A stretch of 64,000 nt of DNA from Polytrichum commune (taxonomy: Eukaryota > Streptophyta > Polytrichopsida > Polytrichales > Polytrichaceae): NCBI GenBank assembly GCA_950295325.1, contig OX485804.1, positions 56,296,001 through 56,360,000 on the forward strand. Direction: 5' to 3'. The translations under genes were made by a program, and so were the position numbers. This document shows positions 1 to 64,000 of this stretch, in pieces (position 1 is the stretch's first letter; the number at the start of each line of letters is the position of its first letter). The notes beneath the pieces were generated by a model. It ran no database searches. It had not been told where the DNA came from and worked only from the letters and a program-made list of their open reading frames with translations.

Positions 1-413
1 TATCCCAACAAGCCCCCCGATCATGACTTGAAAAGATTTTTGTACCAAACTCTTGAATGACATTGGGATACAACCAGCAGACAATTAAAGAGAGGTATTC
101 ATCCTCCTTGGTACAATGCAGTAGGTCTCGAATCAGTATAGGAACATGATTTGGAAGAAGATGCAGATGACATGCCTACGGAACAGGATCCGAGTAGTGA
201 ATTGCAGTTAGAGGTGGGGTACCACAAGAACAGGATGCAATTGGCTGCAATTGATGCACTCTTGCATAGAGTTGCGGATGATGCGGTATTGAGATGGCTA
301 AATGGTGGGCCTAGACCACGTAATGCCGTTCCATTGTCTCCTGGTAGTCGTCCATACCTCACCCGTGGAACAACGCGAAGCATGAAAGCGGGGGAATCAT
401 CTCGAGCACGATG
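1..413 (+). pseudogene. decayed C-terminal coding remnant, family not recognised
   Basis: Frame 1 reads as protein from the window edge to a stop at about 411-413, with two internal stops near positions 58 and 130. The last 87 codons are open, acidic at first (EEDADD) and then rich in Arg, Pro and Ser. This resembles the low-complexity tails that follow plant transposase domains, but no conserved domain is visible. Its 5' part lies outside the window. I infer a dead mobile-element exon; a fragment of an unrelated gene is equally possible. Confidence 0.3.
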
Positions 414-1159
414 AAGATCTACTTTAGCTAGAATAGACCTCGATTCAGATTCGGATTAGGCATTTTTGTACCATGTTTAGAAAGTTGTATAGGAACGGAG
501 GAAGACTTTGGACACAATTAACATATTTCATGTTCAAAGAATATGTAATATAAAGAGGATTTACCGACAAGTTGTCATTTCTAAGATCGTGTAAAAGATA
601 GCATATGGATGCCACATGTTTTAATGTTATTCGAAACTTTTAAAAAACTTACTTGAATATTAGTAATTCATATGATAGTCTAACCAAAAGTACTATTGAC
701 TACATAGTCAATATTGAATACCACATAAATATATAATTGTATAAAACGGATAGAAAGGTCCTCAAAAAAAGGATGTCACCAACGAAGCATGTACAATCGA
801 GCAATAAGGGATTGCAATATTTATAAAAGCATTTTCTTTAAGAAGCTCAATAAATAAACATAAAACTCCATTCACAGTAAGAATAATACAAAATAGTAAT
901 TAATAAAGACATAACATGTTGTTGGAAATTAATTGCAATGCCAAGTTAACAAGCATATTGTATTTTAAAATTTTAAAAAAACATGCAATAAATAATTTTA
1001 TTACTATAATAAAATGATACAACTTCGAAGGTAACGTTCGCTTTGTGGTCTAAATGTCTTACCGAAGGCCCTAAGGTTGTAACTTATATCAATTTTGACG
1101 TAAGTAATAAATTATGGGAGTACGTGGGAGCATCAAAATACCGCATTTGTACAAAACCA
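414..1159. other. AT-rich non-coding stretch
   Basis: There is no convincing reading frame, splice-site pair or repeat here. The sequence is AT-rich with many short A and T runs. Short ORFs that begin near 1043 and 1114 on the plus strand lie opposite the minus-strand ORF described next and look like chance frames. Confidence 0.5.
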
Positions 1160-1485
1160 TTACGTTCGAATCCGTACTGTGGGATCATTTGCTTCGACAC
1201 ATCTTGGGTCCTCTTCAGACTCGTCTGTGCTGCAATCATCATCCGTTTGGGGAGTCGCGCTCCGAGGATGCAACTCTCGGTCACGTTGTGAGAAAATTAT
1301 CTTCTTGGTTGGCCGGGAGCCCTTTGCATCCTGTATGCCATTTTCATCTAGATGTGGTCTACCCTCATCTTCATTGTAGTCTTCAGCAGTAAACGGAAGC
1401 GATCTTCCCTGATACCTCTTCCTAGTATGTTTGACACCTCTCGTAGTTCTCTGACGCCCTCCACCCGTACCACGACTTGAGTGCA
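1160..1485 (-). CDS. possible terminal exon of an unrecognised charged protein
   Basis: On the minus strand a plausible acceptor (CCCACAG) at 1486-1487 is followed by about 108 open codons ending at 1160. The product is very charged: an Arg/Gly/Thr-rich start (RGTGGGRQRTTRG), then acidic runs (EDYNEDEGR, DDDCSTDESEED). Such charged exons occur in CACTA and hAT elements, but no domain is visible. It lies at the edge of the TCCGGA-rich segment. Whether it is expressed, or belongs to that element, cannot be told. Confidence 0.28.
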
Positions 1486-1525
1486 CTGTGGGAACACGCG
1501 AACACCAAAATATCCGGATTGGCAT

Positions 1526-3783
1526 GTTTTAAGTGCCTAATCCGGTTTTGTCCGGATGACCCTAGTATCGTCCAGGGATTCTGTGAAGTGTAGGAGGTCT
1601 AGAACCCTCCGTACCTGCTTATTTCCTCTTCCTTAGCCAAATTTCCGGAAACCCTAATTTCCGGATATTTGGTCTTTGGGGACACTCTTAGCCTTTTTCC
1701 GGAGTGTGCCTTTCCGGAAGGTATCTCTAGGTCCTCATTACAATACTTACCCACCCCTTTATGTCTACCCTCTAGAATAGGTGGTTTCTTCCGGTGAAGA
1801 CGTCCTTGATAAGATTGGAATCCGGAAACTCCCTCACAACCAATCCGGATCGATCAGGTCCGTCTTAGCAGGTCACGCAGAGAGATCTGGATTGTTTCTT
1901 GGGACCATAGTGACCAGAGGAGTCCGGATTCCGACCGGAGATCTGACTCGACGGGGTGAGGGGGTGACCCGTACCACTTTCCGGATTGTCCCGTCCACCA
2001 GTGAGGCTACCTCTTTGGAAGATCAGTAAAGTCCGGATCCCTTCCGGACCTTTGCCTAATCTCTCCCACGGCTGTCTCACCGGGATGTTACCCGGACATC
2101 CTGAACAATGAGGATCTCTTCCTACTGCACTCCGGAGGTGGCCTCCAATCCGGAATCCTTACTGATCCTGTCGCAACCCTTGCTAACCCGCTTAGCAATC
2201 TTGCCAATTTTCAATTCTAGCAAAGGTTACGAGCGCTAACCATTCGCATTCCGCCATGCTAATGGTTAGCTCCTCCTACCCCGGACCTTATAGTTCATAG
2301 GAGGGAACCAACCCTCCTACTTTGCTTTAGGGACTCACCCCTTAATCGGTAACCCATTCCTAGATGTGGACTTCCATCCATGGAAGTCCAATCCCATGTT
2401 GATCATCGCGTTGCCGGAGCAACACTACAACAACCCGAACCATACTAGGCAACTATGGCCTCACATTGGGCCAATGCCCATGGAGGCCGTGCCGTTTGGC
2501 CTCGGGTGGGTGAGGCCACACCACCTCACCCATATAAGCCTCTAGGACTCTACACGGGGCCCCTACCCCACCGTCAACCAACCTCTTGTCTCTCTACCAA
2601 GAGTTGGGGCCAAGTGGACACTTTCTCTTAGCCGCTGGGCCTAGAAGCCCCCAGCAACTTCAGACCATCATAACTTCCTTGTATGATGTCTGATCATAAC
2701 AACCAACCACTCCATCTTCATCTACGCTTCACGTAGATGCCGATGGACTCCTCACTTGCCCCATTCAGGCAAGTCTTGAGGAAGTTATGCCTGTTTGAAC
2801 CTTGGCAGTCCCGGGAATCACTCCCAGGCACTGCTGTACCAGGGCGCTGTCCCGGGACAGCGCCCCACTCAAATGGCCATAACTCCTAGCTCACACCTCT
2901 GATTGAGGTGTTCTTGAGCATTCTAGAATCACCACGCCATGAGCTACGCATAGCTCATGGCCTTACCCTTGTGCCTCCTAGTCTCCGTGGGTGGGAGGCG
3001 TTCCCAACGCCTGGGGCCCTCGCCCACACTAGGATCACTTGGGCCCTCTCACCAACGGCGCCACAAGTCCCGGGTGTCACTCCGGGGTCCCCCTTGTGCC
3101 CATGGTGTTTCGGGCACTCCTCATGGAGAGGTGCGCGACAGATCCGGACCTTCCCTTCTCCTTCCGACGGATCTGTCCGGCTACCTCTACCTTGGATTCT
3201 ACTCAATCTGAGCTAACTGGGCGATCCGTACCACCATCCGGATAGGTCCGTCTAAGGGCGGTGGGACCTCTTCAGAAGATCTGATTGGCGTAAGTCCAGA
3301 TCCCTTCCGGATCTCACCCAATCTTCCCAGCGGCTATCCCACCTAGACGTTACCCAACCCACCGGATTAGTGAGGTTTCCCTCCCACTACACTCAAAGAG
3401 GATCTACAAGGCAATAACCGGATTTGATCCGGGTTTCCTCTCTCATGTCCTATCCGGAACTCCTATCCTTCATACTCTCTCTCTCTCTCCTCCGCTAACA
3501 ATCTCCGGATCGTTCACACAAACATCAATCAAGAGAAGTCAAGGAATGAGAAGCAAAGGCATTTATTCGGAGTAGGAGTAATCACAATACAACAATGGAG
3601 AAGGAACCCTTCTCAAGCTCCTTATTCAGCCTTAAGTAGAAGCTCAAAATCCCTAAACTGAGGGCGGCGGCCCAAGTGGCCGCCGCTAAGAAAAACCCTA
3701 ACTACACCCGGTCTTCCGGATTTTCCGGATCAAGATCCGGGTTTCCCGCTGACATGCTTAAGAGAGAATTTTATTATTCATCT
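1526..3783. other. non-coding part of the TCCGGA-rich segment with an internal duplication
   Basis: No credible ORF. Two diverged direct copies of one stretch can be aligned by eye, about 1860-2170 and 3160-3420, sharing blocks such as AGATCCCTTCCGGA and the following CCCACGGCT/CCCAGCGGCT region. A CT-rich tract (TCTCTCTCTCTC) lies near 3474-3489. On the minus strand this is the region downstream of the retroelement-like ORF. Confidence 0.45.
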
Positions 3784-5901
3784 TCAAAAACTCCTAAGGC
3801 CTACCTGCCTACCTCCATTCTGCCTGACTAATCTAGCTACTCCCCTAACTAAGAAGACCAGTGCTTCTTCGAAGCCGATCCCTCCTTTGAGTGACTCCCT
3901 AACCCGTTGACGGCGGATGAGCCCCCTGTCGGCGATGCCTTCTGCAGCCGCGTGAGCATCCTCCTCATGTTCGGAGACGGAGCAACCTCGTCCTCCGAAT
4001 CCGCTGTCCTCTCGGTCCGTGGGGTCGCGGTCCCTGGTGTTCCGGAGACTGTCCCTGGGGTTCCGGAAGCTGTCCCCATCCGGATGCTTCGGACTGGAGA
4101 AGGATCGCTTCCGGTGCCTTGCTCCGGATTCCGTCCGCGGATCCCTGTTGGAGGTCGCCCTTGAGGGTGGCGGAGGAAAGGGACTCACCATTTGGCAGTC
4201 CTGCGGAGACGATGGCGAGGCGTGGGTCATAGGGGCCTTGCCCCTACTCGGAGTTGCCTCCCAATCAGAAGTCTGGTGCCGGATCGACGTCCTAGCCCTA
4301 TCCGGAGTCCGGGACCTATCCGAGTTCCGCGGAGCAGGGAACTGGCCTCTTCCGGATCGGACCGACCCGGTGCTCTTCCGCCTCACCTGGGGAGAACGGA
4401 CCCTTTCCAGAGCCCCTCCGGTACTACCAGACCGGGAGCCGCCCCCATGCTGGCTGGGTCCTGTAGAGGACGGCGGGTTCTGAACCAGGGCCACTTCACC
4501 AACCACCTCGTAGAGGGTTCCGGTTGGTGATCCTGGCGGACCCGGATAAAGCACCCTCCGGGGTGTTCCGCTTGGCAGAACCACCCTCTGGATTTCCGCC
4601 AGGAGATCCTTCATCGTCCGTGAATATTTCATGAGGATGGGGAGGGTCTGCCTGGCGGAAGCGGGTTCTCCGGACTCCATCATCCGGTCGTAGAGATGCG
4701 CCTTGTTGACGATCTCCGCCGGATGACCCACCAGCTCCCGGATCCGGCTAAAGAACACTGCCTGCTCCACGTGGTACTTCCGGATCTCCTCGCTCTTCTG
4801 ACTCAGCTCCTGAGTCATGGCCGCTACCTATGCGGTGAGGTGGGCGTTCTCCGTCTTGGCCTGCTCAAGCTCCTTCCTGTCCGCCTTCTTTGCCAACTCC
4901 CGGAGAATGTTTCCGGGTCCGCAGTCGTCCAGAGCATGGTTCGCCCCTCTGACGATGTGCTCCAGCCGGTAATACTGGGTCTTCAGGTCCTCCATCCCCT
5001 CCTGGAACCGTTTGAACGGATTATCCGGAAAGTCCCAAGCGGATAGGTCCACATTTCGCCATGGGGTCTCCCGGCTGGGTCCGGCCTCCGGATGTTGGTG
5101 AGGAGGAGGAGGAGAGAATGGCCTCGAGACGGCTGGCGGCGGGCTTCCGGGTGACGAGGGAGGTGCTTCCGGAATGACGGGGTCGCTGGAAGTTTCCGTC
5201 TCAAAGTCCCCAACTTCCGGATGGAGCTTGTAGGTGACCTCGTCCGCCGCTATCGTCAGCAGGTCCTCCTCCTCGGCCGTGAAACAGTCAAAGTGCTGAT
5301 AGAGGTGTAGAATGAAGGGGGAGAGGAAGGAGGGTTTCCGGCCTATATGGGGGAGGGCCCGTCCTACTATCTCCTGAATAATCAGCCCCCAGTTCACTGG
5401 CCGGACTCCGGACATGGCACCAAACAAGGTATTAGCCATGGTGAGGCTAATCCGCTTTGGCTTGTCCGGATTAAGGATGGGTAGGAGAAACTCTAGCACT
5501 CTCCGCTCCCTCAGATTCCGGCAATTCCCTGGGTGGAATCCGTCCTTTGGGTCCGCGTCCCCTCTAAACTTCCCGGTGAATAGGCCATCGCGGCGGCCGG
5601 CCCATCCCTCTGCGATTCCCCTCGGGAACCCATAAACTCTATTCCACACATCTGGAGTCCAATTATCCGGATCCCTCCTCTTGGTCCCTAACCACTGATT
5701 ACCTCTCTCAAATTTAAATTCCCGGAGGGTGTTTTCCGCGCGGAGGTTCCAGGGTTTGGCAAGCAATCCCGCACAGCCCATAACCCGGAGATCCTCCGCC
5801 AGCTCCTGCAATTCCATGTCCTCCCTTGGAATTGCAGGTATGAGAGCTTTGAGCGGGATCGGGATGAGCTCCCTCTGATCTTCTTCCCGTATTTCCGGCA
5901 T
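3784..5901 (-). pseudogene. retroelement-like ORF with one in-frame amber codon
   Basis: ATG at 5901 opens a frame that reads through to 3784 except for one TAG at 4828-4830, giving about 357 + 347 codons. The first half is a globular domain (PDNWTPDVWNRVYGF, MANTLFGAMSGVRPVNWG) followed by a Pro/Ser linker. A charged heptad-rich stretch spans the stop (ELAKKADRKELEQAK before, MTQELSQKSEEIRKYH after), so both halves belong to one coiled coil. The last part is Arg/Ser/Asp-rich and disordered. The layout recalls the plant gypsy-type transposon domain proteins that end in coiled coils, but I cannot name the family with certainty. The base context after TAG is GTA, unlike known leaky stops, so inactivation is more likely than programmed readthrough. 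Confidence 0.55.
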
Positions 5902-6469
5902 CTTCCTCTCTTTCCTCAACCTCCGTCTCAAGTACGGGAACTCTCTCCCCTCTAACCTTCCGGCTTGCAAACTCTCTCTCTCTTCCGGATTTCTTCACTT
6001 CCGTCTACTGCTACAGGGTCCCGGCAAGCCAACTGCCGGTGACTGAAAAGTGCTGAGTCCCAGCAATCCAACTGTTGGCGGCTCGAAATGACAACAACCT
6101 CACCACTCGTTCTCTCAGCAATTTCGTCGTTTGTGAATCAGAAAAAGTGGGAAGGAGAAGGAAGGGACTCCTAAATAACCCTCCCCTGTTACCGTTTGGG
6201 TTAACGGAAAGCGGTTATAACGGTTTTCCGACGGTCTTCCCCCAACCGTCATAAACCCGTTATAACCGCCACTTCCGGGCCGTTGGGTAATCTTGGCGCG
6301 TCCGTTACTTGGTCCGGACCAATGGTTCGGACCATGATTACATGGTCCGCCCATTCTATTTGACGGACCGGTCATAGTGCTTATTTTAAGTCGTTTTATC
6401 GCACAAGGCGGGGTTAGAATACTCTATTTCCTAGTACAATTAATTTTAACCTAAAAGACCCTATTACCT
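5902..6469. other. non-coding spacer with several palindromes
   Basis: This holds the upstream side of the retroelement-like ORF and the downstream side of the hAT gene. It contains inverted repeats at 6213-6225 with 6257-6269, a 10-bp perfect palindrome GGTCCGGACC at 6311-6320, and GGACCATG with CATGGTCC at 6329-6348. No coding potential is seen. Confidence 0.5.
6213..6269. repeat. inverted repeat, 13-bp arms
   Basis: GCGGTTATAACGG at 6213-6225 is the exact reverse complement of CCGTTATAACCGC at 6257-6269, with a 31-nt spacer. It may be a terminus of a small foldback element or of the neighbouring retroelement. Confidence 0.6.
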
Positions 6470-7924
6470 TCAGATAAGCAAGGAAAAATACGGAAATGGA
6501 ATCCGTATTTCCGTATTTTCGTCTTTCCGTCGAATTTGGACTCCCACATGCACTTCATCTCTACTTCCATCTATAAAAACATCCCCCGTTGTACTTCCGC
6601 CTCCAACTCCAAGGCCACCTGTTCCATTGGATTGACTGTGTGGAAGTGAAACTGATGCGGACGGAATTGCAATTGGTATGTTCTCAACAACATGTCGACG
6701 AACAGATTGACGACGTGGCGCCTCAGTAGTAACATTTCTTGAAACATTGTGTATAGCAACCAAAGTAGCACCCACCGTAGTTGCATGTGAAACACCCAAT
6801 CTAGAAGTATTGGCAATACTTCGAGTGAGAGGACGACGTTGACCTTGTGCATGCACTTGCACCGTAGAGGTGGATGCAGTTCTTTGAAGAGCACGGAATC
6901 GAGTTGTAGGTATTTCAGGAACATTGGGCGTTTGATCTTCTATACGATGGTTGGATATGAGGGAGGCGTATATGGATTCAGAATGTACTCGGGCTGGAAG
7001 TGGATCCTGTTGAACGTGCGTTGGCTCATTTGCGGGTAGTACATTGTCACCTTCACCAAAAGAAAGAGAATCGCTCCGAGGTTGCAAGGAATCTACAATT
7101 CCTACATTCTCACTTGCCCCCATAGCAACATTATGGTCAGGGCGAAACCCTTGTCCAGTGTGGAGAGTTTCAAAAGGCGGTCCTCCAATAGACCCCTCAT
7201 GATCGTCATGCATTCCGTCGTTATGTTGGGGGACATCCAGTTCATCAAAATCAAACACCCCAAGGTTTCCATCACCACCATTGCTATCCTCATCTTCTGA
7301 ATCATGATTCTCGGAATCGAGGTGTGAGGCCAAATCCACCACCCTTAAGCGTCCTAGTCCGGGTGATGACTTTGAGAATCACATTTAGATATTACAACAT
7401 TGAGCCCTGTGCAAAGTAATTTTCATGTTCAAATGAACATGTATTGTCTCACTCATTGTGCTTTATTAATGTTGGCCTTTTGGCTTGTACTAGAGTTGGC
7501 TTTCTCAAGAGTCCAACCCGCGGCCTTGGCCACACATGCCCTTAAGGACATTCCTCTCGCTCCTTTAGTCTTGATTTTCCTTGTATCAACATTGCGAGAA
7601 TCCTTCACACTTTCCATCAACTCATGTACTCAGTTTATTTCCTAGTGTGGGTACAAGCGTTGACAAACGCTATTTTCTATTATCACAAACCTACACACTT
7701 TATTAAAAGCTCAACAATTCTCCCATCCAAGTTCACCACTTTCACCCACTATCTAATGCCTCTTGTTCCCCTAGTTTGCTAATAAACTAGTGTCATAGAT
7801 TAATATTAAGTAATGGCCTAATTAACTAGCCATCACCTAACCTAGTATAGTACTATGGACTCCCCTCCTTATACCAATTAGTCTACCCCTTTGTAGGCCT
7901 CTAACTACGTCCTTTGAGGCTTGA

Positions 7925-8224
7925 TGTAATAAGGTCCAGCAGCCCTTGCGCTACAGTATACCCGGTTCCAGCAGCTCTTGCTACTACAGTCTGCCCGGTC
8001 CAGCAGCCCTCGTTGCTACAGTATACCCAATTCCAGCAGCTCTCTGCTGCTATAGTCTGCCCGGTCCAGCAGCCCTTGCTGCTACAGTATACCCGGTCCA
8101 GCAGCTCTTTGCTGCTACCGTATACCCAATTCCAGCAGCTCTCTGCTGCTACAGTCTGCCCGGTCCAACAGCCCTTGCTGCTACAATATACCCGGTTCCA
8201 GCAGTTCTCTGCTGCTACAGTCTA
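7925..8224. repeat. minisatellite of about 31 bp with a small hairpin, inside the solo LTR
   Basis: About ten imperfect units of the type CCCGGTCCAGCAGCCCTTG plus CTGCTACAGTATA. Each carries AGCAGC-CCTT-GCTGCT, able to form a hairpin with 6-bp arms. Units with CCCGGTCCAGCAGCCC and CCCAATTCCAGCAGCTC alternate. Short plus-strand ORFs over this stretch come from the repetition. Confidence 0.75.
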
Positions 8225-8239
8225 ACCCCTTAACCTCCC

Positions 8240-8330
8240 TCTAATCACTATATCTCTAAACTCCCTCTAATCACTATATTCTTTTAAACTCCCTCTAATC
8301 ACTATATTCTATACCACACTACACCATTCC
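8240..8330. repeat. short direct repeat CTCCCTCTAATCACTATAT, three copies
   Basis: Three tandem copies of about 28-30 bp, each starting with CTCCCTCTAATCACTATAT, lie next to the minisatellite within the solo LTR. Confidence 0.6.
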
Positions 8331-11207
8331 CACACACACACCACCAAGAGAGAAAGAGCTTAACTAATTAACTTCACTAAAAACTAATGTCCCACACACG
8401 TGGCTCAAGCTCTTAAGAGCTTGCTCCCTTGAGAGCGCTTGATGGAGAGAGTCGCAAATGAGAGAAAGAACACCTTAAGTAGCAAAGAGGGAGAGAGGGA
8501 GAGAGAGGTGAGGATAGGGTGGGAGGATTAGCACCTCCAATCACAATCCCTTAACCTTCACCTTCAAAGTAGGGACTAATCCCCCTCCACCAAGCTTCCT
8601 TCTTCCTAAACTACCAAGGTGGATCCAAAAGTGGGCATTTAACCCGCGGAGCTCACCTTGCCTCACCTTACCCTTTACTCACATAATCAAGGCATCCTCT
8701 TATTGAAATCAAACCTTGAAATAACTACACAACACATTCTAATGCCTAAACTTAAATCCAAACCACACTTCACTCTTTTTATGTTTTGTGAATAATCATA
8801 ACACATCAAAGTCAAACTAAAATTGGTTTTGAAGAGTTAATCACCACATGTGGGCACCATTTTGGGCTCACACGAGGTCATCAAAATCAAAATCGATGTC
8901 ATCATCATTTCCAGCCCTATCATTTGGATCCACGTCATCTTCGTTGTCATCTTCTTCGTCAAGGTCATCGTCAGAATGGACCTCATTCAATTCGTACCAT
9001 TGCGCAGGTCTTGGGCCCCTCCGATGTCGAATGAGCCTGCTATTGGTATATATGTAGACGAGGTCCTCAGCACGACTATGCTTCAAGCGATTGCGACTCT
9101 TGTTGTGAACATATGAGTACATGCTCCAATTGCGTTCACATGCGGATGCGGAACATACTTGTGCAAGGATACGTCTTGCTATTGTTTGGAGGGCTTTAGC
9201 TCCACCTCCCATTGCATCCCACCATTCATGGAGAGGTGCGGCATGCACGCTCGGGTCAGTAGAATCAGCAAAAGGCCCTCAATTTTCAAGGAAATCTTGG
9301 TACTGGTGGAGGATTTGGACATAAGTGTCCTCATCTTGAGCAAGCCTGCGAAGAACTCGATTTAGGATTGTCCTCGAATTGTCATCCTCATGGAGTGGGG
9401 CCCAACCACGTAGAAGCGGATTTAACATCGCTCCAACCCAATGTAGATCATTCAACATCAACCTCCATCTATTTTGAAACGTTAGCATAGCATTTGCAGC
9501 AAGCTCAGGGCTTAAGCGAAATGGAGGTTTACTGAATCCACGAATATGGGTTTGTAAATCATGCATGACCCTCCAAGCCATTCCCATTGCAGGCGCCTTG
9601 CCATCAAATACACGAAGAGCTTTAACAACCGGGATCACCATATACAAAAAAATTTCGCACGTGTTCCAGAATCCATCAGAATGTATAAAGCTTCGCACAG
9701 TAGAGCCCTTCATGTAAGAGGTGCGAGATCTCCTCCTCATATCACGCATTAGAGTAGGCCAATCCTCATCAACCACCATTCTTTCCAAAGCATTGCGTAC
9801 TTGGAGAAGACGTTCTATCATGATGAAGTTCGTTGCAAAACGGGTCTCTACAGGTAGGCGGAGTGAGAGATTTGGTGACAACCTCCGGAATATAGCTTGA
9901 GAAGCATGATGGTTTTTAACAAATACACAAATATGGCGCGCTTTTTTTACCAACTTTTTCACCCATTCCTCCTTCCCCCAATCTTCTAAGAGGAGATCTA
10001 GGCAATGTGCAGCACATCCTTGAAAATATAAATCGGGATTTGCTCGAATCAAGTCGCGAGCAGCGGAGGCCATAACTGGGGCATTGTCGGTGCAAACTTG
10101 GACCACATTATGTCGACCAACCTTTTCCACAAATGGTTGAATTTGAGCAGCAACGTAGACATGATCCTTGTGATTTCCGGTGGTGTCAATGGTACCCAAG
10201 AAAACGTCTCCCTTTGTGCCACATTGAAGAACATTTAGGAGAGGTCGGTTTTGCACGTTGTCCCATCCATCGCAACATATTGTAACGCCATATTTGTCAA
10301 CGGAATTCCCCAGCTTCTCCTTCACTTGCCTATCTAGGTCAACATTTTTATCAGTTAACAACTTCGTACGGATGGCATTGTACGATGGTGGTGTGTAGGC
10401 TGGCATTCGATGACGGGCAGTTTCACGCACAGCATGAACAAATGCAGGATGTCTCACAATGTTGAAAGGAATGTTAGCTTCATAAAAAACCGTTGCCCAT
10501 GCTTTATCAAGGAGTTGTTTTGTTGACACATTGAACCCCTCTGTTATGTTAAGTTGACGTAGTTCACGAGGAGGTGTGCCATATATCACAACATCAGAAT
10601 GTTGAGTGGATTGGGACATAAGCAAAGGCTCTGTTTCACTAATTACGGAGTCCGCTATAATAGGCTCCAGAGGTACAATATCTGGCACCGGAGAGTCCTC
10701 ATTTACAATGCCTACATGTAAGGGCACAATGCCTCCGCAATGTTCAAACAAGACCCTAATATGCGGGGGAACCATCCTACATGTGGAAACATCACAAGCA
10801 CCCCCTACAAGAGGTCTATAACCAAGGTGGGCCAACATTCTATTTCCTTGGTAAGATATGACGAACGGGCAAAACCTACATTTAACCTGCCTTTGTGATT
10901 TACCGGGAACCATCCCCTTATCCTCGTACCAATGATCCCATGCATCATTTCGGCGTGGCATGACTTCAACAAAACCTGCAAATACAAACAAGTTAGAGCA
11001 AGTAACTTTGATCACATACTAGGTCCTGTTCAAGAGTGCCACAAGGGCAACCCTAATTCACAGTCACTAGATTGGACAAAGTATCCTCTGCATTCGGGTC
11101 TCACGCATTCAATCCTCACTCCTCAAAGGAGAATCAAAAGACTTAAGACACACTATGTCAGTGGAGGCAAAAATGGCACCTTGAACCCTCAATTTATAGT
11201 ATTCGAA

Positions 11208-11486
11208 TCGGACGGGGGAGCGGACGGAAGGGGGGGGGGAGCGGACGGGGGAGCGGGGAGCGGACGGGGGAGCGGACGGACGGGGGGGGGAACGGACGGG
11301 AGAGGGTGGGGAGCGGACGGGGAAGTGGACGGAGGGGGGGGGGAGTGGACGGGGAAGTGGACGGAGGGGGGGGGGGAGCGGACGGGTTGGGGACGGGGCG
11401 GGGAACGGGAGCGGACGGGGGTGGGGAATGGGAGCGGACGGGGGGGAACGTGGGCGAACGGGGGTTGGGAACGGGGGCGGACGGGC
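11208..11486 (+). repeat. G-rich minisatellite, GGAGCGGACGG-type units
   Basis: Irregular tandem units around GAGCGGACGGGG with many runs of 4-10 G on the plus strand. The tract has strong G-quadruplex potential. It lies 250-520 bp upstream of the hAT start codon. The opposite strand encodes a Pro/Ser-rich open frame that is a consequence of composition. Confidence 0.8.
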
Positions 11487-11631
11487 TCTAGTAAATTTTT
11501 CCCCACTTTACCTTTATTTTGCTGACATGTCATCACACGTGGACATTGTAAATCCTACGTGTCCGAATTAGGTTAATGTAATTACACAAAAAATTCGGTA
11601 AAATTCAAGTCCGTCAGGATAAAGACAGCAT

Positions 11632-11683
11632 CCGGCATAATGTCGTGACGGATACGTGTCGTGACGGCACGACATTATGCCGG
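11632..11683. repeat. inverted repeat with perfect 16-bp arms
   Basis: CCGGCATAATGTCGTG at 11632-11647 is the exact reverse complement of CACGACATTATGCCGG at 11668-11683, with a 20-nt spacer. The spacer repeats GTCGTGACGG, which is also part of the left arm and its flank. It could be a foldback end of a small transposon or a subterminal part of the hAT element. Confidence 0.75.
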
Positions 11684-11921
11684 GATTACCCTCCGTCACG
11701 ACACAATAGACAACCCTGACCCAGCCTCACTCTTTTTATACTTTTGATTGTTTCAATAACACTCCAAATGCAATTCTAAATAAGTTCTAAACATAAAACA
11801 AATATGAGTACTCATTTTGGGCTCATATGGCCCACATTTCAAAGTCACCAAGCCCAGCTCAACATAATGGCGAAGGAACACTAGAAAATCATTACTAATC
11901 ATTGCTAAACACAACACTTAC

Positions 11922-12715
11922 CAACTGCGCTTCTTTCCCAGCTTTCCCAGCCCGCCCAACGGTGGACCGGTTCTTCACTGACTTCTTTGCATTTGCCATT
12001 CTGATTGCCTTCTGCTCCGTTTCTGGACCAGTACTCACAGAGACGTGCCCACTAATCGGGCTCAATGTAAATCGGGCATTGTTTCTTTCTACTCAAAAAC
12101 CATGCTTTTATTTTAGACCTTTCAGTATTCATCTGCCTTTTTACTGCATTCTTGAATCCCTTCTTTGATAGTTTGTTCCCCACATATTCAAACTCATTGT
12201 CCAGGGCATTCCTTAGTTTCTCAATGTTGTAAGGCGATTGGTCCTTCCACTCCATACAACTCACGTCCAATATCCTAGGGACCAGGCTCCTAAGTGCTTC
12301 ATCAAATTCATTCTTACCTTCGCAACCTCCATCTATGCCTCCACCCGCCTTGACCCTTACCTTGTGCGGTTTCTGCCCCACAGCTTTCCTTGCATCCACT
12401 GACTCCTCTATTTCCTTCCTATGCGCTCTCCTCGCTGCCCTCGCCTCGCTCTCTGGCTTCAATGTGAGACCCTCGTTATGTGGGGCCGCGGGAGCTTGTT
12501 GTGGCTGCATCCAAGGACTAGGAAATTGTTGAGCCATCATTCATGGGGTGGGCTGACCCATCATCCACGGGCCATGTTGCCCCATCATCTATTGTTGTTG
12601 TTGTGTGGATGGCGGCGCCATCCATGGTTGTTGCCTCCAGGAGGAATTGGTCGGGAGTGCAGCTTCTGGTTGAGGAGGAGTTGTTGTTTTTGGGAGGGAG
12701 ACGTACGCCTTCGTG
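11922..12715 (-). pseudogene. CACTA/En-Spm-type plant transposase exon (PF03004-like), decayed
   Basis: Minus strand: a Gln/Pro/Met-rich start (QQPWMAPPSTQQQQ), then basic residues, then a conserved core (MEWKDQSPYNIEKLRNALDN, WFLSRKKQCPIYIEPD) and WARLCEYWS. The final part, in another frame, reads RMANAKKSVKNRSTVGRAGK and ends at a good donor (GTAAGT) at 11921. This is the layout of the plant Ptta/En/Spm transposase family. It has stops in the Gln-rich part (two), one replacing the residue after EPD at 12052-12054, and one frameshift between there and RMANAKK. It is a dead copy. The 5' edge of the exon is uncertain. Confidence 0.65.
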
Positions 12716-12920
12716 TAAAGAACCAACATCATCATGAGCGCATAATTACATTCATTTCGACAGTTCTGGTAATTGTCTTAGGAATTGTAAGCGACATGTT
12801 ACTACACAAGAACCTAGACACATGAAAACCGATTGAATTCGCAATTCTTCACATATTCACATCCAAAAACTACTGCATCGGATATTCTGAGACAAACTGG
12901 CAAGAAGGCATGGAAATTAC

Positions 12921-13077
12921 CTTTTTGGCTGGGCTCTTTAATATTTGCCGTGTGCGCCTCCTTGTTGTACTTGACCCTGGTAGATCCGAGGTGCCTCCTC
13001 GTAGTGAGTGAACATCTTCATCCTCTTCCTCATCTGCAAGTGGCTCACCAACGACACAATCAGGTACGTACGGACAG
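12921..13077 (-). pseudogene. probable upstream exon of the CACTA-type gene
   Basis: Between an acceptor-like CACCGCAG and a donor GTAATT (12919-12920 on the plus strand) the minus strand is open for about 51 codons. They contain PDCVVGEPLADEEEDEDVHS and TTRRRTRQILKSPAKK. Acidic-then-basic exons of this sort precede the Gln-rich exon in CACTA-type genes. The phase does not fit the exon proposed at 13743-13927 without a shift, so the joined model is not secure. Confidence 0.4.
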
Positions 13078-13742
13078 CTGCGGTGGCAATGACGATCGTG
13101 CAGGGTAGAGAAAAGTCACCGTGCAGAAATGTACCGAAATTGGAGCCACTAGAATCCCCCGTGCTTGTTCAATCAGAAATTGCAACGTGGTTTAGAGGGG
13201 TCGTTTCAAAGGGATCAGCTCTAGTGCTCAGCCAAGAAAAGATGTTAGTTGAAGCCTACAAACCCTTGTATATTGTTCCACCTTTGTGAATGGTGCAATG
13301 TCCCGGCTCCATGAATGCTGGAGCTCATGGAAATTTGTCAGTTGGTCAACAGTCCCTACACAATATATGGTGTAGGCTTCATATAGGTGCGGTTGGGACT
13401 AGGGTTTAGGGAATGTATGGGTTTTGAATGACTATAAATTACTACTTAATGACTAGTTTGCAACTAGTGGATGACTGGTGAATGACTGCTGACTGAATGT
13501 TAAATGATTAGTGAATAACTATTGAATGACTAGCGAATGACTAGTTGGATATGCAGGCAATGACTGGTTAAAGACCATAAAACCACTCTGACATACAAAT
13601 CCATGCCAAAAATTGTATCAATTTTGCAATATTGCAGACTTGCAAAGCTATATCTTCATTCCAAAAATTGTAGACCCCCTCTCCACTCACTTACCCATGT
13701 TCACATTTTATATCAACCATCGTCATGGTTGAGGACGCTCAC
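13078..13742. other. non-coding, with degenerate TGAATGACTAG repeats
   Basis: No ORF of interest. From about 13427 to 13560 the sequence is made of degenerate repeats of TGAATGACTAGT, GATGACTGGTGA and the like, spaced 10-14 bp. Confidence 0.5.
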
Positions 13743-13927
13743 CTGGACTGTACTCGTCCTCAGTCTTTGTCTCTACTGATTCCCCTGAACCCACCATGTC
13801 TTGAAAATCTTCTCGAGCCTCCAAGGTTGCAGTTTTCCGCAGTACTCTGTGGCTGCGGCGCACTCGTACCCCCGGTGCCGCCTGCCTAGCGATCAAAGCT
13901 GACTTCAGTGTGCCGAAGCTGTCATGC
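13743..13927 (-). CDS. candidate internal exon, product not recognised
   Basis: Minus strand: acceptor CATGCAG at 13928-13929, then about 61 open codons, then donor GTGAGC at 13737-13742. The product is basic, then acidic (RVRRSHRVLRKTATLEARED, SVETKTEDEYSPG). Both splice sites are good. It lies upstream of the CACTA-type exons on the same strand and could be an earlier exon of that gene, or of an unrelated one. Confidence 0.35.
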
Positions 13928-14049
13928 CTGCATGGAGCACAATGGATATTAGCATGCAACAATCTCTCAATAATTGAATGATACAAAATGAACAATACAT
14001 AATGAACGATACAAAATGCACTATACATCATGACCAATACAAACCTTCA

Positions 14050-15112
14050 TCACACCGCATTCTCAGCATATCAGAATCACCCCCTAAATCAGCTAAGCAT
14101 CGCTCGCTTATGAGCAAATAAGTGTGTATTCACTAAGCAAAAATCAAGACTAAGTTGAATGTGGGATATTTTTGTAGAATATCCACTTTCCCATGTCAAA
14201 GCATGCCAGTTGCCACATGGGTCAGAAAGGAAATTTAGAGGACTGCAAATTTAAATGGCTTACTCCCTAAGCATAAATACACACCAATCATGCTAGACAA
14301 ATCCTCAATCTTGTGAAAATCAGGTTTCTCCTGGACAAATCTTGCAGCAACTTAATTGAACTTGACCGATTTTATAAGTGATGCAAGAGGGTTGAAGAGG
14401 GAAATAGAGTTTAAGAATAAACAGAGTGATAATCAGGAGTCCCTGCTGACGAGGTTGCTGGTTCAAAAGGTGCTCATGAGGGGAGGGAGACTCACTTGTC
14501 AACACGTGGAGAATGCATCAACACAGTTAGGGTTACAGATTACAAAAATCCATGCTATGATGCCTGAAAGATATTTGAGAAAAGGCTCTTCACCAACCAT
14601 ATAGAAGGAAGTGACAAATGACTTTGAGCCTCTTTTTATTAAAAAACAAGAAGGGCTCCATTTGATATGCCTCTTGAGTCTTGACACCACATATCAAGGA
14701 CTGGAGACTGGTGGAGTACCAGGCCAACATAAGAGGGTTAAGACGATGGCATTGAAGGAGAGGACAACAAAGAAGCCAATAGGATAAATGATCAATGCCC
14801 AGGGTTCCTTAGAGATAGACATTGCAGATGCTGGACTAATGGTCAACACAGGAATGCCTCAAGGGATGAGGTGAAGCCGACACTAGTATCAGAGATGGAC
14901 TTTGGAGACTCTGGTCCACTGGAGCAACATATGAGTGCTCTAGAGGATGACTTAGTGCAGGAGGAAGAAGAAATGGATCTTAAGACTATGGGCATTGACA
15001 ATTAGCATAGAAGTAAGAGCCCTGTGAAGGACATGAACGTAGCCCCCTCCATAACCAGCTATTTACACTTTCCGTTACAAAAAAAAAAAATCCTATTGCT
15101 TATACGTGAACT
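14050..15112. other. no intact gene; possible decayed coding sequence on the plus strand
   Basis: From about 14340 to 15000 the plus strand has protein-like pieces interrupted by many stops and frame changes (for example HMSALEDDLVQEEEEMD near 14930-14985). I could not match them to a family. The rest is non-coding. Confidence 0.35.
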
Positions 15113-15120
15113 ATCCTAGT
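15113..15120. repeat. target-site duplication (left), ATCCTAGT
   Basis: Exact 8-bp match to 16548-16555, flanking the hAT element. Confidence 0.92.
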
Positions 15121-16547
15121 CAGTGTATATGATTGACAAAGTTTTTGCAAGTTTTTCTCTTTTGACACGCAAAAACTTGCACAAAAAAAAAATGCACGTC
15201 AATTGACACGCACAATCTAGAAATTGACACGTACTGTGACTTGTGAAGAAAAAAACCACACGTCAATTGACACACTAGAAATTGAAGTGACATGTATTAC
15301 TTGAGTACTATAAAGTGCAGCTCAAGTATCCGGAAAACATAACCCATAACAATAGGAGAACTTCCTACACTCACTCACATACTTAAGTTCAACTTTGCTC
15401 TTGCAATTTCCTTTGTAACCGGGAGCTAAGACGGTGATCGGAGAGCGAGACTAACTAGGAACATGGCGAGGTAAATATTTGTATCACCGTGGTGCTTGCA
15501 CATCCTCCACTCCATATGAGTTTTTTCTTGCTTCCAACCAATGTGAGTTTTTCTTGCTTTCAACCAAAGTTGTTTTGAGCAATTCCCTTTGAATCGCAAA
15601 GCTCCCTTGTTGAAAGCATCTGAATCCCTTTGAGCTTTCTTGGAGCTGGAGAGGCTTCTTATTGCAAAAATGACGTAGAAGTGGCACGAAAGGTGCTTTC
15701 GGTTAGGATTGATTGTAGCGCACTTTGTTCCAGAGTTAATTGTTCTGTTGGGATAATTAACCTGTAATTATGAAGTTGTGATTGTGTGGTTGCTTTCCAC
15801 TTCCCTGCCTCTCTGGAAACACCTGGAACCAATTAATTCCCAACGATAATCAATATTCCTTCTTGTAACAACCTTTTGTTGGCCAACACACTAGAAGTGT
15901 TTCTATATTTCACAATTCCAGTTCAGAGACCTAGATCAGACCTCACCAATTGAACAACTTTTTATTCTTTTTCTTTACCTCTAAAGGATATAATATGCTT
16001 CAAGAGGATATCGGTTGATATTGATTGTTCAACATATAGGTAGATAGATAAATAGATACATTCAACTAGAATCAAGCAAAGGGAGGAGCATACGTAATTG
16101 TGAGCCTCAGAGCCTCCGTACTAAAGTGCAAGAGTCACCCATGCTGATCACCTTTGAGAGTTTTTGTCCATGCTTTTGGCAGAGACATAGCAGAGTCTGG
16201 TTGCAGATTCAGAAGCAAAAAGTGGAGGAAAATGCCTAAATTCAAGGCTCTCGACTTCTTTTCTGTATGTCGTGCATTTCTCTCTAATCGCATTGCATAA
16301 GTGGAGAAACATGCGAGACCGAAGGATACTTATGCTCGATTGATAGTTTTTTTTGTTACAAATCAAGTTTGTTTTTTATTATTCAAAATATTAGTTTTCT
16401 AAAATATTGTGTAAGCCAAAAATTGAGGTGACATTTTGGAATAAAATGTAGATGTCAATTGACATTCATTTTTGTTTTTGAAAACGTCACGTGACACTTT
16501 GGATTTGAGGTTGAACGTCACATGAAATTTGTCAAACATACACACTG
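15121..16547. mobile_element. complete non-autonomous hAT element, 1427 bp
   Basis: The ends are inverted repeats: CAGTGTATATGATTGACAAA on the left, and CAGTGTGTATGTTTGACAAA as the complement of the right end. Flanks carry the same 8-bp direct repeat ATCCTAGT at 15113-15120 and 16548-16555, the duplication size of hAT elements. Subterminal copies of the palindrome GTCAATTGAC lie at 15198, 15262 and 16454. A TATA-like box at 15309, a leader, then ATGGCGAG followed by a donor GTAAAT (near 15460-15475) look like the kept 5' end of a transposase gene whose body has been lost. No ORF longer than about 70 codons is present. The left 893 bp are identical to 63108-64000. Confidence 0.93.
15309..15314 (+). 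promoter_or_regulatory. TATA-like box within the non-autonomous hAT element
   Basis: TATAAA, followed by a CA-rich leader and an ATG with a downstream splice donor. An identical box is in the second copy near 63296. Prediction from sequence only. Confidence 0.4.
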
Positions 16548-16555
16548 ATCCTAGT
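16548..16555. repeat. target-site duplication (right), ATCCTAGT
   Basis: Exact 8-bp match to 15113-15120. Confidence 0.92.
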
Positions 16556-16971
16556 CCCCCTTCTGAGTGTAGCAACTACATGCCACATATAGAAACTTTC
16601 CTCAACAGTTGCGGTTATTGGCACCCTGTTCCACTTTAATAATCTTCAATTCCTCCAGACCAGCTACATGAGACAATTCAGAAAACCCTATGCATGTAAT
16701 AGAGGAACCTTGAGGAAATATCAACAGCAAATAAAATTTTGCAGAGGAAAATTCACTTTACTGGTTGGTTATGGACAATCTTTTCATGATCTGATACTTA
16801 ATTTTCAATTGTCTCCAATTTCTAAAGCTATTTCTAATTAGTGCCTTGACATACAGTGGGCTTAGGATTGTTGGATTTCTCTTACAAGAGTGAGTACTAA
16901 GTTCTGAAAAGCTTTAATTCTCTATGAGATGTACTCTGGCCCTTGATGAATTGGGCTCAATATGGACACAG
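16556..16971. other. non-coding, immediately upstream of the peptidase exons
   Basis: I looked here for the preceding peptidase exon (expected motifs such as VDVNYGGS) and did not find it. The sequence has no long ORF. It probably represents intron. Confidence 0.4.
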
Positions 16972-19396
16972 GATATGGCAGGGCATATCGGGAGCGACTT
17001 TATGGGAAATGGGGCATTGTGGATGTAAATGACTGTTGTAGTTGTGCTGAACATCTGGTACAATACCTGGGTGCTGATTTTACTGATGATATGCTATTTG
17101 AGGATTCTTTTTGATGTTTTCAAAGTAACAGTTATTCATAGCACAAATTTGTCTTACACTTATAGCCTGCAGCTTTAAAACTCAGGTCTTGCATCAGTCT
17201 TGAGATAGTATGGTTATTTATGCTTGACTAAAAGGTTGATTCACAAATGAAAGTTTTCTTAATAAGTAAGAATAATATTGGATATGTCTTTGACAGGTAA
17301 GTACAGGAGAGGTTGACGGCAAGCGATTGTGCATTGATGGGCGCTCAGCAGGCGGTTACACCACCCTGGCTGCTCTTGTGTTCAGCAATACTTTTAATGC
17401 TGGGGCATCTCTATATGGGGTAAAATATTCGTTCTCTAGATTTTTGAGCTATGTATTTGGTTTTTTTAAGATCAGTGATGAGTGTTTGTGGGATGTTTGA
17501 TGTAAAATTTATAGAATGATTTTAATCAGTGAGCTTGGTATGCAACAAGCTGCCAATCTTGGGTCCTTGTGCTATGTTAAACAATGATACAGTGCTACAA
17601 ACTTGAACAGTTCATTGTTGCACTAAAATCTTTGTTGGCGCATCAAATTTCTGAAACTTTCCTACTCTCGCGTTTGAACTTTGAGATGTTGGCACCTGGA
17701 ACTTGTCCTAGTAATGTGCAGGGTGTTGCCTTGTGAATCTTTTAAAAGTCACTCTAATTTGACACCGAGAATAACTGAATCCAAATCTGTCCCACTTGCA
17801 TAGTCTTGATTTTGACTTAATCTTTGTTAGTGAACCGGGTATAGAGAAATGGGAAGAGGTTGAGCATTGCAGGTTTTAATAGTGAAGCTTTAAGCTGAAT
17901 CGGTCTCTATGTGGTGGTTCATTTTTGACAGCTCAGCGATTTGACATGTTTTGAAGATGAAACTCACAAGTTTGAATCCCGCTACATTTCTACCCTCGTT
18001 GGTATGTTATGGAACTTTTAAAAGGTCTTCGTTCGGGTTTCATGTTTGCTTGATACCTGACAATGGGCATTTATTTATCAGATGGTCGCATATTGTTCCT
18101 GATCTGGCTTGGGAAATGTGTAATGAGTAATGCCAGATTATAATATAGTATTGGGTTCAGTTTGCATGCCATGGGATGCCGGATGGAAGTTTCTTAATTG
18201 AAGTTGGTGACTTCTCAGTAAGATAGGATTTTTTTCTAATTTCTTCTTGCAGGTACTGGCAACTTCAAGCAAACACTTCATTCATGTCCCTTTGCTATGC
18301 AAATTATTATCTATGCATTAGATTTCAGACATCTTCTTACAAATCACTTGTTTATTTTTTTAATATCCAGGGGGAGAGGACAAAAAAAAAACACTACGTG
18401 ATCGGTCTCCCCTCTACTTTCTGGACAAGCTCTCATGTCCCATGATCCTCTTTCAGGGACTTGAAGATAAAGTACGTCCTTTCTCTATCTGTTATATTGA
18501 ACTTCAGCAGTGTGAGAAGCTGATAGCAACTGGGGCAACCTCAATACAGAGCTGACATACATCTCATTTTGTTGGCAAAGATATATATAAATATACATAT
18601 AAAGCTGTTGAGTTTCATTTAACACTCTTGAAGCAGGAAAGCACATATTTACAGGTGGAACTGAAGCTACAGTGGATGTTATACCCATTAACGTTATCTG
18701 CTCATATAAAGATGAACTCCTTTTTTAACATTTTTGGTACCACTTGAACACTTCTTATACATTATAAATTGTCAAATGTGGGGTGAAACTCCCTACCAAA
18801 CCATGAGTTTCTGAGAGACTTTAAGGATAACTCTATTTGTGCAGAGGTCATTGACAACTTGCAATGCTTGTGTGGCCTATACAAGAACTTGGGATAACTT
18901 TGTTATTGTCTGCAGGTAGTGCCACCCAACCAGGCAAGGTTGATTTATGAGGCAGTCAAGAGTAAGGGCCTCCCGGTAGCTCTTGTTGAGTACGAGGGTG
19001 AACAACATGGATTTCTGAAGGTCTTCGCTCTATTACCATTCAATACTCGAAAAACAAACCTTGTCTACTGATCAATTTAAGATTCATAACTGAACATAAT
19101 TGAAGCCATGAGAACTTCCCACGTGTATGGCTTTGTTTGACTGGAAATCTGCAGTCTGTTACATGGTTTGTCCTTGTCTTGTGTACTTTCCATGATACTA
19201 AAGGTTAGAGGTTGTGGAGATGCATTGATTCAGAACACGTGAAAATTTTAACTTCTGGTTGGGTGGGGTTATTATTCAGGCTGAGAACATCTGCAACACA
19301 CTGCAGCAAGAAATGGTGTTTTTTGCTCGTATGATAGGTGGATTCCAAGTTGCAGATGATGTAACTCCAGTCAAGGTGGACAATTTTGACAAGTGA
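16972..19396 (+). CDS. acylaminoacyl-peptidase-like serine peptidase, C-terminal exons (S9 family)
   Basis: Six exons can be set by splice sites and frame: 16972-17057, 17297-17419, 17932-18001, 18371-18471, 18916-19020 and 19280-19396. They give about 199 codons ending in TGA. The product matches the C-terminal alpha/beta-hydrolase domain of the plant dipeptidyl aminopeptidase/acylaminoacyl-peptidase-like protein. The serine motif is GRSAGG, the Asp region QGLEDKV and the His region EGEQHGF, so all three catalytic residues remain. Such enzymes remove N-terminal acyl residues or peptides from oligopeptides. The usual protein is over 600 residues; the N-terminal propeller part and the exon before [10 protein letters not shown] were not found in the window. 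The last internal donor (GTCTTC, 19021) is weak. It is either a gene with distant 5' exons or a truncated copy; the open frames favour recent or present function. Confidence 0.8.
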
Positions 19397-20137
19397 GCAT
19401 TCTTAGAGAGGGTCAAGTGCTTAAATAATGGACTTCCTTGCCCTGCCCCAGAGGCAATCAGCTTTGGTACTTCTAGAAAGAAACCTTAGAGATCTGTTGT
19501 ACCTTAGACCATTTTCCTTGTGAGTTTGCAATAACTCGTATGAACTTCTGAATCATATAAGGAAAGTTGCAGTACTGTTCACCTTACAAACAGATTGTAA
19601 GAACGAGTGATCTGGTTTGAATCACTCAACAGAACTAGGAGGCCAGTAACCCCATGACTTATGAGTTATGGAGGAAGTAATTTTGAGGTTATTTACCTGT
19701 GATTGTATGCTGCAACACATCACAAGTTCTAGATTTTTTGTCTGCAACAGTGACTAATTATACATTCTAATATAAGAGTGTGTAGTATACATCTCTTATG
19801 ATGAATTTTGGAAGTTGTATGCTTTGGAAATATATATTTGGACATCATGGAATTTGAAGCTGAATGAACTAGGTGTATGTGTGCATTAGATTTTCCCAAC
19901 ATTTGGACTCTCTTGAACATCAAAGGATTTCCAATTTATCAAGTTAGTGTTCTATTATGAAGTTCTTAGCCATCATGAAGCTCAATACATGTTCTCACAA
20001 AACTTTGCAACCTAAATGCTTAGAGTCTTTCAAGCCTCATAATCACCCATTCTTAAGCAAAATTACACTAAAATAGATATTTAGTGTTTGATACACTAAA
20101 TACGAACACATACAGGAAATGTCAGAGCTACACAAGA
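19397..20137. other. 3' flank of the peptidase gene, non-coding
   Basis: AT-rich DNA without a credible ORF; the 3' untranslated region must lie in its first part. Near 20080-20105 TTTAGTG and CACTAAA pieces of the MITE family begin. Confidence 0.4.
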
Positions 20138-20515
20138 AGATCAGATTGGTTGCACGGACACTATAGAACATTAACACATCTACTTAGTATAAAATTACAC
20201 CAACAATAAAAAGTTTTAACAGTGTGTAACTCCAAATAGTCAGTGACACTAAATACCATAAATGGTATAGTAGGAAAAAGAGGGGGGGGGGTAGCGGAAC
20301 ATCTCATAATGACATGCTCTGAGATTTCATGGTGCATGAAATTTGTGCAAATAGTTATGGTTGGCGTAAGGCCCACTAGACATAATATCAAGGGTGGGTC
20401 GAACGGGCATTTCAATCACGCTGATCCTATCAAGGGTCAGCGTTTCTTCTCTCTCTCTGGTTAGCGTAATGGAAATGACACCAACATGGATGTTTCAAGA
20501 GTAAATGTGCTTCAT
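20138..20515 (+). repeat. dispersed repeat, copy 1 (partner at 58645-58925)
   Basis: It shares, in the same order and orientation with 58645-58925, the blocks CAGATTGGTTGC, ACATCTACTTAGT, GACACTAAATACCAT, CGGAACATCTCATAATGACA and ACACCAACATGGATGTTTCA. This copy has an extra stretch of about 100 bp before the last block. The contained CACTAAATACCATAAATGGTATAG matches the MITE termini seen at 22451-22970. Confidence 0.7.
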
Positions 20516-21466
20516 AAGGAATCATCTCTTTGCTAAGTCATTGATGATAAAAGATTTACGTTTGGTCGTTGTTATCTCGTTCGGTAACATTGGCGATGGC
20601 ACTAGTCAAGCGTAAACACTATGTGCACTACAACGAACAATTTAGGAATTGCTCCTAATCATGTAATTCCCAGGGAACACTTACCTCGAATTCCCCAGCT
20701 CAATCGTATGTCACTTAATTAAATGGTGTTGTATTTTGTGGATGTACTGCACAACCATACGATACTAGTGCTACAATACATACATATGCATAGTTGCACT
20801 CTTACATTACAAAAATATAACTCCTATATTATGTACGCACCATATACATTACTGTAGTTCATTGGACATATGATGCAAGAACTTCATCTCACATACAAAT
20901 TTTACCATACATATAACGCTTGGAATGACAAACAATATGGTGCCTAGGTTACAAAAATGTGCTCAATGGCAAGTTTATAAACGACATAATGAATCAACAA
21001 AAGTAGGCTTGTGCACATCCAAATACTATGAGGTCTATCTAAAAGGCCACCTCAACCCTCATTGCGCTACTGCTCTCATCACAAATGATTCACACATTCA
21101 AGCAGTTTCCATACTACATGCATATTCATCCTCACTTCCTTGGTGAGCCAATAATCTAATCAAGGCCTCAAAAGTCCAGGAGCTAATTAATTAAGCAAGT
21201 CGCGAAACACACGTCCTGATTCCGACTACTGTTCTCCCTCTTTAGTATGACACGTTTGGAAAACACACACACACACAAAAAAAAAAGGGTCGTATTATCG
21301 AGGTGTTATCTTCTCATTGGTATGACAAATGGCGTAAAGTTGTCGTGTTATGGAGGGAATACGAAAACATAAGTAATTATATGAGCTTAGAAATAAATAC
21401 AACGAGTTTTAGCGATATAGACGGTATGAAATAATAACTCATAACTCCAAACAAATACAAATATTC
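20516..21466. other. non-coding AT-rich stretch
   Basis: No gene recognised. The plus-strand ORF at 20925-21146 has no domain and no splice context, and looks like chance. Confidence 0.4.
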
Positions 21467-21886
21467 TCAAGAACTCTTGAAGTAAGAGTCCAAAGTTCTC
21501 TGGTGTTGCCTACCCAAGTTAGCAACTGTCATCTTATCTAAATTCCCTACTAACTTTTGAAAACTAATAATTTCATTAACTCCAAAATATAAAGAGCTCT
21601 CTAATAAGAAACTAGACAACAATGATGCATGGCGTTTAGCATCACTAAGCTTTACTGCAGGTGGAGCAACATCATCCACATCTATTGAATCTAAATCAAC
21701 ATTGAAGTCTAAGTCTTGTGCAAAATTGGTTCCCAAAGCAGCATGCACCAACTCATCAATACTCAATTCTAGGTCAGTAATCTCTTCCTCTTTCATCTAA
21801 ATGCCAGCCTCGATTAACATCTCATCATCACCCAATCGCAACTTTGAAATAGACTCTACTAACCCTAACCATTTCCATTCTACATT
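21467..21886 (-). pseudogene. C-terminal fragment of a transposase-like protein, possibly pogo/Tigger type
   Basis: Minus strand, frame open for about 140 codons with one TAG just before ATG 21796. Upstream codons read NVEWKWLGLVESISKL, then the acidic EEEITDLELSIDELVHA, then AKRHASLLSSFLLESS and GNLDKMTVANLGRQHQRTLD up to the stop. An acidic helix followed by a short helical tail resembles the C-terminus of CENP-B/Tigger-like DDE transposases in plants, but the catalytic core is absent, so the family call is weak. No start or terminal repeats were found. Confidence 0.35.
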
Positions 21887-22450
21887 AGTGAACCCTAATT
21901 CTCATTAAGTTGCCAATGATAAGTGAAGTTCCCACGTGAAAATGGATGTGTTTTAGATGTACATAACATAGATGAAAGGAGTTGTAGCATTAACTACGTC
22001 TTTAATATGCCAAAACGGGGATTCTAAATGTCGCATTATCGAGTGCCGTAGTCATATAAAAGAGGGAGTTTTGGACTACTAAAAAGTTTGGTCTCACATA
22101 AATATATTGTAATATTGAGGTCTATGTTACGAGAATGAAAGTAGTTGAGCGAATTTACTAATTTCAGTGTCAATCTGGTATCTTGTGAATTATTCTTGAA
22201 GTGCCACTACTAAGCTACTCACATCACATGTTTCCTTAACCCCTAATGTCCCATGAGGATGTTGTCCAACTAAGAAATTTTGGAAGGGGTGGGTGACGAT
22301 GCAAATGAACTCATTTTTGTTCGTTTTTGTTGTTGTTGTTGTTGTTATGGCAATAGACGGCATAGGTACCTACTTCCAACGATAAAATGGTTCGTTTTTC
22401 TTTTCTTAGATGTCCTCAAATTTTGTGTGCAACCGATGACCCTTTTTCAT
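21887..22450. other. non-coding, with a (GTT)n tract
   Basis: A GTT microsatellite of about eight units lies near 22323-22346. No gene is seen; the short ORF over it is a product of the repeat. Confidence 0.45.
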
Positions 22451-22970
22451 TACACCATTTGTGATATTTAGTGTCACATGCGTAATAATGTCACTTACCC
22501 TATTTTGAGGTGTATCCTAGGTTACACTAACGATCGGCAACTTCACCATTAGTGTCACCTCATGACACTTGGTTGGAGTATGTTCAATAGTGTCATGAGG
22601 TGTATGCCTATGTTACATAATGGTCTTCAAGTTGACAAAAAGCATAGTACACAAAATACGACTTTGGCTTTAGTATATCTCAAGAATATCTTCCTCTTGC
22701 ATACCAAAATGTGAACAAATAACACGTGCCATTACTATGCTCAATAGTTTGTTCCCCTTGCGTACCACGATGCATAACTTTCACTTCAAGTAACCCAATG
22801 TGCTATGATAAGGGTTATAATGCAAATAAATGTTCAATATAAAAGTTACTTGTGTTGACAAATAGTATCATATTGGTAATTAGTTGAAGTGACACTTTGA
22901 GACCTCTAGACATCTAGTTTGGATTGTTCGCCCAATAGTGTGCGTGGCACTAAATACCACAAATGGTGTA
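22451..22970. mobile_element. MITE with about 27-bp terminal inverted repeats
   Basis: TACACCATTTGTGATATTTA at 22451-22470, followed by GTGTCAC, is mirrored by GTGGCAC and TAAATACCACAAATGGTGTA at 22944-22970, with two mismatches. If TA is the target duplication, the element runs CACCATTTGTG...CACAAATGGTG, a Tc1/mariner (Stowaway-like) arrangement. Inside, CACCTCATGACAC (22556-22568) and GTGTCATGAGGTG (22590-22602) form a second perfect inverted repeat. No coding capacity. Confidence 0.6.
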
Positions 22971-25900
22971 GTTGAATGCAATGAAATCATAACATCTTTG
23001 AAAAGAGGAGGGTTGCATGTCCAAATATCACTCTCCAAAAGTTTAGATTTGTAAGTAAGATTTTATAGAAATTGTTTATGCAACATAAGCATGATTAGGA
23101 CCTCATATTTCCTAGAAATAATATAAGCTAATTTAGATGTGGAAATCTATAAGAAATGCACATCAAACACTTGAATGAAACTTGACACACCTTAGGACCC
23201 TTTCCATTAAAATGTCTTAAATCAGTGTCACTCTCAATTCAAACTAATATTTGATTTTGAACCATCCTTCAATAAGGTCTATTAGTATCATCGCTCATGT
23301 TTTGATATATCACAAACCCACATGTGTCTCAAAAACCAGAAAACAAATTCAACCAAAATAACTATATTCCACGGGTAGATCACTCTAAGGGATTTTTGTG
23401 CACCACGTGCGGCTGGGGGTTTGGGGGGCTATTTACCTTCAAGGGCTGAATTAAAGCCTCCCTATAATTACTTAAATTTCAAAAATGGCCCATTTGTTTG
23501 CGCCCTTCCATTACTTATATTGTCCAAGTCACTGCAATTTTTTTTACTTTATATTCCTTTTAAGTAATAAAAGCTAATCTACTTCCTAACGCAATTGACG
23601 AGTGTTGAGGGAAAGCATGGAAACAAAGAAGGGTGCAAACAGTAATACCATTGCAAACAGAGTTATGAAGAAAACACATAGGAGACCATAGCAAAGTAAT
23701 ACCATTGCAAACACTGTTATGATGAAAACACATAGGAGATGCCAACACAAATACCATAGCGGTCATTGCAATGCAAGTGACCAAAAACACAGAGCATAGT
23801 AAAGCGGGTTTAGAATTTATAATTTAGGGTGGAGTCCACAATGTTACAGCGCGTACAAAATAACCCCAAGTACACCACAAATAGGGTAAGGGTGGAAACA
23901 AAGGAAAAATGTCCGTGTATTCACAAATACAACATGTGGTTTACAAAATGCTAACCCAAACTCATCAGAAAACGGGAAGAACCGCAACGGTTTAGGAGTC
24001 TTGTAATTCTGGATTTGCCTGTGCATGTGAGTTTAGGGTTTAGAGGAAGACAAAATACCAACAGTTTACACAAAAAAAACAAGCAGAACTCATGATCTAA
24101 GAGCAGGAGTTACCCAGACTTCCACGTTGTGAACCCATTTACATACCATACTAAACATACCTTCTAGGATCCTTATCTTCAGCCCCTATATTAATTTTAC
24201 AAAAAAATAATGGCCCACGTTTTATGTCCATCTAACTTACTTATAATGGGATTGTCCACATTTAATGGCCCCTTCATTATTTGGAATTCCTTTATAATTT
24301 TTATTTCAAATGATTTTAATCCTCTCTATATTATGCCGCACGTCGTTTTTAAAATGCACTAAGTAATCTACCCATGCTATATTCTTGATTGAAGAGGACA
24401 AATTTTTATTTAAGTACAAAAAGTGGTTACTTGGAGTTGATCAAGTTATTTGAGAATGTCAAATGTCTAGATGTGATCTTGAAATCAAGAATTAACAAGT
24501 TTGCTTCGCAAAGTTTTGAGATTCTAACTTGGCAACCTTCGGTTTATAGCATGTGAACAATGTGTGTTACTATATGCAATATCTCATAATATACCTACAA
24601 TTTCCAAAGGATCTATGTCATCCTTGATTCATGAATAACACTGTCATTTGTAATTGTGGCAATTTCTAGATGTAGAGTTTTAAATTGATCCATGCCGAGG
24701 CAATTCCTACAACATGACTTGTATTATTTTCCCCAAAGCTCCAAGGTATATGGCTTTTTTGTGGGCTCCACATACATTTATGGTTGTTGGATTGGGTTGT
24801 CATTGTTTCCAAGAATCAACAATTGTGAGGCATGAAAGCTATAGTAAATGAAGTTTGAAAATTACCATAGCAATACAAAAGTTGTCAAAGTTTAAAGTGA
24901 ATATTCTCTTATTCATTGAATGAGCACGTGTAGACCCTCCTGATGACTCCTGATTGAGTTCATTCTTGAACCTAGAACGGTCAATATATGTTGAGCACGT
25001 AGGGCGCAAACACGGTCAAGTACGCAGCTCCATGTACCTGCATAGGTTTAAGTGAAAGTGATTCAAAATTATATACTAATTTTGAATTTTGTGAAGGAGA
25101 AACTCATGAACGTTTTTAAAACACATTGATCTACAAATCCAAGTAATTTATGTTGACAAAATTGTTTTTCAAGAAAAGGCTACATATCTTAGAAGATGGT
25201 GCAAGTAGTGTGTGAGTAAGTGCTATTGAACAAGTAATTGTCTACAATTTGTTTTAAACATGATAAAATTATATAAAATTGATATTTTTCTACAAAAAAT
25301 CTATAATGGTGCCCCTCAAGTTTGTTATGAATTCAACAGATATGGAGAAAAAAATCCAACCCCAAAATATTTAAGGTCATGAAATCTATGTCCAAAACCA
25401 AATTTAGCAATTACCTTTTGAGCATCACTTTCAATGATAAGCTTTGAAGATCTCATCTTGATATTTCATAGTTGAGCATCTAACACAACAATAAACGACG
25501 CCATGGAAAGTAAAATCTAATTTAAACAACACTTTGCTACTACTTTTAGGCATTTGATGAGAAAGTTTATGGTTTTAGTATACTAGAGCATTTTTTTTTG
25601 GTAAACTTTTGACCGTGTTTGCTCCCCATAGTCCATTCTCATCATCACATTTTTTTATTTTTTTATTTTTTTAAAAATAAATTATGTCCATTTTAAACGC
25701 CAAGGCTTGCCATATATTACTCAATTGTAGGCTTGTGGTGGAGAAGAGTGTCCACATAAATACCCACATACATAACATTATCTAGCCTCTTTAGGCCATT
25801 CCAAAGCGGAAACACTTGTGGGTCCAACACCATTTGGGAGGGATATAGGGGGGCGTTGACTCTGCCTTTAAATACTTGGCATTGGCTTGTGGGCCGACAA

Positions 25901-26596
25901 GTAGTCTCCATAAACAAAAGACGAGCCCCATGTGCTCTTGCGTGGCAGATAGTGTTCAAGATTGAAGCCCTCGTATGAGTTTCATTTTGAAGTTGTTTCA
26001 AGTCCAAGACGTCAACCCAAGAATATAAAAATGAAATACAAAACTCATATTAAATTTGTGCATGAATTATATGGTACATGTTCCTAGTACAATGTGAAAA
26101 ATTATGAATCAACCATCTAACTCCACTCCTTACAGTGACAATGCCCTATGCTTGTTGGTTCTTATGATAGGCAAATCATATTGAGGACTTCAAGTGATGT
26201 CTTCATTTTCAAATTGGGGTCGTTTTTTGAAGGGCTATCTTGAGAGAGGTATATTTTGAAGGGCATTGAAGACTTCAATCTTGAACATTGGTGGCGGAGG
26301 GCGTGTGGCCAAAGGGAAGCGGGGAGCGGACTACAGTCTAATCTCGTTACTATGACACCCTCGACATTACAACACATATTTGCATGACCAAACTTTTAAG
26401 CTCAAAACTCCCTCGTTTATACGACTACGACACTCGATAATGCAACATTTAGAATATCCGTTTTGTATTAAAGAGGTAGGTAATGGCCAAATACATCATA
26501 TGGATGAACATTTGACATCATAGTGGAGATAGTAATGTTGGGGTGTGGCTGCAGTTTATTCCGGACCTGGCCAAAAGAATCAAAGTTATCCAAGTA
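22971..26596. other. gene-poor AT-rich region
   Basis: No gene is supported. Visible structure: a 54-bp direct duplication at about 23641-23748 (AGTAATACCATTGCAAAC...CACATAGGAGA), and a GGGAAGCGGGGAGCGGAC stretch near 26315-26335 similar to the G-rich minisatellite at 11.2 kb. Minus-strand ORFs at 25717-26007 and 26162-26377 have no recognisable domains and are unsupported. Confidence 0.4.
23641..23748 (+). repeat. 54-bp tandem duplication
   Basis: Two copies start AGTAATACCATTGCAAACA at 23641 and 23695 and share CACATAGGAGA. They differ by a few bases. Confidence 0.7.
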
Positions 26597-26951
26597 CTAC
26601 ACTAAATATGATATTGAGTGTCATATGGTATATTATGTCACTTTGGTAACTATTTGGATGATTTATTTTATGAATAAGTGAACAAGTATTGTCATGGATG
26701 ATGGATGACTTCATCCATCAGCCAAAACCCTACCTTCTCTTGTCAGCAACTTGTCATGAAATATTGCCATGGATGATTCAAAATTTGGATGAAAAATCAC
26801 TTGGTAAGTGACAATAATTGCAGCACTGTAAATCTATAATTCCCCCAAAAAATTACAAGGAACGACAAATAATGTCGATGACACTACACTGCGGTTTACA
26901 ATTAGTATTGAGCAAGACAATCAGAATTGGTGGCACTAAATATCATATTTA
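26597..26951 (+). repeat. MITE-like repeat, copy 1 (inverted partner at 59330-59700)
   Basis: The ends are near-inverted repeats: CACTAAATATGATATTGAGTG on the left and CACTAAATATCATATTTAGTG on the right. The whole unit aligns to the reverse complement of 59330-59700 at roughly 80 percent by eye, sharing GCAGCACTG, TTACAATTAGTATTGAGCAAG and CCTTCTCTTGTCAGCAACTT. No ORF. Confidence 0.65.
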
Positions 26952-27092
26952 GTGGAGTTAAATCTTGTCACCGTTGTTGCATTTGATCATGTTATCACTT
27001 CCTTTTTTGAAGTAGATTGTGCCAAATAAAAAAGTTTCCTTTGATACTTATTGGTGGGTGGTTATAAAGATGATTGCTTGGTCCATAGAACG

Positions 27093-27400
27093 TATATATA
27101 TATATATATATGTGCCTATGGCAATCTCCCGGCAATCATTGAGTTACATTCTATTCATGAAAAAGTTGCTAATGACGTTTTCATTGGAAGGTGAAAGTGG
27201 ATTGCATATGTAATAAATGCCTTTTTATTTCATGATGAATATTCAATGTATGTAGTGAAGGCATTTTCTAGCTGTTAGTACATATACTATAGTTCTCTTC
27301 TATAAATTTCTTGTACACACGGGGTTTGGTCTCATAGTGACCCATGCACGCCATTTAGATTTCCAATGGGAAGTCCACCCCCTGGGCATGGTTTACTTGC
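27093..27400 (+). repeat. dispersed repeat, copy 1 (partner at 61570-61860)
   Basis: Diverged direct copy of 61570-61860. Shared blocks include GCAATC.TTGAGTTACAT, CTCATAGTGACCCATGCACG and CCCCTGGGC. It begins with an (AT)n tract at about 27093-27112. Confidence 0.6.
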
Positions 27401-30400
27401 CAACCAACATTTAAATTAGGGTGTGAATCTTGGATGTCATTAATTATTGATATTTTTCTCTTTATTAAATTGTTTTATTTAAGTAGAATTGGACTAAGTC
27501 CAAGTCCATAATTATGACATGCTAGATTCTATCATAGAATCATGCGATAGGGATGTATGGTAGGATCCTCCAATAGAATTTGCAGAGTTGATAATGAAAA
27601 TATCATAGCAGTTGTTTTGATGATATTTTCACTATTCACCAAATGATTGTATAGATTTAGCTTAAGTTAATTACATAAATATGTTCAAAATTTCCATCAT
27701 ATTTGAATAGCCTAACATTCAAGTAATCACTAAGGACTCACATATCTCCCACAAAATTTAGGTCTATCATAAGGGCATGAATGAATCCAGCTGTAGAATT
27801 GAAGCAAACAACGAGTCCAAATTTTGAAAATACGTCCATACTTACTCAAATACCAATTACTAGTCACTACCATAGGACCTTAGGGTAGTTTAAGTAGGAT
27901 GTTTCCATTTTAGACATGATATTTCATTTTTCTTTGATTTGCAAGCAAGTAATTTCTAATCGTTAGCAAGCAACAATTTGAACCTAGAATCTTTTTAATG
28001 CAAATATAATGGATCACATATTTGGATACTTCTGGGACAATTGCATGTTTTGTGAATTTCTTGTGCATGGGCAACACAAATTTTATCTATTTGTTTGTTA
28101 GTTAGTGTGTTTGTTTATTTCTTTCAAACTTGATGATAAATTATGATTAATATTATTGAGTTTAGCATACCAAATCTAAGATAAGTGTAATCTTCTGAAA
28201 TAAATTATTAAACCTTTAATGCCAAAAAATGGAAACATTCTCTGAAAGGTCAAAGTGCTTTGACCCAAGGAGGTTTGAGCTTATTTTCAAATACTACTTG
28301 AATTGTTCTCCTTCTTAACTATCGTTGATTTTATGGGTGAACTGGACTAAAGTAGAGTGCTTTTCGTGAGGCCTATACTAGTTCTTTGATATAAATTTTT
28401 TACACATCGAAGTGTTATATGATCAGAGCCACTTATCTTGAAGATACATGAATCCTACGAAGGGTCTTTTGAAAGCATTTCAGAATGCGAGCCCGGCATG
28501 CAAGTTCATTGTAGGCCGTGAGAGCAAAATCTACATTACATTAACTTATACGCATGTTGAGATCCACTTAGGATCTCTTCATCCCTCAAGGCTTCATATT
28601 TTTTATCACCATTATAGGTGGAGTCGTAAACACTTTATGTTTTATATTGACAAAAAGTCAAAGCAAGTTGCCCAAATGTCTTGACTGTGAATTTTACTAG
28701 AAATGTAATGTGCACTCTAAACTCCGTAATATCAACCTCCTTGATGTCACTCCTTCTCCCATATCCTGAAATCCTATGGAGCGGAGGTTGTTGGTTTAAA
28801 TCTTATTGCTTATTGTTAGGTTTCCCTCCCATACATCATGGGTTTTTGATATTGAAATAAATCTCAAAAGATTCAAACCACACGCTCACATGCATCATGT
28901 TGTCATTGTTATATTTATTTTCAGTATTGCAATATTGATTTTGTGCTATTCCATAATGCCACATGCTACATTAGTTCTCTTTTATCACGCATTCATGTTA
29001 GCACTACATAAGTCCTTAATATCACGTGCACTTTGGTTGCCCCACAAGTGTGATATTATGGAGTTTAGAGTGTACTATTATGTTCTTGAATTTCCAACAA
29101 CAAAGAAAATGTCCAAATCCAAGGCTAGGAGAAACCTTATTTCTTTGAAGTTAGTGCACTACCACTTACTTGAAAAGTACGCCAACAATTTGACATGGTC
29201 GCTAGTTGTCCAACATACCTCAAATGAAGAGATGCTTTTGGAGTTTTGGTGGACGATTTGCAACAATGTTCATTGAATATTTAGTAAGTTGTGCAACCCT
29301 ATGGATGCGAGCTTTAGATAACTATCAACAAGTTTGATGCATAAAGTTTTTGTATTTCTAGCTTTGTAAGCTCCGTTCCATATCACATGAGTAGTGTGTG
29401 TTAACATGTGCAAAAGCGCTTGGATAAATTAGAGATTGGGTTGAAATGTAGTGGATATCCCACTCATTCATGTTGAATATGCATCAGGTATGAGCCCCGT
29501 GTGATTGTGGGCACACTACCCTAAATAGTCATATTAGTGTGGGCCACAATAATTCTCTAGAGCCCACATTAAATCTCATAATAAATATTAATGTGGGCCC
29601 TGTCGACTTTCAACCCATGTCAAAACTATAATGAAAAATTAGTGTGGGCCGTAGTAATTGGTTTTGTAGGAACTTAGTGTGGATTGATTTATTCTTTTAT
29701 GCTATTGGTTTTGATGTAAAATGAGTATTTTATTTTATGTGAGGTGTTGGTTGGAAGTCTCAAGAAAGATCGAGAGGACAACCAAGGGTCTTGGACCCAC
29801 ATTATTTCTACCCCCACTAGACACTTAGAGCGGCCCACCTAACTGTTTTCACGCTAATTCTCCACTCACACTAATAGGATTATTTAGTGCATACATGTAT
29901 GTGTAGTTAGGTTGCCTTTTCAAATAGGTGGCCTCCTTATCCATGCAAATTACTTTGGGTCAAAATCGTAATGTGCAAAAACTTATAACTTTGTTCACTC
30001 ATTCACACTAGTTTGAATATTAAGTACCACGGTAGCAAAATATAGCAATATTTTTCTTACTGTGGTTTCTAAACATATGGATCATAAACAAAGTTATGAG
30101 TTTTTATGCTCTGATTTGGACCCAAGAAAATTTGCATGGGTAAAGAGTCAACCTACATAACATTACTCAGCTGATGAGTTGTATTCAACTACCTTGACTT
30201 GATATTTGATCTCAAGCACCAGGATTCGGCATCTGGAGGCATTCTTTTTTAATTTGTTGCAAGACCCACGAACACAACTCATAAGCCGAGTAATTTATGT
30301 GTTCACGTAGGCTCCATTATGTATAAATTGCACATAGCAATGTACCTTAAACAATAAGTTTCCAAAAATCGAGGCCCTAATTTCATGCATGAAGACCAAG

Positions 30401-30940
30401 GGACGACACAGCTATGTGAGCGTAGAGCGGAGAGCAGAGATTTGGAGAGCGGAGAGCGGAGGTGAAGAAAAAATAGCAAACTTGTCAGACTAAATTTAGC
30501 AAAAAAGAATATACACGGAATATTCCAGAATTGGCCAAAAATAGCAAAAATGTATGACCTATTTCCGTGGAATGGATAGGTCCAACATTAAATGAAAATG
30601 ATCTGAATTTGAAATGTAGTCGTTAAATTTAGAATACGGGAAGTGCAAAAATGATATAAGAATTATGATAAAATAGATAAGTATATGATTTAAATCAAGG
30701 GTGATTCCAAAAAAGAAGATTTAAACATGATTTTATCGAGTTTGGTATAATTGAAGAATTAGTCAAAGAAAATACAAATGGCGACTACCTTGCTTCGTTT
30801 TTATTCCATCACTTTTATATTTGTCCTATGTGTGAGTCAACTATAAAGCTTGGACTCGCACAATTATTGTTTGAAGATATTATCTTCAGCTCAAAATATA
30901 TAAGGACATAAGGTAGACTCGTATCCAATACGGATGTAGA
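27401..30940. other. gene-poor AT-rich region
   Basis: No gene is supported. Plus-strand ORFs at 28448-28684 and 28806-29276 are open but without domain or splice context. From 29520 to 29660 GTGTGGGCC recurs three or four times, with CACATTAA spacers. Near 30420-30465 GGAGAGCGGAGAGCGGAGG resembles the G-rich motif of 11.2 kb. Confidence 0.4.
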
Positions 30941-31453
30941 ATGTTTAGGGTCATAATGGGAGAGGAGAAAGACATGTTCGCTGGCCTAGGATGGGAGAAG
31001 GAGATTAGGAGTCTAGGAGATCCCCATGTTCCTTTTAATCCATCGCCGGAAAATGACAAAGGTGTTGGAAAGCAATGTAGTGATGACTACGAACTCACTC
31101 CATTTTCGCAGTCCACACAAGCATGGAGGTGGAGGATGCAGGAGGAGCAAAAACAATATGCAAAGAAAAATAAAACGCGAGCGGATGTGCAGGAGAAGGA
31201 CGTTGATGTGAATGAAGACGCTGATTTGAATGAAGACAAGACGACGAACGGGGAGGATGAGGTGAAGGTAGTAGGCAAATCTTCGAGGTCTTTGTCATTT
31301 CGCGAGAGGATGAGAGGATTGTCGCCGCATCGTCGTCCATTGAATGATCAAATGAGGGATAAAACGGTGTCATACATTGATTTGCTTCGACCGGGTCCAC
31401 CTCCATCAAGAAGGGACGACAAAACATCTAGAAGGTTGGCGAAACGGAAGTAA
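30941..31453 (+). CDS. unrecognised 170-residue charged protein
   Basis: ATG 30941 to TAA 31453. The N-terminus is mixed (FAGLGWEKEIRSLGDPHVPF), the middle is acidic with Glu/Asp/Asn (VDVNEDADLNEDKTT), and the C-terminus is basic (SLSFRERMRGLSPHRRP, RRDDKTSRRLAKRK). It is convergent with the Mutator-like transposase, whose stop is 218 bp away, so it may be an accessory ORF of that element or the last exon of another gene. No domain is recognised. Composition is more gene-like than the AT-rich flank. Confidence 0.4.
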   Translation: MFRVIMGEEKDMFAGLGWEKEIRSLGDPHVPFNPSPENDKGVGKQCSDDYELTPFSQSTQAWRWRMQEEQKQYAKKNKTRADVQEKDVDVNEDADLNEDKTTNGEDEVKVVGKSSRSLSFRERMRGLSPHRRPLNDQMRDKTVSYIDLLRPGPPPSRRDDKTSRRLAKRK

Positions 31454-31670
31454 ATTTGATAGAGATAGGTAGCACCTTAAAATTGAAAATGAAATGTTCA
31501 ACCGGGAAAGAGATACATGGCACATTTGAATATTGTAATATAAAATTTTGAAGGGAATAAAAATAATCTATGAGATTGTATTTATTATAGCAAACAATTA
31601 TGAGTTCACATTCGGTCCAGAACTGACCACATCCATGAGGACAAAATGTAGTGCTAGGATGAGAGTAATT

Positions 31671-34600
31671 CTAGGAAGTAGACTGTGTCAAAAGGCCCCC
31701 TTCGAGGATGAGTTTGACCTCATTGAAGCTAAAGGTAGGGGCGTGAATGAACAAGTCAACTTCGGGGTCTACATTAGAGACCTTGACAAATATGAAGTAG
31801 AGGTGCTTACAATGCAGGAACGAATTTCGTTTACGGCCAAACTTTGATATCATATCCTTGAAGGTTGGGCAATTACACTCGGGCAGGGAACTGACTGTGA
31901 GTTGGTAAATTGATTGAGTAGGTGCAGGTTTGGACTGCAACATGATAACGCAACCAAATCCAGGTCGTGGAATCATGGTCACCTTCAAAATGGTCCCATC
32001 CATAGCTCGGGCAGATGCGACCATCTGCATTTGTTTTGCTGATGGTGCGGTGGCAGACCGTCTTGTAGTCTTGGACTGCCTAGAAGAAGGATACGAGTCT
32101 GGGTTGGCAGGAACGTCCACTCCAGAGAGGTCGAGTGGAGGAGTGGATGTGTTGAAGAGGCGAGTGGGCGTGATGCGCTCTTTTTGAGGGAGCTGAAAGT
32201 CGGCGTTCTCAAGCTTAAGGATCTCCGGACGAGTGAGGTTGGTACCAATTTTGACAGGCCACACGGGCGGGATTGGAGGTCGTTCTTGGTCTGCGGAGAA
32301 TTTGTCGACCCACTTGCGACGGGATCCTTTGACACAACGTCCAATGTCGTCTGGGCAAAAAAAAAACTTCTCGACCTTAGGTGTTGTGAATTTGTAATAG
32401 TTCCAAACTCCAACGTATGCAGGTGCAGGGGTGTTCTTGGAGTTGGAGATGATTTTGGCAGTGCATTTCTTCTTGGTGACAGCATGCATGGCCCAACCTG
32501 CTTTGGAGGAATTGTAAGGAACACGAGCAATATGCCAGAGCTTCTCGTTCACATTGGATTCTTGTACGGCAGTGACACGACGGAAATCCAATCCAGTAAG
32601 AGGGGGTGGTGGAACCTCGATCACTGTCGGGGAGGACTCCTCGACGATGGTAGGCAAAGGTGAAGCGTGAGATCTTGTGGTTCTCTGAGCGACACGAGGG
32701 CGAGAGAAGTTGAGGGTGTTGGGGCGGTGGGTTTCATCATCAGCACCAATGGGTGTGTCAGGCTTGCGTTTCTGGGAGCCAAAGACTTCGGCACCCTCAA
32801 GGTGGGGACTACGAGTACAAAATTCCTCACCGCCAGGCATGTCGAGAAGAACCTTTTGAAGGACAGCGGGGTCACCAGTACGTTGAGCACGACGTTGAGC
32901 AGCACGAAGCATGAGTTGTTATTTGCTAGGGCCATCGCCCCCAACGCCACCCTTAAGAAACTGATGGTACGCCACAACTTGGAGGAAGGCTCGAATATAG
33001 TCATCCACAGTGGCCACGTAAAGATCGCCACCTTTGTTTCGGACGCTTGGAGCCATTTGTTGTGAATGGACTCGGCAAGGTTGCAATTGGGCATTTGTGC
33101 AAATTCCTCGGCGGTCATGATTTTCTCCTGCGCAATGGAAAGGGTGTGCAAGAAATAAAAAAAGCTTGAAAAAGAAGATAAAACATAAAACAAAGAGGAA
33201 TAACACTAAAGATGCACCAATTCCATGAAGCCACCCCATTGTCGATAACGAAAGTGCCAGAAGGCCAGCCAAAGCTGAAGGTGTTTGAGCCCCTCCTCGG
33301 AGGTGCAGTTAGACGAAGCCCACCAGGCCTTGATGGTGAGGTACCTCGTTTCCGCCTCGAGCATAGAGGATGCGTCGCGATACTGCAGACAGAGACGCTT
33401 GTGTTGGTCTTGCAAGTCATGCTTGATATAGAGCTTGGTGTGTTTCTCCAAAGACTGGGTCCAATGGAAATAGCAGGTTCTCTCTCGCCCATCGATGGGA
33501 ACCTTGGGGTCTCCGGACCCGTAAACAATCCTGACGGCATTCCAATTGGCTTGGGCACTGTCTGCCATGAAGCCTATGAAGTGGGGCTTGGGGAAGTCAT
33601 GGCGGGCCATGACGTGGTTGAGGTTATGCCAGAAAAGAACTTGAGCATCCTTGTCCTCGGATTGGAAGTCGCAGCAAGCGATGGTCATGACGCGCTGGTA
33701 GGTTCCGTCGTATACGTGGCAGGCCATGGTGGTCCACTTGGCGACGCGTTTGACATGGTCAGACATGATCCAAGCATGCTCCAGATCCCCACCAGGTTGC
33801 ATACGCTTAACCAAGTCGACCCCACTACCGGGGCCGACCTCGGACATCTTGAAAACGAAAACTTTGTCGGTCTCGTCACCCTGGCCCGGGAATTGATTAC
33901 GTTGGACATAGGCCCAGGTGCTGACACCTCGATGTTTGGCGATGCCATCCATAACCCCTAACCTACGTAAGTATTTGAAATTGGTAACCTTGTTACGGAG
34001 GTGGGGGGAATTCAACTCCTTGCAACGATCAAAAACTGGTTCAAGTTCTTCCAACGATAGAAGGTGATGAGGATCAGTATCATTGCGGAGGAGGAACTCA
34101 CCCACAAGTTCCTTGCTGGCTTCGAGGACGATTTTGCTATGAGTGGCCTGGGGCGTTCGCTCGACGTGCTCCTCGAGGAGGGCGTCGATGCGCTTGCGAC
34201 TATCTCTGCAGTTGCCAATTTTGACGGGATGATGATGGTTGCCCAGATGGATACAGGCACGCTGAGTGGTGTCATTGCCATGGACGTAGAAGATTTTGGC
34301 GCGACACGGTGCAATGCATTTGGGAGGCTCCTTACAGATCCGGCACATTAGAGTGGATCCCAAAGGCAAGGGACCACCAATGGGGAAGGGCTCCTTGGTG
34401 AATCCATCAAAATCAGTATCATTCACAGCGGATGTCCGATGAGCACGTTGGAGGTAATCGCACTGAAGATTTGCACACTGGAGGTGGCCAACGCAAGTGG
34501 AGGACCGAAAAGCAAGGCCCATGTCATTGGTGATATTGGTGGTCTGGGTTTTGGTCCAAACATGGCCGTCGTAGCGTTTGTCCATGCCATCCATGGATTT

Positions 34601-35197
34601 GGCCTTCGTATGAGAGGAAGCCCCACTGGAAAGGGTGGATTTAGGAGGGGATCGGGGAACTGGATATGGGGGATCGAGGTTCACAAAAGGGGGGGTCACA
34701 GAGGGGGGACAGAGAGAGGACGAAGATGGCTCGACCATAGGAGTGGAATGAGTGGGATCATCACCATCGGATGAATCAGAAAGGTGTATGACAGGGTGAA
34801 TATCAGGTTCAACCTTGACACGAATGGCGGGAGAGGTGTTGAAAGTGGAAGCGGACGAATAAGGAGGGGTACGGATTTCTGTGGAGACCTGTGGCCAAGA
34901 TTCAGGGAGACCATAGACCCTGTATTTACCAGGGGCGAGTTCCCACACAGATGATCCGTTATCGACAAGAATGGGATTCTCACGCATGGTAGAGGACAAC
35001 AAAGAGGTAAGGGGATCATAAATCTTGCGTTCGACCCAGATAGAAGCATCTAGTAATGAGAACCTGATACAAAGGTGACGGGAAGAGACACGTGCAAATC
35101 CGTTAGCATCTATGGGGAAAAGGATGGGGACTCCGAAGCCATTGGCACGGAGCTCCGCTATGTTTGACACAGAAGGCATAGAAGACGAGGAAGCCAT
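31671..35197 (-). pseudogene. Mutator-like (MULE) transposase, two exons, frameshifted
   Basis: ATG 35197 starts exon 1 (to 33218, 660 codons); an intron with GT-AG borders (33128-33217) leads to exon 2 (33127 to the stop at 31671). Order: Ser/Pro-rich N-terminus; a GCM/WRKY-like zinc finger (CRICKEPPKC ... CIHLGNHHHPV, about residues 235-325); DDE core with VYDGTYQRV (Asp near 497) and GFMADSAQANW (Asp near 545), then ERTCYFHWTQSLEKH; exon 2 has the SWIM finger ECNCPTF ... HCKHLYF near 31800-31880. This is the plant MULE arrangement; the enzyme would cut and insert DNA with about 9-bp duplications. Exon 2 shifts frame by one base near 33035-33048 and has a TAA at 32919-32921, so the copy is inactive. 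Terminal inverted repeats were not found. Confidence 0.75.
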
Positions 35198-35390
35198 GTG
35201 TATATATAAGGAATAGAGGAAGGATGCCAAAAAGGGAAAACGGGCATCGGCTGGAAAAAAGGGGAAAACCCTAAACATCAATCGGCAATATAAAGAAGGG
35301 AAGGGAAGGGACACTATGTGCGGAAAGAAGTGAGAAGCCCTAAGAGTATAGCATATGAGAGATAGAAATATTTAGAACCGGGAAGCACAC

Positions 35391-35765
35391 ATGAAGGAAA
35401 CAGGCAACAGTGTAGATTCCACAGCGGATCCTGGAAGAAAGAGGAAGAAAAGAAAGGGAGGCACGAGTTTCAGCAACTCAAAGCAGAGGCGACGGAGAGA
35501 ACTTAGGAGGAAGGAGCAAACGTGTATAGAGGGAAGTGAGACACCAACAGACTTGAGCAAGACAGGCGGAGAGGTTGAGAGAAGGGCATCAAGTAGGAAC
35601 GAGGAATTGAAACGGATAGAGGAAGAACGGGAGCACAGTGGATTTGGAGAACCATCGATGGCAGAGAGTGAGCATCGAAGCAATTCCAATAAGAGCGGAT
35701 CAGAGGAGGAAACAAAAGAAGACTCAATTAGCACAGTAAGTTTGGGTTGCGGGTTTAGGGTTTAA
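35391..35765 (+). CDS. unrecognised 124-residue basic, Ser/Glu-rich protein
   Basis: ATG 35391 to TAA 35765. The N-terminus has strong nuclear-localisation-like runs (GRKRKKRKGG, KQRRRRELRRKEQ); the rest is Glu/Ser-rich and probably disordered. It is divergent from the transposase, with the two ATG codons 193 bp apart, so the two could share a promoter region within one element. No family recognised. Low-complexity composition makes chance openness possible. Confidence 0.35.
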   Translation: MKETGNSVDSTADPGRKRKKRKGGTSFSNSKQRRRRELRRKEQTCIEGSETPTDLSKTGGEVERRASSRNEELKRIEEEREHSGFGEPSMAESEHRSNSNKSGSEEETKEDSISTVSLGCGFRV

Positions 35766-36230
35766 AGGCCCTAAATACATTTAGGTTTTAGAAAAAATGG
35801 CATTACAAAGTGAGGTCTCTAAATATGGATGACAAGTTCGGACTCCATATGGTGGATTGACTTGTTTTGAAGTCGGTGGTGTTAAGGGTGACTGAACAAT
35901 ATGGTGAATGATGTATAGATTTGAATTGGAAAAATCAAAACAATCCATTTGCTGAGATTGTGTGTGAGAAATTCAGAAATGTAAATGAAGGTTGAAAGTT
36001 TGTAGTTGAATTTTAGATGTGTTGAATTTTGTTGAATTGGTTAGGATGAAGTCGAAGTAGACACAAGCTAAACAGAGTCTTCGGGCCCCGTTGATTATGC
36101 CAAGCCCGTTCCCTTGGCTGTGGTTTCCCTAGATAGTAGATATAGACAGTAGGAATCTCCTTAATCCAGCCATGCGGGTAACTCTGAACCTCCCTCTCGC
36201 CGAGCTCTCGCAGACCTCCTCCAAGCCCCT
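35766..36230. other. non-coding flank of the Ty3-type element
   Basis: No gene. The last 100 bp (GATAGTAGATATAGACAGTA, GGAATCTCCTTAATCCA) resemble the sequence just beyond the 3' LTR at 45097-45140, so the element inserted between two older related copies. A possible start of the 45-kb satellite (CCCTCTCGCCGAGCTCTCG) is seen near 36194. Confidence 0.4.
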
Positions 36231-37645
36231 TGTGAGCCCAAAAGGGTGCCCACATTTAGTCTTAGACCCTTGAAACGTTAGTTGATGCACTTTGAAGTAG
36301 CATGTTACTTCACAAAAATATAAAAAGAGTGAAATGTTAGTCTTAGAAGTACCATGTTGTAAGAGGCTAGGATGTGAGTTGTTATTGTGTTTTTACCTTC
36401 GGAAGGATTTGAGTGAATGAGGATAGGTAAGGAGAACTTGGATTGAGTAGTTAGTGAGTAGGCTAGTACAAATGGATGGAGACAACCAAAGTGACTCAAG
36501 AGGCAAGTGCATTCGAATTGGGATGAATGGAGGATCACATGAAGCGCACAAGTGGACCACCTCATCATGGCCACTTAATGGGGAAGGCCCAAGGAAGAAT
36601 GCAAGGTGGAGGATAAGCAAATTCTCAAAGCACCAATCAAATCACATCGTGGTTTGAATTAAGTGGTGAGCGACGATTTGGGAAAGTAAGGGGAGAAAGT
36701 TATGGCGGCGGAAAGCGAAGGAGGCTAAGTTTGGGTTGAAGCATCCCAAGTTTGGTAAAGTGTGGTAGGTAGAAAGCCAAGGCTAGTTAAATGTTCGAAT
36801 TAGGATCCTTGTTGATCATTTGAGGGAGGAAGGCTTAGAAGATAGGATTGGCGCCTACTAAGTAGGAGGAAATCTCAAGGGCTTATCGTGAGCCTTGAGG
36901 GTGCTCACCCCCTCAAGCTTACTATATAATCCCTCATTCTTCCCTCACTCACTCTCTCTTTCCTTTGTGCTCCAAGGCACCCCACGAGTTATAAGTGTGG
37001 GTGTGGGAAGCCATATTGGAGCACATGTGTGTGCTTAGTTTTTAGTTTGAGAGCCAAGGCTTGTTAGCCTTGAAGAGGGCTTGACCTCTTGGTAGAATTA
37101 GTGTTGACGTGAAGGATTTTAAAGTTAATTCATGATTCCAATTTGTGGTACTTTAAGTTCATGTTTTGAATACACGTGGTTGCAAGTTCCATGTTTAAGA
37201 GTTGAGCACTTGATATTGTGATGAGTGCAAAAATATACTTGTGTGGATTAGTTAGTCTTAGTGAAGTTAGGAAATTCTCTCTCCCCCTCTCCTCTCTAGG
37301 ATTTTAGGATTTTAGGATTAGAGAAGAATTGTGTGATTAGAAAGGGGTTGTTAGTAGAATTAGGGAAATTAGGTAGGAAGATTAGTTAAGGGCTTGAATA
37401 ATTAGTGAGGTAGTTGGGGATTACAACTACAAAGTTGTGGGTTCATGAAGGAGCTGGGTTTATGAAGGAGCTGGGTTTATGAAGGAGCTGGGTTTATGAA
37501 GGAGCTAGTTAAATCCAAGACCACTTGAAGGGTGAACCTTGCACTATGGACTCATCCAAGTCCAAATCCAATACCGCGGAGGAATGTGAGCCCAAACCCA
37601 CTACTCGGACTACGGACGCTTAAGGGTGGGGGGTTTGGCCTCACA
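36231..37645 (+). repeat. 5' LTR
   Basis: 1415 bp, TG...CA ended with 6-bp inverted ends TGTGAG/CTCACA. Holds a TATA box at 36923 and four tandem copies of GAAGGAGCTGGGTTTAT (the last diverged) at about 37447-37510. Confidence 0.95.
36923..36929 (+). promoter_or_regulatory. TATA box of the 5' LTR
   Basis: TATATAA, preceded by CTCAAGCTTAC and followed by a CT-rich stretch (CCCTCACTCACTCTCTC) typical of plant core promoters. It probably sets the start of the element RNA near 36955. The same box lies at 44350-44356 in the 3' LTR. Confidence 0.6.
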
Positions 37646-37646
37646 T

Positions 37647-37666
37647 AATTGGTGCGTCCGCCGGGA
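37647..37666 (+). other. primer-binding-site-like sequence
   Basis: AATTGGTGCGTCCGCCGGGA directly follows the 5' LTR after one T. The TGG start and GCCGGG part resemble plant Ty3-type primer sites complementary to a tRNA 3' end; an Asp-type tRNA is the nearest by memory, but the match is imperfect. Confidence 0.5.
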
Positions 37667-38553
37667 GCGAAGCGGAAGGTAGTTACAAGACTTGGAGGCG
37701 ACTAGGAGACTTGGAGGCAACTAGGAAAAATTGGAGACACAAACTTGAGAGAAGGGAAGGAGCACCCGAAACTCGGTAAGTATTCTCTCTTTGGGTTACA
37801 TTTGAATTCATTGTATTTCAACTATTCCTTGGAATGAATTGCATTGTCAATTACGCAAATTCATTTTTGAGGAAGGAGCGCGGCGAAGGTGCGTCCTCAA
37901 CCTTTTTGGGGATTTGCTAAGAACTTAAAAGGAACCTATAACCGAGTAGCTCATTAAAACATTAGAGGGTAAATTCACCTTAGGACATTGAACTTTGACA
38001 CTCACCTCGGGGTGAGTCTCAAAGTTTTGGGAGTTGTCATTTCATGCTCTAGATTAAATTAATATTTCACAAAGTTTATGGTGTTGTTACATTGAGTCAC
38101 GATTGAAGGGAGTGCTAACTCACAGGGGGATGCGATTGCTCAAGGTATGTTTATTTCTTCAAAGTGAACTCATTAACTAATTAAGGAATGCCTTTTGTAC
38201 TCGTGATTGTTGTTATCCGTTGTAGAGGGTAATTCCCGAATTGTGGATGGTGTGAGAAGTTGAAGGGTGAAGCCTCGACTTTTAACATAATCTACTCGGA
38301 AGGTCACCCCCTCACAATCGGTATTGTGGTGAGTGTTAATTTGCGGGAAGGTGCGGAGGTGATGCTCCGACTTAACAAAAAATTAACATGAACATGCCTA
38401 TCCCCTATTGGGATTCTTTCACCTAAGTGGGCTTGCAGGTTCTTTTCCTCACCTCCTAAAAAAATTATAACCACACCAAGACAAGTGAAAATATTAAGAG
38501 GGGAATTGCTAGGATTATGTGTGGTCAAGTGAGGGTCGATCGATTCTTATGGA
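37667..38553 (+). other. untranslated leader of the retrotransposon
   Basis: About 0.9 kb without a long ORF. It contains recurring GGTGCGTC/AAGGTGCGGAGG and CTCGGAAGGTC type motifs, probably RNA-level signals; nothing more can be supported. Confidence 0.4.
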
Positions 38554-41500
38554 ATGCAAGGTAGGACTCGCTCACAAAAACCAAGTTTGATAGTAGGACT
38601 AGAGAAATCTACTCGAAAGAGGCGGTCCTCTAAAATCAGTGATAGATTAGAACAAGATAATGTTAGAATAGAGAGTTGTTTGAACGTCGAACCTAGGACT
38701 AGGTCAATTCTAGACACCTTAGAACTTGGAGCTCAACTTGAAGAGGAGATCACTCCCTCCAAATTGAGTGGTGAAACTTCTTCGGAAAATTACACACTTA
38801 GAGAAGAATTCCCGGTAGAAGTTGATAGGGGATTGTTGAATAGTTCACCGGTCACCATGGCCGAGGAACGGGGGATGGATCCACCACCCATACCCCCAAT
38901 TCCGCCCATACCTCCTATACCTCCAATAGACCCATTGGTTAGGCCAAGAGGCCTACCAATTGTGGTTCCACAAAATTTAGCGGCGATGGATATGCCATCT
39001 CATCTCCCTAAATTTTATGGGACCAAGGATGAGGACCCCTCTCGGCACATGGAACGGTATATCGAACGGTTGGCTAGCTTCCTCATAACCGACCCGGGTT
39101 ATTGGTTAGTGTGGTTTCCTACCACTCTAGAGGGGGAAGCCTATGAATGGTATCGGGATCATGCCGAGGGACATTTTAGGGGATGGGAACAATTACAAAG
39201 GGAGTTTCTTAACGAATTTAGGCCGGAAGTGGGTCAAAGTACCGCATTAAGGGCATTGTCGTCATTGAAGCAAGGAAGGGAGGAAGAAATTTCGGCTTAC
39301 ATTAGGAGGTTTGATTTAGTGTGCACTAGATTTGTGGGTACCATGCTCAACGACGACACGCTAAAGCAATTTTTCATTCAAGGGTTTTTTAAGTCCGGAA
39401 CTATTAGGGGTGTTCTAGAAAGGAATCCCTTGACCTTGGCGGATGCCAAGCGTGCGGCTAGAGATATTGAAAACTTGGATAAAGATCACGAAAGGCTATG
39501 GAGAAGGGAGGATGAATTGATCCCACAATTCATCCCCATACGCCCTAGGGTGGTAGCGGTAGAACCCGCTAAGTATGAGAACCAAATTCCATATGCCATT
39601 GTGGACACCGGTCCCCGACCTTTAGCGGTTAGGGAACCGGCACCTCTTTTGGCACTACCGGCCCCTAGAACGGATCCACACTTGGAGGAGGTTGAGAGAA
39701 GACTAGGTGCTAGCCAACTAGGATTCCAAGAGGCTATGATAAAACAAATGCAAAGCCTCACGGATCAAATGTCATTAATGATCCGGAGTCAACAACCGGG
39801 GCCTCCACCCCCGGTTGAGTCGGGTAGGCATTCTTCCGGATTATGGTGTGTCCAATGTGGCCAACCGGGCCACACGCGTCAATTTTGTAGAAGTGGACAA
39901 AACCGTGACCAAAGAGGAAACGGTAACCCACCTCAACAAAATCAACGAGGTCAAGCGCCACCTCACTATGGAAATGGAAGCAATAGAGGACCACAACCTA
40001 GAGGGCAAGGTGGCCAAAATTTAGAGAAGAAGGAATTTCATCCCTTTTGTGGAAGGTGGCACGCTCAAGGACAATGTTGGTCCGAAGGTCAAGAGTTTAA
40101 TTGTAGCAATTGTGGAGGAAGTCATCCCTCGGATACGTGTCGCCAACCGGACAAAATAATTAATGTCCCTTACCCGGTGGCTAATCCACAACAACAAGCA
40201 AGGGATAATATGCGAGGTGCTAGGCCACAAGGAGTACCGGCCAATGAACTTAGGCCACCTAACTTATACTATGACCATAGTAATGCTAGGCAAACTTTTC
40301 ATCCACCGGCGGGCTTGCAAACTACAACCGGTTACATTCCAATACAAAATAGACAAGGAGTTCCACCTAATGGTAGTAACGGGAGACAAGCGCCTCCAAC
40401 GGATCCGGGACCATCTAACTCCCAAGATGTTAGGTTCATGGATGGAGTGTTGGAGGCCACATGTGATGACATGCTTCCTCTCCCAACGAGAATTGGAGAG
40501 GAGCAAAGTCAATGGCCTCCTCACACCAATGCTATTACATATGAGTTAGTGAAGGGTAAGGGGGTGGTTGAAGAAGCACCTGCACTAGCGGTAACTACTA
40601 GGGCTAGGAGAGGGGATGCCCCGTTGGAGGTAGGAATAGGAGAGCAAGGAAATTACTCTTCGGATGAAGAGATTAATCTCTCCGAGTTGGATAGGGTAGC
40701 TAGAAGAGCTACTAAGGATGTGGAGAGGGAAAATATAATTTTACAAGATAGGGAGAGGACTAATGCGGTACATGACTTGGATAATAGCGATGTGGGTGAA
40801 TGGGAAGGACCGGGGGTTCCCGTAGACGAATTCGACGTAGTGGGTAATTCTAAGGTGGAAAGATCTACCGGGTACGACTTGTGGGCGGACCTTAGTACAC
40901 TCAAGGCGGATATTACTTTCGGCCAACTATTGGAAATTTCACCCACGGCAAGGAAAACATTAAAGGAGGGAATGCCGGTACACAAGAGGATGAGGAAGGT
41001 GAAAGCTAAAATAGCCGCTAGGATCCAATCACAAGGTGGAAGAGACGTGAAAGCTATAGAAATAGAAGTTGTTATAGTAGATAAGGTGGTTCCTAATGTG
41101 CTAGTCGACGGAGGGAGTAGTCTAAATATACTACCGGAGGATACTATGAAAAAATTGGGACTTGGACTCACGGGGCCTTCACCTTTGGTCATAAATATGG
41201 CAAATCAAAGTTCGACTACGCCTTTGGGGATGATCAAGGATTGTAGAATGACTACGGGAGGTGAGGAGTACTTGGTCACCTTCCATGTCATTAAAATGCA
41301 CTCCAACAAGGACACCTTCCCCATTTTGCTAGGTAGGCCTTGGTTGCGGATGGCGAATGCTATGGTCAATTGGGGTGGACCTAAACCATCCATCACTTAT
41401 GGTCCGGAGGGTAATAGGGTCATAGTGTCCATTGGTTCATTAGAAGGATGGATGAAGAAGGAGATGTATTTGCCATTGGAGAAGGAAATTGATGACTTAA

Positions 41501-43596
41501 ACGAGAATGAGATTGGCAAGGCATTGGTGGGAGTCGTCCATCCCGAAGGTCAAAGGGTTGTTATAGATTCGGGCTCGGGAAGTCTAGGTCCTAATTTTTA
41601 CAATTATGGGGATAATGGGGATTATGCCCAATGGCTAAGGGAGTACCCCGAGTCCGAGGTTGATGTAATGGTTACATTTCACCAAGTAGGCTTAGGGAGT
41701 GAATTTCCTAGTGTTAGTTTAGGAGAGGGCTCATTGTTGGAGCCATGTGAGGTGCTCACCGAGGAAGAGTGGGTTAGCGGTGGGTTAACACCTTGGGTAG
41801 ATGACGTGGAAGAGGGTGAGGTTAGTTTAATTCATGTAGATGGGACTCAAGAGGAGGATGTGATTATTGAGTCATCGAAATTGGAGGAGCCTTTACATTT
41901 CAAGACCACGTCTACGGGGATAGTTGTAGGTCAAGATGTGAAAGATTACCCCAATGTGCCTTCCGATTGGTATCGGAACAAAGAGGAACAAGCACATGTG
42001 TCGGAAGCGGATTGGCGGTACGTGGATGTGAAATTAAAGAATGGAAAAACCCGACAAATGAAGATGGGCTCCAAATTGGGGGAGAAAGAGGTTAGGGAGT
42101 ATAGCAATTTGGTGGATGAGTTTAGTGATACTTTTGCATGGTCCTACGATGAGCTTAAGGGAATTCCTAGGGAAATGGTAGAGCACCGGATTCCTTTAAT
42201 TCCGGGGGCGAGGCCAATTAGACAAAAGGAGAGGAGGATGCATTTACAAGCGGACCACTTGTCTAGGTTGTCGGAGGAGATAGGAAAAAATCCGGTAAAT
42301 GATATGTTAGTAGATGATAGCCTCTTTGTGGTCACTTCTACACCGGAGTGGTATGCGGGCATAGTGGAATTTCTAACAACCCACAAGTTGCCCAAAGAGT
42401 GGACAAAAGAAGAGAGAAGGAAGGTGAGGGTAAATAGTAGGCAATTTGTTGTAGTGGGCCATAGGTTGTTTAGAAGGGGGTCCGATGGTATTTTACGACG
42501 ATGCGTGTCAAAAACGGAGGTTGAAGCGATTTTAATCGCTTGCCACGATAGCGCTTGCGGCGGTCACTTCTCAGGTCAACTCACCGGGCAAAAAATACTT
42601 AGAGCGGGCTACTTTTGGCCTACACTATTTAAGGACGCCCATGACTATGTAAGGAAATGCGACGCTTGCCAACGGTATGCCCGAGACGACCTTAGAATGG
42701 AGATGCCTTTACATGTATCATTACCCTTAATTCCTTTCGAAAAATGGGGCATCGACTATGTGGGTGAGGTCCATCCCCAATCTTCAAAAGGAATGAAATA
42801 TATTGTGGTGGCAACCGAGTACCTCACCAAGTGGGCGGAAGCCAAAGCGGTGAAGACCGACACGGCGGAACACGCGGCAACATTTATGTACGAAAACATA
42901 ATTTCGCGGTTCGGGGTGCCGAAGATCCTAGTAAGCGATAGGGGTACTCACTTTTTGAATGACTTGATTCGAGAGATGACAGAGAAATTTAAAATTGATC
43001 ACCGGAAGACTACTCCCTACCACCCACAAACCAATGGACAAACGGAAAGGGTTAACGGAATTTTGGTGAGTATACTACGCAAGACGGTTATAGACTCGAA
43101 GCGGGATTGGGATACGAAACTAACGGCGGCACTTTGGGCATACCGTACAACCTATAAGGTAACTACGCGTGCTACACCATTTTCCTTAGTCTATGGTCTT
43201 GAAGCGACACTACCAATCGAATATGAAGTCGAGTCACTTAGGGTGGCCGTGAGTACGAGACTTACCGAAAGTCAATCCTTACGAAATCGACTAACCGATT
43301 TGGAAGCACTTGACGAAGGGAGGAGCATGGCGGCTCAACATATTGAGGCAATCCAAAGAAGGAGAAAAATTACTTTCGACAAACGACATAAGAGAAGGGC
43401 CCTAACACCGGGAATGATGGTCATGATTCAAGACGCACGAAAGCTTGAATTTCCGGCGAAATTCAATGCGGTATGGTTAGGACCTTACCTTGTCTATGAG
43501 GTCTTTCCTAATAATTCAATTCAATTGGAAACGTTGAATGGTGAGTTCTTTCCTACCCGTACATCGGGAAGTAGATGTAAGGAGTACCGAGCTTGA
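38554..43596 (+). CDS. gag-protease-integrase polyprotein, RT and RNase H deleted in frame
   Basis: A single ORF of 1680 codons. Gag capsid domain at about residues 148-310 (LEGEAYEWYRDHAEG). Two zinc knuckles: C432-X2-C435-X4-H440-X4-C445, and a shorter C517-X2-C520-X3-H524-X4-C529. Retropepsin motif LVDGGSSLNILP with Asp852 and the later ILLGRPWL. RT begins (HRIPLIPGARPIRQKERRM) but at about residue 1229 it jumps to ADHLSRL, the end of a normal RNase H, so the YVDD-type core and RNase H are absent. Integrase is complete: H1331-X6-H1338 and C1369-X2-C1372, D1401, D1462, E1498 (35 residues between the last two), and GPY at 1643-1645. No chromodomain is seen. The product could assemble and integrate but not copy RNA. 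The stop lies 61 bp before the 3' LTR. Confidence 0.92.
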   Translation: MQGRTRSQKPSLIVGLEKSTRKRRSSKISDRLEQDNVRIESCLNVEPRTRSILDTLELGAQLEEEITPSKLSGETSSENYTLREEFPVEVDRGLLNSSPVTMAEERGMDPPPIPPIPPIPPIPPIDPLVRPRGLPIVVPQNLAAMDMPSHLPKFYGTKDEDPSRHMERYIERLASFLITDPGYWLVWFPTTLEGEAYEWYRDHAEGHFRGWEQLQREFLNEFRPEVGQSTALRALSSLKQGREEEISAYIRRFDLVCTRFVGTMLNDDTLKQFFIQGFFKSGTIRGVLERNPLTLADAKRAARDIENLDKDHERLWRREDELIPQFIPIRPRVVAVEPAKYENQIPYAIVDTGPRPLAVREPAPLLALPAPRTDPHLEEVERRLGASQLGFQEAMIKQMQSLTDQMSLMIRSQQPGPPPPVESGRHSSGLWCVQCGQPGHTRQFCRSGQNRDQRGNGNPPQQNQRGQAPPHYGNGSNRGPQPRGQGGQNLEKKEFHPFCGRWHAQGQCWSEGQEFNCSNCGGSHPSDTCRQPDKIINVPYPVANPQQQARDNMRGARPQGVPANELRPPNLYYDHSNARQTFHPPAGLQTTTGYIPIQNRQGVPPNGSNGRQAPPTDPGPSNSQDVRFMDGVLEATCDDMLPLPTRIGEEQSQWPPHTNAITYELVKGKGVVEEAPALAVTTRARRGDAPLEVGIGEQGNYSSDEEINLSELDRVARRATKDVERENIILQDRERTNAVHDLDNSDVGEWEGPGVPVDEFDVVGNSKVERSTGYDLWADLSTLKADITFGQLLEISPTARKTLKEGMPVHKRMRKVKAKIAARIQSQGGRDVKAIEIEVVIVDKVVPNVLVDGGSSLNILPEDTMKKLGLGLTGPSPLVINMANQSSTTPLGMIKDCRMTTGGEEYLVTFHVIKMHSNKDTFPILLGRPWLRMANAMVNWGGPKPSITYGPEGNRVIVSIGSLEGWMKKEMYLPLEKEIDDLNENEIGKALVGVVHPEGQRVVIDSGSGSLGPNFYNYGDNGDYAQWLREYPESEVDVMVTFHQVGLGSEFPSVSLGEGSLLEPCEVLTEEEWVSGGLTPWVDDVEEGEVSLIHVDGTQEEDVIIESSKLEEPLHFKTTSTGIVVGQDVKDYPNVPSDWYRNKEEQAHVSEADWRYVDVKLKNGKTRQMKMGSKLGEKEVREYSNLVDEFSDTFAWSYDELKGIPREMVEHRIPLIPGARPIRQKERRMHLQADHLSRLSEEIGKNPVNDMLVDDSLFVVTSTPEWYAGIVEFLTTHKLPKEWTKEERRKVRVNSRQFVVVGHRLFRRGSDGILRRCVSKTEVEAILIACHDSACGGHFSGQLTGQKILRAGYFWPTLFKDAHDYVRKCDACQRYARDDLRMEMPLHVSLPLIPFEKWGIDYVGEVHPQSSKGMKYIVVATEYLTKWAEAKAVKTDTAEHAATFMYENIISRFGVPKILVSDRGTHFLNDLIREMTEKFKIDHRKTTPYHPQTNGQTERVNGILVSILRKTVIDSKRDWDTKLTAALWAYRTTYKVTTRATPFSLVYGLEATLPIEYEVESLRVAVSTRLTESQSLRNRLTDLEALDEGRSMAAQHIEAIQRRRKITFDKRHKRRALTPGMMVMIQDARKLEFPAKFNAVWLGPYLVYEVFPNNSIQLETLNGEFFPTRTSGSRCKEYRA

Positions 43597-43657
43597 CTAG
43601 GCAACTTACCCTTGGAGCAAGAGATGTTTGGATTCATCCCCCGATGGTCGCCAATTA

Positions 43658-45072
43658 TGTGAGCCCAAAAGGGTGCCCACATTTAGTCTTAGACCCTTGA
43701 AACGTTAGTTGATGCACTTTGAAGTAGCATGTTACTTCACAAAAATATAAAAAGAGTGAAATGTTAGTCTTAGAAGTACCATGTTGTAAGAGGCTAGGAT
43801 GTGAGTTGTTATTGTGTTTTTACCTTCGGAAGGATTTGAGTGAATGAGGATAGGTAAGGAGAACTTGGATTGAGTAGTTAGTGAGTAGGCTAGTACAAAT
43901 GGATGGAGACAACCAAAGTGACTCAAGAGGCAAGTGCATTCGAATTGGGATGAATGGAGGATCACATGAAGCGCACAAGTGGACCACCTCATCATGGCCA
44001 CTTAATGGGGAAGGCCCAAGGAAGAATGCAAGGTGGAGGATAAGCAAATTCTCAAAGCACCAATCAAATCACATCGTGGTTTGAATTAAGTGGTGAGCGA
44101 CGATTTGGGAAAGTAAGGGGAGAAAGTTATGGCGGCGGAAAGCGAAGGAGGCTAAGTTTGGGTTGAAGCATCCCAAGTTTGGTAAAGTGTGGTAGGTAGA
44201 AAGCCAAGGCTAGTTAAATGTTCGAATTAGGATCCTTGTTGATCATTTGAGGGAGGAAGGCTTAGAAGATAGGATTGGCGCCTACTAAGTAGGAGGAAAT
44301 CTCAAGGGCTTATCGTGAGCCTTGAGGGTGCTCACCCCCTCAAGCTTACTATATAATCCCTCATTCTTCCCTCACTCACTCTCTCTTTCCTTTGTGCTCC
44401 AAGGCACCCCACGAGTTATAAGTGTGGGTGTGGGAAGCCATATTGGAGCACATGTGTGTGCTTAGTTTTTAGTTTGAGAGCCAAGGCTTGTTAGCCTTGA
44501 AGAGGGCTTGACCTCTTGGTAGAATTAGTGTTGACGTGAAGGATTTTAAAGTTAATTCATGATTCCAATTTGTGGTACTTTAAGTTCATGTTTTGAATAC
44601 ACGTGGTTGCAAGTTCCATGTTTAAGAGTTGAGCACTTGATATTGTGATGAGTGCAAAAATATACTTGTGTGGATTAGTTAGTCTTAGTGAAGTTAGGAA
44701 ATTCTCTCTCCCCCTCTCCTCTCTAGGATTTTAGGATTTTAGGATTAGAGAAGAATTGTGTGATTAGAAAGGGGTTGTTAGTAGAATTAGGGAAATTAGG
44801 TAGGAAGATTAGTTAAGGGCTTGAATAATTAGTGAGGTAGTTGGGGATTACAACTACAAAGTTGTGGGTTCATGAAGGAGCTGGGTTTATGAAGGAGCTG
44901 GGTTTATGAAGGAGCTGGGTTTATGAAGGAGCTAGTTAAATCCAAGACCACTTGAAGGGTGAACCTTGCACTATGGACTCATCCAAGTCCAAATCCAATA
45001 CCGCGGAGGAATGTGAGCCCAAACCCACTACTCGGACTACGGACGCTTAAGGGTGGGGGGTTTGGCCTCACA
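43658..45072 (+). repeat. 3' LTR
   Basis: 1415 bp, same length and apparently the same sequence as the 5' LTR, followed by the CCCCT target duplication. Confidence 0.95.
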
Positions 45073-45329
45073 CCCCTTGCCTGGAAGTTGCTAGATAGAA
45101 GATAGGGACAGTGGGAATCTCGTTAATCCATTCATGGGCGACACTTCTCGCCGGCATCTAGAAGCACTCTCGCCGCCCTCAAACCTAACAGGTACGCTCA
45201 AGAGCGCCCTCGCTATCTACGCTACCCGGTTCGATTCAGAATGTTTAGGAGAAAACAGAAGGTTTGTGGGGTATTATGAAATGTTTTCATTTTCTAAACT
45301 TTCATTTCGGGGGGGGGGGGGATTCCGAA
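45073..45329. other. spacer between the retrotransposon and satellite A
   Basis: After the CCCCT duplication comes DNA resembling 36100-36225, then CTCTCGCCGCCCTC and related pieces that may be decayed units of satellite A. The short ORF 45134-45385 is unsupported. Confidence 0.4.
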
Positions 45330-48300
45330 ATTTCTTTCAATCAGGTACCCTCGCAGCGCCGAGAGGGGGGCCTAACTATGCTTAGGTGAAACCAGAATGT
45401 GTTTGGGGAAACCTGTAAAGTGTGAATTTTCAAATTCTCAGGTGGGGGGGTGGTAGTTCATTAGGAGAGGGTTGCGTTAGGTTGCTTAGGATAATCCAGA
45501 ATGTGTTTGGTTAAGCAAGTAATGTGTGATGCTTCAAGTTTCAGGGGGCCGGGGGTGGGAGTTCATGAATGTAAGCACCCTCTCGTCTCCGAGAAGGTAG
45601 CCTTAGAATGGTAAGCCGAAACCAGAATGTGTATGGGCAAGACTGAAATGATTCAGTTTAAAAAATTTTGAGTCGGGGGGGAGGGTGGGACTTCATGAAT
45701 GTAAGCACCCTCTCGGCTCCGAGAGGGTGGCCTTGAAATGGTTACGTGAATCCAGAATGTGTATTGGCAGGCCTAAAATGATTCAGTTTCGACATTTTTG
45801 AGTAGGGGGAGAGGGTGGTAGTTCATGAATGTAAGCACCCTCTCGGCTCCAGGAGGGTGACCTTGAAATGGTTACTTGAATCCAGAATGTGTATTGGTAG
45901 GCCTGAAATGATTTAGTTTTGAAATATTTGAGTCGGGGGGGGGGGGTGGTAGGTAATGAATGCAAGCACCATGTCGGTGAAGAGATGATGGCCTTACAAT
46001 GGTTAGGTGAATCAAGAATATGTATGGGCTAGACTGAAATGATTCAGTTTTAAAAATTTTGAGTCGGGGGGAGGGTGGGAGTTCATGAATGTAAGCACCC
46101 TCTCGGCTCCGAGAGGGTGGCCTTAGAATGGTTAGCCGAAACCAGAATGTGTATGGGTAAGCCTGAAATGATTAAGTTTCGAAAATTTTGAGTCGGGGGG
46201 GAGGGTGGTAGTTCATGAATGTAAGCACCCTCTAGGCTCCAAGAGGGTGACCTTGAAATGGTTACGTGAATCCAGAATGTGTATTGGTAGGCCTGAAATG
46301 ATTCAGTTTGGACATTTTTGAGTCAGGGGAGAGGGTGGTAGTTCATGAATGTAAGCACCCTCTCGGCTCCGAGAGGGTAGCCCTAGAATGGTTAGCCGAA
46401 ACCAGAATGTGTAAGGGCAAGACTGAAATGATTCAGTTTAAAAAAATTTAAGTCGGGGGGAGGGTGGTAGTTCTTGAATGCAAGACCATCTCGGTGCCGA
46501 GAGGGTGGCCTTGAAATGGGTACGTGAATCCAGAATGTGTATTGGTAGGCCTGAAATGATTTAGTTTTGAAATATTTGAGTCGGGGGGGGGGGTGGTAGG
46601 TAATGAATGCAAGCACCATGTCGGTGAAGAGATGATGGCCTTACAATGGTTAGGTGAATCAAGAATATGTATGGGCTAGACTGAAATGATTCAGTTTTAA
46701 AAATTTTGAGTCGGGGGGAGGGTGGGAGTTCATGAATGTAAGCACCCTCTCGGCTCCGAGAGGGTGGCCTTAGAATGGTTAGCCGAAACCAGAATGTGTA
46801 TGGGTAAGCCTGAAATGATTAAGTTTCGAAAATTTTGAGTCGGGGGGGAGGGTGGTAGTTCATGAATGTAAGCACCCTCTAGGCTCCAAGAGGGTGACCT
46901 TGAAATGGTTACGTGAATCCAGAATGTGTATTGGTAGGCCTGAAATGATTCAGTTTTGAAATATCTGAGTCGGGGGGGAGGGTGGGAGTTCATGAATGTG
47001 AGCACCCTCTCGGCTCCGAGAGGGTAGCCTTAGAATGGTTAGCCGAAACCAGAATGTGTAAGGGCAAGACTGAAATGATTCAGTTTCAAAAATTTTGAGT
47101 CGGGGGGGAGGGTGGTAGTTCTTGAATGCAAGCCCATCTCGGTGCCGAGAGGGTGTCCTTGAAATGGGTACGTGAATCCAGAATGTGTATTGGTAGGCCT
47201 GAAATGATTCAGTTTGGACATTTTTGAGTCGGGAGGAGGGTGGTAGTTCATGAATGTAAGCACCGAGAGGGTGGCTTTAGTTTGATTACGTGAATCCAGA
47301 ATGTGTATGGGCAAGCCTGAAATATGTGATTTTTCTAATTTTAAGGGGAACGGGGGTGGTAGGTAATGAATGCAAGCACCATGTCGGTGAAGAGATGGTG
47401 GCCTTACAATGGATAGCTGAATCAAGAATGTGTATGGGCTAGATTGAGATGATTCAGTCTTAAAATTTTTGAGTCGGGTTAGGTGAATCAAGAATGTGTA
47501 TGGGTAAACCTATAATGTGTGATAATTCAAATTCTCAGTTAGGGGGGGGGGTGGTAGATCATTAGTCCAAGCATGCTGTCGGCTCCGAGAGGGTGGCTTT
47601 AGGTTGCTTACGTGAATCCAGAATGTGTAGGGGTATGCATGTAATATGTGATTTATCGAATTTTCAGGGGAACGGGGGTGGTAGGTCATGAATGCAAGCA
47701 CCATCTAGGTGCCGAGATGGTGGCCATAGTGTGGTTAGGCGAAACCAAAATGTGTATGGGTAAGCCTGAAATGATTAAGTTTCAAAAATTTTGAGTCGGG
47801 GGGGAGGGTGGTAGTGGGGGGGGGGGTTAGTTCATAAATGCAGGTACCCTCTCGGCATATAGAAGGTGGCCTTAGAATGGTTATGTGAATCCAGAATGTG
47901 TATGGGTAATTCTGAAATGTTCGATTTATGAAATTTTGAGTGGGGGGGGGGGGATGGTAGTTCATAAATCCAGGTACCCTGTAGGCTCCGAGAGGGTAGA
48001 CATATAATGGTAAGGTGAATCCAGTATGTGTATTGTTAGGCCTGAAATGATTCAATTTCGGGGGGGAGGGTGGTCGTGCATGAATGCAAGCATCATCTGG
48101 GAGCCGAGAGGGTGGCCTTGGAATGTTTTGGTGAATACAGAATGTCTATGGGTGGGCCTGAAATGGTCGATTTTACATATCTTCATTTGGGGGGGGTGCT
48201 AAGAATCTTCTTTGTGTGGAGGTGAATCAACAATGTACCATGTCGGAGCCGAGAGGGAGGCCTTTGTATATGTAGGTGAATCCAGAATGTGTATGTGTAA

Positions 48301-48440
48301 ACCTGTAATGGGTGATTTTTGAAAATAACAGGGGGGGGGGTGGTGTTTAGTTCAGTAGTCCAAGCACTCTCTCGGCTCTGAGAGGATGGCCTTAGAATGG
48401 GTAGGTGAATCCAGAATGTGTAAGGGTAAGCCTGAAGAGA
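45330..48440 (+). repeat. satellite A: about 24 units of ~130 bp, each with a palindrome and a G-tract
   Basis: Units repeat every 130 bp; CCAGAATGTGTATGGG-type blocks start near 45621, 45751, 45881, 46011, 46141 and so on. Each unit has TGAAATGATTCAGTTT, a run of 6-13 G, GTAGTTCATGAATG, and a palindrome with arms ACCCTCTCGG and CCGAGAGGGT around a central CT. A five-unit block is itself repeated at 650 bp (45880-46330 against 46530-46980). The array runs to within about 40-60 bp of the proposed ATG of the next gene, so that gene's promoter must lie within or beside it. Minus-strand Pro-rich ORFs here are repeat artefacts. Confidence 0.92.
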
Positions 48441-48478
48441 TTGATTTAACATGGGCGTGTGTTCAGGCATCTCAGTCT

Positions 48479-51400
48479 ATGGATCCCTCGCAATCACAAG
48501 ATCCCTCCATGGAGGAACAAGGCCTTCAATCTGAGCTGCCGGTGGAGGAGATTACGGCTATAGATCATGGGTTACAGGGAGAGGTGATTGCTTTGCTTAA
48601 TGATTTGTTTGTTTGTATTCTCATGACTATGTGAATGTATTTTGAATTTGTGTATCCTTTCGCTGATATTTCATTTTATTTTGGTCTTCCATGTAGAATG
48701 AGGTGACGGTTTCACGGGACTGCGTGCGTCCTCTTGAGGATTCAAACCCAGAGGAGACCGAGCTTGTAAGACGAAAGTCACAGAAAGAGGACTCGAACGC
48801 TGTTATTCATCGTGTTCGAATCAAACCTCTTAACAAGTCACGGTTCTCTATTCCATTGTGCCGCTTGCGATGTCTTCCTCTTGTGCGGCCCATCAACGAG
48901 GTTGATGTCTCTCGGTTGGAAAATGAGTTTGTGATGGGTTATCGTGACGGTGACCGTGCTTTGTACGTGTCTCCCTACAACAACATGAATAATGTCCTAT
49001 ATGTTTCAGACGATATCATGGCCTCTTGGAGTTCATTATGGCGAGAGGCGAATGAAGAGTTCGATGCCATGCTTCGAGCCGACTCCGTCCTTGCACAGTT
49101 TGTTGGCAAGATGTTCTTTGTGTGGGAGGGGAACCATCGTTTGACGGCTTGGTGGAGGCACATCAATAAACATCACTCTCTCGACAAAGATTGGCATATC
49201 TCAGTTGACTGCATTGTCGTGGATCCGAGGAATAGCACCGTTGTCTTCTTGAATGCCATGAATGACATTAATTGGTGAGTTTGGTTTTTTCATTGTATGT
49301 TTTTTTTGGTTTATTCTTTTATTTTCCATTTCTCATTGATTTGTTTTTTAGGTCCACGGAGCACGACCATGTTAAGGACAACCTCCCTGCGAAATTGCTT
49401 CGCATTCGAACCTTTGGGAAGATGAAGCTCGAGGATTTCAAGGACCTCATTTCCCCTGCGGACTACAAGATGTGCGAGTCCAAGATGGATAAGAATCCTA
49501 CTTGGTATCCGCTCACCTTAGATATCTTTGTCAAGTTCTTGTACAAGGTAATTTTCTTTCAAATCTCCTTCCATTTTCTTCTTTTCATTTGATGCCCTTG
49601 CTTTAAACTCATATGTGCATTCTCCAGAGAGAAATATCGAATGCGGCCGATACCGCAGCAAGGCTCTACCGCGAGGCTACTCCGGAGGATCGCCGGTCCG
49701 CTACTGAGATTTGGGACACAATGACGAAAGCTCAGGATAGATTAATCAAGCACATTCGCACGCGGAATTTCGAAAAGTACATCTCCGTTGCTCACAAGGA
49801 CAACGGCGAGGATTTCTTTCTTGAGGTGCCTCCCCTTCCGATTTTTTTATTTCGTTACTTTCATTTTCTTTTTGTTTTCGTTGTAATTTGTGTCTTGTTT
49901 GTTACAAGACAGTGTTCTTCTTTGCAGATTGATCGACATTTTTCTGCCTTCCTTGTGACGGACATGACTATCGAGAAACTCCAAAAGGTGGCCACCACAC
50001 ATGTGGAAGCCTCCGTCAAGGCTAGGTGGCTTCGGTGGTGGAACTCGCCCGCCGATGTCAAAACCATAAACAAGTTTCCTACTGCTCTTCCATTACGCGA
50101 GAAGGTCCTCGATGATTGGCTTCACAGGGCGTCGTTCTGGGCTCAAGTAATCCAATCCATCATTATTTAGTTTTGATTTTGTGCACCCAATCCATCATTG
50201 TATTGTTTTGTTTTGTTTTGTTTTGTTTAGTTCTTTGTCATATCTAAGTTAATGCTTGTCTCGTTTTAGTTGGAGAAGGGGGTTGAGGGTGAGATCGCCA
50301 CCTTTGAAAATGAATGTACGATCGACGTCGACNNNNNNNNNNNNNNNNNNNNNNNNNNNNNNNNNNNNNNNNNNNNNNNNNNNNNNNNNNNNNNNNNNNN
50401 NNNNNNNNNNNNNNNNNNNNNNNNNNNNNNNNNNNNNNNNNNNNNNNNNNNNNNNNNNNNNNNNNNNNNNNNNNNNNNNNNNNNNNNNNNNNNNNNNNNN
50501 NNNNNNNNNNNNNNNNNNNNNNNNNNNNNNNNCGATACGAGGTACAGTCATTGTGTGTACACTCTCATGCAGATTACCAAATTCCCACGCGCGCACTTGG
50601 TCGCAGGTGGCTGGTTCTTGGACTGTTCTCGTGGATTCGTGCCTGAATCTGAGGAACAACTTTACAGCAACCTCGTTTCTTATGTCCCCGAGGGTATTGA
50701 ACTGGAGGAGGAGCCGGAGGAAGAGGAGATCCCGCCTCCTCCCACCATTGTCAAAGAGGTTGGGTCCTCAAAGGGTAAGGGTAGGAAGCTTGTCCCCCAT
50801 GCCTCCTCTCAAGTTTCTACTCGTTCTTACACAAAGGCTTCCGTTCAACGGACTGTTGCTCCATCCACCACCGTAGTTGGAAGTCCAACCGCCACTCCTT
50901 CTGCCCTTGCCCCCGATCCGCTACCAGGTCTTTCCCATAGTGGCGCAACCATCCCATCGGTGCCTCGCAAGAGGAAGGCTGTTCCACCGGATACATCGGC
51001 AACTTCCTCGGAAATGACATCTTCCCTTTCGTTGATTGAGAATGTGGACATGGAAGAGCTCATTGAGAATCTAATGAAGACAAAGATTCAACCTCCCGCC
51101 TACCGCCACATCCAAGAATTCTTGGCCAAGGTTTGTATGCCAATTTCTAGCTTTATCCTTTAGTTCCTTACAGTTCAACATTTGTTTTTTTTGTTATTGA
51201 TTTTGTTTGCATATTTGCTTCTCAGGTTGGAGCAGGGCGTGCTCGTCCAAACATCAAGCCTAAGATTCACACAGGCATTGACCTGCTATTTGCAGATGTT
51301 CCCGAGAACCTCCCTGTGCCTAGCATCTCGGCCTCTTCTTCGGATGTTCTTGCGTGGAACAAGCGGTCTTCCACTTACTTCGAGGTTTTATTTGCCTTCG

Positions 51401-52575
51401 CCAGTGCTAACCTCCATGACAACGGCGTCCTCGTCTTCGCACACGCCGCGGATCCTGACGTCTCTAGCTCAATTTACAATTGGACGCACACTGAAGAATT
51501 CTACGTTGCCGAAGATTGGTTTGGCATGAATGACCTTGATCTCCAATCGTCCACTTCTCCTTCTGAACTGGTAATTACTTTTCGGCTTCATCCATTTTCA
51601 TTCTTTCCTTACTTCGTTCATCTATGTATTCCTAATTCTACCGTTCGTTTTTTGTGCAGACTCGCAAGTTTTTTATCAAGGTCCTTGTTCGTAATGATTA
51701 TGTCTTGAATTTTCGTACCTCGGAGTTCCAAGACATGGGTTACAATCTTAAGAGAGATGGTTGGCTCAACAGCTTCGTTGATGCAAAGAACCAATCGATG
51801 AGGGAAGACGGGATGCCCTGGAGAGGTGCTCATGAGAAACGCCCCGATTTTTTTTCCATCATTTTCTCTGCCCTCACAGACAAGGACGACATTATAATGG
51901 ATTGGCAATGTGGCGTTGGTATGTTATTCATCTCTTTGTTATTCATTTTGATTTTTTTTTTCTCCTAGTTCTTTTGATTTTTTTTTCCATTTTTCGGTCA
52001 TTCCCGGTTACTCACCTTTGTGCTTTTCGTTGTACTAGGAGGTTCTGTTATTGCATGCCGCTCCATTCAACGACATATTGTTGCTTTGGAGTCGGGCATC
52101 GACATCTACAAGTCCGTCCTCCTCCCCATGCGTGATGCTGACCAAGAGCACACCTCTCAGCACGTGGCCCCTCAACGCCGCTCTGTTTTTGCTCCTCCTC
52201 CTCGGAAGATGGCCAAGCGCAATTTTGATTTGCTCTGTGCGTAAGTTCGTTATTGGCTTCGAACTTGCTTACTTTCATTTTTATCTTCTCGGTTCGAACT
52301 TGTTGGCATGGGCTAATATTATTTTATTTTTGTCCTGTATGTTCAGAGTTCAAAAGGAGAGCCCGATTTGCGTTCTTACCGCGGACATGTTTTCGACGCC
52401 TTCGTCGACGTTCGAACTCCCTTCCTATGCTGCTGAGCTTGCCACTCTTTTGGCTGAAGCACCGTCCCCACCTCCTATTCGGCCCTGCCCTTTCAACAAA
52501 CTAGTTTTGGATTTCCTAGACATAGAGGCCGATCAGGGGGAGGATAGTGATAGACATGGTAGTCCAAGTGGTTGA
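48479..52575 (+). CDS. ten-exon gene: ParB-like N-terminal domain plus beta-class DNA methyltransferase-like C-terminal domain
   Basis: Exons: 48479-48583, 48697-49274, 49352-49547, 49628-49825, 49928-50146, 50270-51130 (holds a 200-N gap), 51226-51570, 51660-51918, 52039-52240 and 52347-52575. All introns are GT-AG and phases agree, giving 1063 residues. Residues about 84-215 resemble a ParB/sulfiredoxin-type domain: RLRCLPLVRPINEVDV, then WEGNHRLTAWW with G180-N-H-R183. The middle is helical and Trp-rich. Residues 664-668 (PRKRK) could be a nuclear signal. The C-terminus has GIDLLFADVPEN (motif IV position, D743-V-P745) before PWRGAHEKRPDFF and DIIMDWQCGVGGS (motif I, from D915), then RHIVALESGIDIY: the order IV-X-I of beta-class N6A/N4C methyltransferases, with altered catalytic residues. 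Satellites A and B flank it closely. Function is inferred; DNA binding or modification is likely. An in-frame upstream ATG at 48386 lies in satellite A. Confidence 0.8.
50333..50532. other. assembly gap (200 N) inside exon 6
   Basis: Exactly 200 N. The reading frame on both sides agrees across 200 nt only if the gap size is right or congruent modulo three. Round length suggests a placeholder, so the true exon length and protein length (about 67 unknown residues) are uncertain. Confidence 0.95.
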
Positions 52576-52741
52576 CTACGCCTCTCACCTCTATCTCATA
52601 TGTATTGCTTTCGTTAAAGTTTTTTATAAGTTTGTTTTATGAATTTCCATCTGCCTTTTACAATCCCATATATCTCCTTCATCTTCCTATGTTGGTGTTT
52701 GATTTCAATTCTCTATTTCGAGTTGTCAAACCTATGTTTAA
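52576..52741 (+). other. 3' untranslated region of the ParB/methyltransferase-like gene
   Basis: AT-rich 166 bp between the stop codon and satellite B. No clear AATAAA was seen. Confidence 0.35.
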
Positions 52742-53235
52742 GTAGGCTCTCGGCTCTAAGGTAATGGATTTGTTGTCAAGGAACACATATTCATTTTATG
52801 TGGATGTTGGTTTTTTGTGTTCATGTAGACTCTCGGCTTCGAGAGTCTAAGGTCTTAGATGTCAAGATTTTGATTTTATGTGCATGGTTGATTTTATGGT
52901 TGGTTAGGCTCTCGGCTCCGAGTGGGTGAGGTCTTATGTGTCTAGGACCACATTTTGTATTAGTGTGGATGGTTGTTTTTATGTTTGGTTAGGCTCTCGG
53001 CTCCGAGAGGGTAAGGCCTTAGGTGTCTTGGACCAAATTTTTTATTAATGTAAATGCTTTTACATTATGTTAGGGTAGTATCTCGGCTCCGATATGGTAA
53101 GGTCTTAGTTGAAGGGGACCACATTTTGTATTACTGTGCATGGTTGATTTTTTGTTTGGTTGGTCTCTCATCTCCTAGAGGGTGAGGTACTAGTTGTCTA
53201 GGACCACATTTTGAATTAGTGTGGATGGTGTTAGT
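52742..53235 (+). repeat. satellite B: six units of ~84 bp carrying the satellite A palindrome core
   Basis: CTCTCGG-type palindromes start near 52747, 52830, 52909, 52994, 53080 and 53164. Most read GGCTCTCGG-CT-CCGAGAGGG; the unit at 52826-52849 is a perfect inverted repeat TAGACTCTCG / CGAGAGTCTA with a 4-nt loop. Between palindromes the units share GGTCTTAG, GGACCACATTTTG and GTGGATGGTTG. Apart from the palindrome core, the sequence is unlike satellite A. Confidence 0.85.
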
Positions 53236-53727
53236 TGTGGACCGAATTGTCTCTTGCTAGTTGGGTTGCTATTTCTCTAGTTGAGGGGTTAGGGGTGGGG
53301 GATTAGTTTGGCTCCAGATATTGCATGAGCCATTGTGGTCATTATGTTATTGATCCCATCCCCCACTCAAGTTAAGATTTGCCCCTTCAATCTAGTGCAA
53401 TCCGAACCTTAAATGACACCATTGATTTCCATGTCCACGTGGATCCTTTTCACATTGAAGTTTAGTTTGAGTTATGATATTGATTCCAACCCCCCCTCAA
53501 GTAAAGATTCACCCCATTAATTTGGAGGAATCCAATCACATATCTTACCCATAATGTTTGCCTCCACGTGCACCCCATTCACATTGGCCGTCTTCCAATC
53601 CCAAATGCTATATAGCAAATGCAAGTTTTGTTTGGGCATCTCCCGGCCACATTTGATGAAGGCTCCATTCTTGAATTCAGGTGTGTCACTCTATCAAAAT
53701 TTATGCATTTTTGAATATATGGGTTGT
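53236..53727. other. spacer between satellites B and C
   Basis: Non-coding. Two diverged direct copies of CCCCCACTCAAGTTAAGATTTGCCCC / CCCCCCTCAAGTAAAGATTC-type sequence occur at about 53355-53460 and 53485-53580, each followed by a CCACGTGGATCC or CCACGTGCACCCC block. No gene. Confidence 0.4.
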
Positions 53728-55975
53728 GTATGTGGGTAAGGCCTTGGCCAAAAATTCGGATTGTATGCTCTTGTGTGTGAGAATAAGGCCTTGGCAACAA
53801 ATTTCAGATTGTCGGCTCTTGTGTGTGAGAATAAGTCCTTGGTCAAACATATCAGATTAGTGCCTTGGCCAAAAATTTCAGATTGTATGCTCTTCTATGT
53901 GAGGTTAAGGCATTGGCCAAAAAATTCAGATTGTTGGCTCTGTGTGTGAGGTTAAGGCCTTGGCCTGAAATTTGTGATTGTTAGCTCTTGTTTATGAGGT
54001 TAAGGCCTTATCCAATACTTCAGATTGTATGCTCTTCTGTGTAAGGATAAGGCCTTGGCCACAAAATTCAGATTGTATGCTCTTGTTTGTGTTGATAAGG
54101 CCTTGGCACTAAATTCAGATTGTATGCTCTTGTGTGTGAGGATAAGGCCTTGGCCAAACATTTGTGATTGTTGGCTCTTGTGTGTGAGGATAAGTCCTTG
54201 GCCAAACATTTGTGATTGTTGGCTCTTGTGTGTGAGGTTAAGTCCTTGGCCAAACATATCAGATTAGTGGCTCTTGTGTGTGAATTTAAGGCCTTGGCCA
54301 AAAATTTGTGATTGTTAGCTCTTGTATATAAGGTTGAGGCCTTGGCCACAAAATTCAGATTGTTGGCTCTGTGTGTGAGGTTAAGGCCTTGGCCTGAAAT
54401 TTGTGATGGTTAACTCTTGTTTATGAGGTTAAGGCCTTATCCAAAACTTCAGATTGTATGCTCTTCTGTGTAAGGATAAGGCCTTGGCCACAAAATTCAG
54501 ATTGTATGCTCTTGTGTGTGATGTTAAGGCCTTGGCACTAAATTCAGATTGTATGCTCTTGTGTGTGAGGATAAGGCCTTGGCCAAACATTTGTGATTGT
54601 TGGCTCTTGTGTGTGAGGTTAAGTCCTTGGCCAAACATATCAGATTAGTGGCTCTCGTGTGTGAATTTAAGGCCTTGGCCAAAAAATTTCGATTGTTAGC
54701 TCTTGTATATAAGGTTGAGGCCATGGCCACAAAATTCAGATTGTTGGCTCTGTGTGTGAGGTTAAGGCCTTGGCCTGAAATTTGTGATTGTTAGCTCTTG
54801 TTTATGAGGTTAAGGCCTTATCCAATACTTCAGATTGTATGCTCTTCTGTGTAAGGATAAGGCCTTGGCCACAAAATTCAGATTGTATGCTCTTGTTTGT
54901 GATGATAAGGCCTTGGCACTAAATTCAGATTGTATGCTCTTGTGTGTAAGGATAAGGCCTTGGCCACAAAATTCAGATTGTATGCTCTTGTTTGTGATGA
55001 TAAGGCCTTGGCACTAAATTCAGATTGTTGACTCTTGTGTGTGAGGATAAGGCCTTGGCCAAACATTTGTGATTGTTGGCTCTTGTGTGTGAGGATAAGG
55101 CCTTGGCCAAACATTTGTGATTGTTGGCTCTTGTGTGTGTGGTTAAGTCCTTGGCCAAACATATGGGATTAGTGGCTCTTGTGTGTGAGGTTAAGTCCTT
55201 GGCCAAACATTTGTGATTGTTGGCTCTTGTGTGTGTGGTTAAGTTCTTGGCCAAACATATGGGATTAGTGGCTCTTGTGTGTGAGGTTAAGTCCTTGGCC
55301 AAACATTTGTGATTGTTGGCTCTTGTGTGTGTGGTTAAGTCCTTGGCCAAACATATGGGATTAGTGGCTCTTGTGTGTGAGGTTAAGCCCTTGGCCAAAC
55401 ATTTGTGATTGTTGGCTCTTGTGTGTGTGGTTAAGTCCTTGGCCAAACATATCAGATTAGTGGCTCTTGTGTGTGAGGATAAGGCCTTGGCCAAAAATTT
55501 GTGATTGGTAGCTCTTGTATATGAGGTTGAGGCCTCGGCCACAAAATTCAAATGGTATTCTCTTGCATGTGAGGTTAAGGCCTTCGCAACCATTTCAGAT
55601 TGTTGGCTATTGTGTGTGAGGTTAAGGCCTTGGCCAAAAATTTGTGTTTGTTGGCTCTTGTGTGTGAGGTTAAGGCCTTGGCCAAAAATTTGTGTTTGTT
55701 GGCTCTTGTGTGTGAGGTTAAGTCCTTGGCTAAACATATCATATTAGTGGCTCTTGTGTGTGAATTTATGGCCTTGGCCAAAAATTTGAAATTGTTAGCT
55801 CTTGTATATGAGGTTCAGGCCTTGGCCACAAAATTGAGATGGTATGCTCTTGTATGTGAGGTTAAGGCCTTGGCAACCATTTCAGATTGTTGGCTCTTGT
55901 GTGTGAGGTTAAGGCCTTGGCCAAAAATTTCAGATTGTATGCTCATGTATATGAGGTTAAGGCTCTTGTGAATTT
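53728..55975 (+). repeat. satellite C: about 46 units of 48 bp
   Basis: The unit is close to GTTAAGGCCTTGGCCAAAAA + TTTCAGATTG + TTGGCTCTTGTGTGTGAG. The 48-bp period can be read exactly at 55621 and 55669. The core joins two 8-bp palindromes, AAGGCCTT and TTGGCCAA. Higher-order patterns are visible (alternation of CAGATTAGTGGCTC and GTGATTGTTGGCTC units at 55140-55460). Since 48 is divisible by three, long open frames run through it on both strands; they do not indicate genes. Confidence 0.93.
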
Positions 55976-56099
55976 TAAGCATTCTTCAGTCTTTGGGTTG
56001 AGGTTAAGTTCTTGGCCAAAATTTACTTGATTTTTGATTTCATTTGTGTACCTCATCATTCGTTCATCAGGTTGTGGAAGATCGCTCTAATTGCACGTC

Positions 56100-56600
56100 A
56101 TGGAGCCACTCGTATTGCATTTGGACCTATATGTACAATTGTCAGTCTTAGTTCCTAGCATATTGGTGGGTGCCGCAAATGTGGATACGGGCCGGGAGAC
56201 GGTATTGGACACCCAACGTCGTTTGTCGCTAATCCACGATTTGAGGCTATGTTACAAATCATGGAAAAATGTTGTGGATAAAAGTGTGGAGTACAATGCT
56301 CTTCGTTTGGCTCAATATGAATACGCCATGAGTCCCAATGTAGACTTAAGGGTGTGTTTGCCACGCGAACATAACCTCATCACACAATTTCAAATGAACA
56401 TGATGTGGTTCTCTCATAGCCGCCACGTCAGTTCAAAAATTTCGCGGAGGATTCTTATGTCGGACTTGGGGGATTTGTCATTGCGTTCATTGGCTAAGCT
56501 AAGGGATGAATTGGAGAGCTGCTGGTGTGCGGAAGAGTTCTATGGCATGATCTTTGAATCCTTTTATCCATATTGGACATGCCCGGCCGATAGGGTGTAG
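56100..56600 (+). CDS. small F-box-like protein, 166 residues
   Basis: ATG 56100 to TAG 56598-56600. Residues about 25-60 (RRLSLIHDLRLCYKSWKNVV, NALRLAQYEYA) have the Leu/Trp pattern of an F-box (L..VC..W...V), the segment by which a protein joins SCF ubiquitin ligases. The rest (REHNLITQFQMNMMWFS, LSLRSLAKLRDELESCW) is helical with no known domain. An acceptor-like TTCATCAG lies 30 bp upstream, so an earlier exon could exist inside or before satellite C. It follows the satellite directly and may be part of the same repeated locus. F-box identity is tentative. Confidence 0.5.
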   Translation: MEPLVLHLDLYVQLSVLVPSILVGAANVDTGRETVLDTQRRLSLIHDLRLCYKSWKNVVDKSVEYNALRLAQYEYAMSPNVDLRVCLPREHNLITQFQMNMMWFSHSRHVSSKISRRILMSDLGDLSLRSLAKLRDELESCWCAEEFYGMIFESFYPYWTCPADRV

Positions 56601-57350
56601 ATGGAACTAAAGTAGAGGATGGTTGTATATAGCTACTTGAACTGAATACACATTTTTGTAAGTCTTCAGTTTGGCACCTAACTTCATGAACATTTTCTCG
56701 GCCAATCAAATATTTTATGTATGGTAGTTATTGAAATCTAATCGTACTTGGAAATAGTACCCAACCTACTTGGCGCAATTTATCACTTTGTGGAAATCAT
56801 TTATGTACACTTCAGTTCTTCATCATATGTTAATGTTTGATTTCAATTGGTGACGTCAGCCCTAATTTAATATGAAACGTTTCAAACCTAGACTATAGGA
56901 TGTTTGAGAACAAATGCAATCTTCCACGCCTATAGGATCCATTGGTTTCTCGAACAATTCAGGGTTCTTATGTCCACGGGAATGGGGTGCCTTTCCAACA
57001 AATTGAATGCAAACTACCCTTAAATCCACGGAAATAGGCACTACTTCTCCTAAAATTACCCAATAAAATCTAAATTTTCCGCTATCCAATAACCGCTCTA
57101 CGCTCACACTACTAAGTTTCCCGAAGACCAAGCGTAGTCAAGTGGCAAGCTCTCATTTACCGCCATCTCTGAGGACCAATGGTCGGGGAAAACCGACGGC
57201 TAGTTCATTATCAGCCGATGGATTTCCCCTCATGGCCGGTCCAAATTTCCAACCATCGGATGGCAATCCGACTGTAATTTCAATCCTCTGGCAATTAGCC
57301 GATGGACCAGAAAATGTCCCGGAAATGTAGCCGATTCTTCTTGTGAGTTA
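56601..57350. other. non-coding spacer
   Basis: No gene recognised. GCCGATGG and CGATGGATT pieces recur near 57210-57310. The short ORFs (56862-57131 minus, 57142-57330 plus) have no support. Confidence 0.4.
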
Positions 57351-58067
57351 TTGGATTTCAGAGGTTCTAATCTTCATTCTATAGACTTGATTCGGGATCC
57401 TTTGGGTCATGACTTAGAGAGTGCTTTGGACTTTCAAAAAACTTATTCTGAAGCGGTTTGTAGTGCTTTAGAGGCAAGATTTGTTGATAATAACATTATA
57501 GATTGTTTTAAAATTCTTAATCCTTTACACATGCCTCGTAGACAAGTAGGTTTGGCTTCTTGGGGTGTTGTGGAGTTGGATAGGTTGTTGCAGCAATACG
57601 GTGTACAAAAAATGCAAGGAGTTCAAGTCCTTCCGCCGTTGGTGAATGCAACACTGTGCAAGCAAGAGTTTTTTGCTTTCAAGATACAAGGAAGTACATA
57701 GTGGATGGATCTTACTTTTGTAGATGTATGGACATCAATTTCTTGGTCTCCATCTTTGGAAGTGAAGTATTCTAACCTTCTGATTCTTGCCGAGATTGCT
57801 AAGTGCCAATGTGTGAGTACTGCAACCTGTGAAAGGGCGTTTTCTGTTCAAAATACTATTAAACAAAAACTTCATAATCGAATGTCTACATCTAACTTAG
57901 AAAGTATGATGCGTGTTGCTATAGAAGGCCCAGACAATGATTTTGATGACATTCTAACAAGTGCTCTAGATCTTTGGAAGGATGCTGCTAAGTTTCGCTA
58001 TTTGTATTGCAATCCAGAGCGCTATTTGTCTGGGGCATCTGATGATGCACTTGAGGAAGTACCCTAA
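57351..58067 (+). pseudogene. hAT transposase C-terminal fragment with one stop
   Basis: A frame of 239 codons preceded by an acceptor-like TTGGATTTCAG. It reads through one TAG at 57699-57701 and ends at TAA 58067. It contains LESALDFQKTYSEAVCSALE and the dimerisation signature CVSTATCERAFSVQNTIKQK followed by LHNRMSTSNLESMMRVAIEG, as in the ZNF862-related hAT group. This group differs from the hAT gene at 6.5-11 kb. The zinc finger and RNase H-like core are absent, and terminal repeats were not found. Confidence 0.75.
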
Positions 58068-58644
58068 ACCTTAAACTTTTTGAATTATGCAACCTTTCCA
58101 TGACCAAATCCAATTGCTTCTATGAAGAATTGGGGGACCCTTGGCCTTCAAGCGGTGAAGGCATTGCTAGGTTCAACTCCTGCCAAGGATATTAACTCTT
58201 CAAATTTAAAGTTTTGAACACCTTTCTTTTCACTTATTCAAGATTTTGTACTAAGAAACGATTTCTAATAACTTTTCATACATTTTTTAAACAATTAGTG
58301 CCGATATGAATTCCATTTAATTGGATATTGGCCAATGAAAATATGAAAATATAGGCAATTGGCCGATTGATTTTACAAAAGACTGGCTCTTGCCAATGTA
58401 AATTGGAAAAAATCCGACCCTTCGTAGCAACTACCGGCAATTAGCCACTAAGACTTCAAAAACTTCCCGAACTTTGCTGAGGAGTAAGTCCAGACACGGA
58501 CGGAATCCATTGCACTTTTGAGTTTCAAGTCGGGCTTCAACTCACTACACCTTTTTACGTATTTAGTGTCATTTTCTATATGGACTGACATTGTGCTATA
58601 ACTTTTTATTATTAATATAGATCTAGTCTTTTACCAAAAAAAGA
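58068..58644. other. non-coding spacer
   Basis: AT-rich. GGCAATTGGCCGATTG, CTTGCCAATG and GGCAATTAGCCACT echo motifs at 57290-57310 and may be the two ends of the hAT-like element. No ORF. Confidence 0.35.
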
Positions 58645-58925
58645 GTCAGATTGGTTGCCTGGATATTGTAGGACATTATAACATCTACTTAGTCAAATAT
58701 TACACTAAAAAAAAAAAGTTTTAGTAGTGTGTAACCCCAAAAAGTAAATGACACTAAATACCATGAACGATGTAGGAGGAAGAAAGAAAGCGGGGGGGAG
58801 GGGGGAGTAACGGAACATCTCATAATGACACGATATGGAATGAAGTCATGGTACATGAAATTTGCGCAAGCGATTATGGTTGGTGTAATCGAAATAACAC
58901 CAACATGGATGTTTCAAGAGTTTTG
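58645..58925 (+). repeat. dispersed repeat, copy 2 (partner at 20138-20515)
   Basis: Direct-orientation partner of the repeat at 20138-20515. This copy has a G-rich run (GCGGGGGGGAGGGGGGAG) where the other has a poly-G run. Confidence 0.7.
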
Positions 58926-59329
58926 CAGTGGGTGGCTAACATTGTTGGAGCAAGTTAGTAATTGCATGCCCACAAGTTAGTTTTTTGGGGGGCCCATGGA
59001 ATAGAATTGACATAGTCCAGATTCTATACCGAATGTGCGAATTTATTGAATGGACCTATTCTCTTGGGGGCCCATAAAATACAATCGACATAGTCTAGAA
59101 TCATGGAACCGACCCACATGGCTAAATAATGTTGTTGAGGATGTGATTGCGTAACTTATACATATTTGCTCAAGTCCATGCTACAATTGTGGTTGCCATG
59201 CAAGGAGGGCTGCCACAAGCTCTTAGAAAATTGGAGTTCACTGATCGTATCCCCATGCACCGAGTGGGGGCATAGTTGTCTGTTGGCCTAGTTGCATCTG
59301 CCATCCTCCGACTCCCACACCGAATACAA
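58926..59329. other. non-coding spacer with a short duplication
   Basis: GGGGGCCCATGGAATAGAAT and GGGGGCCCATAAAATACAAT (about 58987 and 59086) begin two diverged copies of a stretch of roughly 100 bp containing GACATAGTC. No gene. Confidence 0.4.
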
Positions 59330-59700
59330 TATTTAATGGCACTAAATTCTAATTGGCTTGCTCAATACTAATTGTAAACTGCGGTATAGCGTCATGGCAC
59401 TAGATCTTAACCCAACATTATTTGTCGTTACTTGTAAATTGCTTGGGGATGTTAGACTAACAGTGCTGCAATTACTGTCGCTTACTATGTGAATTTCTCA
59501 TCCAAATTGCAATTATCCATGACAGTGTTTCATCACAAGTTGCTGACAAGAGAAGGTTGGGTTACGGCCCAATGGATGAACTCATCCATCGTCCATGACA
59601 ATATTTGTTCACTTATTCATAAGAAGTGTCATCCAAAAAGTTACCACTGTGAAATTAAACACCACATGACACTAAATATCACATTTAGCATTGTAGTTGT
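59330..59700 (-). repeat. MITE-like repeat, copy 2 (inverted partner of 26597-26951)
   Basis: Its reverse complement aligns with 26597-26951 over nearly the whole length. Confidence 0.65.
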
Positions 59701-61569
59701 GTCCGTAAGTTAGAACTCCTCGCTCGAGCCTCGTGGTTTGCGAATCACCTTCCAGACACCGCATGTGGTGGAGTGCGCTCTCCTTCCCAAGTGATGTCGA
59801 AAGTACTAATCATCTCAACTTCCAACTTCCAATTGTCCGCTATTTATTATGGCATCTCAACTACCATATTTATTAGATATCCATATACCCATGTCTTAAG
59901 TGAGCACTTACAACTGAAGCTTCACAGAGAATGCAGATTTTGCCTTCTTCCCTGGATCTATCTTTGTGCTTGTGGGCGGAGGGTTCCATTTGTGAGACAA
60001 GCTTGTTGACATGTTGTGTGAAATGGTAGACGAGATGTGTTTTGGTTCGACTACTTGTGCAATTTACATAGTCCGTTGCAAAGGCACGGAGCATTATGAG
60101 AAACTTGATGTTCACAAGGAGCTTCTCAAATTTCCCTCTAGGGAAAAGGGGAAACATGGCCTAATACCCATGCTTTAATTACATCAAGGAAAAGGGAGTT
60201 GTTTATTTCCCCTTTGAACATGTCACTTGGGAAAGCGGTGTCATTTCCACGCATGTCATATAGTCACTCACTATGAAGAGTCCAACCCCCATTAGGTTTC
60301 CAATGAAGAGTCCACCCCCCATGACATCACGGGTAGATCACTCCATTGTCAAGTTGAACACCACATGCGACCAAAAAAAATCTTCTTTTGGTAAGTTGCA
60401 CCACCAAAATGGGTCAAAATTTTATCAAATGTTTTTCATGAGTAGATATACACAGTACCTATGACATAGTTACAAGTGGTAACTAAATTTGATGATTTGT
60501 TTTTTTCATAAAACATACCGTTTCTAACTAGAATGACACAGAATTGAACTAAAACAATTACAAAAAAAAAAAAGACTAAAAATATAAAAAAATATAAAAA
60601 AGATACTATCAATGGTTATGTATATGTAGAAAAAATATCATAAATTTTAAAATTATATATGGCATGTAATATAGGGGTAGCAAACTTTGTCCGCACACGG
60701 TGTCAACTTGATAATGAAGTGACCTCCCCATGCATGATATACACCAAGTATGTGGTGTTGTAATGTGTGAATGATTGCCTTGACATTGTCCCCCATCCCA
60801 TAACATCAAATGATATGAGGACACTTGGTGCACTTGTCACAATCACATGATGCCCGTGAAATGTTTGTATATTATTAGTGAACTATACAAAGTTTACTAA
60901 ACCTTGGTATATTTGTTGTCTTGAAATATGCCCAAGGAATGCCTATTGTAATCTTGGGATGTGGTTTGGGACCTAATTAAGGATACTAAATCATGCATTC
61001 CATACTATACACCAAGTATTTGTTGTAGTGTGTCAACAAACACTATAATATTACTCAGCCTAGCACGTCCATATCCTTTTTAAAAGGGGGAGTGGAAGGT
61101 GACTCAGAGGCTAACGTAGACGTAGGTAGCATGGTAGCTAGAGCAATATTTAGCTAACAATGTGTTTAGTGGCTAGCAAGCCGCAAGGGGTGGGAAGGGG
61201 GTGGATTCTTCATACCACGTAAGAATTGATGTGAGAGTAAGAAGGGGTAATATTTGAGGCATTAGTGTACGTAGTATACACAAGGGAGAGATATTATTTT
61301 TCTCCATTGCGTACATTTAAAAAGTCCATTAAAAATGTTGAAGTAAAGGTAAATGTACTAAAAGGGGGTAATAGATGTGTGAGTTCATCCAATTCACATT
61401 TTGGTCTATTGTTGTCATATGGTAATAGTTCTCATTGACCACATTTTCCATTCTTGTTGGGGTTTGCATTTGGGTTTTAGGGTTTTCCAAATTGGAGGGC
61501 CCAAACTCATGGGCACCCTTGAGTTTTTCTCTTTGGATTGTGGCTAAGTTATTGTGCTCTTGTCTTTGT
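59701..61569. other. gene-poor AT-rich region
   Basis: No supported gene. Internal repeats: ATACACCAAGTAT...GTAGTGTGTC at about 61000-61035 against 60735-60770, and 60825-61000 resembling 62150-62340 (ACTTGGTGCACTT, ATATTATTAGTG, GTGGTTTGGGACCTAAT). A-rich tracts lie at 60560-60600. Confidence 0.4.
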
Positions 61570-61860
61570 TTGTTTATTGCAATCGATGAGTTACATGTTA
61601 TGGATGGAAAAAATGTCCAATGACTTTCTCATTGAAAAGCAAAAATCAATTTCATATGTAAAAAAGGCATATTTAATTCTTGTATATGTAATGGAGGCGT
61701 TTTTCACATTAAATTGAAAAGCTTGGTATAAATACACAAGTCCATTTTCTAGCTTGTCATGAGTACATATACATTTTTTTTCTCCTATATAGACTCCTCC
61801 TATGTAGGGTAATGATTTCATAGTGACCCATGCACGTCATTTTCGAACTAAGATCAACCC
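61570..61860 (+). repeat. dispersed repeat, copy 2 (partner at 27093-27400)
   Basis: Diverged direct copy of 27093-27400, sharing TTCATAGTGACCCATGCACG and the GTTACAT...GAC.TT.TCATTG region. Confidence 0.6.
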
Positions 61861-62232
61861 CTGGGCTTATATGAGTTGGGACTCCACATGGGATTAGACA
61901 TGTCAACCATGTCAATTTGATCACTATTAAATATTGGTTTACATTTGATAACGTTTCTCCCACGTGAATTTCGCTAGCTACCGGTGGTCAATGCTATGGT
62001 GTGACCAATACTCAAGCTAAGTATACCCAAATTACAGGAGAAACCCAAAATATAACCTGACAAATTTCAAACCCCACAGAAGTTTAATCCAAAACTGTAT
62101 AATATTATGACACACTTTCCACCATTCTAATGATCTTTAATGATACGAGGCACTTGGTGCACTTATCCCCATTCCATGAAGCCCTTGAAATGGTTACATA
62201 TTATTAGTGTGGCTAAAGCTTGGCATATTCAG

Positions 62233-62969
62233 TGCCCTAAAATATGTCCAAGTAGTACGACGTACTGTAAGGAGTGAAAGAGAGGCGACCGCACCAGTGG
62301 TTGGGGATGTGAATTAGGACGTGGTTTGGGACCTAATGAAGAAGGACGCTGAGTCATCATCGCCACCGTCAATAGATAGGCACCTCGCCATCGTGCAAGA
62401 CTCCTCGGCTGCTCTGTTTTGTTGTCTTCTTCGTCTTCCTCCCTCGCACTCTTCTTCTGCACCAGTGGCAGACCGCATAGTCGGTGCCCTAAAATATGTC
62501 CAAGTAGTACGACGTACTGTAAGGAGTGAAAGAGAGGCGACCGCACCAGTGGTTGGGGATGTGAATTAGGACGTGGTTTGGGACCTAATGAAGAAGGACG
62601 CTGAGTCATCATCGCCACCGTCAATAGATAGGCACCTCGCCATCGCGCGAGACTCCTCGGCTGCTCTGTTTTGTTGTCTTCTTCGTCTTCCTCCCTCGCA
62701 CTCTTCTTCTGCACCAGTGGCAGACCGCATAGTCGGTGCCCTAAAATATGTCCAAGTAGTACGACGTACTGTAAGGAGTGAAAGAGAGGCGACCGCACCA
62801 GTGGTTGGGGATGTGAATTAGGACGTGGTTTGGGACCTAATGAAGAAGGACGCTGAGTCATCATCGCCACCGTCAATAGATAGGCACCTCGCCATCGCGC
62901 GAGACTCCTCGGCTGCTCTGTTTTGTTGTCTTCTTCGTCTTCCCCCCTCGCACTCTTCTTCTGCACCAT
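62233..62969. repeat. 252-bp tandem repeat, 2.9 nearly identical units
   Basis: Units begin TGCCCTAAAATATGTCCAAG at 62233, 62485 and 62737, exactly 252 bp apart, and differ by only a few bases (for example GTGCAAGAC against GCGCGAGAC near 62394 and 62646). The GC content is much higher than the flanks. As 252 is divisible by three and each unit is stop-free in some frames, ORFs run through it on both strands (84-residue repeats). I do not call these genes. The array ends about 140 bp before the second hAT copy. Confidence 0.9.
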
Positions 62970-63107
62970 CTCCTGCTTCTTCCGTTGACAGATAGACAGG
63001 CACAGAAATCGCCACCCTGCTCCCCTCTCACAATCCTAACAACTCGTGTTCCAGATACCAGATCTTACTCTGCTTTGGGCGTCGGAATTAATGCGTGGTG
63101 ATCCGGG

Positions 63108-64000
63108 CAGTGTATATGATTGACAAAGTTTTTGCAAGTTTTTCTCTTTTGACACGCAAAAACTTGCACAAAAAAAAAATGCACGTCAATTGACACGCAC
63201 AATCTAGAAATTGACACGTACTGTGACTTGTGAAGAAAAAAACCACACGTCAATTGACACACTAGAAATTGAAGTGACATGTATTACTTGAGTACTATAA
63301 AGTGCAGCTCAAGTATCCGGAAAACATAACCCATAACAATAGGAGAACTTCCTACACTCACTCACATACTTAAGTTCAACTTTGCTCTTGCAATTTCCTT
63401 TGTAACCGGGAGCTAAGACGGTGATCGGAGAGCGAGACTAACTAGGAACATGGCGAGGTAAATATTTGTATCACCGTGGTGCTTGCACATCCTCCACTCC
63501 ATATGAGTTTTTTCTTGCTTCCAACCAATGTGAGTTTTTCTTGCTTTCAACCAAAGTTGTTTTGAGCAATTCCCTTTGAATCGCAAAGCTCCCTTGTTGA
63601 AAGCATCTGAATCCCTTTGAGCTTTCTTGGAGCTGGAGAGGCTTCTTATTGCAAAAATGACGTAGAAGTGGCACGAAAGGTGCTTTCGGTTAGGATTGAT
63701 TGTAGCGCACTTTGTTCCAGAGTTAATTGTTCTGTTGGGATAATTAACCTGTAATTATGAAGTTGTGATTGTGTGGTTGCTTTCCACTTCCCTGCCTCTC
63801 TGGAAACACCTGGAACCAATTAATTCCCAACGATAATCAATATTCCTTCTTGTAACAACCTTTTGTTGGCCAACACACTAGAAGTGTTTCTATATTTCAC
63901 AATTCCAGTTCAGAGACCTAGATCAGACCTCACCAATTGAACAACTTTTTATTCTTTTTCTTTACCTCTAAAGGATATAATATGCTTCAAGAGGATATCG
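63108..64000. mobile_element. second copy of the non-autonomous hAT element, cut by the window end
   Basis: All 893 bp correspond one-to-one, without indels, to 15121-16013, starting CAGTGTATATG. The left flank (GATCCGGG at 63100-63107) differs from that of the first copy, as expected for an independent insertion. The right half lies outside the window. Confidence 0.93.

Follow-up and report, generated by a model that had tools for sequence, protein, structure and literature searches.

The gene and satellites found in the window (the whole 64,000-nucleotide stretch of Polytrichum commune DNA that was analysed) belong to a high-copy DNA transposon with terminal inverted repeats (TIRs), the gene as its accessory gene and the satellites as repeats in its interior. 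The transposon carries palindromic arrays, the type of palindrome matches the gene group at the loci inspected, and the C-terminal half of the accessory protein is methyltransferase-like. An earlier note on this DNA had proposed that gene and arrays may form a self-referential locus; a free-standing ParB/parS or centromere-like locus was ruled out, as gene and arrays lie together inside the TIR element.

A TIR transposon encloses the gene and its satellites

The transposon spans 30400-57122 and holds the accessory gene, satellites A and B, a transposase-like gene in divergent orientation, and a nested Gypsy element that is young. Its features are as follows (window positions; strand in brackets where one applies):

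30391..30399: 5' copy of the target site duplication (TSD), 9-bp GAAGACCAA
30400..30430: 5' TIR, imperfect; its inner TGTGAGCGTAGAGCGG (30415-30430) is identical to the 3' end at 16/16 positions
30917..31453 (+): ORF1, a stop-to-stop frame of 178 aa
31671..32918 (-): C-terminal part of the transposase-like ORF; a SWIM-like CxC..CxH was seen in it by eye
33206..35371 (-): N-terminal part and core of the transposase-like ORF, which runs divergently to the accessory gene
36231..45072 (+): nested Ty3/Gypsy retrotransposon, LTRs 36231-37645 and 43658-45072, TSD CCCCT
45238..48450: satellite A, upstream of the gene, ~130-bp units with CTCTCGG-nn-CCGAGAG
48479..50332 (+): accessory gene, exons 1-6 (48479-48583, 48697-49274, 49352-49547, 49628-49825, 49928-50146, 50270-gap)
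50333..50532: assembly gap of 200 N inside the accessory gene
50533..52575 (+): accessory gene, last five exons seen (gap-51130, 51226-51570, 51660-51918, 52039-52240, 52347-52575)
52742..53240: satellite B, ~85-bp units, palindrome as in A
53724..56036: satellite C, 44 units of 48 bp that lack the palindrome
56355..57105: the element's 3' tail, in two segments (56355-56729 and 56836-57105)
57093..57122: 3' TIR
57123..57131: 3' copy of the TSD, 9-bp GAAGACCAA

The imperfect TIRs, about 30 bp long, are common to the window element and the copy B2, and both copies have TSDs (GAAGACCAA in the window, GTTCATTTG in B2) that measure 9 bp if counted from the same start base, with the matching letters running to 10 and 11. 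TIRs are present in most Mutator-like elements (MULEs), not all. The TSDs of MULEs are 8-11 bp, usually 9 bp (PMC6446971). Going by the 9-bp TSD, the element is a large TIR transposon most like the Mutator-like superfamily. B1 and B2 are colinear with the window element, and the two segments of its 3' tail are 78% and 89% identical to theirs; B1 and B2 are 99% identical to each other and therefore not independent. A candidate 3' end of B1 and B2 at position 10893 of their stretches, with insertion at A palindromes, was dropped, as a longer comparison revealed that the element continues and that B1 has another insertion at this position. At least 150 exon-2 matches were scored across the home genome (407.8 Mb), and a search for exon-2 relatives in viral contigs and prokaryote genome contigs found none.

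Divergent transposase-like ORFs are present in the window, B1, B2, L015, L018, L040 and L041; no transposase-like match was found at L039, L016 and L042, where the stretches cover roughly the 5-6.5 kb that precede exon 2. DDE-like and SWIM-like patterns were recognised in these ORFs by eye only, the CxC..CxH of the 31671..32918 ORF being what we take to be the latter, and Pfam (E up to 10) gave nothing credible for five transposase-like ORF pieces from two elements. ORF1 recurs in L015, L018, L036, L037 and L038. The nested Gypsy, whose LTRs are identical over 1415 bp and which is flanked by a 5-bp TSD, is a later insertion foreign to the transposon itself.

The accessory gene (48479-52575) had been described as a ten-exon gene open on both sides of the gap. 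Gene and gap were borne out, and the exon count was revised to at least 11, whole or partial, with nine GT-AG introns (five before the gap, four after). The spliced model took 50573 as the first base after the gap; since relatives, for example P0002, retain coding sequence upstream of 50573, the first exon after the gap probably begins within the gap. The gene ends with a TGA at 52573-52575, and satellite B begins 166 bp on. The proposed placement of the gene between two satellites with one common palindrome was confirmed in the sequence.

Exact CTCTCGG-nn-CCGAGAG occurs in the window at 45710, 46100, 46360, 46747, 47007 and 52994, and at 0 sites in the 37 kb of the window beyond the transposon. 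The assertion that satellites A and B have only the palindrome in common nearly held: they also share an in-register block, CTCTCGGCTCCGAGAGGGT(AA)GG(T/C)CTTAG (score 42; best of 500 shuffles 30), and with the palindrome masked nothing significant was detected between them, the observed score being reached in 298/1000 and 470/1000 shuffles. Derivation of all three satellites from one repeat was dropped; under two scorings, the likeness of B to C is marginal (equalled by 32/500 and 74/500 shuffles) and that of A to C is absent (226/500 and 144/500). The enclosing transposon and the third array, of 48-bp units at 53724-56036, had been missed in the earlier note.

Palindrome types and gene groups across the genome

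The A palindrome, CTCTCGG-nn-CCGAGAG, recurs next to or within other copies, in satellites with periods of about 85, 106, 128-130 and 139 bp, with arrays also in introns and on either side of the gene. The arms of the B type are GAGGCCTCGG-AT-CCGAGGCCTC and variants, those of the C type are AATCCCACGG-AT-CCGTGGGATT, and only CGG-nn-CCG is common to all three. Genome-wide, exact CTCTCGGCTCCGAGAG was found at 195 sites (84 on one strand and 111 on the other) and its reversed letters at 0, and the A palindrome is therefore not due to chance; the corresponding counts were 2214 against 0 for B and 87 against 0 for C.

A-type loci besides the window were located via the palindrome and do not test its presence. 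All six loci picked by gene sequence alone carried CGG-nn-CCG palindromic arrays (five of the B type or a variant, one of the C type), indicating that gene and arrays recur as a unit, and no homologue lacking arrays was met among the loci inspected. As predicted, the palindrome differs between the gene groups compared, each of the three groups (A, B and C) having its own arms; this covariation rests on three gene groups, and L041 could not be assigned to any of them, the loci outside A comprising two gene groups and L041. No locus among those compared mixed the three 14-base palindrome forms. A 22-bp palindrome was perfect in 26 of 31 sites (up to 4 mismatches allowed) in the B1 stretch and in 35 of 42 in the B2 stretch (L034 and L035), within repeats of different periods in both.

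The distribution of palindrome clusters was also compared with that of exon 2. Nine of the 24 listed A clusters had a listed A-type exon 2 no more than 20 kb away (mean 0.33, maximum 3 in 2000 random shifts), and 0/24 had a listed B-type exon no more than 30 kb away. Sixteen of these 24 clusters were inspected; arrays without the gene may exist at L023, which is gene-free in its 10 kb, and outside the inspected loci. L027 has a single exon match of 21 aa, and L030 has one exact palindrome site. Among the B clusters listed on C1 (n = 5), two had a listed non-A exon 2 nearby and three had none. By eye, the seven listed C clusters, defined as clusters of TCCCACGGATCCGTGGGA, were near none of the 150 exon-2 matches listed, few of which are C-like. 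L022 is a natural chimera: its exons 4-6 are of the A type, its exons 7-11 of the B type, and it carries A palindromes. Its array is linked to the half of A type, and the copy contains stop codons.

Methyltransferase likeness of the accessory protein

In beta-class amino DNA methyltransferases, motif IV precedes motif I, the SAM motif is D-x4-G-x-G and the catalytic motif is (D/N/S)PP(Y/F/W). The last five exons encode ADVPEN and DWQCGVGGS in the order motif IV to motif I (DLLFADVPEN...DWQCGVGG), and profile comparison with beta-class enzymes gave a score of 35.05, whereas the maximum of 100 column permutations was 24.9 (0/100 reached it); the hhalign probability was 50%. A PDB sequence search with this half returned just two weak matches, each to a methyltransferase of the DpnA type (E 0.095 and 0.13). 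Phage tblastn gave best E values of 0.2 and 0.1 for the two protein halves, and 13 of the 20 rows listed for the C-terminal half were annotated methylase or methyltransferase. The profile comparison supports the resemblance of the C-terminal half to beta-class enzymes, proposed as a IV-X-I order, for IV to I. Pfam (E up to 1) assigned 0 families to the two visible halves, and a PHROG scan of the gene gave nothing credible.

The proposed ParB-like fold of the N-terminal half (exons 1-6), which contains the GNHR motif, fared less well: neither Pfam nor the PDB sequence search gave a credible match for it. The N-terminal half scored 16.75 against a ParB profile over 9 columns (1/100 permutations as high), and higher, 18.32, against the methyltransferase part (8/100 as high). 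AlphaFold predicted exon 2 with a pLDDT of 40, which is uninformative on the fold.

Readings of the gene-array pairing

We lean, by a modest degree, towards a transposon-encoded DNA-recognition protein that coevolves with its own repeated targets, with an anti-silencing outcome like that of VANC. Beside its transposase-like gene, the TIR transposon would carry an accessory gene for a sequence-specific DNA-recognition protein, whose targets would be palindromes that the element multiplies in tandem within its non-coding DNA, namely in introns, in the stretch that separates the two divergent genes, and beyond the 3' end of the accessory gene. Protein and palindrome would diverge jointly, so that each subfamily would act on the copies belonging to it; the likely result would be that host silencing is removed or prevented on that subfamily, as by VANC for VANDAL. 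We infer from the sequences that the accessory protein may bind the palindrome through its N-terminal half; the pairing of gene groups and arms points to a protein in each element that recognises the repeats of that element, and an anti-silencing effect is presumed by analogy. Of the roles put forward in the earlier note, silencing evasion is closest to this reading, and the centromere-like one was rejected.

The arrays might instead be binding sites for the transposition machinery, with the accessory protein or the transposase assembling a transposition complex there, as TNPA binds the subterminal repeats of En/Spm. The arrays are indeed part of the element, in its non-coding DNA, and palindromes suit a dimeric protein; however, they are internal (in introns and between both genes) rather than terminal, and near-identical copies differ by kilobases in array length, so we regard this as unlikely. 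Slightly more unlikely are passive satellites generated by slippage or unequal crossing-over and carried by descent, the palindrome being merely an amplification hotspot. Shared descent of gene and array alone could yield the subfamily specificity, unit lengths vary freely, and the few bases that window satellites A and B match in register beyond the palindrome make an old common unit possible. Yet the arms are constant across unit lengths while the flanks diverge, and the inner CGG-nn-CCG is kept in the three types seen, with symmetrical change in the outer arms. That the palindrome acts as a hairpin or in RNA is also thought unlikely. The seven inner arm pairs of A units showed 0-3 compensatory cases each over 226 distinct sites, not above shuffles, which fits reading of the bases rather than a hairpin; joint change at the outer positions 10 and 11 exceeded shuffles, probably from pooling of different satellites.

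Active modification, in which the protein methylates its own palindromes (4mC or 6mA) and so labels the element in bacterial style, is improbable. It is favoured by the beta-class profile score and by motif I, DWQCG(V/L)GGS, kept in 9/11 genomic rows. Against it, Pfam gave no match, the catalytic (D/N/S)PP(Y/F/W) is absent (0/26 family rows), and AD(V/I)PEN stands in 23/26 rows where DPPY is expected (DPPY 0/26), which makes catalysis doubtful.

A further version of the recognition reading, less likely than not, is that the transposon family captured a bacterial-type ParB-methyltransferase-like protein, which in each subfamily would read, and perhaps chemically mark, the palindrome amplified there (common half-site CGG), with N-terminal specificity and with subfamilies escaping silencing independently. 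ParB-methyltransferase fusions (PF02195 + PF01555, e.g. Streptococcus phage Javan128) have a colinear C-terminal profile match from motif IV to I and possibly the same order, an N-terminal DNA-associated domain followed by the methyltransferase. Unlike them, the accessory protein has about 1000 aa, introns in its gene, an altered catalytic motif, no demonstrable ParB part and a eukaryotic-type transposon as carrier.

For the coevolving recognition protein, the nearest precedent is VANDAL of Arabidopsis, described as Mutator-type elements with accessory genes and VANC anti-silencing proteins, whose motifs are tandem in non-coding DNA, in accessory-gene introns and upstream of the transposase (PMC5735166; PMC10398659). 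The motifs are of 8-9 bases (YAGTATTAY, AGTTGTCC) and palindromes go unmentioned in the text of PMC5735166, whereas those found here are of 16-28 bp. Both systems combine a Mutator-type element, accessory genes and a tandem motif in non-coding DNA including introns, and in both related families differ in motif and protein together, the repeats here being putative targets. They differ in the protein: VANC has DUF1985 and DUF287, neither of which Pfam found in the two visible halves flanking the gap, and the accessory protein is methyltransferase-like. As to the remark that no plant system of this form was known, VANDAL/VANC is a precedent for the proposed mechanism but not for the protein.

The papers compared describe VANDAL/VANC as a plant transposon system of sequence-specific anti-silencing. 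If the reading holds, a second system with a different protein, long clean palindromes, three candidate specificities and a chimera would make protein-target coevolution directly testable, and would suggest that transposons repeatedly counter silencing by amplifying their own recognition sites. It would also provide a source of methyltransferase-derived DNA-binding modules with separable specificities and account for palindromic satellites that otherwise seem unrelated. A transposon with such an accessory gene and palindromic arrays was not found in the PMC search listings or the three papers cited (subscription papers and preprints aside), and the passages of PMC6446971 compared on MULEs mention neither a methyltransferase nor palindromic arrays matched to gene subfamilies. 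The same text describes 9-bp TSDs and extra ORFs, as here, in other Mutator-like elements, the extra ORFs being mutB, vanB, vanC and, in 14 Phytophthora members, SET; it also describes a minisatellite after the transposase ORF in the Phantom elements of aphids (PMC6446971).

The methyltransferase-like gene and its enclosing transposon

The transposon enclosing the methyltransferase-like gene was delimited by comparison with two related copies elsewhere in the home genome, B1 (stretches L037, L032 and L033; contig C3) and B2 (L036, L034 and L035, with L038; contig C4). The divergent transposase-like gene, the methyltransferase-like gene, the 3′ satellite unit and the 3′ tail were colinear among all three. 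The features in the window are as follows.

30400-57122: TIR element, with direct repeat GAAGACCAA at either side
31117-35198: divergent transposase-like gene, block in common with B1 and B2
48479-52575: split methyltransferase-like gene
50333-50532: assembly gap (200 N), interrupting the gene
56355-57105: 3′ tail of the element, block in common with B1 and B2

The B2 element is flanked by direct repeat GTTCATTTG; the matching letters number 10 in the window and 11 in B2, or 9 bp if the same start base is taken for both. The element ends are imperfect inverted repeats containing TGTGAGCGTAGAGCGG. Target site duplications (TSDs) of 8-11 bp are described for Mutator-like elements in passages of PMC6446971, and the TSD length and TIRs found here agree with such elements. 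Judged only on its ends, the element is Mutator-like, a label limited in this way because a Pfam scan did not recognise the transposase-like ORFs. These ORFs, divergent from the gene, were present in the window, B1, B2 and the fetched stretches L015, L018, L040 and L041 (in L041 over 116 residues), and were not found in L039, L016 and L042, which take in some 5-6.5 kb of sequence ahead of exon 2. The Gypsy element between transposase and gene is a later insertion, with two identical LTRs of 1415 bp and the TSD CCCCT. This nested Ty3/Gypsy (36231-45072; LTRs 100% identical) is very young, and its one open frame of 1687 aa has Pfam matches to gag, a protease-like domain and integrase, with no Pfam match to reverse transcriptase.

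Eleven exons of the gene are visible, whole or partial, with GT-AG introns (n = 9); the earlier note's reading of one gene across the assembly gap held, and its count of ten exons did not. The first post-gap exon is visible from 50533 and begins within the gap, since relatives such as the protein P0002 keep coding sequence at that place. Satellite A (130-bp units) lies on one side of the gene and satellite B (85-bp units) on the other, with CTCTCGG-CT-CCGAGAG, the A-type palindrome, common to both. The proposal that they share almost nothing else needed a small correction: a few further in-register bases match just 3′ of the palindrome, and beyond these nothing significant does. Across the whole window, all six exact sites with the A palindrome arms fall inside the transposon and none outside.

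Gene groups and palindrome types

When exon 2 was searched against the 64 contigs (407.8 Mb) of the home genome, at least 150 scored matches were obtained among 1266 first-look candidates, the window included and some with stops. Manual sorting of the best 150 gave 97 A-type matches, with 67-100% identity to the window; the remaining 53 show 62-69%. Of the 97 A-type matches listed, 39 are concentrated at the end of contig C4 (41-59 Mb, its final 18 Mb), where length alone would predict about 4; the chromosome may be special or rich in repeats there. The family is represented by 36 and 19 proteins in a large public protein collection, none with a precomputed Pfam domain, and no relatives were found in prokaryote genome contigs or viral contigs.

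In all, 31 stretches were sampled, 20 of them at or adjoining exact A palindromes. Ascertainment differs, as the A loci were picked by palindrome and six others (B1, B2, L042, L040, L041 and L039) by gene sequence alone. The earlier note had asked whether gene homologues are accompanied by palindromic arrays, and arrays were present at all six. The B-type palindrome, GAGGCCTCGG-nn-CCGAGGCCTC, is found in B1, B2, L042 and L040 (with AT at its centre, but GT in L040), and the arrays of B1, B2 and L042 are near-identical. L039 has the C-type palindrome, AATCCCACGG-AT-CCGTGGGATT. In L041 the palindrome reads CCTCGG-AT-CCGAGG, and its outer arms are imperfect. By exon-2 identity, a grouping that leaves out L042 and L041 (the latter unplaced), B1, B2 and L040 form one group at 84%, L039 stands separate, with 58-64% identity to every other copy, and 75-90% is shared among the A-type copies in the comparison. 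Judged from sequence, the pattern is one of three gene groups and three palindromes. No locus contained two of the three 14-base palindrome forms. An open search for recurrent palindromes returned the same forms as leading in most loci, with none above threshold in L025, L027 and L030. Next to their B arrays, L042, B1 and B2 each have 3 copies of a 70-bp repeat that bears another, minor palindrome, CACGGGTG-nn-CACCCGTG.

Genome-wide counts came to 195 for the A palindrome with centre CT, 2214 for B and 87 for C (the B and C forms, being self-complementary, once per site), and the reversed-letter control gave 0 for each. Of the 195 A sites, the 100 listed fall into 24 clusters. For 9 of these, an A-type exon 2 among the matches listed lies no more than 20 kb away (2000 random shifts: mean 0.33, maximum 3); none has a listed exon of B type inside 30 kb. 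When further exons in fetched loci were counted (16 clusters inspected), the gene was clearly at hand in 13 of 24, window included. Two of these 13, at C1:20 kb and C1:50 kb, seem to be parts of one element, to judge from the TIRs at both of its ends. The large A array at C2:44.436 Mb lies 21 kb from a gene copy, the L027 cluster shows only one exon match of 21 aa, and the L023 cluster has no gene within its 10 kb. Unit lengths in the A arrays are near 85, 106, 128-130 and 139 bp, among others, and the arrays are placed upstream, downstream or in introns, chiefly intron 5. Counter to full linkage, a listed non-A exon 2 lies near only 2 of 5 B clusters on C1 among the matches listed, and, by eye, none of 7 listed C clusters lies near any of the best 150 exon-2 matches, which hold few C-like copies.

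A natural chimera was found in L022 (G000 C2:44468000-44477999, about 44.47 Mb). It combines an A-like exon 2 (77%) and A-type exons 4-6 with exons 7-11 of B type (86% over 2.2 kb). Both intron 5 and the upstream arrays have palindromes of A type. This makeup is what would be expected if the N-terminal half read the palindrome, a weak indication because the arrays are physically linked to the A-type half and the copy has stop codons.

The predicted protein and a proposed role of the arrays

The methyltransferase-like C-terminus proposed earlier was supported by profile comparison. When compared with the methyltransferase portion of ParB-methyltransferase fusions from phages, the C-terminal half aligned from motif IV to motif I with a score of 35.05 (probability 50%). 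All 100 column permutations scored lower (mean 14.5, maximum 24.9), as did the reversed control (12.3); weak PDB and phage matches also point toward methyltransferases. The N-terminal half scored 16.75 over 9 columns against the ParB part, a value reached by 1 of 100 permutations; its control comparison with the methyltransferase portion scored higher, at 18.32 (8 of 100 as high). The ParB reading is one of motif resemblance only. Among related, not independent, rows, motif I is DWQCG(V/L)GGS in 9 of 11 genomic rows, and motif IV is AD(V/I)PEN in 23 of 26 and DPPY in none, so the protein may be a non-catalytic binder of SAM or DNA. An AlphaFold model of exon 2 (pLDDT 40) was unusable.

According to PMC5735166, VANC proteins of Arabidopsis VANDAL elements bind short motifs that are tandemly repeated in the element encoding them, within introns and in upstream regions, motif and protein diverging in step. 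The element studied here has a similar anatomy but differs in having another protein and palindromic motifs. Among 226 distinct A sites, each of the seven inner arm pairs showed 0-3 compensatory changes, the same as in shuffles; because these arm changes are uncompensated, base reading by a dimer would fit better than a folded structure. Palindrome positions 10 and 11 change together, probably through the pooling of different satellites. The arrays could alternatively be bound by the transposition complex, be passive satellites, or reflect active self-methylation. Given the anatomy shared with VANDAL/VANC and the fit to base reading, a VANC-like role is favoured by analogy: the accessory protein would recognise its own element's palindromes, and this self-recognition would shield the element from silencing.

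Other features of the window

Outside the element, a DUF659 ORF of 579 aa (9279-11018) and a Dimer_Tnp_hAT fragment (57702-58067) are probably hAT-type remains. The minus strand of a 252-bp tandem repeat (62223-62968; 3 copies, 98% matches) holds a long open frame. An 893-bp direct repeat (15121-16013 and 63108-64000) is 100% identical between copies 48 kb apart, the second of which touches the window end.
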